NCBI RefSeq assembly: GCF_013340305.1
Contig: NZ_BLVP01000035.1
Coordinates: forward strand, 1-64,000
DNA: 64,000 nt
DNA from: Desulfovibrio psychrotolerans
GTDB lineage: Bacteria; Desulfobacterota; Desulfovibrionia; Desulfovibrionales; Desulfovibrionaceae
Reading direction: 5' to 3'
Positions within the stretch are counted from its first letter, which is position 1. The number at the start of each line of letters is the position of its first letter. A program made the translations under genes and the position numbers. Under the pieces are notes generated by a model. The model worked only from the letters and a program-made list of their open reading frames with translations, did no database searches and was not told the origin of the DNA. Positions 1-64,000 of this stretch are shown in pieces.

Positions 1-78
1 GGAATACGTTTCAAAGCTGAACTAATCTGACAATTCTGGCCCGTCAAAAGGGACGACTGTCAGATCAAGTATGAACCA

Positions 79-651
79 CTACACCTGAGGGCAATTTGCC
101 CAGTTGCCATAAGGCTTCCACCCTTCAAGTTTTCTGCCGCACTTTTCTCTGACCCAAATAGCTATTCCTGGGTAGCTTCGAACCCAAGAGGCGAGGCGAT
201 TGCGATCATAGAAGTCAACAAAGCATCCCAATGCATAGTCGGTAATGATCTCGCGCATCCTTTGAACGCGTTTTTTGAGGGCCGAATCCGTCGTTGTTCC
301 TGCGCTGCTAACAATGATGTATGCACCACCTTGTGCAGCAATCTCCTTGATCGAATCACGAAGCGCACCGCCAGAGCACATCTCATTACCAATTGCTGCA
401 GGTGGCATGTCAGGCTTCTTAACCTGAAAAATAGTCTGCGCTTTAGGAATAAAACCGTCTGAATATGGCAACGAGGCTCGCGAGACGCGAACGTCAACGC
501 CCCCGTCTGATGCGTCCTGACTTCCACCCCAAGTAACCCCGGCGGTCGGAAGACCATGTGAAGCCAACTCAGCTTCACAAAGAAGGCCTACTAATGCGCG
601 TAACTCGCTGTCATTGAGGCTGGCAATGTCATCGCTGGATATTTCAAACAT
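79..651 (-). pseudogene. N-terminal fragment of a PD-(D/E)XK nuclease-like protein (probable truncation)
   Basis: The 190-residue product carries a GGVDVRV stretch (about residues 50-56) followed by FQVKK (75-79). This is the D...(Q/E)xK layout of PD-(D/E)XK (Mrr-like) nuclease domains, with D53 and K78/K79 as candidate active-site residues. A start ATG at 651 gives MFEISSDD. From general memory of the family, proteins with this N-terminus are much longer and continue past the W-x-PYG-x-W segment, where this frame stops. After the stop, another frame reads W-F-I-L-D-L-T-V-V-P-F-D-G before stopping, which suggests decay by frameshift. No partner gene is downstream within the window. The nuclease fold is inferred from the motif; the truncation is likely but needs a full-length relative to prove it. 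Confidence 0.5.
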
Positions 652-875
652 AGAGCACCTATAGGCAAGGCTTCATTGCAATTACCATTTTGCCAATTTT
701 ATAACAATAATAGGAAAACACAAAACGAACGTGTCAGGCGTTGTTAACTATGAGTTAAAGATTATTTCTCAGCGGATATCTCTTCATGGCTGGCAAAATC
801 CCCCCGCCCCTTTCCCTCCCCCATCCCCCGTACATTTCCCTTAAATAAAGCTGGACTCTTGTTATTATTTCAGTA

Positions 876-898
876 GAATTATTTCAACAAAATAATTC
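876..898. promoter_or_regulatory. 9-bp-arm palindrome upstream of the AAA+ ATPase gene
   Basis: GAATTATTT (876-884) and AAATAATTC (890-898) form a perfect inverted repeat around the loop CAACA. It sits 31 bp before the ATPase ATG in an AT-rich intergenic stretch (652-929) that also holds a pyrimidine-rich run at about 798-840. It may be an operator or part of a promoter. There is no T-tract that would make it a terminator for either flanking gene. Confidence 0.4.
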
Positions 899-929
899 AA
901 ACCCAATAATCGCGCCTCAGAGCTTTGCC

Positions 930-2069
930 ATGACCAGCACGAGAAACCCCTTCTTCACAGGAACCATTGGCCCGGACCAGCCTTTCTGTAACCGGACAAA
1001 AGAACAGGATGCCCTCATTCAGCATGCAGAGTCGGGCATGAACGTCGTTCTCTTTGCACCTAGGCGCTACGGGAAAACGTCCCTTGTCCAGCGGGTGCAA
1101 TCGCGGTTGGAAAAGGAAATGGGCCATTGCGTCATCTATGCGCAGTTCTTCCGCCTCATGTCCGTAGACGACCTCGTTGACCGGCTTGCAAAGGCTGTCT
1201 TCAAAGGCCTCCATGGACACCTCTCTTTGCTGGACAAAGGGCGCCGATTTTTACGGTACTTTCCTACCTTCTCCGTCGGCTTCAGCCTCAATCCTGACGG
1301 AACACCAAGCATATCCGTTGCGCCCACAGAACGCCGCATGGAAGCCTTGGACCGGCTTGAATCCCTGCTTGGCGATATCAGCCGCTTTTTGGAGAACGAG
1401 CACACTCAGGTCACCATCGCACTGGACGAATTTCAAGACATCGTGGACCTCAAAGATGGCCGCGTGGAGGCAATTCTTAGGGAGCATGTCCAGCGCCACC
1501 GGGCTGCATACATCTTTCTTGGCAGCCGACGCAGGGTACTCCAAGAAATCTTCACAACCAAGGACCGCCCCTTCTACCAAAGCGCAACAATGATGGAACT
1601 TGCCCCGCTGCCTCACGAAGAACTTACGGAGTTTATCTGCGATCAGTTTGCCCTTGCCGGCAAGTCGTGTCCGAAAGAATACGCCGCAAAGATGGTAAAG
1701 CTCGTGCAGCAGTACCCATATTATGCACAGGCGTTGGCCTACCGAGCTTTTTCACTAAGCTCCGGCACATGCACAGAACAAAACGTTGCCGAGGCATATG
1801 CCGGAATGCTGGAAAACGAGAGGTACGGCTATCAGGCCATCGTTCAATCCCTGTCCGCAGCGCACCTGAAATTTCTTTGCGCCATATCTGTCCATCCCTT
1901 TGCTCAAATCACCTCAAGCGAATTTCTCCAAAATCACGGCCTCTCGCTGGGCGGCGTGCAACATGCAACAAGGCACTTGGCAGAGCAGGATATCATCGAA
2001 AAAACACGTGAAGGCTGGAGGGTCGTGGATCCCATTTTTGAAGACTGGCTTCAGCGAACATTTGCCTAG
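930..2069 (+). CDS. AAA+ ATPase, archaeal-ATPase (MNS/ATPase_2) type
   Basis: The 379-residue protein has a clear P-loop, APRRYGKTS (residues 43-51), and a Walker B segment VTIALDEFQD (161-170). A LGSRRR segment follows in the position of a sensor-1 strand, and the C-terminal ~90 residues look like a winged helix (LKFLCAISVHPF... WRVVDPIFEDWL). This is the layout of STAND/ATPase_2 proteins common in archaea and anaerobic bacteria. Such ATPases often sit alone in variable islands and their targets are unknown. Here it follows a nuclease-like fragment in AT-richer DNA, so it may be mobile or defence-related, but nothing in the sequence shows its substrate. The ribosome site is weak (GAG about 9 nt upstream). 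Confidence 0.75.
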   Translation: MTSTRNPFFTGTIGPDQPFCNRTKEQDALIQHAESGMNVVLFAPRRYGKTSLVQRVQSRLEKEMGHCVIYAQFFRLMSVDDLVDRLAKAVFKGLHGHLSLLDKGRRFLRYFPTFSVGFSLNPDGTPSISVAPTERRMEALDRLESLLGDISRFLENEHTQVTIALDEFQDIVDLKDGRVEAILREHVQRHRAAYIFLGSRRRVLQEIFTTKDRPFYQSATMMELAPLPHEELTEFICDQFALAGKSCPKEYAAKMVKLVQQYPYYAQALAYRAFSLSSGTCTEQNVAEAYAGMLENERYGYQAIVQSLSAAHLKFLCAISVHPFAQITSSEFLQNHGLSLGGVQHATRHLAEQDIIEKTREGWRVVDPIFEDWLQRTFA

Positions 2070-2165
2070 TTTCTGACTCCGGCTTTAAGAACTTCCCCCA
2101 CTACTTGTTTTTCTTCCCAAACGACTGTCGCCATTACCGTGGCTTCTCCATCCCCCAAACGCAAA

Positions 2166-2198
2166 AACCCGCCCGGAACGCCATGTACCGGGCGGGTT
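2166..2198. terminator. Bidirectional intrinsic terminator between the ATPase and helicase genes
   Basis: The arms AACCCGCCCGG (2166-2176) and CCGGGCGGGTT (2188-2198) pair perfectly over 11 bp around an 11-nt loop. On the minus strand the stem is followed by TTTTTGCG, a good intrinsic terminator for the helicase gene ending at 2238. On the plus strand the tail is weaker (TTCTTC). Confidence 0.85.
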
Positions 2199-2237
2199 CT
2201 TCATTGCAATACTCTCACGCTGCCCGCGTACGGGCCG

Positions 2238-3839
2238 TTACTTGCGGCTGGCAGGCTCCACAAACAGGCGGAAACCGCGTATCTGGTTGCCGTTCATCAC
2301 GGTAAGCACTTCCGGCGCATAATCCTGCGGCACTTCCACAAAGCAGAAGCGGTCATAGATTTCTATGTTGCCTATCATCTTGCCGGGCAGGCCGGTTTCT
2401 CCGGCAATGGCTCCCACTATGTCACGCGCGCCTATGCGCATCTTGCGCCCCACGTTCAGGAACAGACGCACCATGCCCACCTGCGCGCCCGTATCGCCGA
2501 ACCCGCCGGATGTCTCGTCCGGCAAGGCATCGCCAAGGTCGCGCTTCATCATAATACGCAACAGGGCCGCCGCCATTTCCATGGTGGTCAGGTCGCCGTT
2601 GAACTCGGTTTCGATAAAGCTCTCCACCGTAGAGATGTACCGTTCCAGATTGCCGGTCTGAATCTGCTGGCGAATTTCCTGCAACAGCTTGCCGGACTTG
2701 GCGGTTTCCACCTCTTCAATGGACGGAATCTGGTGCTGAACAATGCGCGCCTTTGTGTAACGCTTAATGTCGCGCAGCTTCCAGAACTCCTTGGGCGACA
2801 CAAACGTAAAGGCGCGGCCGGAGCGACCGGCGCGGCCCGTGCGGCCTATGCGGTGCACGTAATATTCCACATCGTTGGGAATATCAAAGTTGACCACGGC
2901 CTCCACGTTTTCCACGTCTATGCCGCGCGCGGCAACGTCCGTTGCCACCAGAATCTCTATGCCCCCCTTGCGGAAGCGGTTCATCACGCGGTCGCGCTGG
3001 GTCTGGTTCAGGTTGCCGTGCAGGCCGTCTGCCTGATATCCGCGCCCCTGCAAGTTGGCGGTAAGTTCATCAACCCCGCGCTTGGTGGAGCAGAACACCA
3101 CCGTAAGCTTGGGGTTATACACATCCATCACGCGGCACAGCGCATCTATCTTCTGGAAGGGCCGCACCTCGTAGTATATCTGTTCGATATTGGGAACGGT
3201 GAGCACCTTCTGCGTCACCTTGAGGAACTCCGGATCTTTCAGAAACCGCTTGGCAAGATTCAGAATCTCCTGCGGCATGGTGGCAGAGAAGAACACCGTC
3301 TGCACCGAGTCCGGCACCTTCTCCAGAATGAATTCAATATCCTCGCGGAACCCCATGTCCAGCATTTCGTCCGCTTCATCCAGCACCGCCAGAACCACCT
3401 TGTCCAGCACAATGGTGCCACGCTCCAAGTGGTCCATAACGCGCCCGGGCGTGCCCACAACAACCTGCACTCCGCGCTTAAGCGCCTTGAACTGCCTGTC
3501 TATGGGCTGGCCGCCGTACACCGGCAGCACGTTCACGCTGCGCATGCGCTTGGCAAGATTGGAAATTTCTTCAGAAACCTGAATGGCCAGTTCGCGCGTG
3601 GGGCAAAGCACTATGGCCTGCACATCCCTCTCGCGCGGGTTAATGCGTTCCAGAATGGGAATGCCGAAGGCGGCTGTCTTGCCCGTGCCCGTCTGGGCCT
3701 GCCCAATGATGTCACGCCCCTGCATGATGGGCGGAATGGCCAGAGCCTGAATGGGCGAAGCCTCTTCAAAGCCCATGTCCTCTATGGATTTGAGCACCTC
3801 GGGCGAAAGCTCAACCCCTTCAAAAGAAAAACCTTCCAT
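2238..3839 (-). CDS. deaD: DEAD-box ATP-dependent RNA helicase with DbpA RNA-binding domain
   Basis: The 533-residue protein shows all hallmark motifs: Q motif around residues 8-32, AQTGTGKT (48-55), PTREL (80-84), DEAD (154-157), SAT (185-187) and HRIGRTGRAG (about 330-340). The last ~78 residues match a DbpA-type RNA-binding domain (MVRLFLNVGRK... FVEVP... IRGFRLFVEPA). It would unwind structured RNA in ribosome assembly or mRNA decay and cold adaptation (CsdA/DeaD/CshA group). AAGGAT lies 5 nt before the ATG. The gene follows the GIY-YIG gene by 9 bp, so it is probably co-transcribed with it. Confidence 0.92.
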   Translation of the reverse strand: MEGFSFEGVELSPEVLKSIEDMGFEEASPIQALAIPPIMQGRDIIGQAQTGTGKTAAFGIPILERINPRERDVQAIVLCPTRELAIQVSEEISNLAKRMRSVNVLPVYGGQPIDRQFKALKRGVQVVVGTPGRVMDHLERGTIVLDKVVLAVLDEADEMLDMGFREDIEFILEKVPDSVQTVFFSATMPQEILNLAKRFLKDPEFLKVTQKVLTVPNIEQIYYEVRPFQKIDALCRVMDVYNPKLTVVFCSTKRGVDELTANLQGRGYQADGLHGNLNQTQRDRVMNRFRKGGIEILVATDVAARGIDVENVEAVVNFDIPNDVEYYVHRIGRTGRAGRSGRAFTFVSPKEFWKLRDIKRYTKARIVQHQIPSIEEVETAKSGKLLQEIRQQIQTGNLERYISTVESFIETEFNGDLTTMEMAAALLRIMMKRDLGDALPDETSGGFGDTGAQVGMVRLFLNVGRKMRIGARDIVGAIAGETGLPGKMIGNIEIYDRFCFVEVPQDYAPEVLTVMNGNQIRGFRLFVEPASRK

Positions 3840-3848
3840 TGATAATCC

Positions 3849-4151
3849 TTACGCGTTCTCGGCATCCGTTCGCAACGCTGAGGGCGATGCGGCTCCGGCA
3901 CCCTGTGCCAGAAAGTCGATCTTTCGCCCGGAGGGTTGCTGTTTCACACGATATTCCATCCGTGCCGCACTGCGTCGGTCGGGAAACAAGGCGCTGGCAA
4001 CCAGCGTAACCGGGGTGCGGGTGCGCGTATATTTCGCGCCCGTCCCCCTGTTGTGCTCGCCAAGGCGTCGCTCCAAATCCGTGGTTATGCCGCAATAAAG
4101 CGACATATCCGCGCAGCGCACCAGATAGACAACCCAAGTCTGATCCGCCAT
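3849..4151 (-). CDS. GIY-YIG nuclease superfamily protein (YhbQ/UPF0213 type)
   Basis: The 100-residue protein has the compact GIY-YIG core: VVYLVRC (7-13), LYCGITTDLERR (18-29) with the catalytic-type Arg, and AEYRVKQ-like AMEYRVKQQ further on. Length and motif order match the YhbQ/UPF0213 group, small single-domain nucleases with a proposed but poorly defined role in DNA repair. The gene lies between an MBL-fold hydrolase and deaD on the same strand, with 9 bp to deaD. The C-terminal 20 residues are Ala/Ser-rich and not conserved in type. Confidence 0.85.
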   Translation of the reverse strand: MADQTWVVYLVRCADMSLYCGITTDLERRLGEHNRGTGAKYTRTRTPVTLVASALFPDRRSAARMEYRVKQQPSGRKIDFLAQGAGAASPSALRTDAENA

Positions 4152-4207
4152 GTTTGTATGGTTCCTGTTGTTCCGCGCGTAATGCCAGGCACGCGCGCAA
4201 ACCCCTG

Positions 4208-4927
4208 TTATGCGCAGCCGCAGTCTTCTTCCGGCAGCTTGCTGAACGGGTGAGCCTCACCCGGCTTCAGTTCAAACAACCGGCACTCCGGCGCAAAATT
4301 CTCCAGTGCAGCACGAAAAGCGCGGGTGTTCTGGTCCAGCACGGGAAAGGTCCCCCAGTGCATGGGCACCACGCCCCGGCACCTCAGCAGCGAACAGGCA
4401 AGAGCCGCCTGCCGCGCATCCATGGTGAACACGCCCCCTATGGGCAGCAGCGCCACATCAATATCATAGAGCCTGCCCCACAGCTTCATGCCGGAAAAAA
4501 TACCCGTATCGCCCGCATGATATATCGTAAAGCCATCATCCAGCCTGAGGATGTAGCCCACCGCCACGCCGGATTCCGATGAGTGGTACGCCTGCGTCAT
4601 GGTAACGGAGACGTTGCCCACGCGCACCGTACCGCCGATATTGAAGCCGATGCCGTTCACCACCTGCGCGGCGGGCAGGTCTGCCGCCAGCTTGCCTGCC
4701 GTGCCCACCACCGCACCGAGCATGGCCCCGGTTGCCTTGCATATGTCCGCCGCCTGCCCCACATGGTCGCCGTGGTCATGGGTCACAAACACGGCATCCG
4801 GGCGGGCAATATCGGTCCATGCGCTGTCCGCAGAAGGATTACCGTGGAAAAAAGGATCAATTATGATGTTTGTGGTGGGAGTGGCAATCTGAAAATTGGA
4901 ATGTCCGTGCCATGTCAGCGTGTTCAT
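4208..4927 (-). CDS. UPF0173-type metal-dependent hydrolase (MBL fold)
   Basis: The 239-residue protein has the metallo-beta-lactamase signature THDHGDH (residues 49-55). The N-terminal [10 protein letters not shown] strand and a later YHAGDTG segment supply further metal ligands. This matches the UPF0173/UlaG-like branch, whose substrates are mostly unknown. The ending DCGCA is unusual but short. It is the first gene of a minus-strand run leading into the GIY-YIG and DEAD-box genes, with 56 bp to the next gene. Confidence 0.85.
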
Positions 4928-5039
4928 GCTGCCTCCTTGCCGAAATTCTCGGGCCTGCTGCCCTGCTGTTTTCGTCCGCTACCATCCGCTTTTGTTCACG
5001 CACCTGATTTCGCCTGCTTCCGCCAATCCGGGAGCCGCT

Positions 5040-5636
5040 TCAATTGGACGGTACCTGTCCTTCATACCCTGCCCCCATGCCCTGCCAGCGCCTTACCAGC
5101 GTATTCTCCAGCCCCAGCTGATCCATAATGCGCCCCGCCAGGTGATCCAACACACCTTGCAGGTCAGCCGCTCCAGAGTAAAATCCCGGTACCGGAGGCA
5201 TAATGCAAGCCCCTGCCTCATCCGCCGCCAGCATGTTGCGCAGATGCACACGATTCAGCGGCGTTTCGCGCGGCACAAGAATGAGCGGCCTGCGCTCCTT
5301 GAGCGTCACGTCCGCCGCCCGGTGCAGCAGGTTGGAGCCCAGCCCGTTGGCTATGGCCGCCAGCGATGCCATGGAGCAGGGACACACCACCATGCCGTCA
5401 TGCCGCCACGACCCGCTTGCCGGAGGAGCACCAAAATCCTGCGGCGCGTACGTCGCATGAGCCCATGCCGCAAGCTGCTCCACCTGCATGGCAGACTCCA
5501 GCACCAGCACCTGCCGCGCGGCATCGGAAACAATGAGATGCGTCTCCACCTGCCCGCTACCGTGCAACGCCCGCAGCAAGGTTACGGCAAGAGGCATGCC
5601 GCTGGCCCCGGTTACTCCCATCACTATCCGTTTCAT
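5040..5636 (-). CDS. ubiX: Flavin prenyltransferase UbiX
   Basis: The protein (198 residues) opens with MKRIVMGVTGASGMPLA, the FMN-binding Rossmann start of UbiX/Pad1. It continues with VCPCSMASLAAIANG, LVPRETPLNRVHLRNM and the PPVPGFY region that lines the prenyl site. UbiX makes prenylated FMN, the cofactor of UbiD-type decarboxylases; no ubiD lies in the window. I place the start at the ATG at 5636, where GGGG lies 5 nt upstream and homologues begin, not at an in-frame ATG 22 codons earlier that gives a Gly/Cys-rich non-homologous leader. Confidence 0.9.
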   Translation of the reverse strand: MKRIVMGVTGASGMPLAVTLLRALHGSGQVETHLIVSDAARQVLVLESAMQVEQLAAWAHATYAPQDFGAPPASGSWRHDGMVVCPCSMASLAAIANGLGSNLLHRAADVTLKERRPLILVPRETPLNRVHLRNMLAADEAGACIMPPVPGFYSGAADLQGVLDHLAGRIMDQLGLENTLVRRWQGMGAGYEGQVPSN

Positions 5637-5957
5637 ACATCCCCATTGTGTCTGGAGCCCATTGTGTCCGGAGCATCGCCCGCCCCGGCCAGCCTTGCCC
5701 ATTCTGGCACCGCATACCGGCTCAGACCATGATTATACGCCGCAGAACGCGACCGGCAATACGGCTGCGCTCCCTCGAACACGCCCCCCGAGGCGATTCA
5801 TAGGCGCACCTTCACGCCCCCTACCCCGCAGCAAAAGAACCATACCCTCGATGCAGGTGGGCTTTTAACAGAATTGTCCACAAAACGCCAGTTGGAGCTT
5901 TACCCGAACCGCCGTAACGCCAGCCCCACCACCACCGCTCAGACTACGGATTATGCC
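5637..5957. other. Non-coding stretch between ubiX and the tRNA promoter
   Basis: About 320 bases hold no convincing gene: open frames here are short, lack ribosome sites and show no recognisable motif. The left end would contain the ubiX promoter and leader. I see no strong hairpin or repeat in it. Confidence 0.5.
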
Positions 5958-5986
5958 TTGACAACCGATGCCACCCCGCTTACTAC
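5958..5986 (+). promoter_or_regulatory. Promoter of tRNA-Arg
   Basis: TTGACA (5958-5963) is a perfect -35 hexamer. After a 17-bp spacer comes TACTAC (5981-5986), a partial -10 match. Transcription would start just before the tRNA 5' end at 5999. Confidence 0.6.
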
Positions 5987-5998
5987 AACCTTCCCTAT

Positions 5999-6075
<77 letters not shown>

Positions 6076-6087
6076 TAAGGAATACAA

Positions 6088-6123
6088 GGACTTGTGCTGC
6101 AAAAGCGCAAGTCCGTTTTCTTT
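6088..6123 (+). terminator. Intrinsic terminator of tRNA-Arg
   Basis: GGACTTGTGC (6088-6097) pairs with GCGCAAGTCC (6105-6114), with one G-U, around a 7-nt loop, followed by GTTTTCTTT. It lies 12 nt after the tRNA 3' end. Confidence 0.85.
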
Positions 6124-6263
6124 GCGGGTAACAAATGGGGAACACCTTGCCAGAAAATATGCCTGCGCGGGCTGTCGCAGCGTCGCACATCCCCGTGCAT
6201 CACACCTCTCAAAGCACTCTCCCAACACCGCCCCGAAGCTTTCCAACCCTGCTGCCTCCACGC

Positions 6264-6914
6264 CTACTGCCCGGATGCAGCTCCCGTGGCAGACATGGGC
6301 TCCGGGTCTGGCGCAGGCATAATAACTATCCGTTCCGTGCGCTCCATCAGCGGGGTCGCATTCACTCCCGCGCAGCTGGACTTGCTCACCATATCGAGGC
6401 GGAACACCAGCACATATTCACCGGGCTGGCGAAACACAAGGCGGCTTGCAGGGAAACCCGGAACCACATCGGGGCGGCTGCCCTGCGGGTGCTGCGTCAC
6501 ATCTATGTTCACGGCGGCGTACGCGCCCTCCGGCACGGCCCCGGCTTCTGTCAGAAAGGTGGCTACAACCGTTCCGCCCGCCACTCTCTCGCCTGAAAGG
6601 ACAAGGCTGCGGCCAGCATGCTCCTGCGTGCGGCGGTCAGATGGAGTACCTGCCCCGGCACCGGGCACTGTACCCGTCGCCTCGCGGGAAGGGATATCCG
6701 CAGCCCCACCGGAAGACGTTGCGGAAGCGTTGCCGGATGCAGTTCCGGCAAGCATGGCGGATTGCGACGTAGCAGCAGCCTCTGCAGCTTTGCCCGCTGC
6801 GCCTGTTACGCCTGTTACGCCTGTTGCTGCAGTCGCGCCAGACGCCTGTGCCCCCACGCTCCAGAAAATACACACGACCACAAGGGATAAAACGCACATC
6901 CTGCGCATGAGCAC
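6264..6914 (-). CDS. Secreted hypothetical protein with low-complexity N-terminal half
   Basis: The 216-residue product starts with a typical signal peptide (MLMRRMCVLSLVVVCIFW, cleavage near VGAQA-SG). Residues ~25-90 are Ala/Gly/Thr/Ser-rich and include a GVTGVTG repeat. The C-terminal ~130 residues look folded, with beta-rich segments such as RLVFRQPGEYVLVFRLDM, suggesting a periplasmic Ig-like or accessory domain. I do not recognise the family. It is divergent from the PAS/LuxR regulator gene, with about 210 bp between them. That it is exported is reasonably sure; its function is unknown. Confidence 0.6.
   Translation of the reverse strand: MLMRRMCVLSLVVVCIFWSVGAQASGATAATGVTGVTGAAGKAAEAAATSQSAMLAGTASGNASATSSGGAADIPSREATGTVPGAGAGTPSDRRTQEHAGRSLVLSGERVAGGTVVATFLTEAGAVPEGAYAAVNIDVTQHPQGSRPDVVPGFPASRLVFRQPGEYVLVFRLDMVSKSSCAGVNATPLMERTERIVIMPAPDPEPMSATGAASGQ
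6801..6827. repeat. Three 9-bp tandem units (GCCTGTTAC/GC)
   Basis: Units at 6801-6809, 6810-6818 and 6819-6827 are in frame inside the secreted protein gene and encode the TGVTGVTG segment. It is a slippage-prone repeat in a low-complexity region. Confidence 0.8.
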
Positions 6915-6976
6915 CTGCCATGGTTGTGGTTGATGATGCCTTGATAATACGCACTCGCCACGCTATAGCAATATGG

Positions 6977-6993
6977 TGGGTAGACACTGGGTA
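6977..6993. promoter_or_regulatory. Direct TGGGTA repeats upstream of the PAS/LuxR regulator
   Basis: TGGGTA occurs at 6977-6982 and 6988-6993, one helical turn (11 bp) apart, in the divergent intergenic region before the regulator gene at 7128. The same hexamer forms an inverted pair upstream of the torD-like operon. The reverse complement TACCCA resembles the NarL-type heptamer TACYYMT, as might suit a LuxR/NarL helix-turn-helix. Binding is inferred only. Confidence 0.35.
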
Positions 6994-7127
6994 TCCTCGC
7001 TGTCCTCAATTCCCGTCTCAACCCAAGCTCTGCTCCAGCGGGTCCGGAGAAGATGCCCACAGCATTACCATCAAGACACAGGCCACTATTCACGCCTGCG
7101 GCAATCCCCGCAGGAACGGAGCACGGC

Positions 7128-8459
7128 ATGAGCGAGACACCGGAATCCACTCCCGACCTGCTGGAACGCATAAGCAGTAACCAGCCCCTCTTCCTGAACC
7201 GCTGGTCCCTACGCATGGCCGAGGCAGGCTACCTGCAGCACACCACGGCAAAACGCGTGGACTGCATCCTTGCGCTGGACGAATTTCTGCAGCCCATCCT
7301 TGACCACGCGGCTGCCCACTCCGGCCAGCCGGAGTTCCGCGACCTTGTGCGTAACGACAATGACTGGAGCCGCTTCCTCACAGAATCCGCCCGCAGGCAC
7401 CGCATGCGGGGCGTTCCTGCCGAGATGTTTCTCGGCTGCTTTAAAACATTTATCCACAGCCTGCTGGATGTGGTGGAGCATCTGGAAGCGCCGCCGTGGC
7501 GGCGCGAAGAGGCCGCACGCCTCATCCGACTGTACGGCGATGCTCTGGAAGTGCTGTTTCTGCAGGACTGGACGCGGTTTCTGCCGGAGCTTACCGAGCA
7601 GAAAATTGATGAAATGAACAGGCTACTTACGCTAGAAAAATGCCGGTTTGAGAACATTCTCAACTCCACCTCCGACCTCATCCTTGTGGTGGACAACGAC
7701 GGGCTGGTGGTGAACGCCAATGCCGCCGTCAGGGACGCATTGCCGGTCTCCCCGGAAGAAATTCTCGGTCGCCCGGTGTGGAAGATTTTGGATTTGGAAG
7801 GACGAACGGTGGAAGAACTGCTCCGCTACTATCCCGTGGGCATCACCTGCGAGCTGGCTCCTTTCGGAGAGTCGGCCATCTACCGTATGCAGATTACCCC
7901 GCTCAACTCCGTAAGCCTTGCCAGCGACCAGTATATCGTGGTGCTTACCAACATTACCACGCAGGCCATGCAGCGCGAAACGCTGGAACGCATTGTGGAC
8001 GAAAAAACCGAAGCCCTGCGCAAGGAAAAGGAACAACTGGAAGAAATGAACATTACCCTGCGCAACGTGCTCAAGAGCATAGACAGGGAACGCGAAGAAC
8101 AGGCGGACAACTTGGCTGCAAAGGTCAGCACGCTGGTGCTGCCCGCACTGGAACGCATAGAAAACGAGAGCGACGCGGCTATACGCAAGGGCTACACCAC
8201 TGTGGTGGCAGACCAGCTGCGCAGGCTCGTCCCCGGCGGTTCCGGCACAGACCCGCTGCTGCTCAAACTCACGCACATGGAGATGAAGGTCTGCCAGTTT
8301 ATCCGCTCCGGCCATTCCACCAAGGATATCGCCGACCATCTGAACCTGTCTGTGGAAACCATTCAGACCCACCGCAAAAACATCCGGCGTAAGCTGGGGC
8401 TGCTGGGCAGCAGCGTAAGCCTGTATGCCCATCTGGCCACACAGGCCCTGCGCGACTGA
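7128..8459 (+). CDS. PAS-domain LuxR-family transcriptional regulator
   Basis: From the ATG at 7128 (GGAG 6 nt upstream) the protein has 443 residues. The first ~165 are a helical input region (LNRWSLRMAEAGYLQ...). A PAS domain follows (ILNSTSDLILVVDNDGLVV... GRPVWKILDLEG), then a charged coiled coil (LEEMNITLRNVLKSIDRE). The C-terminal LuxR/FixJ-type HTH is LTHMEMKVCQFIRSGHSTKD... VETIQTHRKNIRRKLGL. The absence of a receiver domain means it is controlled by ligand or redox input, not by direct phosphorelay. It sits immediately upstream of, and reads toward, the TorD/molybdopterin oxidoreductase operon, which it likely activates in response to the enzyme's substrate. Confidence 0.85.
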   Translation: MSETPESTPDLLERISSNQPLFLNRWSLRMAEAGYLQHTTAKRVDCILALDEFLQPILDHAAAHSGQPEFRDLVRNDNDWSRFLTESARRHRMRGVPAEMFLGCFKTFIHSLLDVVEHLEAPPWRREEAARLIRLYGDALEVLFLQDWTRFLPELTEQKIDEMNRLLTLEKCRFENILNSTSDLILVVDNDGLVVNANAAVRDALPVSPEEILGRPVWKILDLEGRTVEELLRYYPVGITCELAPFGESAIYRMQITPLNSVSLASDQYIVVLTNITTQAMQRETLERIVDEKTEALRKEKEQLEEMNITLRNVLKSIDREREEQADNLAAKVSTLVLPALERIENESDAAIRKGYTTVVADQLRRLVPGGSGTDPLLLKLTHMEMKVCQFIRSGHSTKDIADHLNLSVETIQTHRKNIRRKLGLLGSSVSLYAHLATQALRD

Positions 8460-8563
8460 AGCACTCCCCGGCACACAACGCCACAAACCGACCGGCCTGC
8501 TCTTTTCCGCAGACGATGCTCCCAGAAAACGGCCTGCCCGGCAGGGGATGACCACGCACCCGA

Positions 8564-8583
8564 TGGGTATATCTTCCTACCCA
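8564..8583. promoter_or_regulatory. TGGGTA-N8-TACCCA inverted repeat upstream of the oxidoreductase operon
   Basis: TGGGTA (8564-8569) and TACCCA (8578-8583) form perfect 6-bp arms about 95 bp before the torD-like ATG. A further GGGTA lies at about 8637. With the TGGGTA direct repeats before the regulator gene, this suggests a common binding site for the adjacent LuxR-type protein. Confidence 0.45.
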
Positions 8584-8675
8584 GTATTTCCCTGCTTTCC
8601 CGCCTGTGAGGAAATCATCTCGTTCCGTAGCATATAGGGTAGTATTACTGCCAAACCCTGCTGCGGAGGTGCATT

Positions 8676-9500
8676 ATGCCCCACACCATACCCGGAGAAT
8701 GTCCGACCAGACATGAAACCAGCCATGAGGCCGGACATGAACCCGGACGAACGGCTGAACATACGGCCCGACATGTATCGGAACATGTCTCAGAACATGT
8801 CTCAGAACATGCAGCCCGGAACACAGCCCCCGGCACGTCCCGCATAGTGCCCGACAGTCATACCGGCAAACGCGCAGAAATCGCAGACAACGAAACGCTT
8901 GCCGCCCTGCGGGACTTTTTTGCGGCCACAGGCGCAGCCGACCTGCGGGATGCCGCCAGCCGCATCGCCGCCGCGACAGGTTCTCCCCTGCCCGCCGAAA
9001 CCGACTGGACCACCGCCGAGTATCTCTTCAACAGGCTGTTCGTGGGTCCGGCAGCCGTGCCCGCGCCGCCCTATGCCTCCGCCTACGGCGATGACGAATC
9101 CCTGCTCATGGGCAAACCCGCGCAGGCCGCGCGGCAGGCATACCGCAGCATGGGGCTGGCCGTACCCCGTCAGGGCACGATTCCGGATGACCATCTGGCC
9201 TTTGAGCTGGACGCCGTGCTCGCCCTGCGCTCCCTTGCAGAGGCGTCTCCCTCCAGTCCTGCAGGGCCGCACGCGGCCTTCATCACCGACCATATGGCCT
9301 GCTGGCTGCCCCGTTTCATTCAGGCAGTGCGGGCTAACCTGCCTTCCGGCACCGCCGAAGGTATGCCCGGCCCCCCGGAACACACGGTGTGTCCCGTCAC
9401 GCTGGCCGTAGACACGCTCGCCGCGTGGCTGGACGAAGAAACCCGAAGCATGGCGGCATCCAGTCCGCATTCCCAGAACACCAACTCCAAGGAGGAGTAG
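8676..9500 (+). CDS. TorD/DmsD-family chaperone with His-rich N-terminal extension
   Basis: GGAGGT precedes the ATG. Residues ~70-270 match the all-helical TorD/DmsD family (LAALRDFFAATGAADLRD..., YLFNRLFVGP, PYASAYGD, DDHLAFELDAVLALRSL). These proteins bind the Tat signal and help load the Mo-bisPGD cofactor into the partner oxidoreductase. The next gene is exactly such a Tat-exported enzyme, 2 bp downstream. The unusual part is the first ~55 residues, which are rich in His, Glu and Arg and contain an EHVS tandem repeat; this is not normal for the family. It could bind metal or simply be repeat expansion. Confidence 0.85.
   Translation: MPHTIPGECPTRHETSHEAGHEPGRTAEHTARHVSEHVSEHVSEHAARNTAPGTSRIVPDSHTGKRAEIADNETLAALRDFFAATGAADLRDAASRIAAATGSPLPAETDWTTAEYLFNRLFVGPAAVPAPPYASAYGDDESLLMGKPAQAARQAYRSMGLAVPRQGTIPDDHLAFELDAVLALRSLAEASPSSPAGPHAAFITDHMACWLPRFIQAVRANLPSGTAEGMPGPPEHTVCPVTLAVDTLAAWLDEETRSMAASSPHSQNTNSKEE
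8769..8810. repeat. 12-bp tandem repeat encoding EHVS units in the TorD-like gene
   Basis: Exact units GAACATGTCTCA lie at 8781-8792 and 8793-8804. A degenerate unit precedes them (8769-8780) and a half unit follows. They translate to HVSEHVSEHVSEH and are in frame. Confidence 0.85.
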
Positions 9501-9502
9501 CC

Positions 9503-11755
9503 ATGAAGGAAAAAAACAGTGGTCTGAGCAGGCGGAGATTCCTGCAGGGAATCTCCGCAGCAGGCGCAGCGGCCCTGCTGCCCTGCCGTTTCCTCATGCC
9601 GCATTCCGCGCAGGCCGCGGCATTCTCTGAGCAGGAATATCAGGTGTTCCGCAACGCCTGTCCGCGCAACTGTTATGACACCTGCTCCATTAAAACCTAC
9701 GTACAGGACGGGGTGGTCAAGTTCATAGAGGGAGCACAGGAATCCACCTTCACGCACGGCGGCCTGTGTGTGAAGGGCTATGCCTATCCCCGCCGCGTCT
9801 ACAGCCCCGACCGCATCAAATACCCCATGGTGCAGGACGGACGCCGCACCGGCAACTGGCGCCGCGTAACGTGGGACGAGGCCATGGACCGCATAGCCCG
9901 CAAGGTGCTGGAACTGAAGGAACAGGATGGCAGCCTGCTGGGGCTTGGCCTGACCAAATATTCCGGCAACTTCGGCATCACCAACTACGGCGTGGAAGGC
10001 ATGATGTCCTCCCTCGGCTACACCACGCGCTTTGTGGGCACCCCCTGCTGGCCCGCAGGCATAGACGCCCAGAATTACGACTTGGGCGACATGTGGTGCA
10101 ACGACCCGGAAGACATGGTGAAGTCGCGCTACATCATCATCTGGGGCGCAAACCCTGCGTGGTGCTCCGTGCACTCCATGAAGTACGTGATGGAAGCCAA
10201 ACGACGCGGAGCCAAGGTGGTGGTCATAGACCCCGTATTCACGCAGACTGCCGCCAAGGGCGATGTGTTCTGGCAGCCGGAAACATCCAGCGACGGCGCT
10301 CTGGCACTGGGCATGGCCCGCCACATTCTTGATGCGGGCCTTGTGGACCGCGACTTTGTGAACAACCATTCCGTGGGATTCAACGAATTTGCCGACTACC
10401 TGCGTGCCAACGTGACCGTGGAGTGGGCGGCGGAACGCAGCGGCATTCCCGCACAGCAGATACGCGAGGTGGCGGAAGAGTTTGCCTCGGCAGACCCGGC
10501 CACCATCTGGATAGGCTACGGCATGCAGCGGCATACCAACGGCGGCGCTTCCGTGCGCGCCATTGACGCGCTGGTGGCCATGACCGGCAACGTGGGCAAG
10601 GAAGGCGGCGGTGCACGCTATGGACATCTGCGCACATGGGGCTTCAACTACCACGCCCTGCTCCAGAAGCAGCCCGAGGGAGCAGTGGGCTTTGTGGGCG
10701 GCGGCGGACCCAAGGGCGACTTCGACTTCACCAAGGAAGAGGCAGCCGCCAGCTACACCGACCGCACGGTTAACATCAACAAGACCGCGCAGGCCATACT
10801 GGATACCAAAGACCCCGCCATCCGCATGCTCTGGGTTTCCTGCAAGAACCCCTTTGCGCAGGACTTCGACCGGCCCAAGCTCGAAAAGGCCTTTGACACG
10901 CTGGATCTGGTGGTTTCCGTGGAACAGTTCTTCACCGAAACCGTGAGCAATTCCGACATCGTGCTTCCCGTGACCACGCTGTTCGAGGAATGGACGGTGA
11001 ACGTCTCCTACTGGCACTACTGGATGGGGCTGAACGAGCAGGCCATAACGCCCATGTTCGAAACCAAATCCAATATCGAAATAGCGGCCCTGCTCTCCAA
11101 AAAGATGAACGAGCTTTCCCCCGGCTCCTGCACTTTCCCGCAGGAAATAGACACCCGCGAATGGCTGGAGAAAGAGTTCAATCAGGGCATCTACGACACC
11201 TTCGGCATCTCGCACTGGACAGACCTGCGCAACGGCCCCGCCAAGGCGCGTATGGCCTCCAGTGCTTCGTGGCACGACAAGGCCTTCGGCACGCCTTCCG
11301 GTAAATACGAGTTCAGGTCCGAGCTGTGCGAGCAGAACGGCCACGCGGCCCTGCCCGTCTACAAGGAAGGCCGCAAGCCCTATGACGTATTCCGCGTGCT
11401 GACACCGCACACCCAGTTCGGCCTGCATTCGCAGTTCATCAATCTGGACTGGATGAAGGAATACAACAAGGAACCGTTCATCTACATGCATCCTGATGCG
11501 GCCCGCGAAAAAGGCATTGCCGACCTGGACACCGTGCGCGTCTTCAACAAGGTGGGCGAGGTGCGCAGCCGCGTCAAGCTTACCCGCAACGTGGCAAAGG
11601 ACTGCCTGCTCATGTACGAGGCGTGGTTCGGGCCGGAATCCACATTCAACGTGCAGAATCTGGTGGACGACGAGGCATCCGACATGGGCGCCTTCAAGAC
11701 CGGGGCACCGGGCGTAGCCCTGCACGACCAGTTCGCCAATGTGGAAAAGCTTTAA
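9503..11755 (+). CDS. Tat-exported molybdopterin oxidoreductase, catalytic subunit (DMSO reductase family)
   Basis: From the ATG at 9503 (GGAGG upstream) the protein has 750 residues. It opens with a Tat signal SRRRFLQG (residues 9-16). The N-terminal [4Fe-4S] motif has C53, C57, C61 and C89 (ACPRNCYDTC...LCVKG). Mo-bisPGD-binding segments follow (IIIWGANPAWCSVHSMKY, VVVIDPVFTQTAAKGD, VLPVTTLFEEW). The GTPCWPAG segment contains C182, which could be a molybdenum ligand, but this is uncertain. The operon supplies an FeS electron-transfer subunit and a DmsC-like anchor, as in DMSO, polysulfide/thiosulfate or tetrathionate reductases, and the sequence does not settle which substrate. The mature enzyme should act in the periplasm in quinone-linked respiration. 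Confidence 0.9.
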   Translation: MKEKNSGLSRRRFLQGISAAGAAALLPCRFLMPHSAQAAAFSEQEYQVFRNACPRNCYDTCSIKTYVQDGVVKFIEGAQESTFTHGGLCVKGYAYPRRVYSPDRIKYPMVQDGRRTGNWRRVTWDEAMDRIARKVLELKEQDGSLLGLGLTKYSGNFGITNYGVEGMMSSLGYTTRFVGTPCWPAGIDAQNYDLGDMWCNDPEDMVKSRYIIIWGANPAWCSVHSMKYVMEAKRRGAKVVVIDPVFTQTAAKGDVFWQPETSSDGALALGMARHILDAGLVDRDFVNNHSVGFNEFADYLRANVTVEWAAERSGIPAQQIREVAEEFASADPATIWIGYGMQRHTNGGASVRAIDALVAMTGNVGKEGGGARYGHLRTWGFNYHALLQKQPEGAVGFVGGGGPKGDFDFTKEEAAASYTDRTVNINKTAQAILDTKDPAIRMLWVSCKNPFAQDFDRPKLEKAFDTLDLVVSVEQFFTETVSNSDIVLPVTTLFEEWTVNVSYWHYWMGLNEQAITPMFETKSNIEIAALLSKKMNELSPGSCTFPQEIDTREWLEKEFNQGIYDTFGISHWTDLRNGPAKARMASSASWHDKAFGTPSGKYEFRSELCEQNGHAALPVYKEGRKPYDVFRVLTPHTQFGLHSQFINLDWMKEYNKEPFIYMHPDAAREKGIADLDTVRVFNKVGEVRSRVKLTRNVAKDCLLMYEAWFGPESTFNVQNLVDDEASDMGAFKTGAPGVALHDQFANVEKL

Positions 11756-11767
11756 GGAGAGTGGACA

Positions 11768-12328
11768 ATGAACAAGCAATACGCCTTTCTGGTGGATTCC
11801 GAGCGCTGCATAGGCTGCTTTACCTGCGCCATGGCGTGCCGCAACTACTACCGGCATGAAAAGGGAGTGGTCTGGCGGCATGTCTACCCGCTGCATGAGG
11901 AAATATATCCTCACAGGGAGCGGGCCTTTTTCTCGCTGGCCTGCAACCACTGTGAAAACCCCGCCTGCCTGAACGTGTGCCCTGCACGGGCCTATACCAA
12001 ACGCGAAGAGGACGGCGTGGTGGTGCACCATCAGGAACGGTGCATAGGCTGCGGCAACTGCATACGCTCCTGTCCCTACGGAGCGCCTGTCTACAACCCC
12101 GTGGAGAAACGGGCGGAAAAGTGCAGCCTGTGCCACGAGCGGCTGGATGCGGGCCTTGAGCCCGCCTGTGTGCAGAGCTGCCCCGTTCAGGCCATACGGC
12201 TGGTAGACCTGAACACGCTGGAACCGGGCAACGAAGTGCAGTTCCCCCCCGGATTCCCCAAGAACACCAAGGTGAACCCCACCACACGGTTCATCCTGCC
12301 CAAAGCACCGACAATGGTGAGGAGGTAG
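11768..12328 (+). CDS. Four-cluster ferredoxin-type electron-transfer subunit (DmsB-like)
   Basis: The 186-residue protein carries four Cys motifs: CIGCFTCAMAC (14-24), CNHCENPACLNVC, CIGCGNCIRSC and CSLCHERLDAGLEPAC followed by CP. This is the DmsB/PsrB/NrfC pattern with four [4Fe-4S] clusters. It would pass electrons between the membrane anchor and the catalytic subunit. It starts 12 bp after the catalytic gene, with AAGGAG upstream, and ends 4 bp before the anchor gene. Confidence 0.93.
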   Translation: MNKQYAFLVDSERCIGCFTCAMACRNYYRHEKGVVWRHVYPLHEEIYPHRERAFFSLACNHCENPACLNVCPARAYTKREEDGVVVHHQERCIGCGNCIRSCPYGAPVYNPVEKRAEKCSLCHERLDAGLEPACVQSCPVQAIRLVDLNTLEPGNEVQFPPGFPKNTKVNPTTRFILPKAPTMVRR

Positions 12329-12332
12329 TCAC

Positions 12333-13124
12333 ATGCAATCCATGGAAATACCGCTGGTCCTGTTCACGGTGCTCTCGCAGGCATCCGTGGGCATAGCGCT
12401 CATGAGCGCCGCGCTTCTGGCAACCGGCCCGCAGTCCGGGCAGGGCGCCAACATTGCCAAGGGCTGGGCAGCCGCCACGGCTCTCATGGTCGTGGGCGTG
12501 CTCGCCTCACTGTTCCATCTTGGTCATCCGCTGGAATCCTTCCGCGCTCTGGCGCATCTGGAAAAGGCGTGGCTCAGCCGCGAGGTGCTGGCCGCTGGCG
12601 TCTTTGCGGTGCTGGCCGCAGCCGCCATCCGTGCAAATCAGTCCGCCGCGCTGGTATACGCAAGCGCCGCCACCGGGCTTATGCTGCTGCTGGCATCCGG
12701 CATGACCTACGCCCCCGCTGCCCTGCCCGCCGTGAACAACGCCCTGCCCACCATCTTCTTTGTCATCTCCGCCGTGGTGCTGGGTGCCGGGTTCGTCAGC
12801 TGGTTCGCGGCATCGTCCGCACAGCCGCTGCTCCGGCGCATCTTCAGCACGGCTCTGGTGGTGGGACTGGTGGTCAGCCTTGCCGCCCCGTGCGTCTGGC
12901 TCTCCGGCGGCGAGATCATGCGCCAGACCGGCCTTGCATGGCTGGGCTCCGGCCTGTACTGGACGCACATTGTCATCATGGCGGCATGCCTTGCCGTGAC
13001 GGCAAAAGCCGACTTCATCCCCCGCTGGCTGCCCCTGCTCGCACTGGCGGGAGAACTGGCAGGGCGCGCGGCCTTCTTTGCGGACACCGTGCATACGGCC
13101 ACGCATATGGGCGGCGTATACTGA
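12333..13124 (+). CDS. DmsC-type membrane anchor subunit
   Basis: The 263-residue protein is almost wholly hydrophobic, with about eight predicted membrane segments. It begins MQSMEIPLVLFTVLSQASVG and contains SLFHLGHPLESFRALAHL, characteristic of the DmsC family (quinol oxidation and membrane attachment). GGAGG lies 7 nt before the ATG. As the last gene of the torD-like/catalytic/FeS/anchor set it completes a quinone-linked reductase or dehydrogenase. Confidence 0.88.
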   Translation: MQSMEIPLVLFTVLSQASVGIALMSAALLATGPQSGQGANIAKGWAAATALMVVGVLASLFHLGHPLESFRALAHLEKAWLSREVLAAGVFAVLAAAAIRANQSAALVYASAATGLMLLLASGMTYAPAALPAVNNALPTIFFVISAVVLGAGFVSWFAASSAQPLLRRIFSTALVVGLVVSLAAPCVWLSGGEIMRQTGLAWLGSGLYWTHIVIMAACLAVTAKADFIPRWLPLLALAGELAGRAAFFADTVHTATHMGGVY

Positions 13125-13150
13125 TAAGACCCATCCCCGTTAACACACAG

Positions 13151-13178
13151 TCCGGGGCGGCGCACAGGCCGCTCCGGA
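13151..13178 (+). terminator. Hairpin after the oxidoreductase operon
   Basis: TCCGGGGCGGC (13151-13161) pairs with GCCGCTCCGGA (13168-13178), with one G-U, around a 6-nt loop, 26 nt after the anchor stop codon. The downstream T-tract is poor (CCTTGAGC), so it may be a 3'-end stabiliser or a weak terminator. Confidence 0.5.
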
Positions 13179-13375
13179 CCTTGAGCAGGGCCGGCTGCAT
13201 CGGCCGCATGCGGCAACACTCTCCATCTTGTTTAAAAAAGCACAATATATTCGATGCGTGACAGAATCGCCGCATCCGCCCTATACTGCCCTGAAGTCAC
13301 AGGTCCATCTCCGGCTCCGCTCCGGCTTCGCCTCCCGCACGTGCATGCGGGCATCTTCTTACAGCGCAGGATGCT

Positions 13376-15049
13376 ATGAACATCGGAAACTACACCTTTG
13401 AAGAATTCAAGCAGTTGGCTGCCGGGTTCCACGGCTACCCCGCCCCCGGTCTTCTCATCGGCGGCTACATGGTGGAGGAAGCCCGGGTCCGGCTTCCGGA
13501 AGGCACTCTTTTCGAGGCCATGGTGGAAACATCCAAATGCCTGCCGGACGCCGTGCAGTTGCTGACCCTGTGTTCCACCGGCAACCAGTGGATGAAAGTG
13601 CTCAATCTGGGCCGCTACGCCCTTTCGCTGTACGACAAATTTTCCGGCGAAGGCTGGCGCGTGTATGTGGATTCCGAAAAGCTTAAGGCATGGCCGGAAA
13701 TCCACGGCTGGTTCATGAAGCTCAAGCCCAAAAAAGAACAGGACACAGACAGACTGTTCGCGGAAATAGAAGCTGCCGGAGCCACCATCTGTTCGGTGCA
13801 GCAGATTGTCATCCGCTCCAAATATCTCGGCCACTCGCACATGAGTGCCATTTCGGAATGCCCGGTATGCCGCGAGGCATATCCGCTGACGGACGGAGCC
13901 ATCTGCCGGGGCTGTCAGGGCGAAGCCCCCTACAGCGTTGTACACGGGAGCACCGGTGCCGGAGCTTCGCTGGCCGGAACAGGCAGTGCTGGCGTTGCCG
14001 GCAGCGTGCTTTCCCGCCCCGCCCTGCGCACTGTTTCCGCAGAAGAGGCCGTGGGGCAGAAAGCCCTGCACGACATGACCCAGATTATCCCCGGCGAGAC
14101 CAAGGAACCCGCTTTCCGCGCCGGGCAGGAACTTTCGGTGGGCGATGTGTGCCGTCTGCAGCAGATGGGCCGCTTCCGCGTGCATGTGGAAGACCAGGTC
14201 CCCGGTGACGAATGGGTGCACGAAAACGATGCCGTGGCTGCCTTTGCCGCCCGCATGGCGGGAGAGGGCATTGAGTACGACCTGCCTCCCGCCGAGGGCA
14301 AAATCAACTTCCGCGCCGCCCATGACGGTCTGCTGTCCATAGACCTCGACGCCCTGGAACGCTTCAACCTCTGCCCCAACGTCATGCTCGCCACACGGCA
14401 GTCCGCCTCGCTGGTGGACAGCGGCAAGGATGTGGCAGGGTGCCGCGCCATTCCCCTATACATTTCCCGCGACCACTTCAGCCGCGCCATGGCTGCACTG
14501 GGCCATGAACCCCTGCTGCGCGTCCTGCCGCTGCGCAAGGCGCGGGTGGGCATTCTGGTCACGGGCACAGAGGTCTTCAAGGGCATCATTCAGGACAAGT
14601 TCGCGCCCATCATCACCAACAAGGTAGTGGCGCTGGGTTCGTCAGTCTCCGGCTCGCTCATCGTACCGGACGACCGCGCCATGATAGCGGACGGCGTGCG
14701 CAGCCTGCTGGACGGCGGAGCGGATCTCATCGTCACCACGGCAGGCCTTTCCGTGGACCCGGACGACGTAACCCTGCCCGCTCTGGAAGACGCGGGGCTC
14801 ACGGACGTGCTTTACGGCGTTCCCGTGCTTCCCGGCACCATGACCCTGCTGGGCCGCATCGGCACGGCGCAGGTCATCGGCGTGCCCGCCTGCGCGCTGT
14901 TCTTCAAGACCACCGGGTTTGACCTGCTGCTCCCGCGCCTGCTCGCAAGCGACACCATCACCCGCAAGGAACTGGCGCGCTACGGCGAAGGCGGCTTCTG
15001 CCTGCAATGCAAGGCGTGCACCTTCCCCAAGTGCCCGTTCGGAAAATAA
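13376..15049 (+). CDS. FmdE-like / MoeA-MoaB-like molybdopterin-binding fusion protein
   Basis: The 557-residue protein has an N-terminal FmdE-type domain (TFEEFKQLAAGFHGYPAPG... CSTGNQW... SLYDKFSGEGWRVYVD). A CPVC...CRGC zinc ribbon follows at about 162-180. The C-terminal half is MoCF-biosynthesis-like, as in MoeA/MogA (VGILVTGTEVFKGIIQDKF, GGADLIVTTAGLSVDPDDVT, VYGVPVLPG-type loop). It ends with CLQCKACTFPKC, another possible metal site. The FmdE name comes from formylmethanofuran dehydrogenase operons. Lying about 250 bp after a Mo-enzyme operon, it probably takes part in handling or delivering the molybdopterin cofactor; no reaction can be assigned with certainty. Confidence 0.8.
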   Translation: MNIGNYTFEEFKQLAAGFHGYPAPGLLIGGYMVEEARVRLPEGTLFEAMVETSKCLPDAVQLLTLCSTGNQWMKVLNLGRYALSLYDKFSGEGWRVYVDSEKLKAWPEIHGWFMKLKPKKEQDTDRLFAEIEAAGATICSVQQIVIRSKYLGHSHMSAISECPVCREAYPLTDGAICRGCQGEAPYSVVHGSTGAGASLAGTGSAGVAGSVLSRPALRTVSAEEAVGQKALHDMTQIIPGETKEPAFRAGQELSVGDVCRLQQMGRFRVHVEDQVPGDEWVHENDAVAAFAARMAGEGIEYDLPPAEGKINFRAAHDGLLSIDLDALERFNLCPNVMLATRQSASLVDSGKDVAGCRAIPLYISRDHFSRAMAALGHEPLLRVLPLRKARVGILVTGTEVFKGIIQDKFAPIITNKVVALGSSVSGSLIVPDDRAMIADGVRSLLDGGADLIVTTAGLSVDPDDVTLPALEDAGLTDVLYGVPVLPGTMTLLGRIGTAQVIGVPACALFFKTTGFDLLLPRLLASDTITRKELARYGEGGFCLQCKACTFPKCPFGK

Positions 15050-15136
15050 GCAGAACAGCCTGATTTTTTCAGCGATTCCGCAACACGCCGTTGCCTTCGC
15101 GCATGTTCTGTGCATTAATGGAACCGGAAACAAAAC

Positions 15137-15164
15137 GGCCGCCGCATCTTCCGGTGCGGCGGCC
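15137..15164 (-). terminator. Perfect GC-rich hairpin with T-rich tail on the minus strand
   Basis: GGCCGCCGCA (15137-15146) and TGCGGCGGCC (15155-15164) pair perfectly around an 8-nt loop. On the minus strand the stem is followed by GTTTTGTTTCC, as in an intrinsic terminator, although both flanking genes are on the plus strand. On the plus strand it may still end the FmdE/MoeA-like transcript weakly. Confidence 0.45.
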
Positions 15165-15207
15165 ACCCCTTCCGGCAGAGCAGATTGCGACATCGCGGAG
15201 CAGGGCA

Positions 15208-16512
15208 ATGACCCACACTTCTCCGGACACATACCGGCGTTTGGTCAGACACACGGCAGCCTGCCTGCTGCTCTGTCTGTCTGCGCTGTTTACCATGCCT
15301 GCGCACACCGCACGGGCGGAGCATCCCATCACCCTGCTGCACTACTGGACAGGCTCTATGGCCGGGGGCATAGCCGACATGGTAGATGCCTACAACGCAC
15401 GCTCACCCGCCATTCCCGTCAAAGCCGTGGGCATGGAGCACGAATCCTTCAAAACCGCCATACGCGGCATGCTGGCCTCCGGCAACGGGCCGGACATCTT
15501 CAGTTACTGGGCCGGGGCGCGTACACAGTCGCTTATCGATGCCGGACAGCTGGCCCCCGTGGACGCGGTGTGGAACGCCTCCAACCTCTCCGCCGTTTTC
15601 CCTCCTGCGGTGGCGCAGGCCTGCACCTACAACGGTCAAAAATACGCCATTCCTGTCACCCAGCACCTTGTGGGTTTTTTTTATAACGTCAAACAGTTTG
15701 CCGCCCTTGGCCTTGAACCGCCCGCAACATGGGAACAGTTTCTTGCCGTGTGCGGGAAGCTGCGCGCCGCCGGAGTGGCCCCTCTGGCACTCGGCAACAG
15801 GGAACGCTGGCCCGCGCAGTTCTGGTTCGACTACCTGCTCCTGCGCACCGCCGGGCCTGAATACCGGCAACGCCTGATGCAGAGCAGGGCCGCCTATACG
15901 GACAGCGAAGTGGTTCGGGCCTTTACCCTGTGGAGACAGCTTCTGGATGCAGGGTACTTCAGCCCCGTCACGGAATCGGCAGACTGGGCAGAGGCCGCGC
16001 GCGAGGTACGCGAAGGCAGGGCGGGCATGACCCTCATGGGCACGTGGGTCATGGGGTATTACGCTGAACAGCTTGGCTGGAAGGAAGGGGAGGATTACGA
16101 CTTCTTCGTCTTTCCCGCCATAGAACCGGGTGTGCCGCTCGTGGCCGTAGGCCCCATAGATGTTCTGGTCATGGCACCACATGGGCACGAGCAGGAGATG
16201 CGGCAGGTGCTGGCCTATTTTGCGGATACGGAACTGCAGCAGGTCATGAGTCTGGGTTCAGGCGCACTGGCCCCAAGTTCCCTTGTACCCCCGGACTTCT
16301 ATTCCCCGCTCAAGCGGCGTCTGGCAACCATTGTGCAGCATGCGGAAAGCTGGCAGTTCGCCTACGACCTTACTGTACCGCCGGTTACCGCCGATGCCGG
16401 GCTGGGCCTTTTTGCCGCCTTCCTGCGCGGCGAGCAGCGGCTGGATTCCCTGCTGCGCAGCATGCAGAAACGCATGGAAGCGGCAAGCCCTGTGCCCGGA
16501 AAGGCTCCCTGA
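15208..16512 (+). CDS. ABC-type extracellular solute-binding protein, family 1 (sugar type)
   Basis: From the ATG at 15208 (GGAG 7 nt upstream) the protein has 434 residues. It has a signal peptide (HTAACLLLCLSALFTMPAHTARA). The fold signatures of bacterial family-1 binding proteins follow: ITLLHYWTGSMAGGIADMVDAY, GNGPDIFSYWAG, YAIPVTQHLVGFFYN, PATWEQFLAVCGKLRAAGVAPLALG and MTLMGTWVMGYYAE. These usually bind oligosaccharides. No permease or ATPase gene is nearby. It converges on a membrane histidine kinase whose stop is 5 bp away, so it may act as a sensory binding protein or with a remote transporter. Confidence 0.85.
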   Translation: MTHTSPDTYRRLVRHTAACLLLCLSALFTMPAHTARAEHPITLLHYWTGSMAGGIADMVDAYNARSPAIPVKAVGMEHESFKTAIRGMLASGNGPDIFSYWAGARTQSLIDAGQLAPVDAVWNASNLSAVFPPAVAQACTYNGQKYAIPVTQHLVGFFYNVKQFAALGLEPPATWEQFLAVCGKLRAAGVAPLALGNRERWPAQFWFDYLLLRTAGPEYRQRLMQSRAAYTDSEVVRAFTLWRQLLDAGYFSPVTESADWAEAAREVREGRAGMTLMGTWVMGYYAEQLGWKEGEDYDFFVFPAIEPGVPLVAVGPIDVLVMAPHGHEQEMRQVLAYFADTELQQVMSLGSGALAPSSLVPPDFYSPLKRRLATIVQHAESWQFAYDLTVPPVTADAGLGLFAAFLRGEQRLDSLLRSMQKRMEAASPVPGKAP

Positions 16513-16517
16513 GCCTT

Positions 16518-18683
16518 CTAAGAAACGTCCTGTCCGGGCGCATGTCCCGGTTCTCCCGGTTCGCCCGGTTCGCCCGGTTCGGCATTCCCTTCCGACCCCA
16601 CACACGCCTCGCCTGCGCCGGGCAGCCGGATGCAGAAACGCGCCCCGCCCCGGTATTCCGTATCCAGCCAGATGCTGCCCCCGTGGTTGCGGGTAATGAT
16701 GAAGTACGAGACAGAAAGCCCAAGCCCGGTTCCCGCTCCCGGCTGCTTGGTGGTGAAAAACGGCTCGAACACCTGCCGGAAATTGTCTTCCGGCACGCCG
16801 GGGCCGTTGTCTTCCACCTCTATCATGGCGTTGCCGTTGTCCCGGTATAGCCGAATGGTAATGCGCGGCACGCGTTCCCCATCCGCAGCCGTCTCCCGGA
16901 AAAGGGCCTGTGCCGCGTTGCGCAGCAGGTTCAACACCACCTGTTCTATCTCCTGCGGAGAGCACAGCACCTCCGGCACATCGGGCGCATATTCCTTGGC
17001 AATGCGTATACTCTTGAAATCGTATTTCTTCTTCAGGTCATAGTCGGTAGAGGCAAGCTCTATGCACTTGTCCAGCAGGGTATCCAGACAAACCGCGGTG
17101 TGACTGTCCTGACTCTGCCGTGCAAAGCTCAGCATATTGCTTACAATACGGGCGGCGCGTTCGCCGGATTCCCGTATGCCCTGCAGCAGCGAGGTTATGC
17201 CGCGATCCCGCATATAGCCATGCATGGCGGACAAGTCGCACCCGCTGGCCCGCGCCGCAGCTTCATTGGCAGGCAGGTCCGCAGAGAACCGCCGCTGAAT
17301 ATTCTGCACCCCGAGCAGTATGCCCGCCAGCGGATTGTTAATCTCGTGCGCCATACCGGCCGCCAGACCGCCCACAGACATCATCTTCTCGGTCTGAAGG
17401 ATAAGCTCCTCCATACGCGCCTGCTCGGTCACATCGTCCAGCCGAATAACCACACTGCCTGCCGCCCCTCTGGACACCGGAAAAACCATAACCGTCTCCA
17501 GCCGCTTTCCCGTTCCGCCCTTCCCATACAATGCAGGTTCAGACGATGCAGATTCAGACGATTCGAGCGACGATGCAGCCCCCTGTATGGCCCCCTGTAT
17601 AGACTGATTGACAAGGGAAACCGCCCGCCCTTCGCGCATGGCCGATTCAATAACCGGGCCGTACGCCGCCATGCGGGGCAGCACCGTGTAAAGGTCCGCC
17701 CCCACCAGTGCATCGGCATCAAGCCCGGTTGCCTGCTGTGCCGCCTTGTTGCAGTGGGTGACCCTGAACGCATCCCCCTGCCCCTGCTCCACGCCGATAA
17801 CGATGGACGGCATGGAATCCAGCATTTCCTGAATAAACGTATGCGCCAGCCGCAAGGCATCATACTGATTCTGCAACCGGGAAACCATAATGACCATAGA
17901 CTGACGCAGGCTGTTCATTTCCTGCAAAAAGGCATCCTCAGGCGCAGACACAGCAGCCCCGTCACTCATGCTCACCGTGCGGGCATAATTCTCTATGCGC
18001 CTGAGCGGGGTACCTATGTAGAGCTTCAGAATATTGTTGAGCAGCAGAAAAATGAGCAGGTCCAGCGTGATGATAGACACCGCAATACGCCGTAGCGAAG
18101 CCGCAGCCCGCGCGTCCGCGTGAGCGGTGGTGCCCTGTACGGCAATGGTCCCCAGCACCCGCCCGTGCAACTCTATGCTCCGTTCGGCCTTAACAATCCG
18201 TCCGGCTCCGGTACCACTCCCCCCCGTGGCGCGCATGTCTCCCACGCTGCCCGGATCAGCATCTGGCAGACCCCGCGGTGCCGCATCCGTTCGCACTCCC
18301 TGCTGTACGGCTTTCTCGTCAAACGCTCCTTCCAGCGTTTCCACCGCACGCACGCTGCCATCCGGGGCACGCACGCCGCCGCTCGCCACTCTGCCGGAAA
18401 GGGTGTCCGTCACCAGAATGGCCTGAATGTCCCGCTCCATGAAGCCGTTATGTACAATAGTGCGGGTCTGGTCGTCCTGAAAATTCCATAGCGTCAGCGC
18501 CAGACTGGCGGCCATCTGCTCTGTAGTCTGCTCAATGCGCAGCACAAGTTCACTGTAATACCGGTTCTTTTCCCGCAGATAATCCGTCACTCCGAAGAGC
18601 AGAAGCACCAATGTGATAACGGCAAGCAGGGAGATATTAATGAAAACAGATGTGGATGGGCGATACGTAACCATACTTTGCAC
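16518..18683 (-). CDS. Membrane sensor histidine kinase (HAMP-PAS-HisKA-HATPase)
   Basis: The 721-residue protein has an N-terminal membrane segment (NISLLAVITLVLLLFGV), a periplasmic sensor part and a second membrane segment near residue ~205 (LDLLIFLLLNNIL). A HAMP-like stretch, a PAS domain (EMLDSMPSIVIGVEQG) and the kinase core follow. H of MAHEINNPLAGILLGV is the phospho-acceptor. The ATPase boxes are VLNLLRNAAQALF, VEDNGPGVPEDN and GAGTGLGLSVSYFI. The tail repeats GEPGEPGEPG, a collagen-like run encoded by a 9-bp repeat, which is odd. No response regulator is adjacent, so it is an orphan kinase here. Confidence 0.88.
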   Translation of the reverse strand: MQSMVTYRPSTSVFINISLLAVITLVLLLFGVTDYLREKNRYYSELVLRIEQTTEQMAASLALTLWNFQDDQTRTIVHNGFMERDIQAILVTDTLSGRVASGGVRAPDGSVRAVETLEGAFDEKAVQQGVRTDAAPRGLPDADPGSVGDMRATGGSGTGAGRIVKAERSIELHGRVLGTIAVQGTTAHADARAAASLRRIAVSIITLDLLIFLLLNNILKLYIGTPLRRIENYARTVSMSDGAAVSAPEDAFLQEMNSLRQSMVIMVSRLQNQYDALRLAHTFIQEMLDSMPSIVIGVEQGQGDAFRVTHCNKAAQQATGLDADALVGADLYTVLPRMAAYGPVIESAMREGRAVSLVNQSIQGAIQGAASSLESSESASSEPALYGKGGTGKRLETVMVFPVSRGAAGSVVIRLDDVTEQARMEELILQTEKMMSVGGLAAGMAHEINNPLAGILLGVQNIQRRFSADLPANEAAARASGCDLSAMHGYMRDRGITSLLQGIRESGERAARIVSNMLSFARQSQDSHTAVCLDTLLDKCIELASTDYDLKKKYDFKSIRIAKEYAPDVPEVLCSPQEIEQVVLNLLRNAAQALFRETAADGERVPRITIRLYRDNGNAMIEVEDNGPGVPEDNFRQVFEPFFTTKQPGAGTGLGLSVSYFIITRNHGGSIWLDTEYRGGARFCIRLPGAGEACVGSEGNAEPGEPGEPGEPGHAPGQDVS
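16545..16580. repeat. Four 9-bp tandem units encoding a Gly-Glu-Pro tail
   Basis: Units TCCCGGTTC (twice) and GCCCGGTTC (twice) run from 16545 to 16580 and, on the minus strand, encode the GEPGEPGEPG tail of the kinase. The perfect repetition suggests recent slippage. Confidence 0.85.
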
Positions 18684-18910
18684 TGCCGGAGTTACACTAT
18701 AAGCAGAACACTGCGTGAGTCGCCAACAAAACCACAGGGGAACTCTTCTGCCATTCTAGGGAACATACGCCACTTGGCAGGGCTTGTGAAGCCACAACTC
18801 CTGCACGAACCACATCCAGCAGGCACCGAAGAACGCCGGTTTACAAGACTCCCGTTCCGGTATACCGCACAGGGGCCTGCCGTGCAGGACATTCACTCAC
18901 AGGACGCAGC

Positions 18911-19924
18911 ATGCACGCCTCCCGTACCGACCACGCAGAATTCATCCACAGCCTCGCGCAGCGCATAGTGCGCGCCGCCCACCCGGCGCAAGCCCGCCTT
19001 ACAGAGGAAGAGGCTCTTGCGCTGGCTGCCCTGCCGCGCTCAGCCGCCATGGATCTTGTGGGCGGAGCACGGCGCATAGCCGCTGCCTGCCGTGGCAACG
19101 CCACCTTCACCTGCGGCATCATAAACGCCAAGTCCGGCCGTTGTTCAGAGAACTGCGCCTTCTGCGCCCAGTCCGCGCACCATGCCACCGGGGTTGCCGT
19201 CTACCCCCTGCTCAGCAATCAGGACCTTATGGACCGCGCCATGCAACTGGCAGACGCAGGGGCAGACCGTTACGGCATTGTCACCAGCGGCAACACCGTG
19301 ACAGACAGGGAACTGGACAACCTGTGCGAGGCCGCGCAGCGCATTATCACCCGTACAGGGCTGGGGCTGTGTGCCTCGCTGGGGCAGCTTACCCAGCACC
19401 GGGCGGCACGGCTGCGGCAGGCGGGCTTTTCCAGCTACCATCATAATCTGGAGACCGCGCGCAGCTTTTTTCCGCACATCTGCACCACACACCCGTACGA
19501 AGATGATGTGACAACCGTGCGGCACGCGCTGGACGCCGGATTCCGGGTGTGCAGCGGGGGCATTCTTGGGCTGGGCGAAAGCCCGGCGCAGCGGGTGGAA
19601 CTGGCGTTCACCCTGCGCGATATGGGCGTGCATTCGGTGCCGGTGAACTTTCTCAACCCCATCGCGGGCACACGGCTGGCAGACCGGCCCACACTGCACC
19701 CCTTAGAGGCTCTTGCCGCGCTGGCACTGTTCCGCTTCATCCTGCCGGACAGGGACATCCTTGTGGCAGGCGGGCGCGAAACAACACTGGGTGACTATCA
19801 GTCATGGGTGTTCATGGCAGGAGCCAACGGCCTGATGATAGGCAACTACCTCACCACCTCCGGACGGGACATGGCGGCAGACATGGCCATGCTGGCCGAT
19901 ATGGGGCTGCTTCCTGTCTCATGA
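18911..19924 (+). CDS. bioB: Biotin synthase
   Basis: The 337-residue radical-SAM enzyme inserts sulfur into dethiobiotin. The SAM-cluster motif is CSENCAFC (C78, C82, C85). Other BioB hallmarks are INAKSGRC, YHHNLETA, ICSGGILGLGE-like VCSGGILGLGE, PVNFLNPIAGTRL and AGGRE. Length is normal. No other biotin gene is in the window, so it stands alone. The start at 18911 gives MHASRTDHAEF and fits the family. Confidence 0.95.
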   Translation: MHASRTDHAEFIHSLAQRIVRAAHPAQARLTEEEALALAALPRSAAMDLVGGARRIAAACRGNATFTCGIINAKSGRCSENCAFCAQSAHHATGVAVYPLLSNQDLMDRAMQLADAGADRYGIVTSGNTVTDRELDNLCEAAQRIITRTGLGLCASLGQLTQHRAARLRQAGFSSYHHNLETARSFFPHICTTHPYEDDVTTVRHALDAGFRVCSGGILGLGESPAQRVELAFTLRDMGVHSVPVNFLNPIAGTRLADRPTLHPLEALAALALFRFILPDRDILVAGGRETTLGDYQSWVFMAGANGLMIGNYLTTSGRDMAADMAMLADMGLLPVS

Positions 19925-19930
19925 ATCCTG

Positions 19931-19955
19931 TCAGGCTGCGGCCTGAATCTGTTTT
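19931..19955 (+). terminator. Short hairpin after bioB
   Basis: TCAGGC (19931-19936) and GCCTGA (19941-19946) pair around TGCG, followed by ATCTGTTTTG. It starts 6 nt after the bioB stop and lies between convergent genes. The stem is short, so the call is tentative. Confidence 0.45.
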
Positions 19956-19965
19956 GAATCGGGAG

Positions 19966-21402
19966 TTACAGCACCAGCCGCCAGAGCATTCCGGCTGCGG
20001 CACACCCCGCCAGCACAGGTATCATACCCAGCCACAGGCGGTGCAGGGCCACAAAGGCTGCAAAAGCCAGCACCAGCGCGGGCACATCCGCCGTGGCCAT
20101 ATCGGGCACGGGCAGGCTGCCACCGGGAAAAGCCAGCGCATCCACCCTGCCGAACAGGGAATGCAGGGCAAACCATAACGCAAGGTTGAATATCACGCCC
20201 ACTACAGAGGCCGTTATGCCGGAAAGGGCGGCAGAAAGGGCACGCACGCCCCGCAGCCGCTCAATGAAGGGTGCCCCCAAAAATATCCACAGGAAGCAGG
20301 GAGTAAAGGTAACCCACACGGCCAGCGTAGCGCCCAGCATCCCCGCCAGGGCAGGCGGCAGATCGCCCGCATTGCGGTAGGCCGCCAGATAGCCCACGTA
20401 TTCCAGCACCAGAATCAGGGGGCCGGGCGTGCTTTCGGCCAGTCCCAGACCATTGAGCATGTCCTCTGCCGAAAGCCATCCGAAATCCGCCACCGCCGCC
20501 TGCGCCACGTAGGCAAGCACGGCATAGGCACCGCCAAAGCTCACCACCGCCATCTTGCTGAAAAAGACCGCTATGCGCGCATACACGTTCTCCGGGCCCA
20601 GAATCGCCAGCAGCAAAAATACGGGCACAAGCCACAGGGTGAGCCACGTTGCCAGCACCCGCAGGCTGCCCCGTACCGTCGGCGCGGCATGCTCACGGCC
20701 ATTGACCGGTTCTTCATCCTCGTCCTGTGTGCCGGAAGAGCCCGAGGAGGCGGAAGAGGCGGGTGTTCCCGTCCCGTTAGCCCCTATTTCATGACGAGCC
20801 CAGCCCAGAATCCCCGCCATCAGCACCACCAAAGGGAAAGGCACCCCGAAGACAAACAGCGCCAGAAACGCCCCGAAGGCCAGCGCCCACGCATACGCCC
20901 CCACCAACGCCTTGCTTCCGATGCGCATAAGCGCCATAACCACCACGGCCAGCACGGCGGGCTTAAGCCCCCAGAACAGTGCCTCCACGGCGGGCACCTG
21001 ACTGAAGGCCGCGTACAGGGCGGAAAGGGCCAGCACCACCAGAAATCCCGGCAATATGAACAGCGTGCCCGCCACCAGTCCGCCCCGCGTGCCGTGCAGC
21101 AGCCAGCCCACATACGTGGCCAGTTGCTGCGCCTCCGGTCCCGGCAGCAGGTTGCAGTAGTTCAGGGCGTGCAGGAAACGCCCGTTGCTCACCCACCTGC
21201 GCTCTTCCACCACCATGCGGTACATCATGGCTACCTGCCCCGCGGGACCGCCGAAGCTGAACAGCCCCACCCGCAACCACAGTGCCGCCGCGTCAACAAA
21301 CCGCACGTTGCCTGCCGATTCTTCCCCGTCAGAAGGCCGCTCAGCCCCAGACAGGTCTTGCGCCCCTGCTGGTTTATTGATGCGTTCCATCACGTCTTCC
21401 AT
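19966..21402 (-). CDS. chrA: Chromate transporter, two-domain
   Basis: The 478-residue membrane protein has two homologous halves. The first carries the ChrA signature LRVGLFSFGGPAGQVAMMYR... ERRWVSNGRFLHALNYCNLLPGPEAQQLATYVG. The second repeats it (FSKMAVVSFGGAYAVLAYV... GLAESTPGPLILVLEYVG). ChrA exports chromate or acts as a chromate/sulfate antiporter. The halves are separated by a Ser/Asp/Glu-rich linker (ASSASSGSSGTQDEDEE) that makes it longer than usual. No chrB regulator is nearby. Confidence 0.9.
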   Translation of the reverse strand: MEDVMERINKPAGAQDLSGAERPSDGEESAGNVRFVDAAALWLRVGLFSFGGPAGQVAMMYRMVVEERRWVSNGRFLHALNYCNLLPGPEAQQLATYVGWLLHGTRGGLVAGTLFILPGFLVVLALSALYAAFSQVPAVEALFWGLKPAVLAVVVMALMRIGSKALVGAYAWALAFGAFLALFVFGVPFPLVVLMAGILGWARHEIGANGTGTPASSASSGSSGTQDEDEEPVNGREHAAPTVRGSLRVLATWLTLWLVPVFLLLAILGPENVYARIAVFFSKMAVVSFGGAYAVLAYVAQAAVADFGWLSAEDMLNGLGLAESTPGPLILVLEYVGYLAAYRNAGDLPPALAGMLGATLAVWVTFTPCFLWIFLGAPFIERLRGVRALSAALSGITASVVGVIFNLALWFALHSLFGRVDALAFPGGSLPVPDMATADVPALVLAFAAFVALHRLWLGMIPVLAGCAAAGMLWRLVL

Positions 21403-21508
21403 CCTTCATGGTGCGGCCCGTTATACCTCGGTACTGCCGGATATCGCCCGTTACTACCCAAGACGCATGCGCTCTTCATGCGGTTCAACGCGCCTAAACG
21501 CGTCCTGC

Positions 21509-22186
21509 TCACTGGTGACGTATATCGGAATCGGCATCACCCTGCTCGGCGGCGCAGCGTACCAGCGTTGCCAGCATGTCCAGATCCTCGCCCTGCGGTT
21601 TGACAAAGCATCCGCCCATACCCACCACGTCCCGTTTCTGGGATACGTGACGCGGGCTGAACCGCAGCTTCTGCACCGCGTCCAGCTTGCGCCGCAGGGC
21701 GGCACCGTCACCGTTGCTGGCGCGCAAGGCCAGTTCTGTCAGATTTTTGGGAAACTTGAAGAACAGAAATGTCTCCATGTCGCGGACATCCTGCATGTCC
21801 ACGGGAACAGCGCTCAGGTCGCCCCCCGTCAGTTCCATGAACGCCCCGAAATGCGAAACGTTGCGCAGCACGCCCGTAACCCGGCGTCCGCGCTCACCTC
21901 CCACGGCAAGCACCATGGGAATATTCACGGCGCAGCGGTCATCGCGCCTGCCGTTATGCCCGCCTTCGCATTCCATACGCCGGACAATGCGCACCCGCCG
22001 CAGGTCCTCGCCGTAGTGGAACATGGTGGCCCCGCGGCTGTTCCACAGGCTCACCGCATCCTCCGGGCCATCGGCCCGCGGGCCGCTTTTTTCACACTGT
22101 TCGCAGGAAAGAAAATAGTACACACCATCAAATCGCAACAACGCAGATCTGCCGCCGCAACTGGCGCACGGCTTCGGCTCCCGCAT
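21509..22186 (-). CDS. Zinc-ribbon (Lar-like) plus PilZ-domain protein
   Basis: The ATG at 22186 has AAGGAG 6 nt upstream, giving 225 residues. The N-terminus has two Cys pairs, CASCGG and CEQCEKSGP, followed by AVSLWN, the pattern of small Lar/restriction-alleviation-type zinc ribbons. The rest carries a PilZ signature: RRDDR (RxxxR) and NVSHFGAF (N/DxSxxG), which bind cyclic di-GMP. It may therefore be a small c-di-GMP effector. The pairing of the two modules is uncommon. It is divergent from mutY with about 150 bp between starts. Confidence 0.65.
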   Translation of the reverse strand: MREPKPCASCGGRSALLRFDGVYYFLSCEQCEKSGPRADGPEDAVSLWNSRGATMFHYGEDLRRVRIVRRMECEGGHNGRRDDRCAVNIPMVLAVGGERGRRVTGVLRNVSHFGAFMELTGGDLSAVPVDMQDVRDMETFLFFKFPKNLTELALRASNGDGAALRRKLDAVQKLRFSPRHVSQKRDVVGMGGCFVKPQGEDLDMLATLVRCAAEQGDADSDIRHQ

Positions 22187-22335
22187 AAAACACTCCTTGG
22201 CCTCCCCCCGGAACCCAAATTGATAATGAAAAATCAATATGGTGGCATGCTCTCAAAATACATGGCGTGTTAATGAAAATCCACAACATTCTGCAACAGC
22301 TTGTCCTCCTCCCGGCAAGAGGCTACACACTCCCC

Positions 22336-23445
22336 ATGCTGCACTCCCACGACCACGCCGCCTTTGCGGACTCCCTGCTCCTTTGGTTTTCGCAACACCA
22401 GCGTCCCCTGCCGTGGCGGCGGGATTACACGCCCTATCAGGTGTGGATATCCGAAATTATGCTCCAACAAACTCAAATGGAACGGGGCGTGGAGTACTTT
22501 CTGCGCTGGATGGACCGCCTGCCGGACATAGCCGCCGTGGCAGACGCGGACGAAGAAACCGTCCTCAAACTCTGGGAGGGACTGGGCTACTATTCCCGGG
22601 TGCGCAATCTGCACAGGGCGGCACGCATCATCGTGCGCGAGCATGCAGGGGAATTTCCCGGACGTCTGGAGCATATCCGCGCCCTGCCCGGCATAGGCGA
22701 CTACACGGCAGCCGCCATCGCCTCCATTGCCTTCCGGCAGGATGTGGCGTGCGTGGACGCCAACGTGGAGCGCGTGCTTGCCCGCGTGTGCGACATCGAT
22801 ACCCCCGTGAAGCAGAAGGAAAACATGGCCTTTGTGCGGGCTACCGCGCAGGCGCTGCTGCCTCCCGGCAAAGCGCGGGAGTTCAATCAGGCCATGATGG
22901 AACTGGGAGCGCTGGTCTGCTCCAAAAAAGCACGCTGCGAGGATTGCCCGGTCCGCCGCTGGTGCGAGGCGCACCATCTGGGCATAGTGCATGAACGTCC
23001 CGTGCCGGCAGCCCGCAAACCTGTCAGCCATATCGATGTGGCCACCGGAGTGCTGGTACACCAGGGGCGCATCTTCATCCAGAAACGCCCCGACCACGGG
23101 GTATGGGCGGGATTCTGGGAGTTTCCCGGCGGCTGTGTGGAACCGGGGGAAACGCCTGAACGCACGGTGGAACGCGAGTTCATGGAAGAAATGGAATTTC
23201 CTGTTGAGCACGCAGGCAAGATAACCGTCATCCACCACGGCTACACCACCTATCGCGTGACCCTGCACTGCTTTTTCCTGCGCCTGCGCAGCGGCACCTC
23301 CCCCGCCCCGGTGCTGCACGCCGCCACGGACCACCGCTGGGTACGCTTCGGGGAACTAACGGACTACACCCTCCCCGCAGGGCACCGCAAACTTGCAGAC
23401 ATGCTCGCTACAGACCTGCGCCTGCCCGCCCTGCTGGACGGGTAG
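22336..23445 (+). CDS. mutY: A/G-specific adenine glycosylase with intact C-terminal Nudix domain
   Basis: The enzyme removes adenine opposite 8-oxoguanine. The 369-residue protein from ATG 22336 has the catalytic Glu in WISEIMLQQTQ, the helix-hairpin-helix LPGIGDYTAAAIASIAF, and the catalytic Asp in VDANVERVLARV. The [4Fe-4S] cysteines are CSKKARC-x2-C-x5-C, with one residue fewer in the first spacer than E. coli. The C-terminal half has a complete Nudix box (GCVEPGE...REFMEE), unlike many MutY proteins where it is degenerate. In-frame upstream starts at 22267 (GTG) and 22273 (ATG) would add about 20 residues but lack a ribosome site. Confidence 0.92.
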   Translation: MLHSHDHAAFADSLLLWFSQHQRPLPWRRDYTPYQVWISEIMLQQTQMERGVEYFLRWMDRLPDIAAVADADEETVLKLWEGLGYYSRVRNLHRAARIIVREHAGEFPGRLEHIRALPGIGDYTAAAIASIAFRQDVACVDANVERVLARVCDIDTPVKQKENMAFVRATAQALLPPGKAREFNQAMMELGALVCSKKARCEDCPVRRWCEAHHLGIVHERPVPAARKPVSHIDVATGVLVHQGRIFIQKRPDHGVWAGFWEFPGGCVEPGETPERTVEREFMEEMEFPVEHAGKITVIHHGYTTYRVTLHCFFLRLRSGTSPAPVLHAATDHRWVRFGELTDYTLPAGHRKLADMLATDLRLPALLDG

Positions 23446-23454
23446 CCGCCTCCG

Positions 23455-23790
23455 CTACTGCCAGCCGAAATACCGCCCCGCCGCCACGCAGACCATGCCC
23501 ACGGCCACGGTGCCGAAAAAGCTGCGGGTGCGCCACGCCACCAGAAAGGTGGGCACCGCCGCCAGCAGCGAAAGATTGCCCGTGTTCAGCGCCACCGCAC
23601 CGTCCTGCACCAGCAGGGCGGGAGCCAGCAGCGCACTGAGAATGGCGGTGGGTACGTAGCCCAGCCAGCGCACCGCCACGGGGGGCAGCTCCCGCGAGGA
23701 AAGCGCCCATATCGGCAGCACGCGCGGCAGATAGGTTACCACGGCCATCCCTGCTATGATCAACAGCACAAGCGCGTCGGAATACTGCAT
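23455..23790 (-). CDS. azlD: Branched-chain amino acid exporter small subunit
   Basis: The 111-residue protein has three to four membrane helices and the AzlD pattern (ALVLLIIAGMAVVTYLPRVLPIW, PPVAVRWLGYVPTAILSALLAPALL). With AzlC it forms a branched-chain amino acid exporter. The start ATG overlaps almost directly with the azlC stop (1-bp gap), so the two are co-translated. It converges with mutY. Confidence 0.9.
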   Translation of the reverse strand: MQYSDALVLLIIAGMAVVTYLPRVLPIWALSSRELPPVAVRWLGYVPTAILSALLAPALLVQDGAVALNTGNLSLLAAVPTFLVAWRTRSFFGTVAVGMVCVAAGRYFGWQ

Positions 23791-23791
23791 G

Positions 23792-24658
23792 TTACGCCCC
23801 CTTTTTTTCGCGGCAGCAGAGCACGGTGCCCAGCGTGGCGCCGCACACGGTTGCCAGAATCACGTTCCACTGTCCCGCGCCCGCCAGCATAAATCCCACG
23901 GAAAGTGCAGCCGATGCCAGCCCCACCAGCACATGCATGTTGGTACGCACCTGCCCCACCAGCAGGGCTATGAACATGGCGGCAAGGGCATAGTCCAGCC
24001 CCAGCGGCTTCACGTCTCCGATAAGGTTGCTGGAAAACACGCCCAGCACCGCACCCGCTATCCATGAAGACTGCGCCGTGGCGTTCAGGGCATAGGTTTC
24101 CGCCGCGCCTGTGCGTCCTTCCGCAAAACGGCGGGTGTGCATGGCAAAAGATTCGTCCGTCAGTTCAAAGGCAAACAGCGCCTGCCGCAGCCGCGACCAG
24201 CCCCGCAGGTATGGTGCCAGTGCCGCCGCCATGAGCAGGTGGCGCAGGTTCACCACAAAGGTGGTCAGCACCACCGAAAGCGGCGAAACCGAAGCCGCCA
24301 GCAGGCTCACCGCAATAAATTGCGCAGACCCCGCATAGACCAGCACGGACATGAGAATGGTGTTCCATTCGGAAAGCCCGACCTTGCGGGCAAGCACGCC
24401 GTAGGCGAATCCCACGGGCAGGTAGCCCATGACGATGGGCAGTGCCTGCCGCATGCCCGAAAGCGTATCCGCCAGCAGTCTGGGGTGCGTGCCGGGGTGC
24501 GTACCGGGGTGCGCACCGGAAAACCCTGTATCCATACCGGAAGCCGCTACAGCCGCAGCAGTCCCGCCCGGAGAGTCCGTATCCGGAATAGCCTCGTTCC
24601 GTAAAACCGTATCCGATGAACCGGCGGTCTGCGCCTGTCGTCTTGTGTGTGCTGCCAT
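23792..24658 (-). CDS. azlC: Branched-chain amino acid permease (AzlC family)
   Basis: The 288-residue protein has the AzlC core from about residue 68 (MRQALPIVMGYLPVGFAYGVLARKVGLSEWN) with six to seven helices (VYAGSAQFIAVSLLA, AFELTDESFAMHTRRF). The first ~67 residues are a low-complexity extension including an HPGTHPGTHP repeat; AGAGG 6 nt before the ATG at 24658 supports this long start, though family members usually begin near the core. It is divergent from a MocR-type regulator that probably controls it. Confidence 0.88.
   Translation of the reverse strand: MAAHTRRQAQTAGSSDTVLRNEAIPDTDSPGGTAAAVAASGMDTGFSGAHPGTHPGTHPRLLADTLSGMRQALPIVMGYLPVGFAYGVLARKVGLSEWNTILMSVLVYAGSAQFIAVSLLAASVSPLSVVLTTFVVNLRHLLMAAALAPYLRGWSRLRQALFAFELTDESFAMHTRRFAEGRTGAAETYALNATAQSSWIAGAVLGVFSSNLIGDVKPLGLDYALAAMFIALLVGQVRTNMHVLVGLASAALSVGFMLAGAGQWNVILATVCGATLGTVLCCREKKGA
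24480..24515. repeat. Three 12-bp tandem units in the azlC N-terminal extension
   Basis: CTGGGGTGCGTG, CCGGGGTGCGTA and CCGGGGTGCGCA are consecutive 12-mers. On the minus strand they encode the HPGTHPGTHP stretch. They are in frame. Confidence 0.8.
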
Positions 24659-24769
24659 CAGCGACCTCTGCTAAGTTTGTGTCGGTGGTACCGGGCTTGT
24701 GGCTTGCAGTAAACCCCGAAAACTGTCACCATAACAGACACAGAAATATGAAAATTCAATCACAACAGA

Positions 24770-26476
24770 TTGCCTGAACCCTTTGACAAAGCTGCCACCC
24801 TCATGACCACCAACACCCGCGATTCCAAGCAATCACACCTGCGCCCGCCGCATGCTTCCCAAGGCTCCCATGACCCCTACGCGACCAACACGACCCAAGC
24901 GACCCGCACCACCGCCACGTCCCAGACATCCATGAACGGCGAGCCGTTCCGCTATCATCATGTAGAACGTCAGGTGCTCACCATGATCGAATCGGGCCGA
25001 TACAATCCCGGCGACAAGCTGCCTTCGCTGCGGTCCGTATGCACAAGCATGGGCGTAAGCCTTGCCACCGCCAATCACGCTTACATGGAACTGGAACGCA
25101 AGGGCATTGTGGAGGCACGCCCCCGCTCGGGGTTCTTCGTGCGCAAAACAGTCGCCCACCTGCCGCTGCCAGCGGCACAGCGCACCATTTCCGGCCCCGA
25201 TGCTCCCGTCAAACCAGCCACCCTGGCCAGAGTAAACGGCACAGGACCAGGTGACTGCATGGCAGGCGACAGCATGGCAGGTGGCAGCGAGGCAGGCGAA
25301 GAAAACCGTACCCAGCTCATCCAGAAGGTGCTGGAAGCGGTGGGCAACACGCGCATGGTCTCTTTCGGCTGCGTAAGCCCGGACCCCGCGCTGCTTCCGG
25401 GCAAGGCTCTCGCGCGCATCATGCAGGACGTGCTGCGCTTTTCCCCCGGTCAGGCGCTGGCGTACGAGGTCATTCAGGGCAACGAACACCTGCGCAGGCA
25501 AATCGCGTGGCGGGCGCAGCAATGCGGGCTGCGGGCAGAAGCGGACGACGTGCTCGTCACCGCCGGAGCCATGGAGGCACTGTACATCACCCTGCGCTGC
25601 CTCACCCGCCCCGGCGACAACGTGGTCATCCAGTCGCCCACATATTTCTGCTTCATCCAGCTGCTGGAAAATCTGGGACTGCGCGCCATCGAGGTGCCGT
25701 CCAGCCCGGAACACGGGGTATCGCCCGCCGCCCTGCGTGAAGCCATAAGCAAGTATTCCGTGGCGGCATGCATCCTCTCCGCCAACTTCAACAATCCGGA
25801 CGGCGCGCTCATGCCGGATGCAGCCAAGCGCGAGATTGTGTCCATGCTCGCGGAACGGGGTATTCCCCTCGTGGAGGACGATGTGGCGGGGGATGTGCAC
25901 TTCGGCCCTTCGCGCCCCGCACCGCTCAAGGCGTTCGACACGCGGGGCACGGTAACGCTGTGTTCCTCGTTCTCCAAAACCATCGCCCCCGGGTACAGGG
26001 CGGGATGGATGCTGCCCGGCACATTCATGTCCAAGGCTCTGGAAATCAAGGCCACCACCAATGTGTGCTGTCCCTCCCCCACCCAGATGGTCATTGCCGA
26101 ATTCCTCGGGCAGGGGCTGTACGAACGGCACCTGAAGCGGCTGCGCGCCGCCACGGAACGCCAGATGCAGACCGTGCGCCACCAGCTTGCGACGCATTTC
26201 CCGCCGGGTACGCGTGTCACCCGCCCGGAGGGAGGTGCTTTTCTGTGGGTTGCCCTGCCGGAGGGCATGGACAGCGTGCGGCTGTTCAATCAGGCCAAGG
26301 CGCGAGATATTCTCATCGCTCCCGGCCCCATCTTCACCACCCGCGACCAGTACCGCAACTACATACGCCTTTCCTGCTGCGGGGTGTGGAACGAATCCAT
26401 GCAGCAGGCCATGTGCACGCTGGGCCAGCTTGCCGCTCCGCAGCCGCTGTCCCAAAGACCAGACGGGTTGCCGTAA
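24770..26476 (+). CDS. MocR/PdxR-type GntR regulator with aminotransferase domain
   Basis: The 568-residue frame (TTG start at 24770; an ATG at 24803 is an alternative) has a disordered Thr/Ser-rich leader. A GntR winged helix follows at about residues 58-125 (QVLTMIESGRYNPGDKLPSLRSV... VSLATANHAYMELERKG). A fold-type I aminotransferase domain comes next, with the PLP lysine in SSFSKTIAPGYRAGW. MocR regulators sense amino acids or PLP adducts. Being divergent from azlCD, with 111 bp between, it most likely regulates export of a branched-chain amino acid. The exact start is uncertain because no clear ribosome site is visible. Confidence 0.85.
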   Translation: MPEPFDKAATLMTTNTRDSKQSHLRPPHASQGSHDPYATNTTQATRTTATSQTSMNGEPFRYHHVERQVLTMIESGRYNPGDKLPSLRSVCTSMGVSLATANHAYMELERKGIVEARPRSGFFVRKTVAHLPLPAAQRTISGPDAPVKPATLARVNGTGPGDCMAGDSMAGGSEAGEENRTQLIQKVLEAVGNTRMVSFGCVSPDPALLPGKALARIMQDVLRFSPGQALAYEVIQGNEHLRRQIAWRAQQCGLRAEADDVLVTAGAMEALYITLRCLTRPGDNVVIQSPTYFCFIQLLENLGLRAIEVPSSPEHGVSPAALREAISKYSVAACILSANFNNPDGALMPDAAKREIVSMLAERGIPLVEDDVAGDVHFGPSRPAPLKAFDTRGTVTLCSSFSKTIAPGYRAGWMLPGTFMSKALEIKATTNVCCPSPTQMVIAEFLGQGLYERHLKRLRAATERQMQTVRHQLATHFPPGTRVTRPEGGAFLWVALPEGMDSVRLFNQAKARDILIAPGPIFTTRDQYRNYIRLSCCGVWNESMQQAMCTLGQLAAPQPLSQRPDGLP

Positions 26477-26548
26477 AAGTTCCCGTAACCGCCACCGACC
26501 AGCCCCGGCCAAATACATGTCGGCCAGCTATCGAAGACTGGGCAGTCC

Positions 26549-27790
26549 CTACGAACATCCCGCGCAGCGGGCGCGCCCCACGCCGCCCTTGCGTCCCGCG
26601 TAGGCGCGGGCCAGCCCGCCGGTGGATGTTTCGCGATACAGGCTGGGCAGGTCGTGCCCGGTGCTGGCCATAACGGTGACCACCTCGTCAAAGGGAATGC
26701 GGTGCGTGCCGTCGGAAAGAATAGCCATCTGCGCGCAGGACAAGGCGCGGGTGGCGGCGCAGGCGTTGCGCTCTATGCAGGGAATCTGCACCAGCCCGTC
26801 CACCGGGTCGCAGGTAAGCCCCAGATGGTGCTCCAGCCCCATCTCCGCCGCATACTCAATCTGCCGCAGCGAGCCGCCCAGAAGCTGCGTGGCTGCGGCA
26901 CAGGCCATAGCGCAGGCCGCCCCCACCTCACCCTGACACCCCACCTCCGCACCGGATATGGACCCGTTATGCTTGATCACGTTGCCGAAGAGTCCCGCCG
27001 TGGCCAGCGCACGCAGCATGTCGCCCTCCGCAAGCTGCTGCACCTCCATAAGGTAGCGCAGCACGGCAGGCACCACTCCGCTGGCTCCGCAGGTAGGCGC
27101 GGTGACTATAACCCCGCCCGCCGCATTCTCCTCCGAAACAGCCATGGCATACGCCGTGAGCAGCCCCGTCTGCTGCATGTCCTGCGAGGCAAGGCGTGTG
27201 CGGCGGAAATAGCTCCATGCGTGCCGCCGCAGCCCTATGGAACCGGGCAGCACGCCCTGCGTTTCCAGCCCCCTGTTCACGGCTTCCTGCATGGCCTGCC
27301 ACACACCGCGCAAAAAATCCCAAATATCCCGGCCCTCGCAGGCTTGCACATACTCCCAGTAGGTCATGCCCCGGTCTTCGCAGTGGGCCATCATCTCCGC
27401 CATGCCGGGCAGGGCATACACCCGCTGCCGGGCCTGCGCCTCCTCCCCCGCCACGCGCACGGCTCCGCCGCCCACGCTGTACATGGTAACGGCATCGGTC
27501 ACGTTGCCCCCGCTGTCCAGAGCCTCAAAAACCATACCGTTGGGGTGCTCCGGCAGCTTCTCCGCCGCGCGCCAGACCACCTCTGTCCGGTCTGCTCCCA
27601 GCACGGCCAGCACCGCCGCGTCCGTAAGGTGCCCCTTACCCGTGGCTCCCAGACTCTCAAACAGGTGCACCCTGTAACGCACCGCACCGGGTGTGCGTTC
27701 AAGAAACTGCTGCGCCGCATACCTCGGCCCCATGGTATGGCTGGAAGAAGGCCCCACGCCTATGCGGTACAATTCCCGGATGCTCTCCAT
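26549..27790 (-). CDS. sdaA: L-serine ammonia-lyase (iron-sulfur type, single chain)
   Basis: The ATG at 27790 (GGGAG 5 nt upstream) gives 413 residues. The beta domain begins VGPSSSHTMGPRYAAQQF. The alpha domain holds the cluster and active-site segments APTCGASGVVPAVLRYL, CQGEVGAACAMACAAATQ, CDPVDGLVQIPCIERNA and ETSTGGLARAY. It deaminates L-serine to pyruvate and ammonia in the cytoplasm. It is somewhat shorter than E. coli SdaA but both domains are complete. It lies on the minus strand downstream of a histidine kinase gene. Confidence 0.93.
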   Translation of the reverse strand: MESIRELYRIGVGPSSSHTMGPRYAAQQFLERTPGAVRYRVHLFESLGATGKGHLTDAAVLAVLGADRTEVVWRAAEKLPEHPNGMVFEALDSGGNVTDAVTMYSVGGGAVRVAGEEAQARQRVYALPGMAEMMAHCEDRGMTYWEYVQACEGRDIWDFLRGVWQAMQEAVNRGLETQGVLPGSIGLRRHAWSYFRRTRLASQDMQQTGLLTAYAMAVSEENAAGGVIVTAPTCGASGVVPAVLRYLMEVQQLAEGDMLRALATAGLFGNVIKHNGSISGAEVGCQGEVGAACAMACAAATQLLGGSLRQIEYAAEMGLEHHLGLTCDPVDGLVQIPCIERNACAATRALSCAQMAILSDGTHRIPFDEVVTVMASTGHDLPSLYRETSTGGLARAYAGRKGGVGRARCAGCS

Positions 27791-27908
27791 ACATGCTCCC
27801 TGAATATGTTCTGCCTTGCTTCCTGCCCCAATTGCATTCCCGCGTTCTCCCCTCATGCTGTTGCTGCGGCGGCAATGCCGGGAAGGATTACAACGGGTAC
27901 ACCGGCGG

Positions 27909-29225
27909 CTATTCCAGCGGAATCCGCACGTAGAAGGTGGTCCCTTCTTCCGGCGTGGATTCGAACGACACCGTGCCGCCCAGATAATTGGTGACGAACA
28001 GCCGCGCGCTGTATGTACCCAGCCCCCTGCCCCGCCCCTTGGTGGAGAAAGTACGCTGGAACATCTGCAACTGCACATGCCGGGGAATGAACGGCTCGCT
28101 CCTCACAAAAAAATGCACTGCCCCACCCGTGCTCAGGTATCCCATGGTCACGGTCTGACCGGGACGCGAGGCTTCCAGCGCGTTCTTGACCAGATTCTCC
28201 AGCGAACGCTGCAGCAAGGCCCTGTCCGTGGTCAGGGTAATGTCCGGGGCGGAGAGCGTCTGCGGGTCAAGCACAAGATGCCGCCCTTCCGCGAACACGT
28301 TTGTGGAATACAGCATGCGCAGCTCTTCCAGCATATCGCGGGCAGAAAAAACATCCCGCATCACCATCAGGTCTGTGGATTCTGCGGAAAACAGCAGTTG
28401 CATGAACCGGGCTTCGCGCACCAGCAGCGAGGCACGCTCCTCCACGGCCAGCGCCAGTTCACGCAGCTTCTCATCCACTGCGTCACCCAGCAGCCGCATG
28501 GCACCCGATATGCCGCCAAGAGCGTTTACCGCATCATGCAAAAACACCCGTTCCAGCAGTTCCCGATCCTTCTCGCGTGAAATGTCGCGCAGGTAGACAA
28601 TGGTGTAGTGCTCCTCGTCCAGTTTCGTCCCGGCTGCGTCCACCTGCAGGTTCAGCGCGTTGATCAGCCCATGATGCTTGGTGAGTACCCGGCTCTCGGC
28701 CCCGTATACCGCCCCTTCCTGCACCCCCAGAACGGCCCGGACATTGCCGCAATGACCGCAGGCAGGCGATTCCCCGCATCCGCCCATCTCCTGAGAATGC
28801 ACACAGAAGATACGCTCACCGGGCCTGAAACCCAGCGCCTCTTCTTCTGTCGCGCAACCGAAGAAACGAACAGCGTGCCCGTTGGCATACACAATCTGCC
28901 GCGCCTCGTTGAGCACTATAAACGGTATGGGAATGGTCTCGGCAAGCCTGCCGCCCAGATGGGCACGCACGGCATCCGCCTGCCTGCGGATCTCGGCGGC
29001 GGAAAGGCGGTTTGCAGTTGCCTTATGCGGCTCCAGGGGCTCCTGAACCGCCCCGGACAGGGCACCTCCGTCCCCGCGCCCCGGACTGTCCGCAGACACG
29101 TCGGAACCGCAGGGCGGCGCATGCTCGCCGGGGGCGGCAGAATCGGAAGGTGCGCGCGAGGCACTTCGACGTCTGGGCACAAAAACCTGCCTGTGTGGAA
29201 GATTGGAAACCCAAGGACCATACAC
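27909..29225 (-). CDS. Cys-rich PAS-domain sensor histidine kinase
   Basis: The 438-residue protein has no obvious membrane segment. After a disordered leader a PAS domain (ETIPIPFIVLNEARQIVYANGHAVRFFG) contains CVHSQEMGGCGESPACGHC, five cysteines/histidines in a compact loop that could bind a metal or sense redox state. The kinase core has FLHDAVNALGGISGAMRLL (phospho-His) and the ATPase boxes LENLVKNALEA and FSTKGRGRGLGTYSARLFV. The GTG at 29225 is the best start I can find; GGAT lies upstream. It precedes sdaA on the same strand. The signal and partner regulator are unknown. Confidence 0.8.
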   Translation of the reverse strand: MYGPWVSNLPHRQVFVPRRRSASRAPSDSAAPGEHAPPCGSDVSADSPGRGDGGALSGAVQEPLEPHKATANRLSAAEIRRQADAVRAHLGGRLAETIPIPFIVLNEARQIVYANGHAVRFFGCATEEEALGFRPGERIFCVHSQEMGGCGESPACGHCGNVRAVLGVQEGAVYGAESRVLTKHHGLINALNLQVDAAGTKLDEEHYTIVYLRDISREKDRELLERVFLHDAVNALGGISGAMRLLGDAVDEKLRELALAVEERASLLVREARFMQLLFSAESTDLMVMRDVFSARDMLEELRMLYSTNVFAEGRHLVLDPQTLSAPDITLTTDRALLQRSLENLVKNALEASRPGQTVTMGYLSTGGAVHFFVRSEPFIPRHVQLQMFQRTFSTKGRGRGLGTYSARLFVTNYLGGTVSFESTPEEGTTFYVRIPLE

Positions 29226-29305
29226 CTGAGCAGATCCTTACATGATGCCATCATACCCCAAAGAAGATTGCCTGATAAGCAGAACCATTCCCCGCGGCAC
29301 GATTA

Positions 29306-31882
29306 TCATGCCCCCCGCCATCCCCGGGCCATGGCAACGGTCCACGCCTCGTCCAGCGCACGGGCAAGCCGGTCCCTGTCCACCGGCTTGCCCACAAAGG
29401 CGTCCATGCCCGCTTGCAGAAACCGTTCCCGGTCGCCCGCCATGGCATGTGCGGTAAGCGCCACAATGGGAATAGCGCTATACGATTCCGGCGATTCACG
29501 GAGAATACGCGTAGCCTCCAGCCCGCTCAGCACAGGCATCTGCACGTCCATGAGCACAATATCCACCCCCCCCTGCCGTACCATGCGCACTGCTTCTTCC
29601 CCGTTGCCCGCCACGGAAACAGTGTGTCCATGGTCTTCCAGAAAATAGGTAAGAAACTCCTGATTCAAGTCGTTATCCTCGGCCAGCAGAATGCGCAGCG
29701 GACGCACAGCGGACGCAGTCCCGCAGCCCTGCGACAGTGCCGCGTGAAGTCCAGCAAGCTCCTCAGGGGCCCGCATCTCCAGCGAGACGGAAAAATAAAA
29801 CCGGCTCCCCTCGCCGCTGCGGCTTTCCACCCCCAGACTGCCGCCCATGAGGTGAACCAGGTGGCGGCAGATGGCAAGCCCCAGACCGCTTCCCCCGTGC
29901 TGGCGCGAAAGGCTGCCGTCCACCTGCGAAAAGCTGTTGAACAAATCACCAAGCCTGTCTTCCGGTATACCTACACCAGAGTCCGTAATGGAAAACAGCA
30001 CGGCCTGACGCCCCGGTGCAGAGCCCACGCGGTGCACCTCCACCAGCACCTGCCCGGACTCGGTGAACTTTATGGCATTATCCATAAGGTTCACCAGCAC
30101 CTGTCGCAGCCTGCCGGGGTCGCCCGTCACCCAATGTTCCAGCCCGCCGTCAAATTCCATGCGCAGGGCCAGTCCCTTCTGCTCCGCCCGCAGCCGCAGA
30201 GTCTCCATGCAGTCTGTCAGCAGCGAATGCAGATTAAAGGGCTTGCGTTCCAGCGTCATCTTGCCCGCTTCGATGCGCGAAAAATCCAGCACATCGTTGA
30301 TCACGCCCAGCAGCCCGTCGGAGACATTCTTGATGATGGTGAAATGACGGTGCCACTTCTCCGGCGGCCCTTCGCTGAGCGCCACCTCGGTTATGCCCAT
30401 GATGCCGCTTATGGGAGTGCGCAGTTCGTGGCTGATGTTGGCAACAAACTGCCCTTTCAACTCGCTGGCTGCCTCCGCCGCCTCCTTGGCCTTGCGCAGG
30501 GCGGTTTCGTATTCCTCGCGGCGGGTCACGTCCGTGAGCACGGTCATGCCCGCCTCCACCTCGCCCCGGTCATTCAGCAAGGGCTGGGCATGGGCATGAT
30601 ATACCCTGTCCTTCACGGATACGGTAAAGTTGACACGCCTGCCTTCCAGCACGGCGGCATGGTGCGGTGCCAGTTGCGACGCCACCTCCGGCGGCAGACA
30701 TTCAGTGGGCCGCCTGCCTTCCATCTGCACCTTGCGCAACCCTGCGGCCTCCAGCCCCTGCCCGTCCGCAATGGTTATGCGCCCCGAACGGTCAAAGAGC
30801 ATGATGATGCCCACGGGAAAATTTTCCGCCAGCGTGCGGTAATACTTGTCCCGCCGAGAAAGGGCCGCGCGGGTGGTACTGAGCATCTGCCGCTGCCGGT
30901 AGAGGATGTACGTAATCCACAACCCCAGAGCACTGAAGACCATGACCATGCCGATGAGCCAGTTACGGCGGCGTTCCCACTCATCAAGCAGGCCGGCAAG
31001 TTCATAGGCAGCCGCCACCCGCAGCGGATACCGCGGCATGCCGTACACAAGGGCGAATCCCGTCTTTCCGCGCACCTGTGTCATGCCTCCCGGTGCCACG
31101 GCAACCCTGCCCACCCCGTCAAACAGTGCCGCCGCATCGCCTTCCGGGTGCCGCCACGCTCCTATGGTCCGGCTGGTCCTGTCCAGCAGAAGCATGGCAT
31201 CCGGACGCTGCACATGCGCCGCACGGAAGCGCTCATACAGGGCAACGGGAGAAATTTCCGCCAGCAGTATCCCCAGAAATTCACCGTCAGCCTTCCCCAG
31301 CCGCCAGCTGAGAAACAACTGCCCGGGCTGCCCCCCTTCCGGCGGAAAAGCCGAAAACCGCGAAAGTTCATGGCTGTCCCTGTGCGCTGCGAACCCGGCA
31401 GCGTTACGGGATACAATAAGCGGCACCCTGCCCGGGCGCATGGCGTAGCGCACGTTGCCCCCGGCATCCAGTATCACCATGTTCGCCAGTTCGGGCAAAA
31501 AGGCAAAAGTCTGCTGCACTTCGTCTGCCAGCCGTTCATCGGACCACAAGCCAGCTCCACTGCCATGTCTGCCGTCAGACCTGTCACCCGTCCCGCTTTC
31601 CGTGCCGCTTTCCGTTCCGGCCCCGCTGTGCCCGGCAAGTCCGCCATGCGCAACAATATCCCGCGAAAGGTGCGCAAAACGGCCGTTCACCACATCGAGC
31701 AGGCGTTCGGTGTATTCCGCCAGAAACCACACGTGGCTCTCCAGCCGGTGCCGCGCCGTCTCAAAGATGCGCTCCCTGTCTCCGCCCAGGAAGGTCATGC
31801 TGATAAGGCTTGCCAGAAACAGCACCAGAAACAGGAAACCGGAAAGAAAGAGGGCGTTCCACCGCAGGCTGCCGCTTCTCAT
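29306..31882 (-). CDS. Hybrid sensor histidine kinase/response regulator
   Basis: The 858-residue membrane protein has a first TM (ALFLSGFLFLVLFLASLISM), a large periplasmic Cache-like sensor, a second TM (LIGMVMVFSALGLWITYILY) and a PAS domain (TLAENFPVGIIMLFDRSG). HisKA is FVANISHELRTPISGIMGI, with HATPase boxes VNLMDNAIKFTE, DSGVGIPEDRLGDLF and GGSGLGLAICRHLV. The C-terminal receiver ILLAEDNDLNQEFL... IVLMDVQMPVLSG completes it. A Thr-Glu-Ser-Gly repeat in the sensor is encoded by 12-bp units. It overlaps the upstream hemW by 4 bp (ATG inside the hemW end), so the two are co-expressed. Confidence 0.9.
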   Translation of the reverse strand: MRSGSLRWNALFLSGFLFLVLFLASLISMTFLGGDRERIFETARHRLESHVWFLAEYTERLLDVVNGRFAHLSRDIVAHGGLAGHSGAGTESGTESGTGDRSDGRHGSGAGLWSDERLADEVQQTFAFLPELANMVILDAGGNVRYAMRPGRVPLIVSRNAAGFAAHRDSHELSRFSAFPPEGGQPGQLFLSWRLGKADGEFLGILLAEISPVALYERFRAAHVQRPDAMLLLDRTSRTIGAWRHPEGDAAALFDGVGRVAVAPGGMTQVRGKTGFALVYGMPRYPLRVAAAYELAGLLDEWERRRNWLIGMVMVFSALGLWITYILYRQRQMLSTTRAALSRRDKYYRTLAENFPVGIIMLFDRSGRITIADGQGLEAAGLRKVQMEGRRPTECLPPEVASQLAPHHAAVLEGRRVNFTVSVKDRVYHAHAQPLLNDRGEVEAGMTVLTDVTRREEYETALRKAKEAAEAASELKGQFVANISHELRTPISGIMGITEVALSEGPPEKWHRHFTIIKNVSDGLLGVINDVLDFSRIEAGKMTLERKPFNLHSLLTDCMETLRLRAEQKGLALRMEFDGGLEHWVTGDPGRLRQVLVNLMDNAIKFTESGQVLVEVHRVGSAPGRQAVLFSITDSGVGIPEDRLGDLFNSFSQVDGSLSRQHGGSGLGLAICRHLVHLMGGSLGVESRSGEGSRFYFSVSLEMRAPEELAGLHAALSQGCGTASAVRPLRILLAEDNDLNQEFLTYFLEDHGHTVSVAGNGEEAVRMVRQGGVDIVLMDVQMPVLSGLEATRILRESPESYSAIPIVALTAHAMAGDRERFLQAGMDAFVGKPVDRDRLARALDEAWTVAMARGWRGA

Positions 31883-33066
31883 GGTGTGCCCTGCCCTGCG
31901 GGTGCACCGGATGCCTGCCCGGCAAGGCGTGTTTCCATTTCGCTGAAAAACCGCTCCAGTATGGCGTTGGAAACCAGCAGCCCGTTGCGGGTGAGGCTCA
32001 GATAGCCGTTGCGCAGCCGGACCAGACGGTTCCTGTGCAATGCGTGAATGAGCGACTTGTTGTCCTTTATGAAATCCCGCCCGGTAAGCTCGCGGTAGGC
32101 CTTTACCCGCAGCCCCCTTGTGGTGCGCAACCGCAGCATAACCAACTCCTGTACCCGTTCGTGCAGGCTCAGGACTTCCGCTTCATGTCCCACCGTGCCA
32201 GTGCGCACCGCGCCTGCGTAGGCCGCAAGGTCGCAGGGATTGGTCCATCGCCTGCCCATAAGGGTGGAAACCGCCGCAGGACCGAAGCCCAGATATTCCG
32301 CCCCCTCCCAGTAGCCCGTGTTGTGGCGGCACTGAAATCCCATACGGGCAAAGTTGGAAATCTCGTAATGCAGGTACCCCTGCGATTCCAGATACTCCGC
32401 CCCGTAGATGAACATCTTCCCCTGTTCCCCGTCGTCCGGCAGGGAAATCCTGCCTGCACGCACGTCCCGCTCAAGGGGGGTTTCCTCCTCCACGGTCAGC
32501 CCGTAGCAGGAAAGGTGCTCCGGCCCCAGCTTGACTATGGCGCGCAGGTCTTCAAGCCACAGCTTGAGCCTCTGGTTGGGCAGCCCCCATATGAAATCCA
32601 GATTTATGTTGCCGAACCCGAGTGTCCTCGCCAGTTCAAACACGCGCACCGCGTCCCGCGCGCTGTGCGGGCGCCCCAGCAGCTTCAGCGTGGCAGGGTC
32701 CATACTCTGAAAACCCATGCTCAGGCGGTTTACCCCAGCCTCCAGCAGGCCGCTCAGGGTGTCCATGGTTCCCACGGACTCCGGGTTGGCCTCCAGACTT
32801 ATTTCCGCGGCGCGCTCCACGGCAAAGGCCTTGCGGATGCGGTCCAGCACGGTGGCAACGGCGCGGTGCGGCAGCATGGAAGGCGTCCCGCCCCCGAAGA
32901 ACACCGTACTCACGGGCACCCTGCCCAGCCGGTCGCCCCACAGGGCTATTTCGCGCAGCAGTGCGTCCAGATACACCTGCACGGCGTCACCCCGGGGGAC
33001 TTCGGAATGAAAGGCGCAGTACCCGCACTTGCTTCGGCAGAAGGGAACATGGATATAGAGCAGCAT
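31879..33066 (-). CDS. hemW: HemW, radical SAM heme chaperone (coproporphyrinogen oxidase-like)
   Basis: The 395-residue protein begins MLLYIHVPFCRSKCGYCAFHS, with the radical-SAM CxxxCxxC (C10, C14, C17). It also has FFGGGTPSMLP, EANPES, GFQSMDP and the family sequence HYEISNFAR...CRHNTGYWEG. The second Cys-x-x-Cys pattern and C-terminal domain are those of HemW, which inserts heme into respiratory enzymes, not of HemN, which oxidises coproporphyrinogen. It is 4 bp overlapped by the hybrid kinase gene downstream. Confidence 0.9.
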   Translation of the reverse strand: MLLYIHVPFCRSKCGYCAFHSEVPRGDAVQVYLDALLREIALWGDRLGRVPVSTVFFGGGTPSMLPHRAVATVLDRIRKAFAVERAAEISLEANPESVGTMDTLSGLLEAGVNRLSMGFQSMDPATLKLLGRPHSARDAVRVFELARTLGFGNINLDFIWGLPNQRLKLWLEDLRAIVKLGPEHLSCYGLTVEEETPLERDVRAGRISLPDDGEQGKMFIYGAEYLESQGYLHYEISNFARMGFQCRHNTGYWEGAEYLGFGPAAVSTLMGRRWTNPCDLAAYAGAVRTGTVGHEAEVLSLHERVQELVMLRLRTTRGLRVKAYRELTGRDFIKDNKSLIHALHRNRLVRLRNGYLSLTRNGLLVSNAILERFFSEMETRLAGQASGAPAGQGTP

Positions 33067-33224
33067 GCGCCGACTCTAGGAGTCGCGGGGCGCAGCGTCA
33101 AGAGCACCCTATGCGGCGTGCGGAGAGACAACCGCCCCGGAGGCAGGCGGCGCGCTGGCTTCCGTCCGGCTTTTGGTATAGTGAAAGAGAAAAACGCCCT
33201 GCCCAAACGGAAGGATAGACACGC

Positions 33225-34877
33225 ATGCACGACGCCGTCTTTGACTTTTACATGCGCAGCCACCGCATGAACGGATACACCGAGCCGGGACTGGCCATGT
33301 TTTTCGGAGAACAGCTCCTCAAGAACATGGATCCGCTGCCGCCGCAGGACCGGCACAGAAGGTTGAAGCTGGCGGCCGGGCTGCTCCGGCAGGCCCTGCT
33401 GCTCAACCCTTTCGACAGGGTGCTGCGCGGCGTGGTGAACCAGTTGGCAAATGCCGCCCCCGCCTCGGAGATATTCACAGCGTGGCTGGGGGCCTGCAAC
33501 AAGGCGCTGGAAGACAGCGAAGACATGTTTGTGGGCGAGGCACTGGAACAGGCCGAGGAGTGGAAACAGGAAGAGGAACGACTGCTGCACACCGCCCTGT
33601 CACACGAATCTCCCTGCCTGCGGCACGCCTGCGTCATCAAGCTCTGGGAACTGGGCAATGCGGACATGTTCGCGGAAGCCGCCTGCGCCATGGCCGCTTC
33701 CGAATACGGCCCGCTGGTCTGCGGCCTTTATGCCTACGGAGCCATGGCGGCACAGGATACTCCCCTGTGCAAGGGGCTGCTTTCCCGCGCCCTGATCAAC
33801 CCCCTTACGCTGAATCTCAAGGCGGAACGGGCGGCGGCTGCGGGTGATGCCGCATCCGCGCGCGGCCTGTTGCTGCGCTCGCTGGATGCCCTGCCCGTGC
33901 AGACCCACCTGCTGCTGCGCCTGCACGAACTGGAAACGCCTGCACCTCCCCCGCTGCCAGAGACTGTGCGCACCAGTGTGCTCTTCTACACATGGAACAA
34001 GCTGGATGTGACCATGGACACCCTGCGCAGCCTGCTGCTCAGCGAGATAGGCGATGCCCACATCGCCTTGCTGAACAACGGTTCCACCGCCTTCAGCCCC
34101 GAGGAATTTTCCGCCGCCGTGGCAGGCGTGGCGCAGGGCCGCGCAGTGGAGGTCATCCAGTTGCCCGTGAACATCGGCGCACCCGCCGCACGTAACTGGC
34201 TGTGGCAGTTGGAATCTTCCCGCCGCTCGGACTACACGGCCTTTCTGGATGATGATGTCTATCTCCCCCAAAACTGGCTGCGCTGCTTCCTGCAGGATGC
34301 CGCAGAGCACCCGGATGCCACGGTCATCGGCCCGCGTGTGGTGAACCCCGGCCGCATACCCACCATCCAGTACGTGGCGCGTTTCTTTTCGCAGACAGAC
34401 ACCAACCTCATCCGCTTCACCAACAACGCGCCCCTGTTCATGGACCTGCAACAGTTCACCTACCGCCGCCCCTGCCTCTCGGTCATGGGGTGCTGCCACC
34501 TGTTCAACCGCGCAGCCTGCGAGCGGCTGAACGTGCCGGGGTTTGACGTGCGTTTCACCCCGTCACAGGTAGACGACCTTGAACACGACATTCAGGTCTG
34601 GCTTGCCGGAGGTTCCGTGCTGTACGACGGGCGCGTCACCGTGGTGCACAGGCAGGACGCAGGACGCGCCGCACCGCGCACCGAGGCTGGCTGGGGCCAC
34701 GTGTGGGGCAATCATATGAAGATGGAGATGAAGATTACCGGCGGCGAACTGGCACGGGTGAACCGCAGCGTTCAGGCGGCGGATGATGCCCACCTAGCCC
34801 GTTGCGCGGCAGCCGCCCTGCCCGAACTTTCACCCCGTGCCCGCACATTTCTGGTCTTGTGCGGACTGGCTGGGTAG
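33225..34877 (+). CDS. Glycosyltransferase family 2 protein with helical N-terminal region
   Basis: The 550-residue protein starts after GGAAGG. Residues 1-245 are helical and TPR-like (LKLAAGLLRQALLLNPFDRVLRG...). From about 247 a GT-A domain begins (RTSVLFYTWNKLDVTMDTLRSLLLS), with the nucleotide-sugar strand ALLNNGST and the DxD-type metal site YTAFLDDDVYLPQNW. A later VDDLEHDIQVWLAGG supplies the acceptor-side motif. It would transfer a sugar to a protein or glycan; the acceptor is unknown. A small GGTAGG/CCTACC hairpin spans its stop and that of the convergent gene 9 bp away. Confidence 0.85.
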   Translation: MHDAVFDFYMRSHRMNGYTEPGLAMFFGEQLLKNMDPLPPQDRHRRLKLAAGLLRQALLLNPFDRVLRGVVNQLANAAPASEIFTAWLGACNKALEDSEDMFVGEALEQAEEWKQEEERLLHTALSHESPCLRHACVIKLWELGNADMFAEAACAMAASEYGPLVCGLYAYGAMAAQDTPLCKGLLSRALINPLTLNLKAERAAAAGDAASARGLLLRSLDALPVQTHLLLRLHELETPAPPPLPETVRTSVLFYTWNKLDVTMDTLRSLLLSEIGDAHIALLNNGSTAFSPEEFSAAVAGVAQGRAVEVIQLPVNIGAPAARNWLWQLESSRRSDYTAFLDDDVYLPQNWLRCFLQDAAEHPDATVIGPRVVNPGRIPTIQYVARFFSQTDTNLIRFTNNAPLFMDLQQFTYRRPCLSVMGCCHLFNRAACERLNVPGFDVRFTPSQVDDLEHDIQVWLAGGSVLYDGRVTVVHRQDAGRAAPRTEAGWGHVWGNHMKMEMKITGGELARVNRSVQAADDAHLARCAAAALPELSPRARTFLVLCGLAG

Positions 34878-34886
34878 GTCTGTGCC

Positions 34887-37034
34887 CTACCAACCGTTGG
34901 TTTTACGTACGTACGCCTCAAACTCTGCCACGGGCAGCGGGCGGGCATAGTAATAGCCCTGCACCTCGGGGCAGCCGTGGCGGCGCAGAAAGTCCAGCTG
35001 CTCCGCAGTCTCCACACCTTCCGCCACCACCTGAAGCGAAAGGTTCTGCGCCATGGTGATGACCGTAGAAACAATGTTGGCATCGTTCTCGTCGTTCAAT
35101 ATGTCACGCACGAAGGAACGGTCTATTTTCAGCGTGTTTATGTGGAACGTCTTGAGATAATACAGCGAAGAATGCCCGGTGCCGAAGTCGTCAATGGCGG
35201 TGTGGATACCGCGCCGAGCCAGTTGCTCCAGTAGCGATACGGTCTGCCCCAGATCGCTCATCATGGTGGATTCCGTAATCTCCAGTTCCAGCAGTTCCGG
35301 GTCCAGCCCGGAGTCTTCCAGCACCGCGAAGACCAGTTCCGCAAGGTTTGCCCTGAACTGGTGGGCAGAAATATTCACCGCAACCCGCAGGCCGGGCAGA
35401 CCGGAAAGATGCCACCGGCGCGCCTGCTCACAGGCATCGCGCAGCACCCGCTCGCCAAGCTGTACGATCAGCCCCGTATCTTCCGCAACAGGTATGAAGT
35501 CTGCCGGGTTGCCCACGGTTCCGTCCGGCTTGAGCCAGCGGACCAGTGCCTCCATGCCCACCACCCTGCCGGTGCGGATATCCACGCGCGGCTGGTAGTA
35601 GGGAACAAATTCCCCGTTTTCCAGCCCCTTGCGAATATTCTTTTCCATGGCAAGCCGGCGAGTCACCTGCTCCACCATGGAAAAATCGAACCGCCGCCAA
35701 CTGGACCGTTCGCGGGCCTTAGCCCGGTACATGGCTATGTCCGCGTTCTTGATGAGGGTATCCGGGTCTTCCCCGTCCTCCGGGTAGCTGGTGGCTCCCA
35801 CGCTGGTGCTCATGTACAGTTCGTGCCCATCTATCATGAAGGGTCGGCGGAACGCCGCCAGCACCACCTCCGCCTGCCGGTCTATCTCTTGTTCCTCGCT
35901 GATCTCCGGCATCACAAGCACATACTCGTCTCCGCCCAAGCGCGCCACTATGCCACGCTCACCCATAAGGGCGTGCAGCCGCTCTGCGGTTTCCTTGAGC
36001 AGCTTGTCGCCCAGTTGGTGCCCCAAACTGTCGTTCACGGTCTTGAAGTTGTCCAGATCAAGGAACAGCACCGCAAACCTGCCGCCTCTGGCGGAGTGCG
36101 CCTGTATGAGAACGGCAATTTCCTGCTTCAGCTTAAGGCGGTTGGGCAGCCCGGTCAGTTCATCGTGGTGCGCCTGATAGGTAATCTGGGCTTCTTTGCG
36201 CTTCAGCTCCGTAATGTCATGAAAAGTGCCCACCTCGCCGGAAGGCTTGCCGTCCCGGTCGTAGAACACACTCTTGTAGAGCACAAAATTATGGCGCGCC
36301 CCGGAAGATGTCTGCAGTTCCATTTCGCAGTGTATCTTGCCTCCGGGAGCGTAAACGTCCGCCTGACAGGAAACCTCGGAAGGCAAAAGCCGCTGGGAAG
36401 ACTGTCCCACAATGTCCTCACGTCGCACACCCAGCATATCGCTGAACACCTTGTTGCAGCCAAGGTACATACCGCCAAGGTCCTTGTAAAACACCGGATT
36501 GGGCATGGATTCGATAAGAATTTCAAGGAACTGGTTCTTTTCCTGCAACAGTGCCTGCACTTCCAGCAGACGCGCGTTGGCGTTGCGCAGTTCGCTGGTG
36601 CGCATGGAAACCTCGCGCTCCAGCCGTTCCTGATACCGATTGCGCTCTTCCAGCAGACGCGCCCGTTCAAGCGCCTTGGATACGGCGTGCTCCAGCACCA
36701 TCATGTCAGAAATGGGCTTGGTCACAAAATCCCACGCGCCTAACCGCAGGGCTTCCACCGCCTCTTCCAGCACGCCCACACCGGAAACCACAATCACTGG
36801 CGTCATGGGCGATTCCACCTTAAGCCTGCGCACCACCTCCATGCCGTCCATAACAGGCATGCGCAGGTCCACCAGAACAAGGTCCGGCCCCTCTGCGCGG
36901 AAAACCTCCAGCCCCAGGGCTCCGTTTTCCGCCTGACAGACGCGGAAGCCGCTGTCCTCAAGGTAGGCGACAATATTTTCCCGGACATTAAGGTCGTCGT
37001 CTATGGTGAGTATGGTCGCCGGGAATTCCTGCAT
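34887..37034 (-). CDS. Response regulator with PAS, GGDEF and EAL domains
   Basis: The 715-residue protein has a receiver domain (ILTIDDDLNVREN, phospho-Asp D56 in VLVDLRMP), a coiled coil and a PAS domain (ILIESMPNPVFYKDLGGMYLGCNKVF). A GGDEF domain follows whose active-site motif is GGDEY (VARLGGDEYVLVMPE). The EAL domain has EALVRWLKPDG, ELEITESTMM, IDDFGTGHSSLYYLK and DRSFVRDI. It probably turns over cyclic di-GMP. The EAL residues look intact, suggesting phosphodiesterase activity; the GGDEF variant may still be active or regulatory. Confidence 0.9.
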   Translation of the reverse strand: MQEFPATILTIDDDLNVRENIVAYLEDSGFRVCQAENGALGLEVFRAEGPDLVLVDLRMPVMDGMEVVRRLKVESPMTPVIVVSGVGVLEEAVEALRLGAWDFVTKPISDMMVLEHAVSKALERARLLEERNRYQERLEREVSMRTSELRNANARLLEVQALLQEKNQFLEILIESMPNPVFYKDLGGMYLGCNKVFSDMLGVRREDIVGQSSQRLLPSEVSCQADVYAPGGKIHCEMELQTSSGARHNFVLYKSVFYDRDGKPSGEVGTFHDITELKRKEAQITYQAHHDELTGLPNRLKLKQEIAVLIQAHSARGGRFAVLFLDLDNFKTVNDSLGHQLGDKLLKETAERLHALMGERGIVARLGGDEYVLVMPEISEEQEIDRQAEVVLAAFRRPFMIDGHELYMSTSVGATSYPEDGEDPDTLIKNADIAMYRAKARERSSWRRFDFSMVEQVTRRLAMEKNIRKGLENGEFVPYYQPRVDIRTGRVVGMEALVRWLKPDGTVGNPADFIPVAEDTGLIVQLGERVLRDACEQARRWHLSGLPGLRVAVNISAHQFRANLAELVFAVLEDSGLDPELLELEITESTMMSDLGQTVSLLEQLARRGIHTAIDDFGTGHSSLYYLKTFHINTLKIDRSFVRDILNDENDANIVSTVITMAQNLSLQVVAEGVETAEQLDFLRRHGCPEVQGYYYARPLPVAEFEAYVRKTNGW

Positions 37035-37190
37035 GGACTGTCAGCCCTCTCGTGTTATCCGTTATTTCGCAGTGTCAGACTTCATAATACTGCCAACAGT
37101 CGCTTTTTTTTTCCAGCAAAATGTTCCGTAAGCTAGGCTCGGCTGGACGACCGCCCCGATACCGCGTTATAGCCGTAACCGATGCAACCG

Positions 37191-37208
37191 CTGTAACACA
37201 ATCTTAAC
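37191..37208 (+). promoter_or_regulatory. Pho-box-like direct repeat, distal
   Basis: CTGTAAC-ACAA-TCTTAAC has two 7-bp half-sites separated by 4 bp, the PhoB-box architecture (TAAC shared, 11-bp period). It lies about 200 bp before the phosphate-transport operon. Confidence 0.4.
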
Positions 37209-37368
37209 AATGCCCGTCCGAACTGTTATCATTGTTGAGCTATGGACAAGCCTTTTCCGCAGACCGTTTGCACACGACAAGGGTATGCACGCCGCACACA
37301 TTCAGGGCAAGCGCGACATACCCATGCGCCAAAGCCACGGTAAAGTAAAACTGCATCGTCATTGCCAC

Positions 37369-37386
37369 CTGTAAACTACCTGTTAA
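37369..37386 (+). promoter_or_regulatory. Pho-box-like direct repeat, proximal
   Basis: CTGTAAA-CTAC-CTGTTAA has two CTGTnAN half-sites with a 4-bp spacer, matching the PhoB-box layout closely. It is 24 bp before the DUF47 ATG. Confidence 0.55.
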
Positions 37387-37410
37387 CCACACCGGCTCCA
37401 CGGAGAAAAC

Positions 37411-38061
37411 ATGGGTTTCGGCATCCTCAAAATTCAGGTCGGACTGCAGAAGCAGCTGGACGAATTCCTCAATCAGGTCAGCGAGGCTGGCCTGCTCTTC
37501 AGGCAGGGCGTAACGCTCTATCTTCTTGAAAACGAAGAGGCCTTTGACGAAAAGCTGGAACAGATAACCACCGTGGAGCACCGTGGAGACGAAAAACGGC
37601 GGAGTATTGAGGAAAAACTGTACCTCAAAACCCTTATCCCCGAATCGCGCAGCGATGTGCTGCAACTGCTGGAACGCATGGACACCCTGCTGGATTCCTG
37701 CAAGGCCATGCTGTGGCAATTCAAAATAGAACTGCCCGACATCCCGGAAGAAATGCACAAGGACCTGAAGGAACTTGCCGAACAGTCCATGGAATCGGTG
37801 GAAGCCATTGTCCGGTCAGCCCGGGCTTTTTTCCGCTCCAGCCCCGAACTGCGCGACCACATCCATAAGGTCTCTTACTGGGAGGCGGAGTGCGACAAGG
37901 TGTCTATCCGCATGATGATGGCCCTGTACCGTCGCGATGACCTGACTCTGTGCCACAAAAGCCAGCTCAAGGACTTTATCCGCCGCATCGCGCTCATCTC
38001 GGACAAGGCCGAGGACGTGGCAGACCGCCTGAGTATCTACGCCATCAAGCGCATGCTGTAG
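37411..38061 (+). CDS. DUF47 / PhoU-like phosphate transport accessory protein
   Basis: The 216-residue all-helical protein (KLEQITTVEHRGDEKRRSIEEKLYLKTLIPESRSDVLQLLERMDTLLD) matches the DUF47/TIGR00153 family related to PhoU. These proteins pair with Pit-type phosphate transporters and tune uptake. The pit gene starts 15 bp after its stop. CGGAG 8 nt before the ATG is a good ribosome site. Two Pho-box-like repeats lie upstream. Confidence 0.9.
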   Translation: MGFGILKIQVGLQKQLDEFLNQVSEAGLLFRQGVTLYLLENEEAFDEKLEQITTVEHRGDEKRRSIEEKLYLKTLIPESRSDVLQLLERMDTLLDSCKAMLWQFKIELPDIPEEMHKDLKELAEQSMESVEAIVRSARAFFRSSPELRDHIHKVSYWEAECDKVSIRMMMALYRRDDLTLCHKSQLKDFIRRIALISDKAEDVADRLSIYAIKRML

Positions 38062-38076
38062 CGCAGAGGAACGCCC

Positions 38077-39567
38077 ATGCTCCCCCTCTTTCTTTCCAGC
38101 GGCCTGTTTCTGGGCTGGTCACTCGGCGCAAACGATGCCTCCAACGTGTTCGGCACGGCTGTGGCCTCGCGCATGGTGCGCTTTCGTACTGCAGCGGTCA
38201 TCTGCTCCGTCTTCGTCATTCTGGGCGCAGTGGCGGGCGGTTCCGGGGCCTCTCACACGCTGGGCCAGCTGGGAGCGGTCAACGCGCTGGCCGGGGCCTT
38301 CATGGTGGCCTTTTCCGCCGCCGTCACCGTCTATATGATGACCGTGGCGCGCTATCCTGTTTCCACGTCACAGGCCATCGTGGGAGCCATCATCGGCTGG
38401 AACCTGTTTTCCGGCTCGCTCACCGACCCGGAATCGCTCTCCAAAATCGTCATGACATGGGTGGCATGCCCCGTGCTGGCGGCGTTTTTCGCCGTGGCCA
38501 TGTATGTTCCCATCGCGCGGGTCATACGGGGCACATCCATACATATCCTCACGCAGGACACCATGACCCGCTGGGGCCTCATTCTTGCCGGGGCCTTCGG
38601 CTCCTATGCACTGGGCGCGAACAATATCGCCAACGTCATGGGCGTATTCGTGCCCGTGGCCCCGTTTCACGACATAACCCTGTTCGGCAGACTCACCCTC
38701 ACCCCGGCGCAGCAGCTCTTTTTTCTCGGCGGCGTGGCCATTGCCGCAGGTGTGTTCACCTACTCCAGACGCGTGATGATGACGGTGGGCTCCGGAATCG
38801 TGCGGCTTACCCCCGTGGGGGCCTTTGTGGTAGTTACAGCCCACTCGCTGGTACTGTTCGTCTTTTCCTCGCAGGAACTTTCCAACGCCCTGCGTGCTGT
38901 GGGCCTGCCCGCCATTCCGCTGGTACCGGTTTCCAGTTCACAGGCCATAGTGGGGGCCGTTATCGGCATAGGACTGCTCAAAGGCGGCGGTGGCATTCGC
39001 TGGCGCACGCTGGGCGGCATCGCTTCCAGCTGGATAACCACCCCGGTATGCGCCACGGCCATCTGCTTCATCTCACTGTTTTTCCTGCAAAACGTGTTCG
39101 GGCAGAAGACATACCGCCCGGTGCACTACGAGCTGACTCCTGCCGCATGGGAGCGCGTCATTGACATGACGGCAGAAGACCCCACCGTGCGGGAACGTCT
39201 GGAAGACCTATACATGGAACGCTTCGCCGATGCGGCTCAGTTCCGCGATGCCCTGCGCACCCGGCTGCCCGACGCACAGGAACGGATTAAGCCCATCATG
39301 CAGCTTGCGGAGATGGACCCCATCCGCATCACCGCAGAAGGCGTGCAGATGATCGACCACAACTACCTGACCCCCGAAGAGATTCAGGCAGTGGAAGAGC
39401 TTTCCGGGCAGGCGTTCACCCACCGCTGGCGGCTGGCAGAGGTACTCGCCGAGCAGTCGCCAGCATGGCGCAAGCGCACGGAGAGCAACGAATCCGAGGC
39501 AGAACGGATGCGCAGGCTGAAATATCTTTTCGATGTGCTGCGCGGAAACCCGAACGGCAGCCGCTAA
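38077..39567 (+). CDS. pit: Pit-family inorganic phosphate transporter
   Basis: The 496-residue membrane protein carries both PiT signature repeats: GANDASNVFGTAVASRMV and GANNIANVMGVFVP. The STSQAIVGAIIGW and SSSQAIVGAVIGI segments of the two inverted halves are also present. It imports phosphate as a metal-phosphate complex coupled to protons or sodium. The C-terminal ~130 residues are a soluble charged extension (AADFRDALRTRLPDAQERIKP-like) of unknown role. It is co-transcribed with the DUF47 gene. Confidence 0.92.
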   Translation: MLPLFLSSGLFLGWSLGANDASNVFGTAVASRMVRFRTAAVICSVFVILGAVAGGSGASHTLGQLGAVNALAGAFMVAFSAAVTVYMMTVARYPVSTSQAIVGAIIGWNLFSGSLTDPESLSKIVMTWVACPVLAAFFAVAMYVPIARVIRGTSIHILTQDTMTRWGLILAGAFGSYALGANNIANVMGVFVPVAPFHDITLFGRLTLTPAQQLFFLGGVAIAAGVFTYSRRVMMTVGSGIVRLTPVGAFVVVTAHSLVLFVFSSQELSNALRAVGLPAIPLVPVSSSQAIVGAVIGIGLLKGGGGIRWRTLGGIASSWITTPVCATAICFISLFFLQNVFGQKTYRPVHYELTPAAWERVIDMTAEDPTVRERLEDLYMERFADAAQFRDALRTRLPDAQERIKPIMQLAEMDPIRITAEGVQMIDHNYLTPEEIQAVEELSGQAFTHRWRLAEVLAEQSPAWRKRTESNESEAERMRRLKYLFDVLRGNPNGSR

Positions 39568-39572
39568 AAAAT

Positions 39573-39602
39573 CGCGCGCCGGAAGCGGACTTCCGGCGCG
39601 CG
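39573..39602. terminator. Strong bidirectional terminator between pit and the Fur-family gene
   Basis: CGCGCGCCGGAAG (39573-39585) and CTTCCGGCGCGCG (39590-39602) pair perfectly over 13 bp around CGGA. Runs of A flank both sides: TAAAAAAT before, CAAAAAAG after. On the minus strand the stem is thus followed by TTTTTTAG. It serves mainly the Fur-family gene, and the pit operon from the other side. Confidence 0.85.
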
Positions 39603-39659
39603 GCAAAAAAGATGTTTCGGAACCGCGCATCATAGACGCGCCGCCACGTGCGGGCAAAA

Positions 39660-40049
39660 CTAGTTTGTCACCTCGCAGGCGTTGCACACTCCTTCAAATT
39701 CCACCCGGGCTCCGGTGATAAAAAACCCTTCCGCCTCGGCACCGCCCGCAGGAATTCTGGCGGGCACGTTCATCACGTCTCCCAGCCTGCCGCACCGGGT
39801 GCAGCGGATATGGGCATGGGGCATGATGTTTCCGTCAAACCGCTTCTGGTTGCCAGCGCTTTCAAGTTTGAGTATTTCTCCGCTCTCGGCAAGCACGTCC
39901 AGATTGCGGTATATGGTTCCAAGGCTTATCCGCGGAAGCCGCTGGCGGACCATGTCATACACTTCATCCGCTGTGGGGTGCGTGGTAACCCGGCGCAGCT
40001 CTTCCAGAATAACCCGGCGCTGTTTGGTCATACGTGTCTGGGGGGGCAT
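39660..40049 (-). CDS. Fur-family transcriptional regulator (PerR-like)
   Basis: The ATG at 40049 (AGGAG 8 nt upstream) gives 129 residues. The winged helix is MTKQRRVILEELRRVTTHPTADEVYDMVRQRLPRISLGTIYRNLDVL. The dimerisation domain has HIRCTRCGRLGDV and a terminal CNAC, the two Cys pairs that bind structural zinc. The metal-sensing His/Asp set resembles PerR/Fur types in sulfate reducers. A palindrome TGGTTAACAGTAACCA 28 bp upstream may be its own operator. Metal specificity cannot be read from the sequence. Confidence 0.88.
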   Translation of the reverse strand: MPPQTRMTKQRRVILEELRRVTTHPTADEVYDMVRQRLPRISLGTIYRNLDVLAESGEILKLESAGNQKRFDGNIMPHAHIRCTRCGRLGDVMNVPARIPAGGAEAEGFFITGARVEFEGVCNACEVTN

Positions 40050-40077
40050 GCTCTTTCTCCTCAATAGGTTTTTCCAC

Positions 40078-40093
40078 TGGTTAACAGTAACCA
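40078..40093. promoter_or_regulatory. TGGTTA-ACAG-TAACCA palindrome upstream of the Fur-family gene
   Basis: Perfect 6-bp arms (40078-40083 and 40088-40093) lie 28 bp before the regulator's ATG, in the gap shared with the divergent ABC transporter gene. It is a reasonable autoregulatory operator, by position only. Confidence 0.4.
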
Positions 40094-40193
40094 TTTTTCA
40101 TAAGAAGCGCAACCCCATTGATTGCAGGCCGTCAGGCGTATACGGCGCCGGGCCAAGGGCTCTCTGCCCAGCTCAAGACGCCGCCACTTCCCT

Positions 40194-40229
40194 GTTGACT
40201 TTTGTACAGTTTTTCTTAACAATATAGCA
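40194..40229 (+). promoter_or_regulatory. Cluster promoter/operator, shared motif copy 1
   Basis: GTTGAC (40194-40199), 16 bp of T-rich DNA, then TTAAC (40216-40220) and 9 nt to an ATG at 40230. TTGACT is a good -35 element and TAACAA a plausible -10. The same layout occurs before the cluster-end regulator (62671-62707). Transcription would begin close to 40228, giving a very short leader to the ATG at 40254. Confidence 0.6.
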
Positions 40230-40253
40230 ATGCACATGGAAGGAAGAGAACGC

Positions 40254-42083
40254 ATGTCCCCCACCCGGGAAAACTTTTTCTCAAAATCCCTAACCGTTAT
40301 GCCGTTTCGGCTGAAGAGGAACCTCGTATTAATTACGGCAGGCATCCTGTTCACATCGATTTTGGAAACGGGAACCATGGGAATCATCGCGGTGTTCGTC
40401 TCCGCCATCAGCGACCCGGATATCGTCATGCGCTCTCCCAAGCTTGCCTCGGTTCTCCAGCAGATACCGGGAGAGCTTTTCAACTCTCCCAAGAACACCC
40501 TGCTCACCCTTGCGGGGGCAGCTTCCGCCCTGCTGCTGCTCAAGAACCTGTGCTCAGCAGGCGTTACCTATGCATACTCCCGTCTGGCGTGCAAACTCGA
40601 CACCCATTTCGGCGACCTGCTGATGAAAAACTACCTGTGCCACGACTATGAATGGCACGTGGGCCACCACTCCGCAGACCTCGTGACGGCCGGAACATGG
40701 CGGCGGTTCATGTCGGTTGTCTGGTACATGGGGATGCTGGCAGTAAACGATATAATGCTGGTGGTCATGCTGGGACTAGCCCTGCTGTATGCCGCCCCGC
40801 TCGTCACACTGGTTGCCATCGTCACGTTCGGCCTGCTGGCAGGAAGCATATTCCTCCTGCTCAGGCCCAGGGTAGACAAAGAAGCGCGAACTGCTGCCTC
40901 GTCGGAACAACGGGTCAACAAGCAGACATCCGACATTACGCAGGGCATCAAGGACATTCTCATCTCTTCCAAGCAAAATTATTTTTTTGAGCAGTATCAG
41001 AAGGATGTGACACGCGCCGCCAATGCGCAGGCCCGCATTCTGCTACTCACCCGCATACCCTCGTGGGCGTTTGAAACCGTCGGCTTCATGCTGTTGTGTC
41101 TGGCCGTGGCGGGAACCTTGGCCATGAATGAAAACGTCTCCTCATCCGTCATTTCCGGCAAACTGGCCATGCTGGGCGTGGTGGCGTGGCGCGCCATTCC
41201 CGCCTTCAACAGAATAGTGAACAGCCTGACCACTCTGAGAGACAACCTGCCCAAAGCCGATGCCGTTCTGGATGCCATTCTCGCCATGCCGGACAGCACG
41301 TTCTCTGCAGAAGAGGCCACTCCCCTCCCCTTGAAAAAAGGCATCACCATCGCTGGTCTGGACTTCAGATACGGCACGGCCGATAGCAACGCGTTGCACT
41401 CTGTGAACGTCTCCATTGAAGCGGGCACGACCGTAGGCCTTGTTGGACGTTCCGGCTCCGGAAAAAGCACCCTGGCCGACCTTGTCATCGGCCTGCTTTC
41501 TCCTACAGCAGGCTCTATTTCCATAGACGGGCAACCACTGACACCGCAACTGCGCAACAACTGGATAGCCAGCGTTGGTTATGTGGGGCAGACTCCATTC
41601 TTTACGGACGGCAGCATCTTGGAAAATGTGACCTTCGGGGTTCCTGCCGACCGTATTGACAAGGGGCACCTTCTGCACTGCTGCAAAATGGCCGCGCTGG
41701 ACAGCCTCATTGAACAGCTTCCCGGCGGCATGGAACAGCCTCTGGGAGAACGGGCAGGCAAACTTTCTGGCGGCCAACGGCAGCGTGTGGCCATTGCGCG
41801 CGCCCTGTACCGCAACCCCCAGTTGCTTATTCTGGACGAAGCGACCAGCGCGCTCGACCAGCAGAGCGAAAACACCATAAAAAACACTGTTAAAAATCTG
41901 GCAGGGTCTCTGACCATGCTCATCATCGCCCACCGCCTTTCCACAGTAGAACAGTGCGACAAGGTGGTGTGGCTGGAAGGCGGACGGATTGTAATGGACG
42001 GAACACCCGCCGAAGTGCTACCCCACTATCGCGCCAGCCTGGGTGCTGAAAACGACTTACCAGATTCCTCCGGAGACCGATAA
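40254..42083 (+). CDS. ABC exporter, PglK/MsbA-like flippase
   Basis: The 609-residue half-transporter has an N-terminal six-helix membrane domain (LVLITAGILFTSILETGTMGIIAVFV...) and a C-terminal ATPase. Its motifs are GLVGRSGSGKSTLADL (Walker A), VGYVGQTPF (Q-loop), LSGGQRQRVAIARAL (signature), LLILDEATSALD (Walker B) and IIAHRLST (H-loop). The membrane domain resembles PglK, which flips lipid-linked oligosaccharide. It opens the nonulosonic-acid cluster, so flipping a lipid-linked glycan that includes those sugars is likely. GGAAGAG 6 nt before ATG 40254 fixes the start; ATG 40230 would add 8 residues. Confidence 0.85.
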   Translation: MSPTRENFFSKSLTVMPFRLKRNLVLITAGILFTSILETGTMGIIAVFVSAISDPDIVMRSPKLASVLQQIPGELFNSPKNTLLTLAGAASALLLLKNLCSAGVTYAYSRLACKLDTHFGDLLMKNYLCHDYEWHVGHHSADLVTAGTWRRFMSVVWYMGMLAVNDIMLVVMLGLALLYAAPLVTLVAIVTFGLLAGSIFLLLRPRVDKEARTAASSEQRVNKQTSDITQGIKDILISSKQNYFFEQYQKDVTRAANAQARILLLTRIPSWAFETVGFMLLCLAVAGTLAMNENVSSSVISGKLAMLGVVAWRAIPAFNRIVNSLTTLRDNLPKADAVLDAILAMPDSTFSAEEATPLPLKKGITIAGLDFRYGTADSNALHSVNVSIEAGTTVGLVGRSGSGKSTLADLVIGLLSPTAGSISIDGQPLTPQLRNNWIASVGYVGQTPFFTDGSILENVTFGVPADRIDKGHLLHCCKMAALDSLIEQLPGGMEQPLGERAGKLSGGQRQRVAIARALYRNPQLLILDEATSALDQQSENTIKNTVKNLAGSLTMLIIAHRLSTVEQCDKVVWLEGGRIVMDGTPAEVLPHYRASLGAENDLPDSSGDR

Positions 42084-42084
42084 C

Positions 42085-42840
42085 ATGCACAAAAATCACT
42101 CACAGTATTCTCTGCGCAGGCGCTTTTTCGCCCGCTTCAAGAACACCTTTCTTCAATTGCCGTGGCTGTGGAGCCGGATTATCAACGACGACTCCTTTCA
42201 GGCCCAGTATTCCACGAAGCTGCGCCGACTGTTCATGAAAGTCGTCTGGTTCTGGCCGCGCCTCATTGATGCGGAGCAGTGGCGCGATGCTGCCATCGGA
42301 AACCAGCGGGACCCGAGCCACTTTGTGGAGATGACGCCCGGTGCAACAGCGCTTGTAGATGCCGTGACATCTACCACTCCGGACATGTCGGCGCCGATTC
42401 TCGACCTTGGTTGCAACAGCGGTCGCATTTTGAATGCACTAAGGGAAAAGGGATACTCCAATCTGCACGGCGTGGACATTTCGCAAGCCGCATATGAGCA
42501 TATGCATAAAGTGTTTCCTGAACTTGCACAGCAGGTACATTACACTGTTGCAACATTTCAGAAATACCTCACCGAGCAGCCGGAAAAATCTATTGAAACC
42601 ATATTCTCACATGGCGCTACAGTAGAACTTGTCCACCCTTCTTTCCCGCTGATCAAGCATCTCTGTCGCGTCTCAAAAACCTATGTCATTCTTTATTTCT
42701 ATGAAACTGAGCACTCATATCCACGATTCTGGGAGTGGGAGTTCAACCGTGAAGGCTATTATCTCTGCGAGGCGAGGCGCCCTGCAGGCCCCAACGCTCC
42801 GAACTCGTTACTTGTTTTCAAACGAAGCGACAGAGAGTAA
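42085..42840 (+). CDS. SAM-dependent methyltransferase, class I
   Basis: The 251-residue protein has the SAM-binding motif ILDLGCNSGRILNALREKG and HGVDIS downstream. The first ~80 residues are basic and hydrophobic (FLQLPWLWSRIIND, VVWFWPRLIDAEQW) and may touch the membrane. It starts 1 bp after the ABC transporter stop (CGGAG 9 nt upstream) and its stop overlaps the next ATG. In this setting it probably methylates a glycan, as in N- or O-methylated nonulosonates, but the acceptor is unknown. Confidence 0.8.
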   Translation: MHKNHSQYSLRRRFFARFKNTFLQLPWLWSRIINDDSFQAQYSTKLRRLFMKVVWFWPRLIDAEQWRDAAIGNQRDPSHFVEMTPGATALVDAVTSTTPDMSAPILDLGCNSGRILNALREKGYSNLHGVDISQAAYEHMHKVFPELAQQVHYTVATFQKYLTEQPEKSIETIFSHGATVELVHPSFPLIKHLCRVSKTYVILYFYETEHSYPRFWEWEFNREGYYLCEARRPAGPNAPNSLLVFKRSDRE

Positions 42841-44021
42841 TGGAGATACCTATGGCCTTTGGAGTCGTGAAAACCATCATTCAGGCACTTCATAACGCCA
42901 CAAACCAGTGCAGCACTCTTTTGTCGTTGCATGAACCCACCTTCGCAGGCAACGAATGGACCTACGTGAAGGAGACCATTGATACAGGATGGGTCTCCAC
43001 CGCAGGTAAATACGTCAATGACTTCGAGGTGCGCCTGCAGGAATACACCGGGGCCAAGCGCGCCATTGCCGTTGCCAACGGCACCGCCGCCCTGCATGTG
43101 GCTCTGCTGCTGGCAGGCGTGGAGCGTGATACGGAAGTCATCATGCCCGCGCTCACCTTTGCCGCCACTGCCGCTGCCGCTGCATACATCGGCGCGGTAC
43201 CCCACTTTGCGGACAGCGAATATGCCACTCTGGGTATGGACCCGGACAAGCTCGCCGCGCATCTGGACGCAGTGGCAGAACGCCGGGGCAACGCCACCTA
43301 CAACAGGCAGACCGGACGCCGCATCGCAGCCATTGTGCCCATGCACACCTTCGGTCATCCTGTACGGCTGGATGAACTGTGCGCCGTGTGCGAAAAGTGG
43401 GGCATCGTCATGGTGGAGGACTCGGCAGAATCGCTGGGCTCTTTCTACAAGGGCAAGCATACCGGCCTGTTCGGCAAGCTTGGTATCCTCAGCTTCAACG
43501 GCAACAAGACCATCACCACCGGCGGCGGCGGAGCCATTCTTACCGACGATGACGCGCTGGGCGACCTTGCCAAGCATATCACCACCACGGCCAAGCTGCC
43601 CCATAAATGGGAATACGTGCACGACATGGTCGGGTTCAATTACCGCATGCCCAACCTGAACGCGGCCCTGGGCTGCGCCCAGATGGAGCAGTTGCCCGGA
43701 TTCCTGCAGAAGAAGCGCACCCTTGCGGAGCGCTACATCAAGGCGTTTGCCGGAGTGGATGGCGTCTCCTTTGCTGCAGAACCTGCCGATTCCGTAAGCA
43801 ACTACTGGCTTAATGCCATCCTGCTGGACAAGGCAGACATGGCTCTGCGCGAAGACATACTGGAAAAGACCAACGCTGCGGGCTTCATGACCCGTCCCGC
43901 ATGGCGGCTCATGAACAGGCTGCCCATGTATGCGGGAGCCCCCCGGATGGACCTTTCCGTTGCGGAAGATCTTGAAGCGCGCCTCATAAACATCCCCAGC
44001 GGGGCAGGACTGGCAGGGTAA
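42840..44021 (+). CDS. legC: LegC-type PLP aminotransferase (DegT family)
   Basis: The 393-residue protein matches the DegT/DnrJ/EryC1/StrS family, LegC branch: NGTAALHVALLLAGVERDTEVIMPALTFAATAAAAAY, VEDSAESLGSFYKGKHTGLFG and LSFNGNKTITTGGGGAI with the PLP lysine. It would aminate the 4-keto sugar made by LegB (GDP-linked in the Campylobacter scheme). It overlaps the methyltransferase stop by one base and is followed by legG 4 bp later. Confidence 0.88.
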   Translation: MEIPMAFGVVKTIIQALHNATNQCSTLLSLHEPTFAGNEWTYVKETIDTGWVSTAGKYVNDFEVRLQEYTGAKRAIAVANGTAALHVALLLAGVERDTEVIMPALTFAATAAAAAYIGAVPHFADSEYATLGMDPDKLAAHLDAVAERRGNATYNRQTGRRIAAIVPMHTFGHPVRLDELCAVCEKWGIVMVEDSAESLGSFYKGKHTGLFGKLGILSFNGNKTITTGGGGAILTDDDALGDLAKHITTTAKLPHKWEYVHDMVGFNYRMPNLNAALGCAQMEQLPGFLQKKRTLAERYIKAFAGVDGVSFAAEPADSVSNYWLNAILLDKADMALREDILEKTNAAGFMTRPAWRLMNRLPMYAGAPRMDLSVAEDLEARLINIPSGAGLAG

Positions 44022-44025
44022 CGCC

Positions 44026-45195
44026 ATGCGCAGGATATGTGTGGTTACGGGAACAAGGGCCGAATACGGCCTGCTGCGCCCGGTCATGCGGCGCATCGCC
44101 CAAAGCGGTTCGCTCGCATTGCAGGTCATTGCCACAGGCATGCACCTGTCGCAGGAATTCGGCCATACCGCACAGTCCATCCTCGACGACGGCTTTACCA
44201 TTGACGAGCGGGTTGAGATGCTACTCTCCAGCGACACCCCCGTCGGCATTACAAAATCCATGGGCCTGGGCGTCATAGGCTTTGCGGACGCCCTGGCCCG
44301 TCTTGCCCCGGACCTTGTCCTTGTGCTCGGCGACCGGTTCGAAATTCTCTCCGCCGTGCAGGCGGCCCTTATCGCCCGCATCCCCGTTGCCCACCTGTGC
44401 GGGGGCGATTCCACGGAAGGCGCGTTCGATGAAGGCATCCGCCACGCCATCACCAAGATGTCCCACCTGCACTTTGTCAGCAACGCCCACGCTGCCCTGC
44501 GCGTCCGCCAGATGGGAGAAAACCCGGAACACATCTTCAACGTAGGCAGTCCGGGAATAGACACCATTCTGGAACAGGACATGCTTTCCCGCGAAGCGCT
44601 CGCAGCATCGCTCGGCATACGCCTTGCTCCGCGCATGCTGCTGGTCACCTATCATCCGGAAACCCTGAGCAGCGCATCCGCAACCGGGCAGTTGCACAGC
44701 CTTTTCGGCGCGCTGGATGCCTTCTGCGCCAGCAGCGGTGAATGCAGCGTGGTCTTCACCATGCCCAATGCCGATACAGGCGGACGGGAAATCATGGAGC
44801 ACATACGCGCCTATGCCGAACACCGCCCGCATGTCAGCGCGCACACCTCGCTCGGCCAGCTGCGCTATCTCAGTGCCATGCGTCATGCCGCCGTGGTGGT
44901 GGGCAACTCGTCAAGCGGACTGTACGAGGCCCCCAGCCTGCATGTGCCGACCGTGAACATCGGCGACCGGCAGAAAGGGAGGCTTCGTGCCGCCTCCGTC
45001 ATAGACTGCGCTCCGGAAAAGGACGCCATACTGGCAGCCCTGAACACCGCCATTGCAACCGACTGCTCCGCCGTTTCCAATCCCTACGGCGATGGAAGAA
45101 CGGCAGAACGCATTGTCACGGTGCTGGAATCGCTCACGGACACGGCCTCCCTTGTCAGAAAACACTTTTTTGCCCTTGATGGAGACGTGCAATGA
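44026..45195 (+). CDS. legG: Hydrolysing nucleotide-sugar 2-epimerase (NeuC/LegG)
   Basis: The 389-residue protein begins MRRICVVTGTRAEYGLLRPVMRRI and has VLGDRFEILSAVQAALIARIPVAHLCGGDSTEGAFDE. These are the NeuC/LegG hallmarks; C-terminal GNSSSGLYEAPSLHVPTVNIGDRQKGR binds the nucleotide. It inverts C2 and releases the nucleotide to give the free sugar used by LegI. Its context between LegC and LegI makes LegG more likely than sialic-acid NeuC. Confidence 0.9.
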   Translation: MRRICVVTGTRAEYGLLRPVMRRIAQSGSLALQVIATGMHLSQEFGHTAQSILDDGFTIDERVEMLLSSDTPVGITKSMGLGVIGFADALARLAPDLVLVLGDRFEILSAVQAALIARIPVAHLCGGDSTEGAFDEGIRHAITKMSHLHFVSNAHAALRVRQMGENPEHIFNVGSPGIDTILEQDMLSREALAASLGIRLAPRMLLVTYHPETLSSASATGQLHSLFGALDAFCASSGECSVVFTMPNADTGGREIMEHIRAYAEHRPHVSAHTSLGQLRYLSAMRHAAVVVGNSSSGLYEAPSLHVPTVNIGDRQKGRLRAASVIDCAPEKDAILAALNTAIATDCSAVSNPYGDGRTAERIVTVLESLTDTASLVRKHFFALDGDVQ

Positions 45196-46268
45196 ACCCG
45201 GTGTACATCATTGCCGAAGCGGGCGTGAACCATAACGGCTCCCTCGACCTTGCCCGCAAACTCATCGATGCGGCCAAAGCAGCCGGTGCGGATGCCGTCA
45301 AGTTCCAGACCTTCAAGGCTTCAAGCATTGCCTCTGCCGGTGCTTCCAAGGCAGCCTACCAGAAGGAAACCACGGATGCCGCCGAATCCCAGCTTGATAT
45401 GCTGAAAAAGCTGGAACTCTCCGTTGCGGACCACGATGCCTTGCTGCAACACTGCCGAGACGTGGGCATAGAGTTCATGTCCACCCCGTTCGACCTCGAC
45501 AGCGTGGACCTGCTGATGAACCTTGGCGTGCAGCGTATGAAAATTCCGTCAGGCGAACTGACTAACGGGCCTCTGGTCCTCAAGGTGGCCAGAACCGGCT
45601 TGCCGGTCATCCTCTCCACGGGCATGGCCACCCCGGCTGAAGTCGAAACCGCCCTCGGCGTACTGGCATTCGGCATGATGGAGCCGGCTGACACGCCTGC
45701 AAAAGGCGACTTTGCCGCAGCCTATGCCTCGGAACAAGGCAAGCGCCTGCTCAGCGACCGCGTTGTCATTCTGCACTGCACCACGCAGTACCCCACACCT
45801 TACGAAGATGTGAACCTGCGCGGCATGGATACCCTGAAGGACATGTTCGGCATTCCCGTGGGCTATTCCGACCACACCCCCGGCATCACCATTCCCGTTG
45901 CCGCCACCGCACGCGGTGCCGTGCTGATTGAAAAGCATTTCACGTTGGATAAAAATCTACCCGGTCCCGACCACAAAGCCTCGCTGGAACCGCAGGAACT
46001 TGCAGAAATGGTCCGATCCATCCGCATTGTGGAACGCGCTCTGGGCACCGGAGAAAAAAAGCCCCAACCCAGCGAACTGGGTAACATGGCCATTGCCCGC
46101 AAAAGCCTTGTAGCCGCACGGGATATAGCCGCTGGCGAGCTGTTCACGGAAGAAAACCTGACCGTGAAACGGCCGGGTAATGGAGTATCGCCTATGTGCT
46201 ACTGGGAGTGGCTTGGGAAGCGGGCAAAGCAAGACTATCCCTCGGAAGCCCTCATTCAAGAATATTAG
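45192..46268 (+). CDS. legI: Legionaminic acid synthase (NeuB family)
   Basis: The 358-residue enzyme condenses the free sugar with PEP. Active-site segments are complete: IIAEAGVNHNGS, GADAVKFQTF, FMSTPFD, KIPSGELTN, ILSTGMAT, LHCTTQYPTP, YSDHTPGIT and IEKHFTLD. The last two supply both Mn-binding histidines. A SAF domain closes the protein. The ATG overlaps the LegG stop by 4 bp. Confidence 0.9.
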   Translation: MNPVYIIAEAGVNHNGSLDLARKLIDAAKAAGADAVKFQTFKASSIASAGASKAAYQKETTDAAESQLDMLKKLELSVADHDALLQHCRDVGIEFMSTPFDLDSVDLLMNLGVQRMKIPSGELTNGPLVLKVARTGLPVILSTGMATPAEVETALGVLAFGMMEPADTPAKGDFAAAYASEQGKRLLSDRVVILHCTTQYPTPYEDVNLRGMDTLKDMFGIPVGYSDHTPGITIPVAATARGAVLIEKHFTLDKNLPGPDHKASLEPQELAEMVRSIRIVERALGTGEKKPQPSELGNMAIARKSLVAARDIAAGELFTEENLTVKRPGNGVSPMCYWEWLGKRAKQDYPSEALIQEY

Positions 46269-46352
46269 CCTAGGCCCTTAAGCACAGGCAGCCTTGACTT
46301 AGTAGTAATCAGCACTCAGCAACCGGCTTATGCAGCCAAACGGACGCCATTT

Positions 46353-47417
46353 ATGAAAAAATGGAGACAAGGTCTGATACGACAAGCAGCCCCGCTCATC
46401 GATGCCATTCGCCTCATCGATGAAAGCGCACTGCAGATTGCGTTGGTTGTGGACGAACAGGAACACCTAGTCGGCACAATTACGGATGGCGACATCCGCA
46501 GGACCCTGCTGGAACAGCTTCCGCTTGACACTCCTGTCAGCCGGGTGATGTGCTCCACCCCCATGACTGCACGCGAAACAGACAACAACGCTTCAGTTCT
46601 GGCAATGATGCACAGCCATGACATCCTCCATATTCCGCTTGTGGACGATGCCGGTCGACTTGTCGGCTTGCGCAGCCTAAAAGAACTGACATCGGTTCCC
46701 GAACAGGACAATATGGTTGTTCTCATGGCCGGCGGCCTCGGCACGCGTCTTCGCCCGCTCACAGAAAACTGCCCGAAGCCCATGCTGAACATTGGGGGAA
46801 AGCCGATACTGGAAACCATACTAGAGAATTTTATCGCCCACGGGTTTCGCCGGTTCACCATGTGCGTCAACTATATGGCTGATATAATAAAAAACCACTT
46901 TGGTGACGGCAGTAGATGGAATAGCCATATCCAGTACGTCCATGAAAGCCAGCGCATGGGCACGGCCGGAGCTCTCAGCCTGCTCCCGGAAACTCCGGAA
47001 ACCCCTTTCTTCGTGATGAACGGAGACCTGCTCACAAAAACCAACTTCAAACAGCTTATAGATTTCCACACCCAGAAAAATTCTCTGGCCACCATGTGCG
47101 TACGCGAATATGAACTGCAAATTCCCTTTGGCGTTGTGCACACCGACGGCGAACGTCTGACAGCCATAGATGAAAAGCCCATGCACAACTTTTTTGTCAA
47201 TGCTGGCATTTACGTGCTCAACCCCGACGTGCTCGCCATGATCCCCAAGGGCGGCTTCTTCGACATGCCCGATCTGTTCAAGATGCTTATTGCAGACAAC
47301 CGGATGACCGCCTGTTTCCCCCTTAGGGAATACTGGCTCGATATTGGCAGACTGGATGACTTTCAGCGGGCCGAAGCCGAATACGTTTCTAACTTTTGCA
47401 TGACCTTGAAGAGCTAG
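46353..47417 (+). CDS. ptmE: CBS-domain sugar-1-phosphate nucleotidyltransferase (PtmE type)
   Basis: The 354-residue protein joins two N-terminal CBS motifs (ALQIALVVDEQEHLVGTITDGDIRRTL and ILHIPLVDDAGRLVGL) to a nucleotidyltransferase, LMAGGLGTRLRPLTENCPKPML with MNGDLLT later. This architecture is that of PtmE, the glucosamine-1-phosphate guanylyltransferase that starts GDP-linked legionaminic acid synthesis in Campylobacter. An 84-bp gap precedes it, so an internal promoter is possible (TTGACT at about 46293). GDP use is inferred from the family and the LegB neighbour. Confidence 0.82.
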   Translation: MKKWRQGLIRQAAPLIDAIRLIDESALQIALVVDEQEHLVGTITDGDIRRTLLEQLPLDTPVSRVMCSTPMTARETDNNASVLAMMHSHDILHIPLVDDAGRLVGLRSLKELTSVPEQDNMVVLMAGGLGTRLRPLTENCPKPMLNIGGKPILETILENFIAHGFRRFTMCVNYMADIIKNHFGDGSRWNSHIQYVHESQRMGTAGALSLLPETPETPFFVMNGDLLTKTNFKQLIDFHTQKNSLATMCVREYELQIPFGVVHTDGERLTAIDEKPMHNFFVNAGIYVLNPDVLAMIPKGGFFDMPDLFKMLIADNRMTACFPLREYWLDIGRLDDFQRAEAEYVSNFCMTLKS

Positions 47418-47420
47418 AGC

Positions 47421-48413
47421 ATGACCATACAGTCCAAGAACATCCTCGTTACCGGCGCGGACGGCTTCATCGGCTCGCACCTCACAGAAACCCTGGCCCG
47501 CATGGGCGCCAATGTCCGAGCGCTCAGCTACTACAACTCCTTCAACGACTGGGGATGGCTTGACACCATTGACCTGCCCGGCAACGTGAACGTGGTGACT
47601 GGCGACATCCGCGACCCCCATTTCTGCCGACATATCTGCAAGGATATCGATATAGTATTTCACCTTGCAGCGCTGATTGCCATTCCCTTTTCATACGTTG
47701 CTCCCGACTGCTACGTGGACACCAACGTGCGCGGCACGCTCAACATCTGCCAAGCCGCCCTCGACATGGGCTGCTCCAAGGTCATCCACACATCCACAAG
47801 CGAGGTGTACGGAACAGCATTGAGCGTCCCCATTTCCGAAGAGCACCCGCTTCAGGCGCAGTCACCTTACAGCGCCAGCAAGATAGGAGCTGACGCCATC
47901 GCCAACAGCTTCCACACATCGTTCGACCTGCCAGTTGTTACGGCCCGTCCATTCAACACCTTCGGCCCCAGGCAATCGGCACGGGCCGTCATTCCTAACA
48001 TCATCATACAACTCGCTGCTGGAAAAACTGAAATTGCCCTGGGTGACACGCGCCCCACCCGCGACTTCAACTACGTGCTCGACACTTGTCGAGGATTCAT
48101 CGCCCTTGCGGAGTACGACGGGGGCAACGGCGAAGTCTTCAACATCGGAAGCGGAAGAGACATTTCAATTCTCGATCTGTTCAGCACCATCAACGACCTC
48201 ATGGGCACCAAGGCAACCATCAAAGAAGAAGAGCAGCGATTCAGGCCCAAGAAATCCGAGGTCATGCGCCTGCTCTGCGACAGCTCCAAAATTGCGGCGG
48301 CCACCGGTTTCCGCTCCGCATACACGTTGGAGGACGGCCTTAAGGACTGCATTGCATGGTTCAGTAGGCAGGAAAACCTTAAGCGCTACAAGATAGATAT
48401 CTACAACGTGTAG
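47421..48413 (+). CDS. legB: LegB, nucleotide-sugar 4,6-dehydratase
   Basis: The 330-residue SDR enzyme has GADGFIGSHLTETL for NAD, VVTGDIRD, TSTSEVYG and the SPYSASKIGAD catalytic Tyr/Lys. The segment ALSYYNSFNDWGWLD is typical of the LegB branch (GDP-N-acetylglucosamine 4,6-dehydratase). It supplies the 4-keto sugar for LegC. It follows ptmE by 3 bp. Confidence 0.9.
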   Translation: MTIQSKNILVTGADGFIGSHLTETLARMGANVRALSYYNSFNDWGWLDTIDLPGNVNVVTGDIRDPHFCRHICKDIDIVFHLAALIAIPFSYVAPDCYVDTNVRGTLNICQAALDMGCSKVIHTSTSEVYGTALSVPISEEHPLQAQSPYSASKIGADAIANSFHTSFDLPVVTARPFNTFGPRQSARAVIPNIIIQLAAGKTEIALGDTRPTRDFNYVLDTCRGFIALAEYDGGNGEVFNIGSGRDISILDLFSTINDLMGTKATIKEEEQRFRPKKSEVMRLLCDSSKIAAATGFRSAYTLEDGLKDCIAWFSRQENLKRYKIDIYNV

Positions 48414-48424
48414 AGTAAACGTCC

Positions 48425-49561
48425 ATGAACAATCCGCAGAACATCATCATACTATATTCCAATATTTTTACTGAGCGCGATTATCAGCGGTTCGGAGTTG
48501 AAACCTTCAGAAAAAATGGTTTCTCGGTGCAGGCATGGGACGTAACCGCGCTCATAACTCCTGAGTATTTTAAAGGACTTCCTAATGATATCCGCAAACC
48601 TGTTGCGGAGACAGTGCTTATTACCTCACGGAAACAGCTGAAAGAACTTGTCGTACGAGCACCAAAGAATACCATCGCCATCAACTTCCTCCCGAGCGGG
48701 TTCACCACGCAGCACATTCTCGGCCTGCTACACGGACGGGACATAGCTATTTTAGATTATGCCACATCGCCACTGCGTGTCACCATGCCACGAAACATGA
48801 CTTCATTGAAGATGGCACTGAAAAACATCAACGTATCGAATCTGTCCAACACTGCTTTTCGAATTTTCAGTCGTTTCCGAAAGCCCACAATCGGTGCGAC
48901 CTACACTGTCATTACTGGCAATCCGGGCCGTACCGTGAAAGGTATCCCTATTCATGCACACACATTCGATTACGACACGTATCTCAAAGCTGGCAAAACA
49001 GGCAGCATCGGAAACTACCTTGTTTTCATCGACCAAGACATCCCGAATCATCCAGACTGCAATGTGCGGCACAAAATCAATCTGGCCACACGCGAGATAT
49101 ATTACCCTGCGGTAGACGCTGCATTCCGCTATATTGAAGAAAAAACCGGACTAAACGTCGTCATTGCCGCACATCCGCGATCAGACTACACGTCAACGGG
49201 CAATCCATATGGCAACAGAACGATCTTGAGCGGCAATACCTGTGAACTCATACGGGACAGCGCGGGGTGCATTACGCACTACTCCACAGCCATCAACTTC
49301 TGCGTATTGTACCATAAGCCCCTCATCGTCCTGACGATGGAAGAACTGGGGCCGCGCCAGAACCCATGGGTCGATGAATACATCCGCCTCCTAAACCCCT
49401 TGCAACTGGACCTCAATAATAAGGCAGACTGGACCCTTCCCATGCCACTGACTCACGGCAAGAATGCCTACGACAACTTCATTTATGAGTACATCAAATC
49501 GGACAAGGCACCGGATATTCCTTTGTGGGACATTGTCATCCAGCACTTGCGCAAGTCATGA
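48425..49561 (+). CDS. Unassigned GT-like protein inside the legionaminic operon
   Basis: The 378-residue protein has no signal or membrane segment. It begins with a Rossmann-like strand-helix (IIILYSNIFTERDYQRFG). The second half has VVIAAHPRSDY and LIRDSAGCITHYSTAINFCVLYHKPLIVL, a pattern like the C-terminal nucleotide-binding lobe of GT-B transferases (capsule or polysialyl type). It lies between LegB and LegF, and its stop overlaps the LegF start (ATGA). It is therefore a candidate nonulosonate transferase or an unidentified tailoring enzyme. The fold is inferred; I do not recognise the family. Confidence 0.55.
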   Translation: MNNPQNIIILYSNIFTERDYQRFGVETFRKNGFSVQAWDVTALITPEYFKGLPNDIRKPVAETVLITSRKQLKELVVRAPKNTIAINFLPSGFTTQHILGLLHGRDIAILDYATSPLRVTMPRNMTSLKMALKNINVSNLSNTAFRIFSRFRKPTIGATYTVITGNPGRTVKGIPIHAHTFDYDTYLKAGKTGSIGNYLVFIDQDIPNHPDCNVRHKINLATREIYYPAVDAAFRYIEEKTGLNVVIAAHPRSDYTSTGNPYGNRTILSGNTCELIRDSAGCITHYSTAINFCVLYHKPLIVLTMEELGPRQNPWVDEYIRLLNPLQLDLNNKADWTLPMPLTHGKNAYDNFIYEYIKSDKAPDIPLWDIVIQHLRKS

Positions 49562-50262
49562 AGCACCACAACACTCAATGCAGAATTCTCGGCGTCATCC
49601 CCGCAAGGGGGGGCTCGAAGCGCCTGCCCGGTAAAAACATCAGACCGCTTGGCGGCAGGCCTCTTATTCAGCACATCATTGAAACCTGCTCTCGATCTCG
49701 CCTGCTGACGGACTGCATTGTTTCCACTGATTCCGAGGCCATACGCCGTGCCGCCATGGATGCCGGGGCGCAGGCTCCCTTTCTGCGGCCGGACCACCTT
49801 GCGAGCGACACAGCCAATTCGCAGGATGTGCTGCGCCATGCTCTGGAGTTTTTTGCCGCGCAGGGCAACAAGTATACGCATGTTGTGCTCATGCAGCCCA
49901 CCTCGCCGCTGACTAGGGTGGAAACCATTGACCGCTGCATAGAGCGACTGCTTGAAGATAACCGCGACATGGTTTTTTCCGCCGATGCCGTGCATGTGGC
50001 TTCCCGCTTTATGGGTACCGTAGACCCGCAGGACACCTTTCTGCTCCGCTACCCAGCAGCAGACAGTACGCCGGAATACGTGCCCACCGGCAACGTGTAT
50101 GCCATGACCGCACGCCACGCCATTGAAGCGCCCTCCCTCTTCAGCGGCAATCTGGCGGTCGTTATGGTGACACGAGAGGAAGCCGTGGATATCGACTATG
50201 AAGAAGACTTTGTCATGGCGCAGATTTATTTCGACAAACTCAACCAGAACACGCAACCATGA
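49558..50262 (+). CDS. legF: CMP-legionaminic acid synthetase (NeuA/LegF family)
   Basis: The ATG at 49558 overlaps the previous stop and gives 234 residues. It has the cytidylyltransferase signature VIPARGGSKRLPGKNIRPLGGRPLI, LMQPTSPLTR and VDIDYEEDF. It would activate the sugar with CMP. Its stop overlaps the HisF-like ATG (ATGA). Confidence 0.88.
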   Translation: MKHHNTQCRILGVIPARGGSKRLPGKNIRPLGGRPLIQHIIETCSRSRLLTDCIVSTDSEAIRRAAMDAGAQAPFLRPDHLASDTANSQDVLRHALEFFAAQGNKYTHVVLMQPTSPLTRVETIDRCIERLLEDNRDMVFSADAVHVASRFMGTVDPQDTFLLRYPAADSTPEYVPTGNVYAMTARHAIEAPSLFSGNLAVVMVTREEAVDIDYEEDFVMAQIYFDKLNQNTQP

Positions 50263-51134
50263 GCACAACCAACCCGATTCGAATCATACCGAGGCTGGAC
50301 ATAAAAGGCCCTAACCTCATCAAGTCCATCCACCTTGAGGGGTTACGCGTCCTTGGCAAACCGGAGTTCTTCGCCACCAAGTACTGCGAACAGGGTGCCG
50401 ACGAAATTATCTACATAGACAGTGTGGCCAGCCTGTACGGGCGGAACAACCTGCACGAGATCGTTTCACGTACAGCCTCCAACATCTCCATCCCGCTCAC
50501 GGTGGGCGGGGGCATCCGCAGCCTTGACGATGCCTACCATCTGCTGCGCTCTGGTGCCGACAAAGTTGCCATAAACACCTCGCTCTTTGAAAAACCGGGG
50601 TTGATTTCCGAAGTGGCCAAACGGTTCGGCTCCCAGTGCGTGGTGGTGTACATAGAGGCCAAAAAAGTGGACAATCGATACCGCTGCATGCACACATACG
50701 GCCGCGACATCACAAGCCGCGAACCGCTGGAATGGGCGAAGGAAGCTGTGGACAGAGGGGCGGGAGAAATACTACTGACCAGCGTCGATCAGGAAGGAAC
50801 CGGTAACGGCTATGATCTGGAACTCATACATATGCTGGCTTCCTCCCTGCCGGTTCCCGTCATTGCCAGCGGCGGCGCGGGACGACTTGAACATCTCCTT
50901 GATGCCGCCACCACGGGCATGGCGGATGCCATTTCGCTGGCCTCGATGCTGCATTATGACCGATTGCAGAATGTTGTGGATTCCGAGAACTACGCATCGG
51001 AAGGAAATACGTCCTACATTGCGCTCCAACGGGGCAAGTCAACAGAATTTCTAAAGCAAAAAATCCGTCCAACCAGCATCCTCGACATCAAACATTTTCT
51101 GCTCGCCAACAACATCCAAACCCGACTCATTTAG
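50259..51134 (+). CDS. HisF-like cyclase-type partner of a sugar amidotransferase
   Basis: The 291-residue (beta/alpha)8 protein resembles HisF (RIIPRLDIKGPNLIKSIHLEG, LTVGGGIRSLDDA, GADKVAIN, LTSVDQEGTGNGYD, VIASGGAG). It keeps an Asp at the HisF D11 position, but at the D130 position it has Glu (VVVYIEAKK). Together with the HisH and PP-loop neighbours this is not histidine synthesis. It is the HisF2 member of the PseA/WbpG system, which delivers ammonia for acetamidino formation. Confidence 0.8.
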   Translation: MSTTNPIRIIPRLDIKGPNLIKSIHLEGLRVLGKPEFFATKYCEQGADEIIYIDSVASLYGRNNLHEIVSRTASNISIPLTVGGGIRSLDDAYHLLRSGADKVAINTSLFEKPGLISEVAKRFGSQCVVVYIEAKKVDNRYRCMHTYGRDITSREPLEWAKEAVDRGAGEILLTSVDQEGTGNGYDLELIHMLASSLPVPVIASGGAGRLEHLLDAATTGMADAISLASMLHYDRLQNVVDSENYASEGNTSYIALQRGKSTEFLKQKIRPTSILDIKHFLLANNIQTRLI

Positions 51135-51142
51135 TACCGATC

Positions 51143-51775
51143 ATGAACACAGTTCACATCATAGACTACGGCATAGGCAACATCTTCAACATCCGAAGAG
51201 CGGTAGCCGATGCGGGGGGCAATCCAGTGCTGACGTCACGCCCCGAGGATCTTGCCGCTGCCGATAAAGTCATCCTACCGGGCGTTGGGGCCTTTGGAAA
51301 TGCCATGCAGAGCCTTGCCCTCAACGGCATGGACGAGGCTATCAAAACATTCGTCACCTCGGGTAAACCGCTGCTCGGCATCTGCCTTGGAATGCAATTG
51401 CTCTTTTCCCGAAGCGATGAATTCGGGGATCATACAGGACTGGACCTTGTACCCGGTTCAGTCGAACGGCTGCCCATTACGGACGGCTCCAAACTGCCGC
51501 ACATCGGCTGGAGCAAGCTCTTGTGCCCCACGGAAGAAGCCACGGCTTGGAATGAAGGTCTATTCAAGGGCTTGACGATGGAAAGCTACGCCTACTTTGT
51601 GCACTCCTTTGCGGCAAAGCCCTTGTCACCTGAGCATGTCCTTTCGTATTCCAGCTATGGGCACAGTCTCTTTTGCAGCACCGTATCCCGTGATAATGTT
51701 TGGGGATGCCAGTTCCATCCCGAACTGAGCTTCAATACTGGCAAAGCCATCTTTCAGAATTTTCTTGCAGTCTAA
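51143..51775 (+). CDS. HisH-like glutamine amidotransferase
   Basis: The 210-residue class-I glutaminase has the nucleophile in LLGICLGMQLLF and the His-Glu pair in CQFHPELSF; VHSF supports a HisH-type domain. It would release ammonia from glutamine and pass it through the HisF-like partner to the sugar amidotransferase that follows 37 bp later (AGGAG upstream of that gene). Confidence 0.85.
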   Translation: MNTVHIIDYGIGNIFNIRRAVADAGGNPVLTSRPEDLAAADKVILPGVGAFGNAMQSLALNGMDEAIKTFVTSGKPLLGICLGMQLLFSRSDEFGDHTGLDLVPGSVERLPITDGSKLPHIGWSKLLCPTEEATAWNEGLFKGLTMESYAYFVHSFAAKPLSPEHVLSYSSYGHSLFCSTVSRDNVWGCQFHPELSFNTGKAIFQNFLAV

Positions 51776-51812
51776 ATGTCTTCTCACCTAGCAGGAGCAA
51801 CAGGAGATCATC

Positions 51813-53021
51813 ATGGATAAGCTTTTTCATACCCCTCTTCCTGAACTACCGACCATAGACAAACAACTCGGCAATATCCCGCAGGACGTGTTTTTTTGCA
51901 CCAAGTGTGTCACGTCCAACCAGCGTCCCCGTATAACATTCAATGATCAGGGGATTTGCAGCGCATGTCAGTGGCATGAGGAAAAAGAAACCCTCGACTG
52001 GAACGAACGCGAACGGATGCTCGTGGAACTGCTGGACAAGCACCGTTCCAAGAACGGTCAGTTTGACTGTCTTGTCCCCTCCAGCGGCGGCAAAGATTCC
52101 GGGTTCGTCGCCCACATGCTCAAGTACCGTTACGGCATGAATCCCCTTACGGTTACGTGGTCCCCGTTCATGTACACCGATATCGGCTTCAGAAACTTCA
52201 ACAACATGATTCATACCGGGTTTGACAACATTCAGTTCACCCCAAACGGGATATTCCACAGAAAGCTGTCCAGAATTTCATTTGAGTGCAACGGTGACAA
52301 CTTCGACCCATTTGTGTACGGACAGAAATCATTCGTCTTCAACATTGCCATCCGATTCAACATCCCGCTCATCTTCTACGGCGAGAACGGCGATCTGGAA
52401 TACGGTGGCAGCATGCATTCCAAAAACAAATCCCACGAAGACATATCCGACTGGACCAACACCTACTTCAAGGGCAGCGGCGTTCAGAACCTTGTCTCCA
52501 TCGGCCTTGAGAATGGCATCTTCACAAAAGATGAGATTGCTAGGCAGAACACCGAATTCTACCGAGCGCCGGACCCCGAACAGGTGAACAAGCTCGGCGC
52601 TGAAATGCACTGGTTCTCGTTCTATAAAAAATGGATCCCGCAGGAAAACTACTACTATTGCGTGGAAAACACCGGATTCGAAACCAACACAGAACGGTCC
52701 GAGGGTACCTATACCAAGTACGCCAGCCTTGATGACAAGACCGATGGCTTCCATTATTATATGGGATACATCAAGTTCGGTATGGGCAGAACCACCCGTG
52801 ACGCCTCCATGGAGATTCGCAACAAGCACATTACCCGTGAAGAAGCGGTGGCGCTGGTCAACAAGTACGACGGTGAATACCCCAACAAACACCTTGAAGA
52901 TTTCTGCCGTTACATCGACATCTCCAAGGAACACCTTGATGCCGTTATCGACAAATTCCGCCCGATCCACCTGTGGGAAAAGGTGGACAACGTGTGGCGC
53001 CTGAAGCACAGCGTAGCCTAA
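51813..53021 (+). CDS. pseA: N-acetyl sugar amidotransferase (PseA/WbpG family)
   Basis: The 402-residue PP-loop enzyme has a zinc pair CTKC...CSAC near the N-terminus and the ATP pyrophosphatase motif PSSGGKDSGF. This is the TIGR03573/WbpG/PseA family, which with HisH- and HisF-like partners converts an N-acetyl to an acetamidino group on nonulosonic acids. All three genes are in order here. The cluster could modify either the legionaminic or pseudaminic product; the sequence alone does not say which. Confidence 0.88.
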   Translation: MDKLFHTPLPELPTIDKQLGNIPQDVFFCTKCVTSNQRPRITFNDQGICSACQWHEEKETLDWNERERMLVELLDKHRSKNGQFDCLVPSSGGKDSGFVAHMLKYRYGMNPLTVTWSPFMYTDIGFRNFNNMIHTGFDNIQFTPNGIFHRKLSRISFECNGDNFDPFVYGQKSFVFNIAIRFNIPLIFYGENGDLEYGGSMHSKNKSHEDISDWTNTYFKGSGVQNLVSIGLENGIFTKDEIARQNTEFYRAPDPEQVNKLGAEMHWFSFYKKWIPQENYYYCVENTGFETNTERSEGTYTKYASLDDKTDGFHYYMGYIKFGMGRTTRDASMEIRNKHITREEAVALVNKYDGEYPNKHLEDFCRYIDISKEHLDAVIDKFRPIHLWEKVDNVWRLKHSVA

Positions 53022-53031
53022 ACACCATGGC

Positions 53032-53063
53032 GGCGGCTCCTTTTCCTGCGAAAGGAGTCCGCC
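53032..53063 (+). terminator. Intra-cluster hairpin between the amidotransferase and methyltransferase genes
   Basis: GGCGGCTCCTTT (53032-53043) pairs with AAAGGAGTCCGCC (53051-53063) with a small internal loop. It is followed by GGTTTCG, a weak T-tract. It lies 11 nt after the amidotransferase stop and could be a partial terminator or a processing barrier that lowers downstream expression. Confidence 0.4.
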
Positions 53064-53162
53064 GGTTTCGTGGTGCCTCTCCCGATATTCCGACCCGACA
53101 GCCGCGGAAACGCAACACAAGGCACCGCATTCCCCAGTATTCAATACCGGAGCACAGTATTC

Positions 53163-54068
53163 ATGAAAGAAACAGTTAAGAAGGCCGTACGCGCCCTGAC
53201 CGTGGTAAGCACCGTGCTCGCGTACCCTTTCACGGCAGCATTCTTCTGGGTCAACCGATGGGTTCTCGACAATGACTTTGTGCTGCGCCAATACCCCAGA
53301 CTGGGCAAGCCGTCCTACTGGGCCGTTCCTTTTGTCGCATTCTACCATCTGGTAGGCATCATCCACAGCGGGTTCAAGGCCAGTTATTCCAACTACGCCA
53401 TCAAACAGTACCACCGCCTTACTCCGCTGCACTATGCCCCTGGAGGCCGCGGATACCTTTCGCTGAAGGACCTGTCGGAAGCCGAAAAAACCGAAAAATA
53501 CCAGTCACTCGTAAGCCGGGCATCCATGGTCTTGGACAAGGCGGGCATGCTTGCCCTCTACCGCGACGGTGATTCCTTTCTTGATGCAGGATGCGGCATG
53601 GGGAAGAACATCCGTTTCCTTTCACAGGCCTATCCCAACTCCAAGATTACGGGCTTCGACATTAATGAGTCCGCCCTTGATCTGATCAAGTCGGCTGAGA
53701 AGAACCCGAATGTCACTGTAGAAAAGGGCAGCATTCTTGAGCCGGCATACATGGCCTCGCTTCCCGCCAACGGATTTGACCATGTCATCATGTCCCATGT
53801 TATGGGGTTCATATGCGTTGAAAACGAGAAGGTTACAGCAGAGATTCGTCAGTCGATAGTTGACAACCTTGTCCGCGTTGCAAACAAATCCTTTCTCCTT
53901 CTTGACTCACATTCCTCTTGCAAGGCGATGACCGTTGAAATCGAGCAGAAAAACCGCTGTCGCATTTACGACAACCTGACACGCTACTTCGAAAAGCATC
54001 TCAACACTGGTGAACTGTACCTGGTCCCCTCACCAGAAACAACCGGGTTCTACTATGTTAAACGATAA
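53163..54068 (+). CDS. Second class I SAM methyltransferase, membrane-associated
   Basis: The 301-residue protein starts with hydrophobic segments (LTVVSTVLAYPFTAAFFWV and YWAVPFVAFYHLVGIIH) before a SAM domain (SFLDAGCGMGKNIRFLSQAY, ITGFDINESAL). The last ~14 bp overlap the pseB start, so translation is coupled. Likely acts on a lipid-linked or membrane-near glycan. It has no closer resemblance to the other cluster methyltransferase than the shared fold. Confidence 0.78.
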   Translation: MKETVKKAVRALTVVSTVLAYPFTAAFFWVNRWVLDNDFVLRQYPRLGKPSYWAVPFVAFYHLVGIIHSGFKASYSNYAIKQYHRLTPLHYAPGGRGYLSLKDLSEAEKTEKYQSLVSRASMVLDKAGMLALYRDGDSFLDAGCGMGKNIRFLSQAYPNSKITGFDINESALDLIKSAEKNPNVTVEKGSILEPAYMASLPANGFDHVIMSHVMGFICVENEKVTAEIRQSIVDNLVRVANKSFLLLDSHSSCKAMTVEIEQKNRCRIYDNLTRYFEKHLNTGELYLVPSPETTGFYYVKR

Positions 54069-55044
54069 ATCCATTCTCATCACCGGCGGCACAGGCTCCT
54101 TCGGCAAGATGTTCACCGAGATCATCCTGAAGCGCTTCGCGCCCCGGCGTCTCATCGTCTTCAGCCGCGACGAGCTCAAGCAGTTCGAAATGGCTCACGA
54201 ATTTTCCAAGGAAAAATACCCCTGCATCCGCTATTTCATTGGCGACATACGCGATAAAGAACGCCTCTACCGCGCCTTGCAGGGCGTGGATTTTGTCATC
54301 CATGCGGCTGCCATGAAGCATGTACCCGCCTCGGAATACAACCCCACGGAAGCCATAAAGACCAACATCTATGGCACGCAGAACCTCATTAACGTGGCTG
54401 CGGACGTGGGCGTGCAACGGCTGGTGGCGCTCAGCACAGACAAGGCGGTCAGCCCCGCAAACCTGTACGGTGCCACCAAGCTGGCAGCAGACAAGCTGGT
54501 GGTCGCCGCCAACATGTTCACGGGCAGCGCCACCCGGTTCAGCGTGGTGCGCTACGGCAACGTCATGGGCAGCCGCGGCAGCGTCATTCCCTTCTTCATG
54601 AACAAGCGCAAGGAAGGCGTGCTGCCCATCACAGACCCGCGCATGACCCGCTTCTGGATATCGCTTGAAGAAGGCGTAAACCTCGTCATCAAGGCTCTGC
54701 ACGAAGCCGCCGGCGGCGAGATATACGTCCCCAAAATCCCGAGCATGAACATCATGGATCTCGCAAAGGCCATAGCGCCTGAGTGCGAAACCAAGATAGT
54801 GGGCATCCGTCCCGGCGAAAAACTGCACGAACGCATGATCCCCATGGAAGATGCCCGCCACACTCTGGACATGGGCGACCACTTCATCATCAAGCCCGAC
54901 CACGAGCTCTTCAACTTCAAGGGCGACCTCTCCGCAGGCAAGCCCGTGCCGGAAAACTTCGAATATGATTCCGGCACCAACAACTGGTGGCTCACCGTGG
55001 ACGAAATGCGCACCATGCTGCGCCAGCAGGGCTGGGGCATATAG
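54055..55044 (+). CDS. pseB: PseB, UDP-GlcNAc 4,6-dehydratase (5-inverting)
   Basis: The ATG at 54055 gives 329 residues. It begins MLNDKSILITGGTGSFGKMF and has the PseB features FSRDELKQFEM, GDIRDKERLYRAL, VALSTDKAVSPANLYGATKLAADKL and FFMNKRKEG. It makes the 4-keto-altrose derivative from UDP-GlcNAc, the first step to pseudaminic acid. PseC follows 4 bp after its stop. Confidence 0.93.
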   Translation: MLNDKSILITGGTGSFGKMFTEIILKRFAPRRLIVFSRDELKQFEMAHEFSKEKYPCIRYFIGDIRDKERLYRALQGVDFVIHAAAMKHVPASEYNPTEAIKTNIYGTQNLINVAADVGVQRLVALSTDKAVSPANLYGATKLAADKLVVAANMFTGSATRFSVVRYGNVMGSRGSVIPFFMNKRKEGVLPITDPRMTRFWISLEEGVNLVIKALHEAAGGEIYVPKIPSMNIMDLAKAIAPECETKIVGIRPGEKLHERMIPMEDARHTLDMGDHFIIKPDHELFNFKGDLSAGKPVPENFEYDSGTNNWWLTVDEMRTMLRQQGWGI

Positions 55045-55048
55045 CGTC

Positions 55049-56191
55049 ATGGAAGACAACCGCACATTCATCCCTTACGGGCGACAGCACATCACGGACG
55101 AAGACATCGCCGCCGTGACCGAAGCCCTGCGGTCAGACTGGCTCACCACCGGTCCCCGCGTGGGCGAGTTCGAGCAGGCAGTGTGCACCTTCACGGGTGC
55201 ACGCCACGGCGTTGCGGTGTGCAACGGTACAGCGGCCCTGCATGCTGCCATGTTCGCGCTGGGCATCGGCCCCGGAGACGAGGTCATCGTCTCCCCCATG
55301 ACCTTTGCAGCCACTGCGAACTGCGTGCTGTATATGGGGGGCACCCCCGTGTTTGCCGATGTGGAGCCGGACACTCTGCTTATAGACCCGCAGGCGGTGC
55401 GCGCCCGCATCACGCCCGCAACCCGGGCCATCATCGGCGTGGACTATGCCGGCCAGCCCTGCGACTGGGACGCCCTGCGGGCCGTTGCCGATGAAGCGGG
55501 CGTAGCACTGGTTGCGGATGGCTGCCATGCCATCGGCGGCACGTACAGAGGGCGCAGTGTGGGTACCCTTGCCGATATGACCGTGTTCAGCTTCCATCCG
55601 GTGAAGCACGTTGCCACGGGAGAAGGCGGCATGATCATGACGGACAGCGATCTGCTCGCCGCCCGTCTGCGCCTGTTCCGCAATCACGGCATCTCCACGG
55701 ACCACCGCCAGCGCGAAGCCGCAGGTTCATGGGCGTACGACATGGTGGAACTCGGGTACAACTACCGCATTACGGACATCCAATGCGCGCTGGGCATCTC
55801 ACAGCTGAAACGTCTGCCGCATTCGCTGGAACGTCGCCGCGCCATCGCAGCACAGTATGATGCCGCCTTTGCGGGCACTGACATCTCGCCCTGCACACAA
55901 AGACCCGACAGGCTCAACGCCTATCACCTCTACGCCGTGCAACTCCCGGAGAAGACCGACCGCGCCGCCGCGTTCGCCCACATGCGCGCCAACAAAATAG
56001 GCGTCAACGTCCACTACATTCCCGTGCACCTGCACCCGTATTACCGCACCCGCCTCGGCACGGCGGAAGGACTGTGCCCTGTGGCGGAAAAAGCATACAA
56101 CCATCTGCTTTCCCTGCCGATGTTCCCGGAACTGTCCGAGGCGGACGTGGACAGGGTGGTTAAAACGCTGCTGGATGCCCGAGGAGCGTAA
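55049..56191 (+). CDS. pseC: PseC, UDP-4-amino-4,6-dideoxy-altrosamine transaminase
   Basis: The 380-residue DegT-family enzyme starts MEDNRTFIPYGRQHIT and has NGTAALHAAMFALGIGPGDEVI, VADGCHAIGGTYRG and FSFHPVKHVATGEGGMI with the PLP lysine. It adds the C4 amino group after PseB. It ends directly before the PseG-PseH gene (TAAGTG). Confidence 0.93.
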   Translation: MEDNRTFIPYGRQHITDEDIAAVTEALRSDWLTTGPRVGEFEQAVCTFTGARHGVAVCNGTAALHAAMFALGIGPGDEVIVSPMTFAATANCVLYMGGTPVFADVEPDTLLIDPQAVRARITPATRAIIGVDYAGQPCDWDALRAVADEAGVALVADGCHAIGGTYRGRSVGTLADMTVFSFHPVKHVATGEGGMIMTDSDLLAARLRLFRNHGISTDHRQREAAGSWAYDMVELGYNYRITDIQCALGISQLKRLPHSLERRRAIAAQYDAAFAGTDISPCTQRPDRLNAYHLYAVQLPEKTDRAAAFAHMRANKIGVNVHYIPVHLHPYYRTRLGTAEGLCPVAEKAYNHLLSLPMFPELSEADVDRVVKTLLDARGA

Positions 56192-57691
56192 GTGAAGCTG
56201 GTCATCCGCGCAGACGCCACGCCCGAAATGGGAACCGGTCATGTCATGCGTTGCATCGCCCTTGCACAGGCGGCGGTGCGGCGGGGCATGCAGGTTGCGT
56301 TTGCAACGCGTTGCGAAATCCCTTTCCTGCGCGAACGCCTGTCCGCCATACCGTGCACGGTAACGTATCTCGCACCTCAGGCGGACAGGGACGAAGAGAT
56401 GGCTGTCATCCGCGCAATGATGACTCCGGCTCCTTGTGCGATTGTTCTGGACGGCTACCACTTCACTCTGGACTACCAGCAGGCCATCCGCCCCTATGCC
56501 AAGACCGTAGTTCTGGACGACCACGCCTTTCGCAGGGAATTCTGCTGCGATATTCTGGTGAATCCCAGCACCATGCCGGAACTGGTCCGCTACCCTGAGG
56601 CACATGATACCAGACTCCTTGTCGGACACCGCTACGTCATGCTGCGCGAAGAATTCCTGCAGGCTCCCCCGGCACGGCCCGATGAACATAAAGGTCCCGT
56701 CCGCCTTCTTGTCTCCATGGGCGGCGCAGACCCACACAACGCCACCTGCGCCATTTTGCAGACTCTGGCCGAACTGTCTCCGGATAACGTAACACTGACC
56801 GTGCTCACCGGCCCGGCAAACCCGCATACAGAAAGCATCCGCCAAACGCTGCAGACAGTGCGGTGTGCACACACACAACTCCTCACGGCGGTCTCTGACA
56901 TGCCCGCCCTGCTACGGCAGACAGACCTTGCCATCTCCGCTGCGGGCAGCACCTGCTTTGAGCTTGCCCGCATGGGGATTCCCTTCTTTCTGCTCCAGAC
57001 AGCGGACAACCAGGCTCTGCTGGCAGAAAGCCTAACCCGTCAGGGAATCGCAGTTTCCATGGGTAGTCTGGATGCCATGTCTCCCCAGTGGTCTACAACC
57101 CTGTCAGACTTTCTTGCAGATTCCGCGCTCCGGCATCACACCGCTGCCCGTGCTCGTTCACTGGTTGACGGACTAGGCGCATTCCGCCTTCTTGAGGCGT
57201 TGGCTCCCACGGAACTGCGGTTGCGCCCTGCCACCCCGGATGACTGCGATGCCGTTTTCAGCATCGCAAACGACCCTCAGGTGCGTGCCGCATCGTTCAA
57301 TTCGGCCCCCATCCCTCATGCAAATCATGTGGCATGGTACAAAGAGGCCCTGCAGTCCGGGGATATCCATTTTTATATGGCGGATAATGCCTACGGCGTT
57401 CCCGCCGGATACGCCCGTTTCCATACGGGAGAAGGCCGCACAGCCACTATATCCGTAGCTGTGGCACTGCCCTTCCGGGGCTGCGGGCTCGGTGGCAGCC
57501 TTATCGGGCAGGCTTGCCGCATGTTCCTGAAAGAGCACCCCGGGCACACGGTGCGGGCACTCATCAAGTCAGACAATATCGCTTCCGTAAAAAGCTTTCT
57601 CTCTGCAGGCTTTTATTTAACGAAAACAGGGCAATATATGAACGTGCCTACAGAATTTTACACACTCGGAGCAGCCGGAAATGACCAGTAG
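56192..57691 (+). CDS. pseG: PseG-PseH fusion: UDP-sugar hydrolase plus N-acetyltransferase
   Basis: The 499-residue frame (GTG start) joins two enzymes that are usually separate. Residues 1-~335 match PseG (VIRADATPEMGTGHVMRCIALA, LLVSMGGADPHNAT, ISAAGSTCFELARMGIPF). Residues ~341-490 match a GNAT N-acetyltransferase such as PseH (LRLRPATPDDCDAVFSIANDP, RGCGLGGSLIGQA for acetyl-CoA). The pathway order is PseH then PseG, so a fusion could channel the intermediate. The gene overlaps pseI by 11 bp. Confidence 0.88.
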   Translation: MKLVIRADATPEMGTGHVMRCIALAQAAVRRGMQVAFATRCEIPFLRERLSAIPCTVTYLAPQADRDEEMAVIRAMMTPAPCAIVLDGYHFTLDYQQAIRPYAKTVVLDDHAFRREFCCDILVNPSTMPELVRYPEAHDTRLLVGHRYVMLREEFLQAPPARPDEHKGPVRLLVSMGGADPHNATCAILQTLAELSPDNVTLTVLTGPANPHTESIRQTLQTVRCAHTQLLTAVSDMPALLRQTDLAISAAGSTCFELARMGIPFFLLQTADNQALLAESLTRQGIAVSMGSLDAMSPQWSTTLSDFLADSALRHHTAARARSLVDGLGAFRLLEALAPTELRLRPATPDDCDAVFSIANDPQVRAASFNSAPIPHANHVAWYKEALQSGDIHFYMADNAYGVPAGYARFHTGEGRTATISVAVALPFRGCGLGGSLIGQACRMFLKEHPGHTVRALIKSDNIASVKSFLSAGFYLTKTGQYMNVPTEFYTLGAAGNDQ

Positions 57692-58751
57692 CATCACCAT
57701 AGGCACCCGAACCATAGGCGCAGGGCACCCCGCATATATCATTGCGGAGATGTCGGCCAACCACAACCAGAGCTTCGACCGTGCGGCAGACATCCTCCGT
57801 GCTGCCCATGCCGCAGGCGCAGATGCCGTGAAGCTGCAGACCTACACCGCAGACACCCTCACCATCCCCTGCGACAACGAACATTTCCGTATCAAGGGCA
57901 CCCTGTGGGAAGGCCGAACCCTGCATGACCTGTATCTGGAGGCCTACACTCCGTGGGACTGGCAGCCCAAGCTCAAGGCTTTGGCCGATGAACTGGGCAT
58001 GCACCTGTTTTCCACTCCGTTCGATGAAACGGCCGTGGATTTTCTGGAAACCATGAACGTTCCCGCCCACAAGGTTGCGTCCTTTGAGCTTGTGGACCTG
58101 CCTCTGCTCAAAAAGATTGCGGCCACGGGCAAACCCGTCATTATGTCCACCGGCATGGCCACCCTGGCAGAAATCGATGAGGCAGTGACCACCCTGCGTC
58201 AGGCAGGGTGCAAACAACTTGCCCTGCTCAAATGCACCAGTGCCTACCCCGCCCCCGCCCACGAAATGAACCTGCGCACCATACCCCATCTCGGGCAGGC
58301 GTTCGGCGTTCCCAGCGGGCTTTCCGACCACACCCTCGGCATCACCGCGCCTGTGGCCGCCGTGGCTCTCGGGGCCTGTATCATCGAAAAGCACTTCACC
58401 CTCTCCCGTGGCGATGAGGGACCGGACTCCTCATTCTCTCTGGAACCGCAGGAGTTCAGGCAGATGGTCGACGCCATACGCATGGCAGAGGCGGCCCTCG
58501 GTACGGTACAATACACCCTCACTGCCAAGGAAGTTGCCAGCAAGGTGTTCCGACGCTCTCTCTTCGTGGTAAAGGACGTGAAAAAAGGAGAAACATTCAC
58601 CCTAGAGAATGTGCGCTCCATACGCCCGGGTACAGGCTTGCATACCCGTTTTCTCTCGGATATAATTGGCAGTCACGCTACTATGGACATTCAAGCGGGC
58701 ACCCCAATGTCTATGGGCCTTTTCACCTCCGGGAATAATCACCGTGAATAG
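57681..58751 (+). CDS. pseI: Pseudaminic acid synthase (NeuB family)
   Basis: The 356-residue synthase has IIAEMSANHNQSFDRA, GADAVKLQTYTADTL, FSTPFDETAVDFLE, IMSTGMAT, LSDHTLGIT and IEKHFTLS, keeping both Mn-binding histidines, plus a C-terminal SAF domain. The SANHNQ motif and TPWDWQPKL are typical of PseI. It condenses the 2,4-diacetamido sugar with PEP. Confidence 0.93.
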   Translation: MTSSITIGTRTIGAGHPAYIIAEMSANHNQSFDRAADILRAAHAAGADAVKLQTYTADTLTIPCDNEHFRIKGTLWEGRTLHDLYLEAYTPWDWQPKLKALADELGMHLFSTPFDETAVDFLETMNVPAHKVASFELVDLPLLKKIAATGKPVIMSTGMATLAEIDEAVTTLRQAGCKQLALLKCTSAYPAPAHEMNLRTIPHLGQAFGVPSGLSDHTLGITAPVAAVALGACIIEKHFTLSRGDEGPDSSFSLEPQEFRQMVDAIRMAEAALGTVQYTLTAKEVASKVFRRSLFVVKDVKKGETFTLENVRSIRPGTGLHTRFLSDIIGSHATMDIQAGTPMSMGLFTSGNNHRE

Positions 58752-59451
58752 CAGAACCCTCACTATCCTCCCCGCAAAACTCGGGTCTACCCGGCTTCCG
58801 CAAAAGAACATTCTACCTCTGGGAGACAAACCGCTCATTGCCTGGAGCATTGAAGCGGCTAGGCAATCCTCTGCCTGCGGTCGCATCATGGTCTCCTCCG
58901 AAAGCAAAAAAGTTCTCGACATTGCTGAAGAATACGGTGCTGAAGTCCCTTTCGTCCGCCCGGACCATTTGGCCAGAGATCCCTACGGCGTCTCTGACGT
59001 GTGCCTGAATGTTCTGGAAGCATATGAACAACTCGGCCAGACGTTCGACACGCTGATTATCCTGCTCCCCACCTCCCCTTTCAGAACGGCGGAGGATATT
59101 GACGCTGCCTATGCTCTCTTCCGGGAGAACAACGCAAATTATTTAATGAGTGTTTCTGAATACGAGCATAGCCCCTACAGTGCGCTCCGCATGGCCTCGC
59201 AATTTCCGCATCAGGCCTTTCCCTGTTTCCCGGAAACGCTGGGCAAGAAGCGGCACGAGATGCCCGTTCCGTACCGCGCAAACGGCGCTATTTGCATTGT
59301 TGACGTAAAGGCATTCAAGCAAAGCAGGTCATACTACGGAACACCTCTGCATGTGTATGCAATGCCACAAAGCCGCTCCATAGATATAGACTCGGCGCTT
59401 GATTTTGAATTAGCACAATGGCTTCTCACCAAACGAGTTTCCAATGACTAA
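58744..59451 (+). CDS. pseF: CMP-pseudaminic acid synthetase
   Basis: From a GTG at 58744 that overlaps the pseI stop, the protein has 235 residues with ILPAKLGSTRLPQKNILPLGDKPLI, LLPTSPFRTAEDID, and IDIDSALDFELA. It belongs to the NeuA/PseF cytidylyltransferases. A Lys replaces the usual Arg of the PARxGS motif, which is common in this branch. It ends with an 8-bp overlap into the third synthase gene. Confidence 0.88.
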   Translation: MNSRTLTILPAKLGSTRLPQKNILPLGDKPLIAWSIEAARQSSACGRIMVSSESKKVLDIAEEYGAEVPFVRPDHLARDPYGVSDVCLNVLEAYEQLGQTFDTLIILLPTSPFRTAEDIDAAYALFRENNANYLMSVSEYEHSPYSALRMASQFPHQAFPCFPETLGKKRHEMPVPYRANGAICIVDVKAFKQSRSYYGTPLHVYAMPQSRSIDIDSALDFELAQWLLTKRVSND

Positions 59452-60517
59452 CAAGACTCTCCACCTCGGCTCACGCGTTCTTGGCGAAGGGAACCCTGTT
59501 CACATTGTATTTGAAGCAGGTCCCACACATAGCGGTCTCGAATCCGCGCTTAAACTGGTAGATATGGCAGCCGACGCCAATGCGGACGCTATCAAATTCC
59601 AGATGGTTGATGCCAAGGCTATTGTATCCAACCCTTCTGTGAAGTTTTCATATTCCTATCTAAAAGATCGACACACCGGAGAAACGGAAACTATCGAGGA
59701 GTCCCTTCTCGAAATTCTGCAACGCCGGGAACTGACAAGAGAAGAATGGAAAATCCTCATCGCCCACTGCAAGCAGAGAGGAATCGATTTCTTTTCCACT
59801 GCAACCACTGAAGACGAGCTCCATTTCCTTGCTGCGCAAGGAGTGGATTGTATCAAGATATGCTCCGGAGATCTGACCTACCACCATTTTTTACGTGTTG
59901 CTGCGCAATACGATTGGGCCATACAGATAGACACAGGGTCTTCCAGCATTGGCGAGGTTGAAAAGGCCATAGATGTGCTTGAAGAGGCAAACGCTCGCAA
60001 GATCATCATCAACCATTGTCCCTCCGGATATCCTGCCCACCTTGAAGGAATTAATCTCAACGTTCTGCGCACCCTTAAGAGCATGTTCCCATATCCTGTT
60101 GCCTTCTCTGATCACACCCCGGGAGCAGTGATGGATGTCGCTGCTGTGGCTCTGGGAGCACACATGATCGAGAAGACCATCACGCTTGACAGGACAACGC
60201 GCAGCCCTGAACATATCATGTCTTTGGAACCTGAAGACGCAGCTGCCTTTATTAAGACTATCCGCGAGGTGGAAATTGCACTCGGCTCCACCCGCAGATA
60301 TGTTTCCCCACCTGAAAGAAAGTCCAGACTGGTGGCGCGGCGAAGCCTTTTTGCCGCTTGTGATTTACCCGCAGGAAGCACAATTTCTCAAGAGCATCTG
60401 CACTATTCCCGTCCCGGAGACGGCATTCCTGCGGATATGGACCACCTGATTCTGGGCAGAACAACTGCGCACAATCTGACCAAGGGACAAAAGCTTTCTT
60501 TTTCCGACTTCAAGTAA
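59444..60517 (+). CDS. Divergent third NeuB-family synthase paralogue
   Basis: The 357-residue protein has the NeuB barrel and SAF domain (DAIKFQMVDAKAIV, FFSTATTEDELHFL, CIKICSGDL, YPVAFSDHTPG, SLEPEDAAAF, SRPGDGI). Several active-site segments differ from LegI and PseI here. AE..NHN is FEAGPTHSG, STPFD is STATTED and STGMAT is DTGSSS. IEKHFTL is IEKTITL, so the second Mn ligand His is a Thr. It retains the SDHT histidine and the KFQ lysine. It may make another keto-sugar or have a different reaction. The gene overlaps pseF by 8 bp. Confidence 0.75.
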   Translation: MTNKTLHLGSRVLGEGNPVHIVFEAGPTHSGLESALKLVDMAADANADAIKFQMVDAKAIVSNPSVKFSYSYLKDRHTGETETIEESLLEILQRRELTREEWKILIAHCKQRGIDFFSTATTEDELHFLAAQGVDCIKICSGDLTYHHFLRVAAQYDWAIQIDTGSSSIGEVEKAIDVLEEANARKIIINHCPSGYPAHLEGINLNVLRTLKSMFPYPVAFSDHTPGAVMDVAAVALGAHMIEKTITLDRTTRSPEHIMSLEPEDAAAFIKTIREVEIALGSTRRYVSPPERKSRLVARRSLFAACDLPAGSTISQEHLHYSRPGDGIPADMDHLILGRTTAHNLTKGQKLSFSDFK

Positions 60518-60688
60518 CTGACACAAAAGCCCTACAAAAGCCTGCAAGACCTTGCTCACTACAAGCGCCCACCCGATGCTGAAATCGACGAGTTTGATCC
60601 TGCTGTGTATATGTCGAACTTTTTTTCTTGGGGCGCAGTGTACAGTCTCGGGCGCCGCACCGACGAAATTCTCCTTATTACCCTCTAG
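60518..60688 (+). pseudogene. In-frame coding remnant after the third synthase
   Basis: Immediately after the synthase stop, the same frame stays open for 56 codons to a TAG at 60686-60688 with no ATG in its first 33 codons. Its product has a protein-like sequence (KPYKSLQDLAHYKRPPDA, EIDEFDPAVYM, GAVYSLGRRTDE). It could start at the CTG 60518, but it looks like the decayed tail of a lost gene. I cannot assign a family. Confidence 0.4.
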
Positions 60689-60695
60689 CTCATTA

Positions 60696-60728
60696 TACGA
60701 CTACCCATAGAGACTATGGGTAGTCGTA
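60696..60728. repeat. Perfect 15-bp hairpin before the AT-rich GT-like gene
   Basis: The arms TACGACTACCCATAG (60696-60710) and CTATGGGTAGTCGTA (60714-60728) match perfectly around AGA. It begins 8 nt after the remnant stop and ends 12 nt before the next ATG. There is no T-tract, so it is not a standard terminator; it may control translation or be a mobile-element footprint. Confidence 0.75.
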
Positions 60729-60740
60729 ACGACACTCCCC

Positions 60741-62669
60741 ATGAACACACCACGCTACGGGCAGCGCTCCAAGATTGTCCTTTTCAAAACGCTGTCACTG
60801 TTCACTTTTTTCCCAGCACTGCTTTGCACTGCTTGCGGATTTGAAGTGCATGTTCTGCATTTGTCTCGTCGGTTCCGATCAGACAGAGCAACAGCGCTTC
60901 TTTCAGCTCTTCATATTCACATGATCGATTTTGGTTATGCCAACAATGATGCTGTCCGTCGCTATCAATTACAGTTCGGTGAAAACACTAAAACAACTGT
61001 TGACGCTCTTTGGAAACCCGAATTTCTCGCTTCTGTTCAGCCTTATCTTTTTCCGAACATAGAAAATCTAACCCATAAACTATACATAACTGCCTGCGAT
61101 CTGATCGAGGGCAGGCTGGTTGACACTACAAAACTATTAATGTGGCGCAACGGGCAACTTAAAAGCTCATCTTCCGTATCTGTATGCATTGCAGCAGATC
61201 CATTCTCGTCTGTGCTCTTGAAACAGTCATCGCCGGATTGCAAAAACATATGCCCTAATTTTCTTAGCGCAACCATCGTATCATGCATCACGACATACAA
61301 GATACTCATTAAAATATTCTTTTTTATAAAAATGATTTTCATAAAGTCTTTTCAAAAAACAAAACACCCCGAAACATCGCCCTACGAACCAAACCAGCAA
61401 CCACAAACACCTCTCAGGAAGGAAATCATTGTTATCGCGCATAAAGGATTATCTTCTCCACTCTATGAAAATAACAAATACTACGATGAAGATCGTCTGC
61501 CCATGACTTCTCTGGTTCACTATGAGGACGAACTGCACGTTCGCTCGCTTAGCTGGCTCAAAGGACAATACCAATCCGCAGGGGTTACGCTAAAGACGTA
61601 CTCAACCAGATCCTTGAGCAAAAGCTTCAAAGCACTACAGGCACTCGCCTTGCTTCTTATTAAAAACAAAATAGCTCCTCGATCAATACATGAGACATAC
61701 ACATTAATATTATACACGCTAGCATTTTGCAGATATAAATCTGCCATCGATTCTTTTTCGGACACAGACGCGAAAATTGCTCTTATCTCGTATGATTTTC
61801 TATTCTCGAAATACGTTGCTCTTGCCTTAAATACCCTTAATATTAAAACAATCTCTGCACAGGAAAGATACATTACATACAACAGACTTGACGCAAAAAC
61901 TATTATCGATGAATTTTTGTGTGCCAACCCTCACTCTGAATCACTTATTGCAAACCATCCACTGTGCAGCGTAAAACGCACACACTCTGTAGGATTTCAT
62001 CGATCTGATATTCTCAAGAAATACATTACTGATTCGAAAGAAATAAGGAGAGATTACACGCAAATAGATGACAACAAAAAAATCTGTCTTGTTTTAAACT
62101 TTCACAGCCATGAATATTTTCACTCTGCAGGCAATCTACACATTAGCCATGTATCACTTATTGCATTTTACAATGATATTATACGCCTTTCCGATTCAAT
62201 GCCAGATGTACATTTTATCATAAGAGGGAAAGACGACGAATGGTGTTCGTACCCTACATTCGCTGAAACTGTCCGCCAAATCGAATCTCGAAAAAACATA
62301 GAAATCAACAGACAGTACCGCGTGCACAACATCAGCTACAAGCTTGCAGCTATTTCTGACTTTTGCATCGCCTGCTATTCATCCATGTGCGATGAATATA
62401 TCTCATGCGGAAAACCGCTTATCGTTCATGATTACAAAAAGTTCTCCTCTCACCACTTTAGCTGCCATGCCACAAACCTGCATGGCTATCCTCTATTTGC
62501 CCATTCCTATGACGACCTGGATCGCATGACCAGACGGATTGTCGAGTCAGGATTCCTAACGGATCAAGAGGAGTATTTTTCCTTCATTCGCAGCAAAATT
62601 GGCGGGCTCTCAGACGGCCATTGCCGAGAGCGGATAGTGAACTACATCTTATCATCTGCCCAGAACTGA
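60741..62669 (+). CDS. AT-rich GT-B-like hypothetical protein
   Basis: The 642-residue gene is far richer in AAA, ATA and TTT codons than its neighbours, so it is probably acquired. The N-terminal third has a hydrophobic start (VLFKTLSLFTFFPALLCTACG) and a later hydrophobic helix near residue 185-200. The C-terminal ~200 residues look like a GT-B nucleotide-sugar lobe: KKICLVLNFHSHEYFHSAGN, VHFIIRGKDDEWCSYPTF, ISDFCIACYSSMCDEYISCGKPLIVHDY. It resembles capsule or teichoic-acid type transferases by pattern only. It follows the perfect hairpin and has no clear ribosome site. Confidence 0.6.
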   Translation: MNTPRYGQRSKIVLFKTLSLFTFFPALLCTACGFEVHVLHLSRRFRSDRATALLSALHIHMIDFGYANNDAVRRYQLQFGENTKTTVDALWKPEFLASVQPYLFPNIENLTHKLYITACDLIEGRLVDTTKLLMWRNGQLKSSSSVSVCIAADPFSSVLLKQSSPDCKNICPNFLSATIVSCITTYKILIKIFFFIKMIFIKSFQKTKHPETSPYEPNQQPQTPLRKEIIVIAHKGLSSPLYENNKYYDEDRLPMTSLVHYEDELHVRSLSWLKGQYQSAGVTLKTYSTRSLSKSFKALQALALLLIKNKIAPRSIHETYTLILYTLAFCRYKSAIDSFSDTDAKIALISYDFLFSKYVALALNTLNIKTISAQERYITYNRLDAKTIIDEFLCANPHSESLIANHPLCSVKRTHSVGFHRSDILKKYITDSKEIRRDYTQIDDNKKICLVLNFHSHEYFHSAGNLHISHVSLIAFYNDIIRLSDSMPDVHFIIRGKDDEWCSYPTFAETVRQIESRKNIEINRQYRVHNISYKLAAISDFCIACYSSMCDEYISCGKPLIVHDYKKFSSHHFSCHATNLHGYPLFAHSYDDLDRMTRRIVESGFLTDQEEYFSFIRSKIGGLSDGHCRERIVNYILSSAQN

Positions 62670-62670
62670 C

Positions 62671-62707
62671 GTTTACTTTTTGTTCAATTTTCCTTAACGT
62701 AACACCC
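62671..62707 (+). promoter_or_regulatory. Cluster promoter/operator, shared motif copy 2
   Basis: GTTTAC (62671-62676), 17 bp of T-rich DNA, TTAAC (62694-62698), then exactly 9 nt to the regulator ATG. The layout matches copy 1 before the ABC flippase. If TAACGT is the -10, transcription starts at or next to the ATG (leaderless), which fits the lack of a ribosome site. Confidence 0.55.
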
Positions 62708-63229
62708 ATGCTCGACAAGCTCTTCACATCCAAAACGCGCATCAAGCTGCTCCTCAAGCTTTTCCTTAACCCTGAGGTCTCTTCCTATCTGCGCGAATTA
62801 TCCAGCGAGTTCAGCCTTTCACCCAACGCGCTGAAAGAGGAATTGGACGGCCTGAGTCAGGCGGGGTACCTTGACAAGGAAAAGAAAGGACGGAACATCT
62901 ACTACAAGGCCAACACACGGCATCCTTTCTTTCCGGAAATCAGCTCCATCGTGCGCAAACATTTCGGCATAGACAGGGTGATCGAGCAGATTCTCACCCA
63001 CCTTGGCGACGTACAGGAAGTTTACATTCTGGACGACTATGCCAAAGGGGTGGACAGCGGCATAATTGACGTGCTCGTCGTCGGCAACGTAGACCCCAAT
63101 AAACTGCACGGTGTGGCACAGCCCATAGAGAAAAAGCTGGGCAGAAAGATCAGAACCATGGTCATGCCCACCAGCGAATTTAACACAACCAGTCTGCTGG
63201 CTAAACGCCCGTATTGGAAGGCATATTAA
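62708..63229 (+). CDS. Winged-helix (ArsR-like) regulator with nucleotidyltransferase-like domain
   Basis: The 173-residue protein has an N-terminal winged helix (RIKLLLKLFLNPEVSSYLRELSSEFSLSPNALKEELDGLSQAGYL) and a C-terminal segment resembling a degenerate MNT-type nucleotidyltransferase (VYILDDYAKGVDSGIIDVLVVGNVDPNKL). Regulators of this build occur in polysaccharide islands, so it likely controls this cluster. The preceding promoter shares its layout with the cluster's first promoter. Sensing mechanism is unknown. Confidence 0.78.
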   Translation: MLDKLFTSKTRIKLLLKLFLNPEVSSYLRELSSEFSLSPNALKEELDGLSQAGYLDKEKKGRNIYYKANTRHPFFPEISSIVRKHFGIDRVIEQILTHLGDVQEVYILDDYAKGVDSGIIDVLVVGNVDPNKLHGVAQPIEKKLGRKIRTMVMPTSEFNTTSLLAKRPYWKAY

Positions 63230-63231
63230 CC

Positions 63232-63993
63232 ATGCGTCCCCCTATGACCATAGCTGCATTACGCCAAAAACTTTCAACTGGCGGGCACACCGTTGGATCG
63301 TGGATGCAAATTCCCTCGCCCGATGTAGCCGAACTTATGGGCAATTCAGGGTATGACTGGATTGCTGTGGACCTAGAACACGGCGCCTTTACCCGCAGCG
63401 ATCTCCCGGACACATTTCGCGCCATTGACCTAGGCGGCTCGCTGCCTTTTGCCCGGGTTGCGGACTGCACCATGACCTCGATCAAGGGAGCCTTGGATTC
63501 CGGAGCTGCGGGTCTCATCTTTCCCATGATCGAATCCCGTAAACAACTGGACGATGCTATCAGCCTTTCTCTGTACCCGCCCAACGGAATACGCGGAGTC
63601 GGCTATTGTCGAGGCAATCTGTTCGGCAAGCAGTTCGAACAGGGCGTTGCTGCCAATCCCGACCTCTTTTTCTGTGCACAGATTGAGCACGTGCGGGCTA
63701 TAGACAACCTGTCGGCCATTCTTGCTCACCCCAGACTGGACGCGATTATGGTAGGCCCTTATGACCTTTCCGGCTCCATGGGCTTGACCGGGCAGTTCGG
63801 ACACTCTGACTTTACGCAAGCTCTTTCCCGCATTGCTGAATCGGCGCGATCCGCATGCATCCCCATGGGGCTGCATGTTGTACAGCCCGACGCAGCAGCA
63901 CTGCGCAGCAAGATTGAGGAAGGATACCAGTTCATTGCGTACGGAATTGATTCCGTGTTTTTGTATAACAGTGCCGAAAGGCCCATCTGGTAA
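63232..63993 (+). CDS. HpcH/HpaI-family aldolase
   Basis: The ATG at 63232 gives 253 residues of a TIM-barrel metal-dependent aldolase/citrate-lyase-like protein. SWMQIPSPDVAELMGNSGYDWIAVDLEHGAF, LIFPMIESRKQLD, QIEHVRAI (metal Glu) and VGPYDLSGSMG are the HpcH/HpaI signatures. Such enzymes cleave or form pyruvate aldols. Next to nonulosonate genes it could act on a keto-deoxy sugar, but that is a guess. It follows the regulator stop by 2 bp, and only 7 bases of window follow its stop. Confidence 0.85.
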   Translation: MRPPMTIAALRQKLSTGGHTVGSWMQIPSPDVAELMGNSGYDWIAVDLEHGAFTRSDLPDTFRAIDLGGSLPFARVADCTMTSIKGALDSGAAGLIFPMIESRKQLDDAISLSLYPPNGIRGVGYCRGNLFGKQFEQGVAANPDLFFCAQIEHVRAIDNLSAILAHPRLDAIMVGPYDLSGSMGLTGQFGHSDFTQALSRIAESARSACIPMGLHVVQPDAAALRSKIEEGYQFIAYGIDSVFLYNSAERPIW

Positions 63994-64000
63994 TAGTGGT

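Follow-up and report, generated by a model that had tools for sequence, protein, structure and literature searches.

The window, i.e., the entire 64,000-nucleotide stretch of Desulfovibrio psychrotolerans DNA considered here, carries a cluster of Pse genes in the order pseB-pseC-pseGH-pseI-pseF'-X, where X denotes a variant NeuB. These genes, together with a canonical NeuB of the adjoining Leg cluster that serves for comparison, are as follows:

45192..46268, + strand: LegI-type canonical NeuB (assigned by motifs and tree)
54010..55044 (true start probably 54055), + strand: PseB dehydratase (TIGR03589, 509 bits)
54851..56191 (true start probably 55049), + strand: PseC aminotransferase (TIGR03588, 465 bits)
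56192..57691, + strand: PseG-PseH fusion (TIGR03590, 206.7 bits, above the cut-off; weak PseH plus GNAT domain)
57681..58751, + strand: PseI, the canonical metal-type synthase (TIGR03586, 509 bits, cut-off 340)
58744..59451 (probable GTG start at 58744; listed ORF from 58666), + strand: PseF', a non-canonical CMP-NulO synthetase paired with X, in a clade of X-linked transferases (TIGR03584, 155 bits, cut-off 205.7)
59444..60517, + strand: X, a variant NeuB of 357 amino acids with an ATG start, a NeuB TIM barrel plus SAF domain, and Thr at the second metal position

The ATG of X overlaps the stop of the preceding "pseF" by 8 bases (ATGACTAA). The first-pass annotation had described a full-length protein coupled to pseF; the length and the overlap hold, but the neighbor, with its score below the TIGR03584 cut-off, is not a canonical PseF and falls outside the canonical PseF clade (99/94). 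Upstream of the Pse genes, positions 42840-53021 are occupied by a complete cluster of the legionaminic-acid type, which includes HisF/HisH-like genes and an N-acetyl sugar amidotransferase (TIGR03573, 357 bits). Beyond them, positions 63214-63990 and the continuation of the contig (L042; G000 C35 64000-74000) encode an HpcH/HpaI aldolase, a 2-hydroxyacid dehydrogenase, a HAD phosphatase, a sugar epimerase, and a second KdsB-like CMP-Kdo synthetase (330 bits, above the cut-off), perhaps the enzymes of a fourth 3-deoxy-ulosonate pathway of this island, one based on the aldolase.

NeuB enzymes synthesize sugars of the sialic-acid type, for which they are taken to require Mn coordinated by a pair of His residues. 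By both profile and fold, X is a member of the NeuB superfamily (PF03102 with SAF), though it lacks this two-His site. It matches the whole of the Pfam NeuB domain (PF03102, 8.9e-66) and the SAF domain (5.7e-6), both above cut-offs, and scores below the equivalog cut-offs for both N-acetylneuraminate synthase (TIGR03569, 282.2 bits against 399.65) and PseI (TIGR03586, 194.7 bits against 340.25). An AF2 model built from an alignment of 79 homologues has a mean pLDDT of 97.1; its top Foldseek matches are NmNeuB (1xuu/4ipj) and Campylobacter jejuni PseI (8h2c), with a TM score of 0.88 and 24% identity in the structural alignment to 1xuu.

The altered motifs and the missing second Mn-binding His that had been read from the letters of X are borne out by alignment: X has FEAGPTHSG (TH for NH), IQIDTGSSS (DTG for STG), AFSDHT, and IEKTITL (IEKT), whereas the LegI and PseI of the window both retain NHN, STGMAT, and IEKHFTL. 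In NmNeuB, His215 and His236 are the residues that hold Mn. The corresponding and associated positions of X are as follows:

59525..59527, + strand: Thr28, at the NmNeuB Asn29 position; Thr in 23 of the 24 homologues without His236, Asn or Ser in 149 of the 157 that have it
59642..59704, + strand: residues 67-87, a predicted beta hairpin with a 7-residue insertion, its loop facing sugar C4-C6 (AF2 model and loop-length comparison)
59930..59932, + strand: Asp163, at the NmNeuB Ser154 position; D in 24 of 24 non-His236 homologues and in 0 of 157 His236 ones
60113..60115, + strand: His224, the first metal ligand (NmNeuB His215), retained by residue alignment
60176..60178, + strand: Thr245, codon ACC, at the second metal ligand (NmNeuB His236), the His being gone; common to 10 complete relatives
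60410..60412, + strand: Arg323 of the SAF domain (NmNeuB Arg314), which reaches the neighbor's active site, retained by residue alignment

Apart from its shared TIM barrel and SAF domain, X retains the equivalents of most residues listed for the NeuB active site (PMC6795526, PMC7371886), namely E25, H30, K53, Q55, T110, K129, S132, Y186, S213, D214, H215, E234, and R314 of Neisseria NeuB (1XUU; TIGR03569). It differs in having T for N29, T for F112, D for S154, and T for H236, and M157, which follows the STG, is replaced by Ser. In a six-member alignment of the Thr branch, E24, K51, Q53, T119, K138, S141, D143, Y196, S222, H224, E243, and the SAF Arg323 (X numbering) are invariant, as are the new residues T28, D163, and T245. 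PseI (8H2C; TIGR03586) is encoded in the same cluster and shares a Ser at position 184, but has His236, Ser154, Asn29, and mostly Phe133; LegI-type synthases (that of the window is 37% identical to X) share a small residue at position 133 but have the full His-His site; and SpsE of Bacillus (1VLI) shares the fold and the N-terminal barrel motifs but retains NHD, SDH, and EKH. PseI and the LegI proteins also occupy separate tree branches.

The first-pass annotation had judged X unlikely to be junk, and the gene is indeed intact and belongs to a well-supported clade of ten proteins. X shares 69% identity with its counterpart in a relative of the same genus, with pN 0.24 against pS 0.86 (synonymous sites being saturated). 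Identities of 58% for PseI and 36% for PseF' in the same pair of clusters indicate that X is under stronger constraint than PseI. One relative has its X homologue split over two overlapping ORFs (L179:8724-9793, G536) beside intact PseI and PseF', through a frameshift, an assembly error, or decay, and this is the one observation that would speak for a decaying duplicate or a sequencing error. Such an explanation is very improbable for X of the window. A misread His codon, which had been named as a possible refutation, is excluded, as ACC lies two substitutions from any His codon and 10 complete relatives from two phyla share these letters; together with pN far below pS, indicative of purifying selection, this conservation led us to reject the error and pseudogene candidates.

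The change at the metal site is part of a wider pattern. Our homologue set comprised 183 distinct rows from genomes, phage contigs, and the PDB (180 from loci or the window and 3 PDB sequences), including one misaligned ORF of L094 and one row that ends before position 236. His236 is present in 157 of the 183, with S, G, or A and never Asp at position 154. Asp154 is present in all 24 homologues whose residue 236 is T, R, P, or N, and Thr29 in 23 of these. Positions 29, 154, and 236 thus combine as either N/S/H or T/D/non-H with hardly any mixed cases, and the same table is obtained in a wider set. In a tree computed with these three columns masked, all non-His236 proteins lie on one side of a single branch, though with weak support (70/21), so that we do not take their monophyly as a firm result. 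Firmer support is seen for the group of T and N types (100/97) and for ten of the eleven T types (99/89), both being apart from PseI, LegI, NmNeuB, and SpsE; the phylogeny proposed at the outset thus places X in a well-supported branch of its own. The metal pocket looks as if it has been rebuilt jointly, in one ancient change retained through deep divergence rather than in many independent ones, because the non-His236 rows appear to be one lineage.

One alternative is that X is an ordinary Mn-dependent NulO synthase with Asp154 as ligand in place of His236 and a known product. In its favor, all T, P, and N types retain His215, and the loss of His236 is accompanied by the gain of Asp154. However, positions 154 and 236 are found at the ends of separate barrel strands, and the viral R types, with Arg at 236 and more of the site lost, have Asp154 although His215 has gone along with His236. 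As these R types keep Asp154 in spite of the loss of His215, the residue is not merely a metal ligand, and we consider this reading quite unlikely. Another metal geometry, which the first-pass annotation had envisaged as one option for X, would fit the S154D swap.

The segment from position 55 to 110 measures 66 residues in 10 of 11 T-type proteins against 59-61 in PseI, the difference lying in the predicted hairpin. A role in specificity has been assigned to the loop facing sugar C4-C6, and a position numbered 132 or F129 in the same study marks the C2 configuration (PMC7371886). We take this marker to be position 133 here, which is Gly in X and Phe in 0 of 11 T types against 24 of 27 PseI proteins. 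Because X has Gly133 and no T type has Phe133, the acceptor of X probably differs from that of PseI. The earlier idea of a different keto-sugar thus gains indirect support from the branch-specific insertion and the absence of the Pse-type Phe. Further, the catalytic set, the new pocket residues, and the sugar-loop insertion are all conserved, which favors an enzyme over a scaffold.

The Thr branch is rare, spans Desulfovibrionaceae, Magnetococcales, and other Pseudomonadota, and has related forms in phages. Of 199 Desulfovibrionaceae genomes, 4 yielded a T type, as did one more genome of the same phylum, in addition to the Magnetococcales and other Pseudomonadota; all these counts are lower bounds (a P type in G156 was overlooked at first). 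Among 31 plasmid records with a NeuB, the best is 39% identical to X and none is a close member; isolated phages yielded no match to X and only remote matches to the R type. P-type NeuBs (EKP, SCH or SDH, DTG; Asp154) occur in Desulfovibrionaceae at L040/L029, L048, and L289. R-type NeuBs (Arg236, Asp154, first metal His lost) occur on phage contigs (L082-L084, L077, L090, L093, L098, L141, and L144), mostly in tandem with or near a normal NeuB and accompanied by PseB/PseC and a CMP-transferase.

Nearly every T-type cluster combines X with pseB, pseC, a CMP-transferase, PseG, and a normal NeuB, usually PseI. The order varies, e.g., pseB-pseC-pseF'-X-pseG-pseI (L038), pseB-pseC-X-pseF'-pseG-pseI (L179), and pseB-pseC-X-hisH-hisF-ptmG-pseF'-pseGH-pseI (L178). 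The normal NeuB lies within about 9 kb of X in 10 of 12 T-type genomes, although that of the L006 genome is a partial gene at the end of a contig; in G500 the distance is 18 kb, and in G485 the two genes are on different contigs. This proximity raises the alternative that X is a non-metal partner subunit, forming a PseI-X heteromer in which PseI would receive a SAF domain or an allosteric site from X. NeuB forms domain-swapped dimers, the SAF domain of one subunit reaching into the site of the other (PMC6795526), and this arrangement would suit such a role. A normal NeuB accompanies the variant in nearly all clusters of bacteria and phages, whatever its subfamily; the R type directly precedes it in five phage loci (L077, L082-L084, and L090) as tandem genes with short overlaps; and ten PseI-centered control loci without X have one NeuB each. 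However, a scaffold alone would not need the full catalytic set and a sugar loop particular to the branch, two normal NeuBs also occur together without the variant (L296), and a partner role would leave the link to PseF' unexplained. On balance, we hold the partner subunit to be possible but doubtful. SAF-less normal NeuBs beside SAF-bearing variants were considered as proof of a heterodimer and set aside on account of the base rate, the SAF domain being missing in 30 of 83 viral His-type NeuBs versus 0 of 137 cellular ones.

X is always accompanied by a non-canonical CMP-transferase. No canonical PseF turned up in the 12 T-type genomes, though 9 of these have PseI above the cut-off; among PseI-positive Desulfovibrionaceae genomes, it is present in 29 of 38 without a T-type X against 0 of 4 with one (hypergeometric p about 0.006). 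Thus, the search for other genomes in which the variant travels with pseF, as the first-pass annotation had suggested, does find such genomes, with the correction that the partner is the non-canonical PseF'. X and PseF' have a G+C content of 0.50-0.53 against 0.58-0.63 in the preceding pse genes, and this shared lower value suggests that the two arrived as a pair. A first impression that PseF' is one clade confined to X was weakened: the X-linked transferases form two lineages, one of them sister to canonical PseF, and the other has a sister group located by a NeuB variant with A29, G154, and His236. As a check, the tree was extended by 15 transferases drawn from 12 loci that lack X. The single added transferase falling inside an X-linked lineage is that of L289, so that its ancestry led to a further, unclassified NeuB paralogue beside it (C29, D154, H215, P236), a normal NeuB lying nearby. 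Another two, placed near the first X-linked lineage, come from L286 and L288, where a NeuB variant with A29, G154, His236, and QDH (L286:4885-5931; L288:2401-3540) adjoins a DHDPS-family gene, the PseF-like gene, and a normal NeuB.

The retention of PseI alongside the replacement of PseF by PseF' and X could also mean that X is another kind of enzyme on this fold, acting on the PseI product before PseF', e.g., as an aldol-type epimerase or in a hand-over step. Loss of a metal ligand and gain of Asp at Ser154 might suit a phosphate-free ligand. Nonetheless, the PEP-site residues K51, T119, K138, and S141 are retained, G500 has X and PseF' but no PseI above the cut-off, and to our knowledge no member of this fold family acts on a PseI-type product. 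We regard such an activity as unlikely.

We favor, at not quite an even chance, the reading that X is an active PEP-dependent NulO synthase without the standard His-His Mn site, with an acceptor of its own and a product activated by PseF'. Its pocket would have been rebuilt as a unit, with Asn29 to Thr, Ser154 to Asp, and His236 to Thr, most other NeuB active-site residues being retained. X would then carry out the usual PEP-dependent aldol-type condensation to yield a 3-deoxy-ulosonate (NulO), either with a metal on His215 and the new Asp or with no metal, as in the non-metallo KDO8P synthases. Its acceptor sugar, probably other than that of PseI, would be made in the same PseB/PseC cluster, and the adjoining PseF' would activate its product. 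Several points stand against this synthase: in the minimal clusters (the window, L179, and L183), PseB-PseC-PseG account for the only obvious aldose, leaving a second acceptor with no evident source; a normal NeuB so near X in 10 of 12 genomes would suit a partner role as well; an Asp close to PEP might interfere with the binding of its phosphate; and the related viral R types lack even more of the site.

A precedent for such a change is offered by the non-metallo KDO8P synthases, which condense PEP with an aldose on this fold without a metal, a property set by few pocket residues; the engineered KDO8P synthase forms 2nxg and 2nws are among the fold matches of X. They belong to a different family, and the change there is of Cys to Asn on strand 1, in contrast to the His lost from strand 8 and the Asp gained on strand 5 in X. 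In the open-access papers searched, we found no description of such a NeuB branch or of the linked pocket variant with a PseF' companion; the family and the chemistry class are known, and the apparently new element is this linked variant and its companion. More broadly, and tentatively, these proteins may constitute a metal-independent (or Asp/His-metal) NulO synthase branch with its own CMP-transferase lineage and phage relatives, producing an undescribed nonulosonic acid beside pseudaminic acid. If true, the NeuB family would have its own equivalent of the metallo/non-metallo division among KDO8P synthases. The product of such clusters would be misread when X is annotated simply as N-acetylneuraminate synthase, and the linked marks, namely T29, D154, non-His236, and the PseF' type, would provide a sequence test for such clusters and a short list of enzymes.
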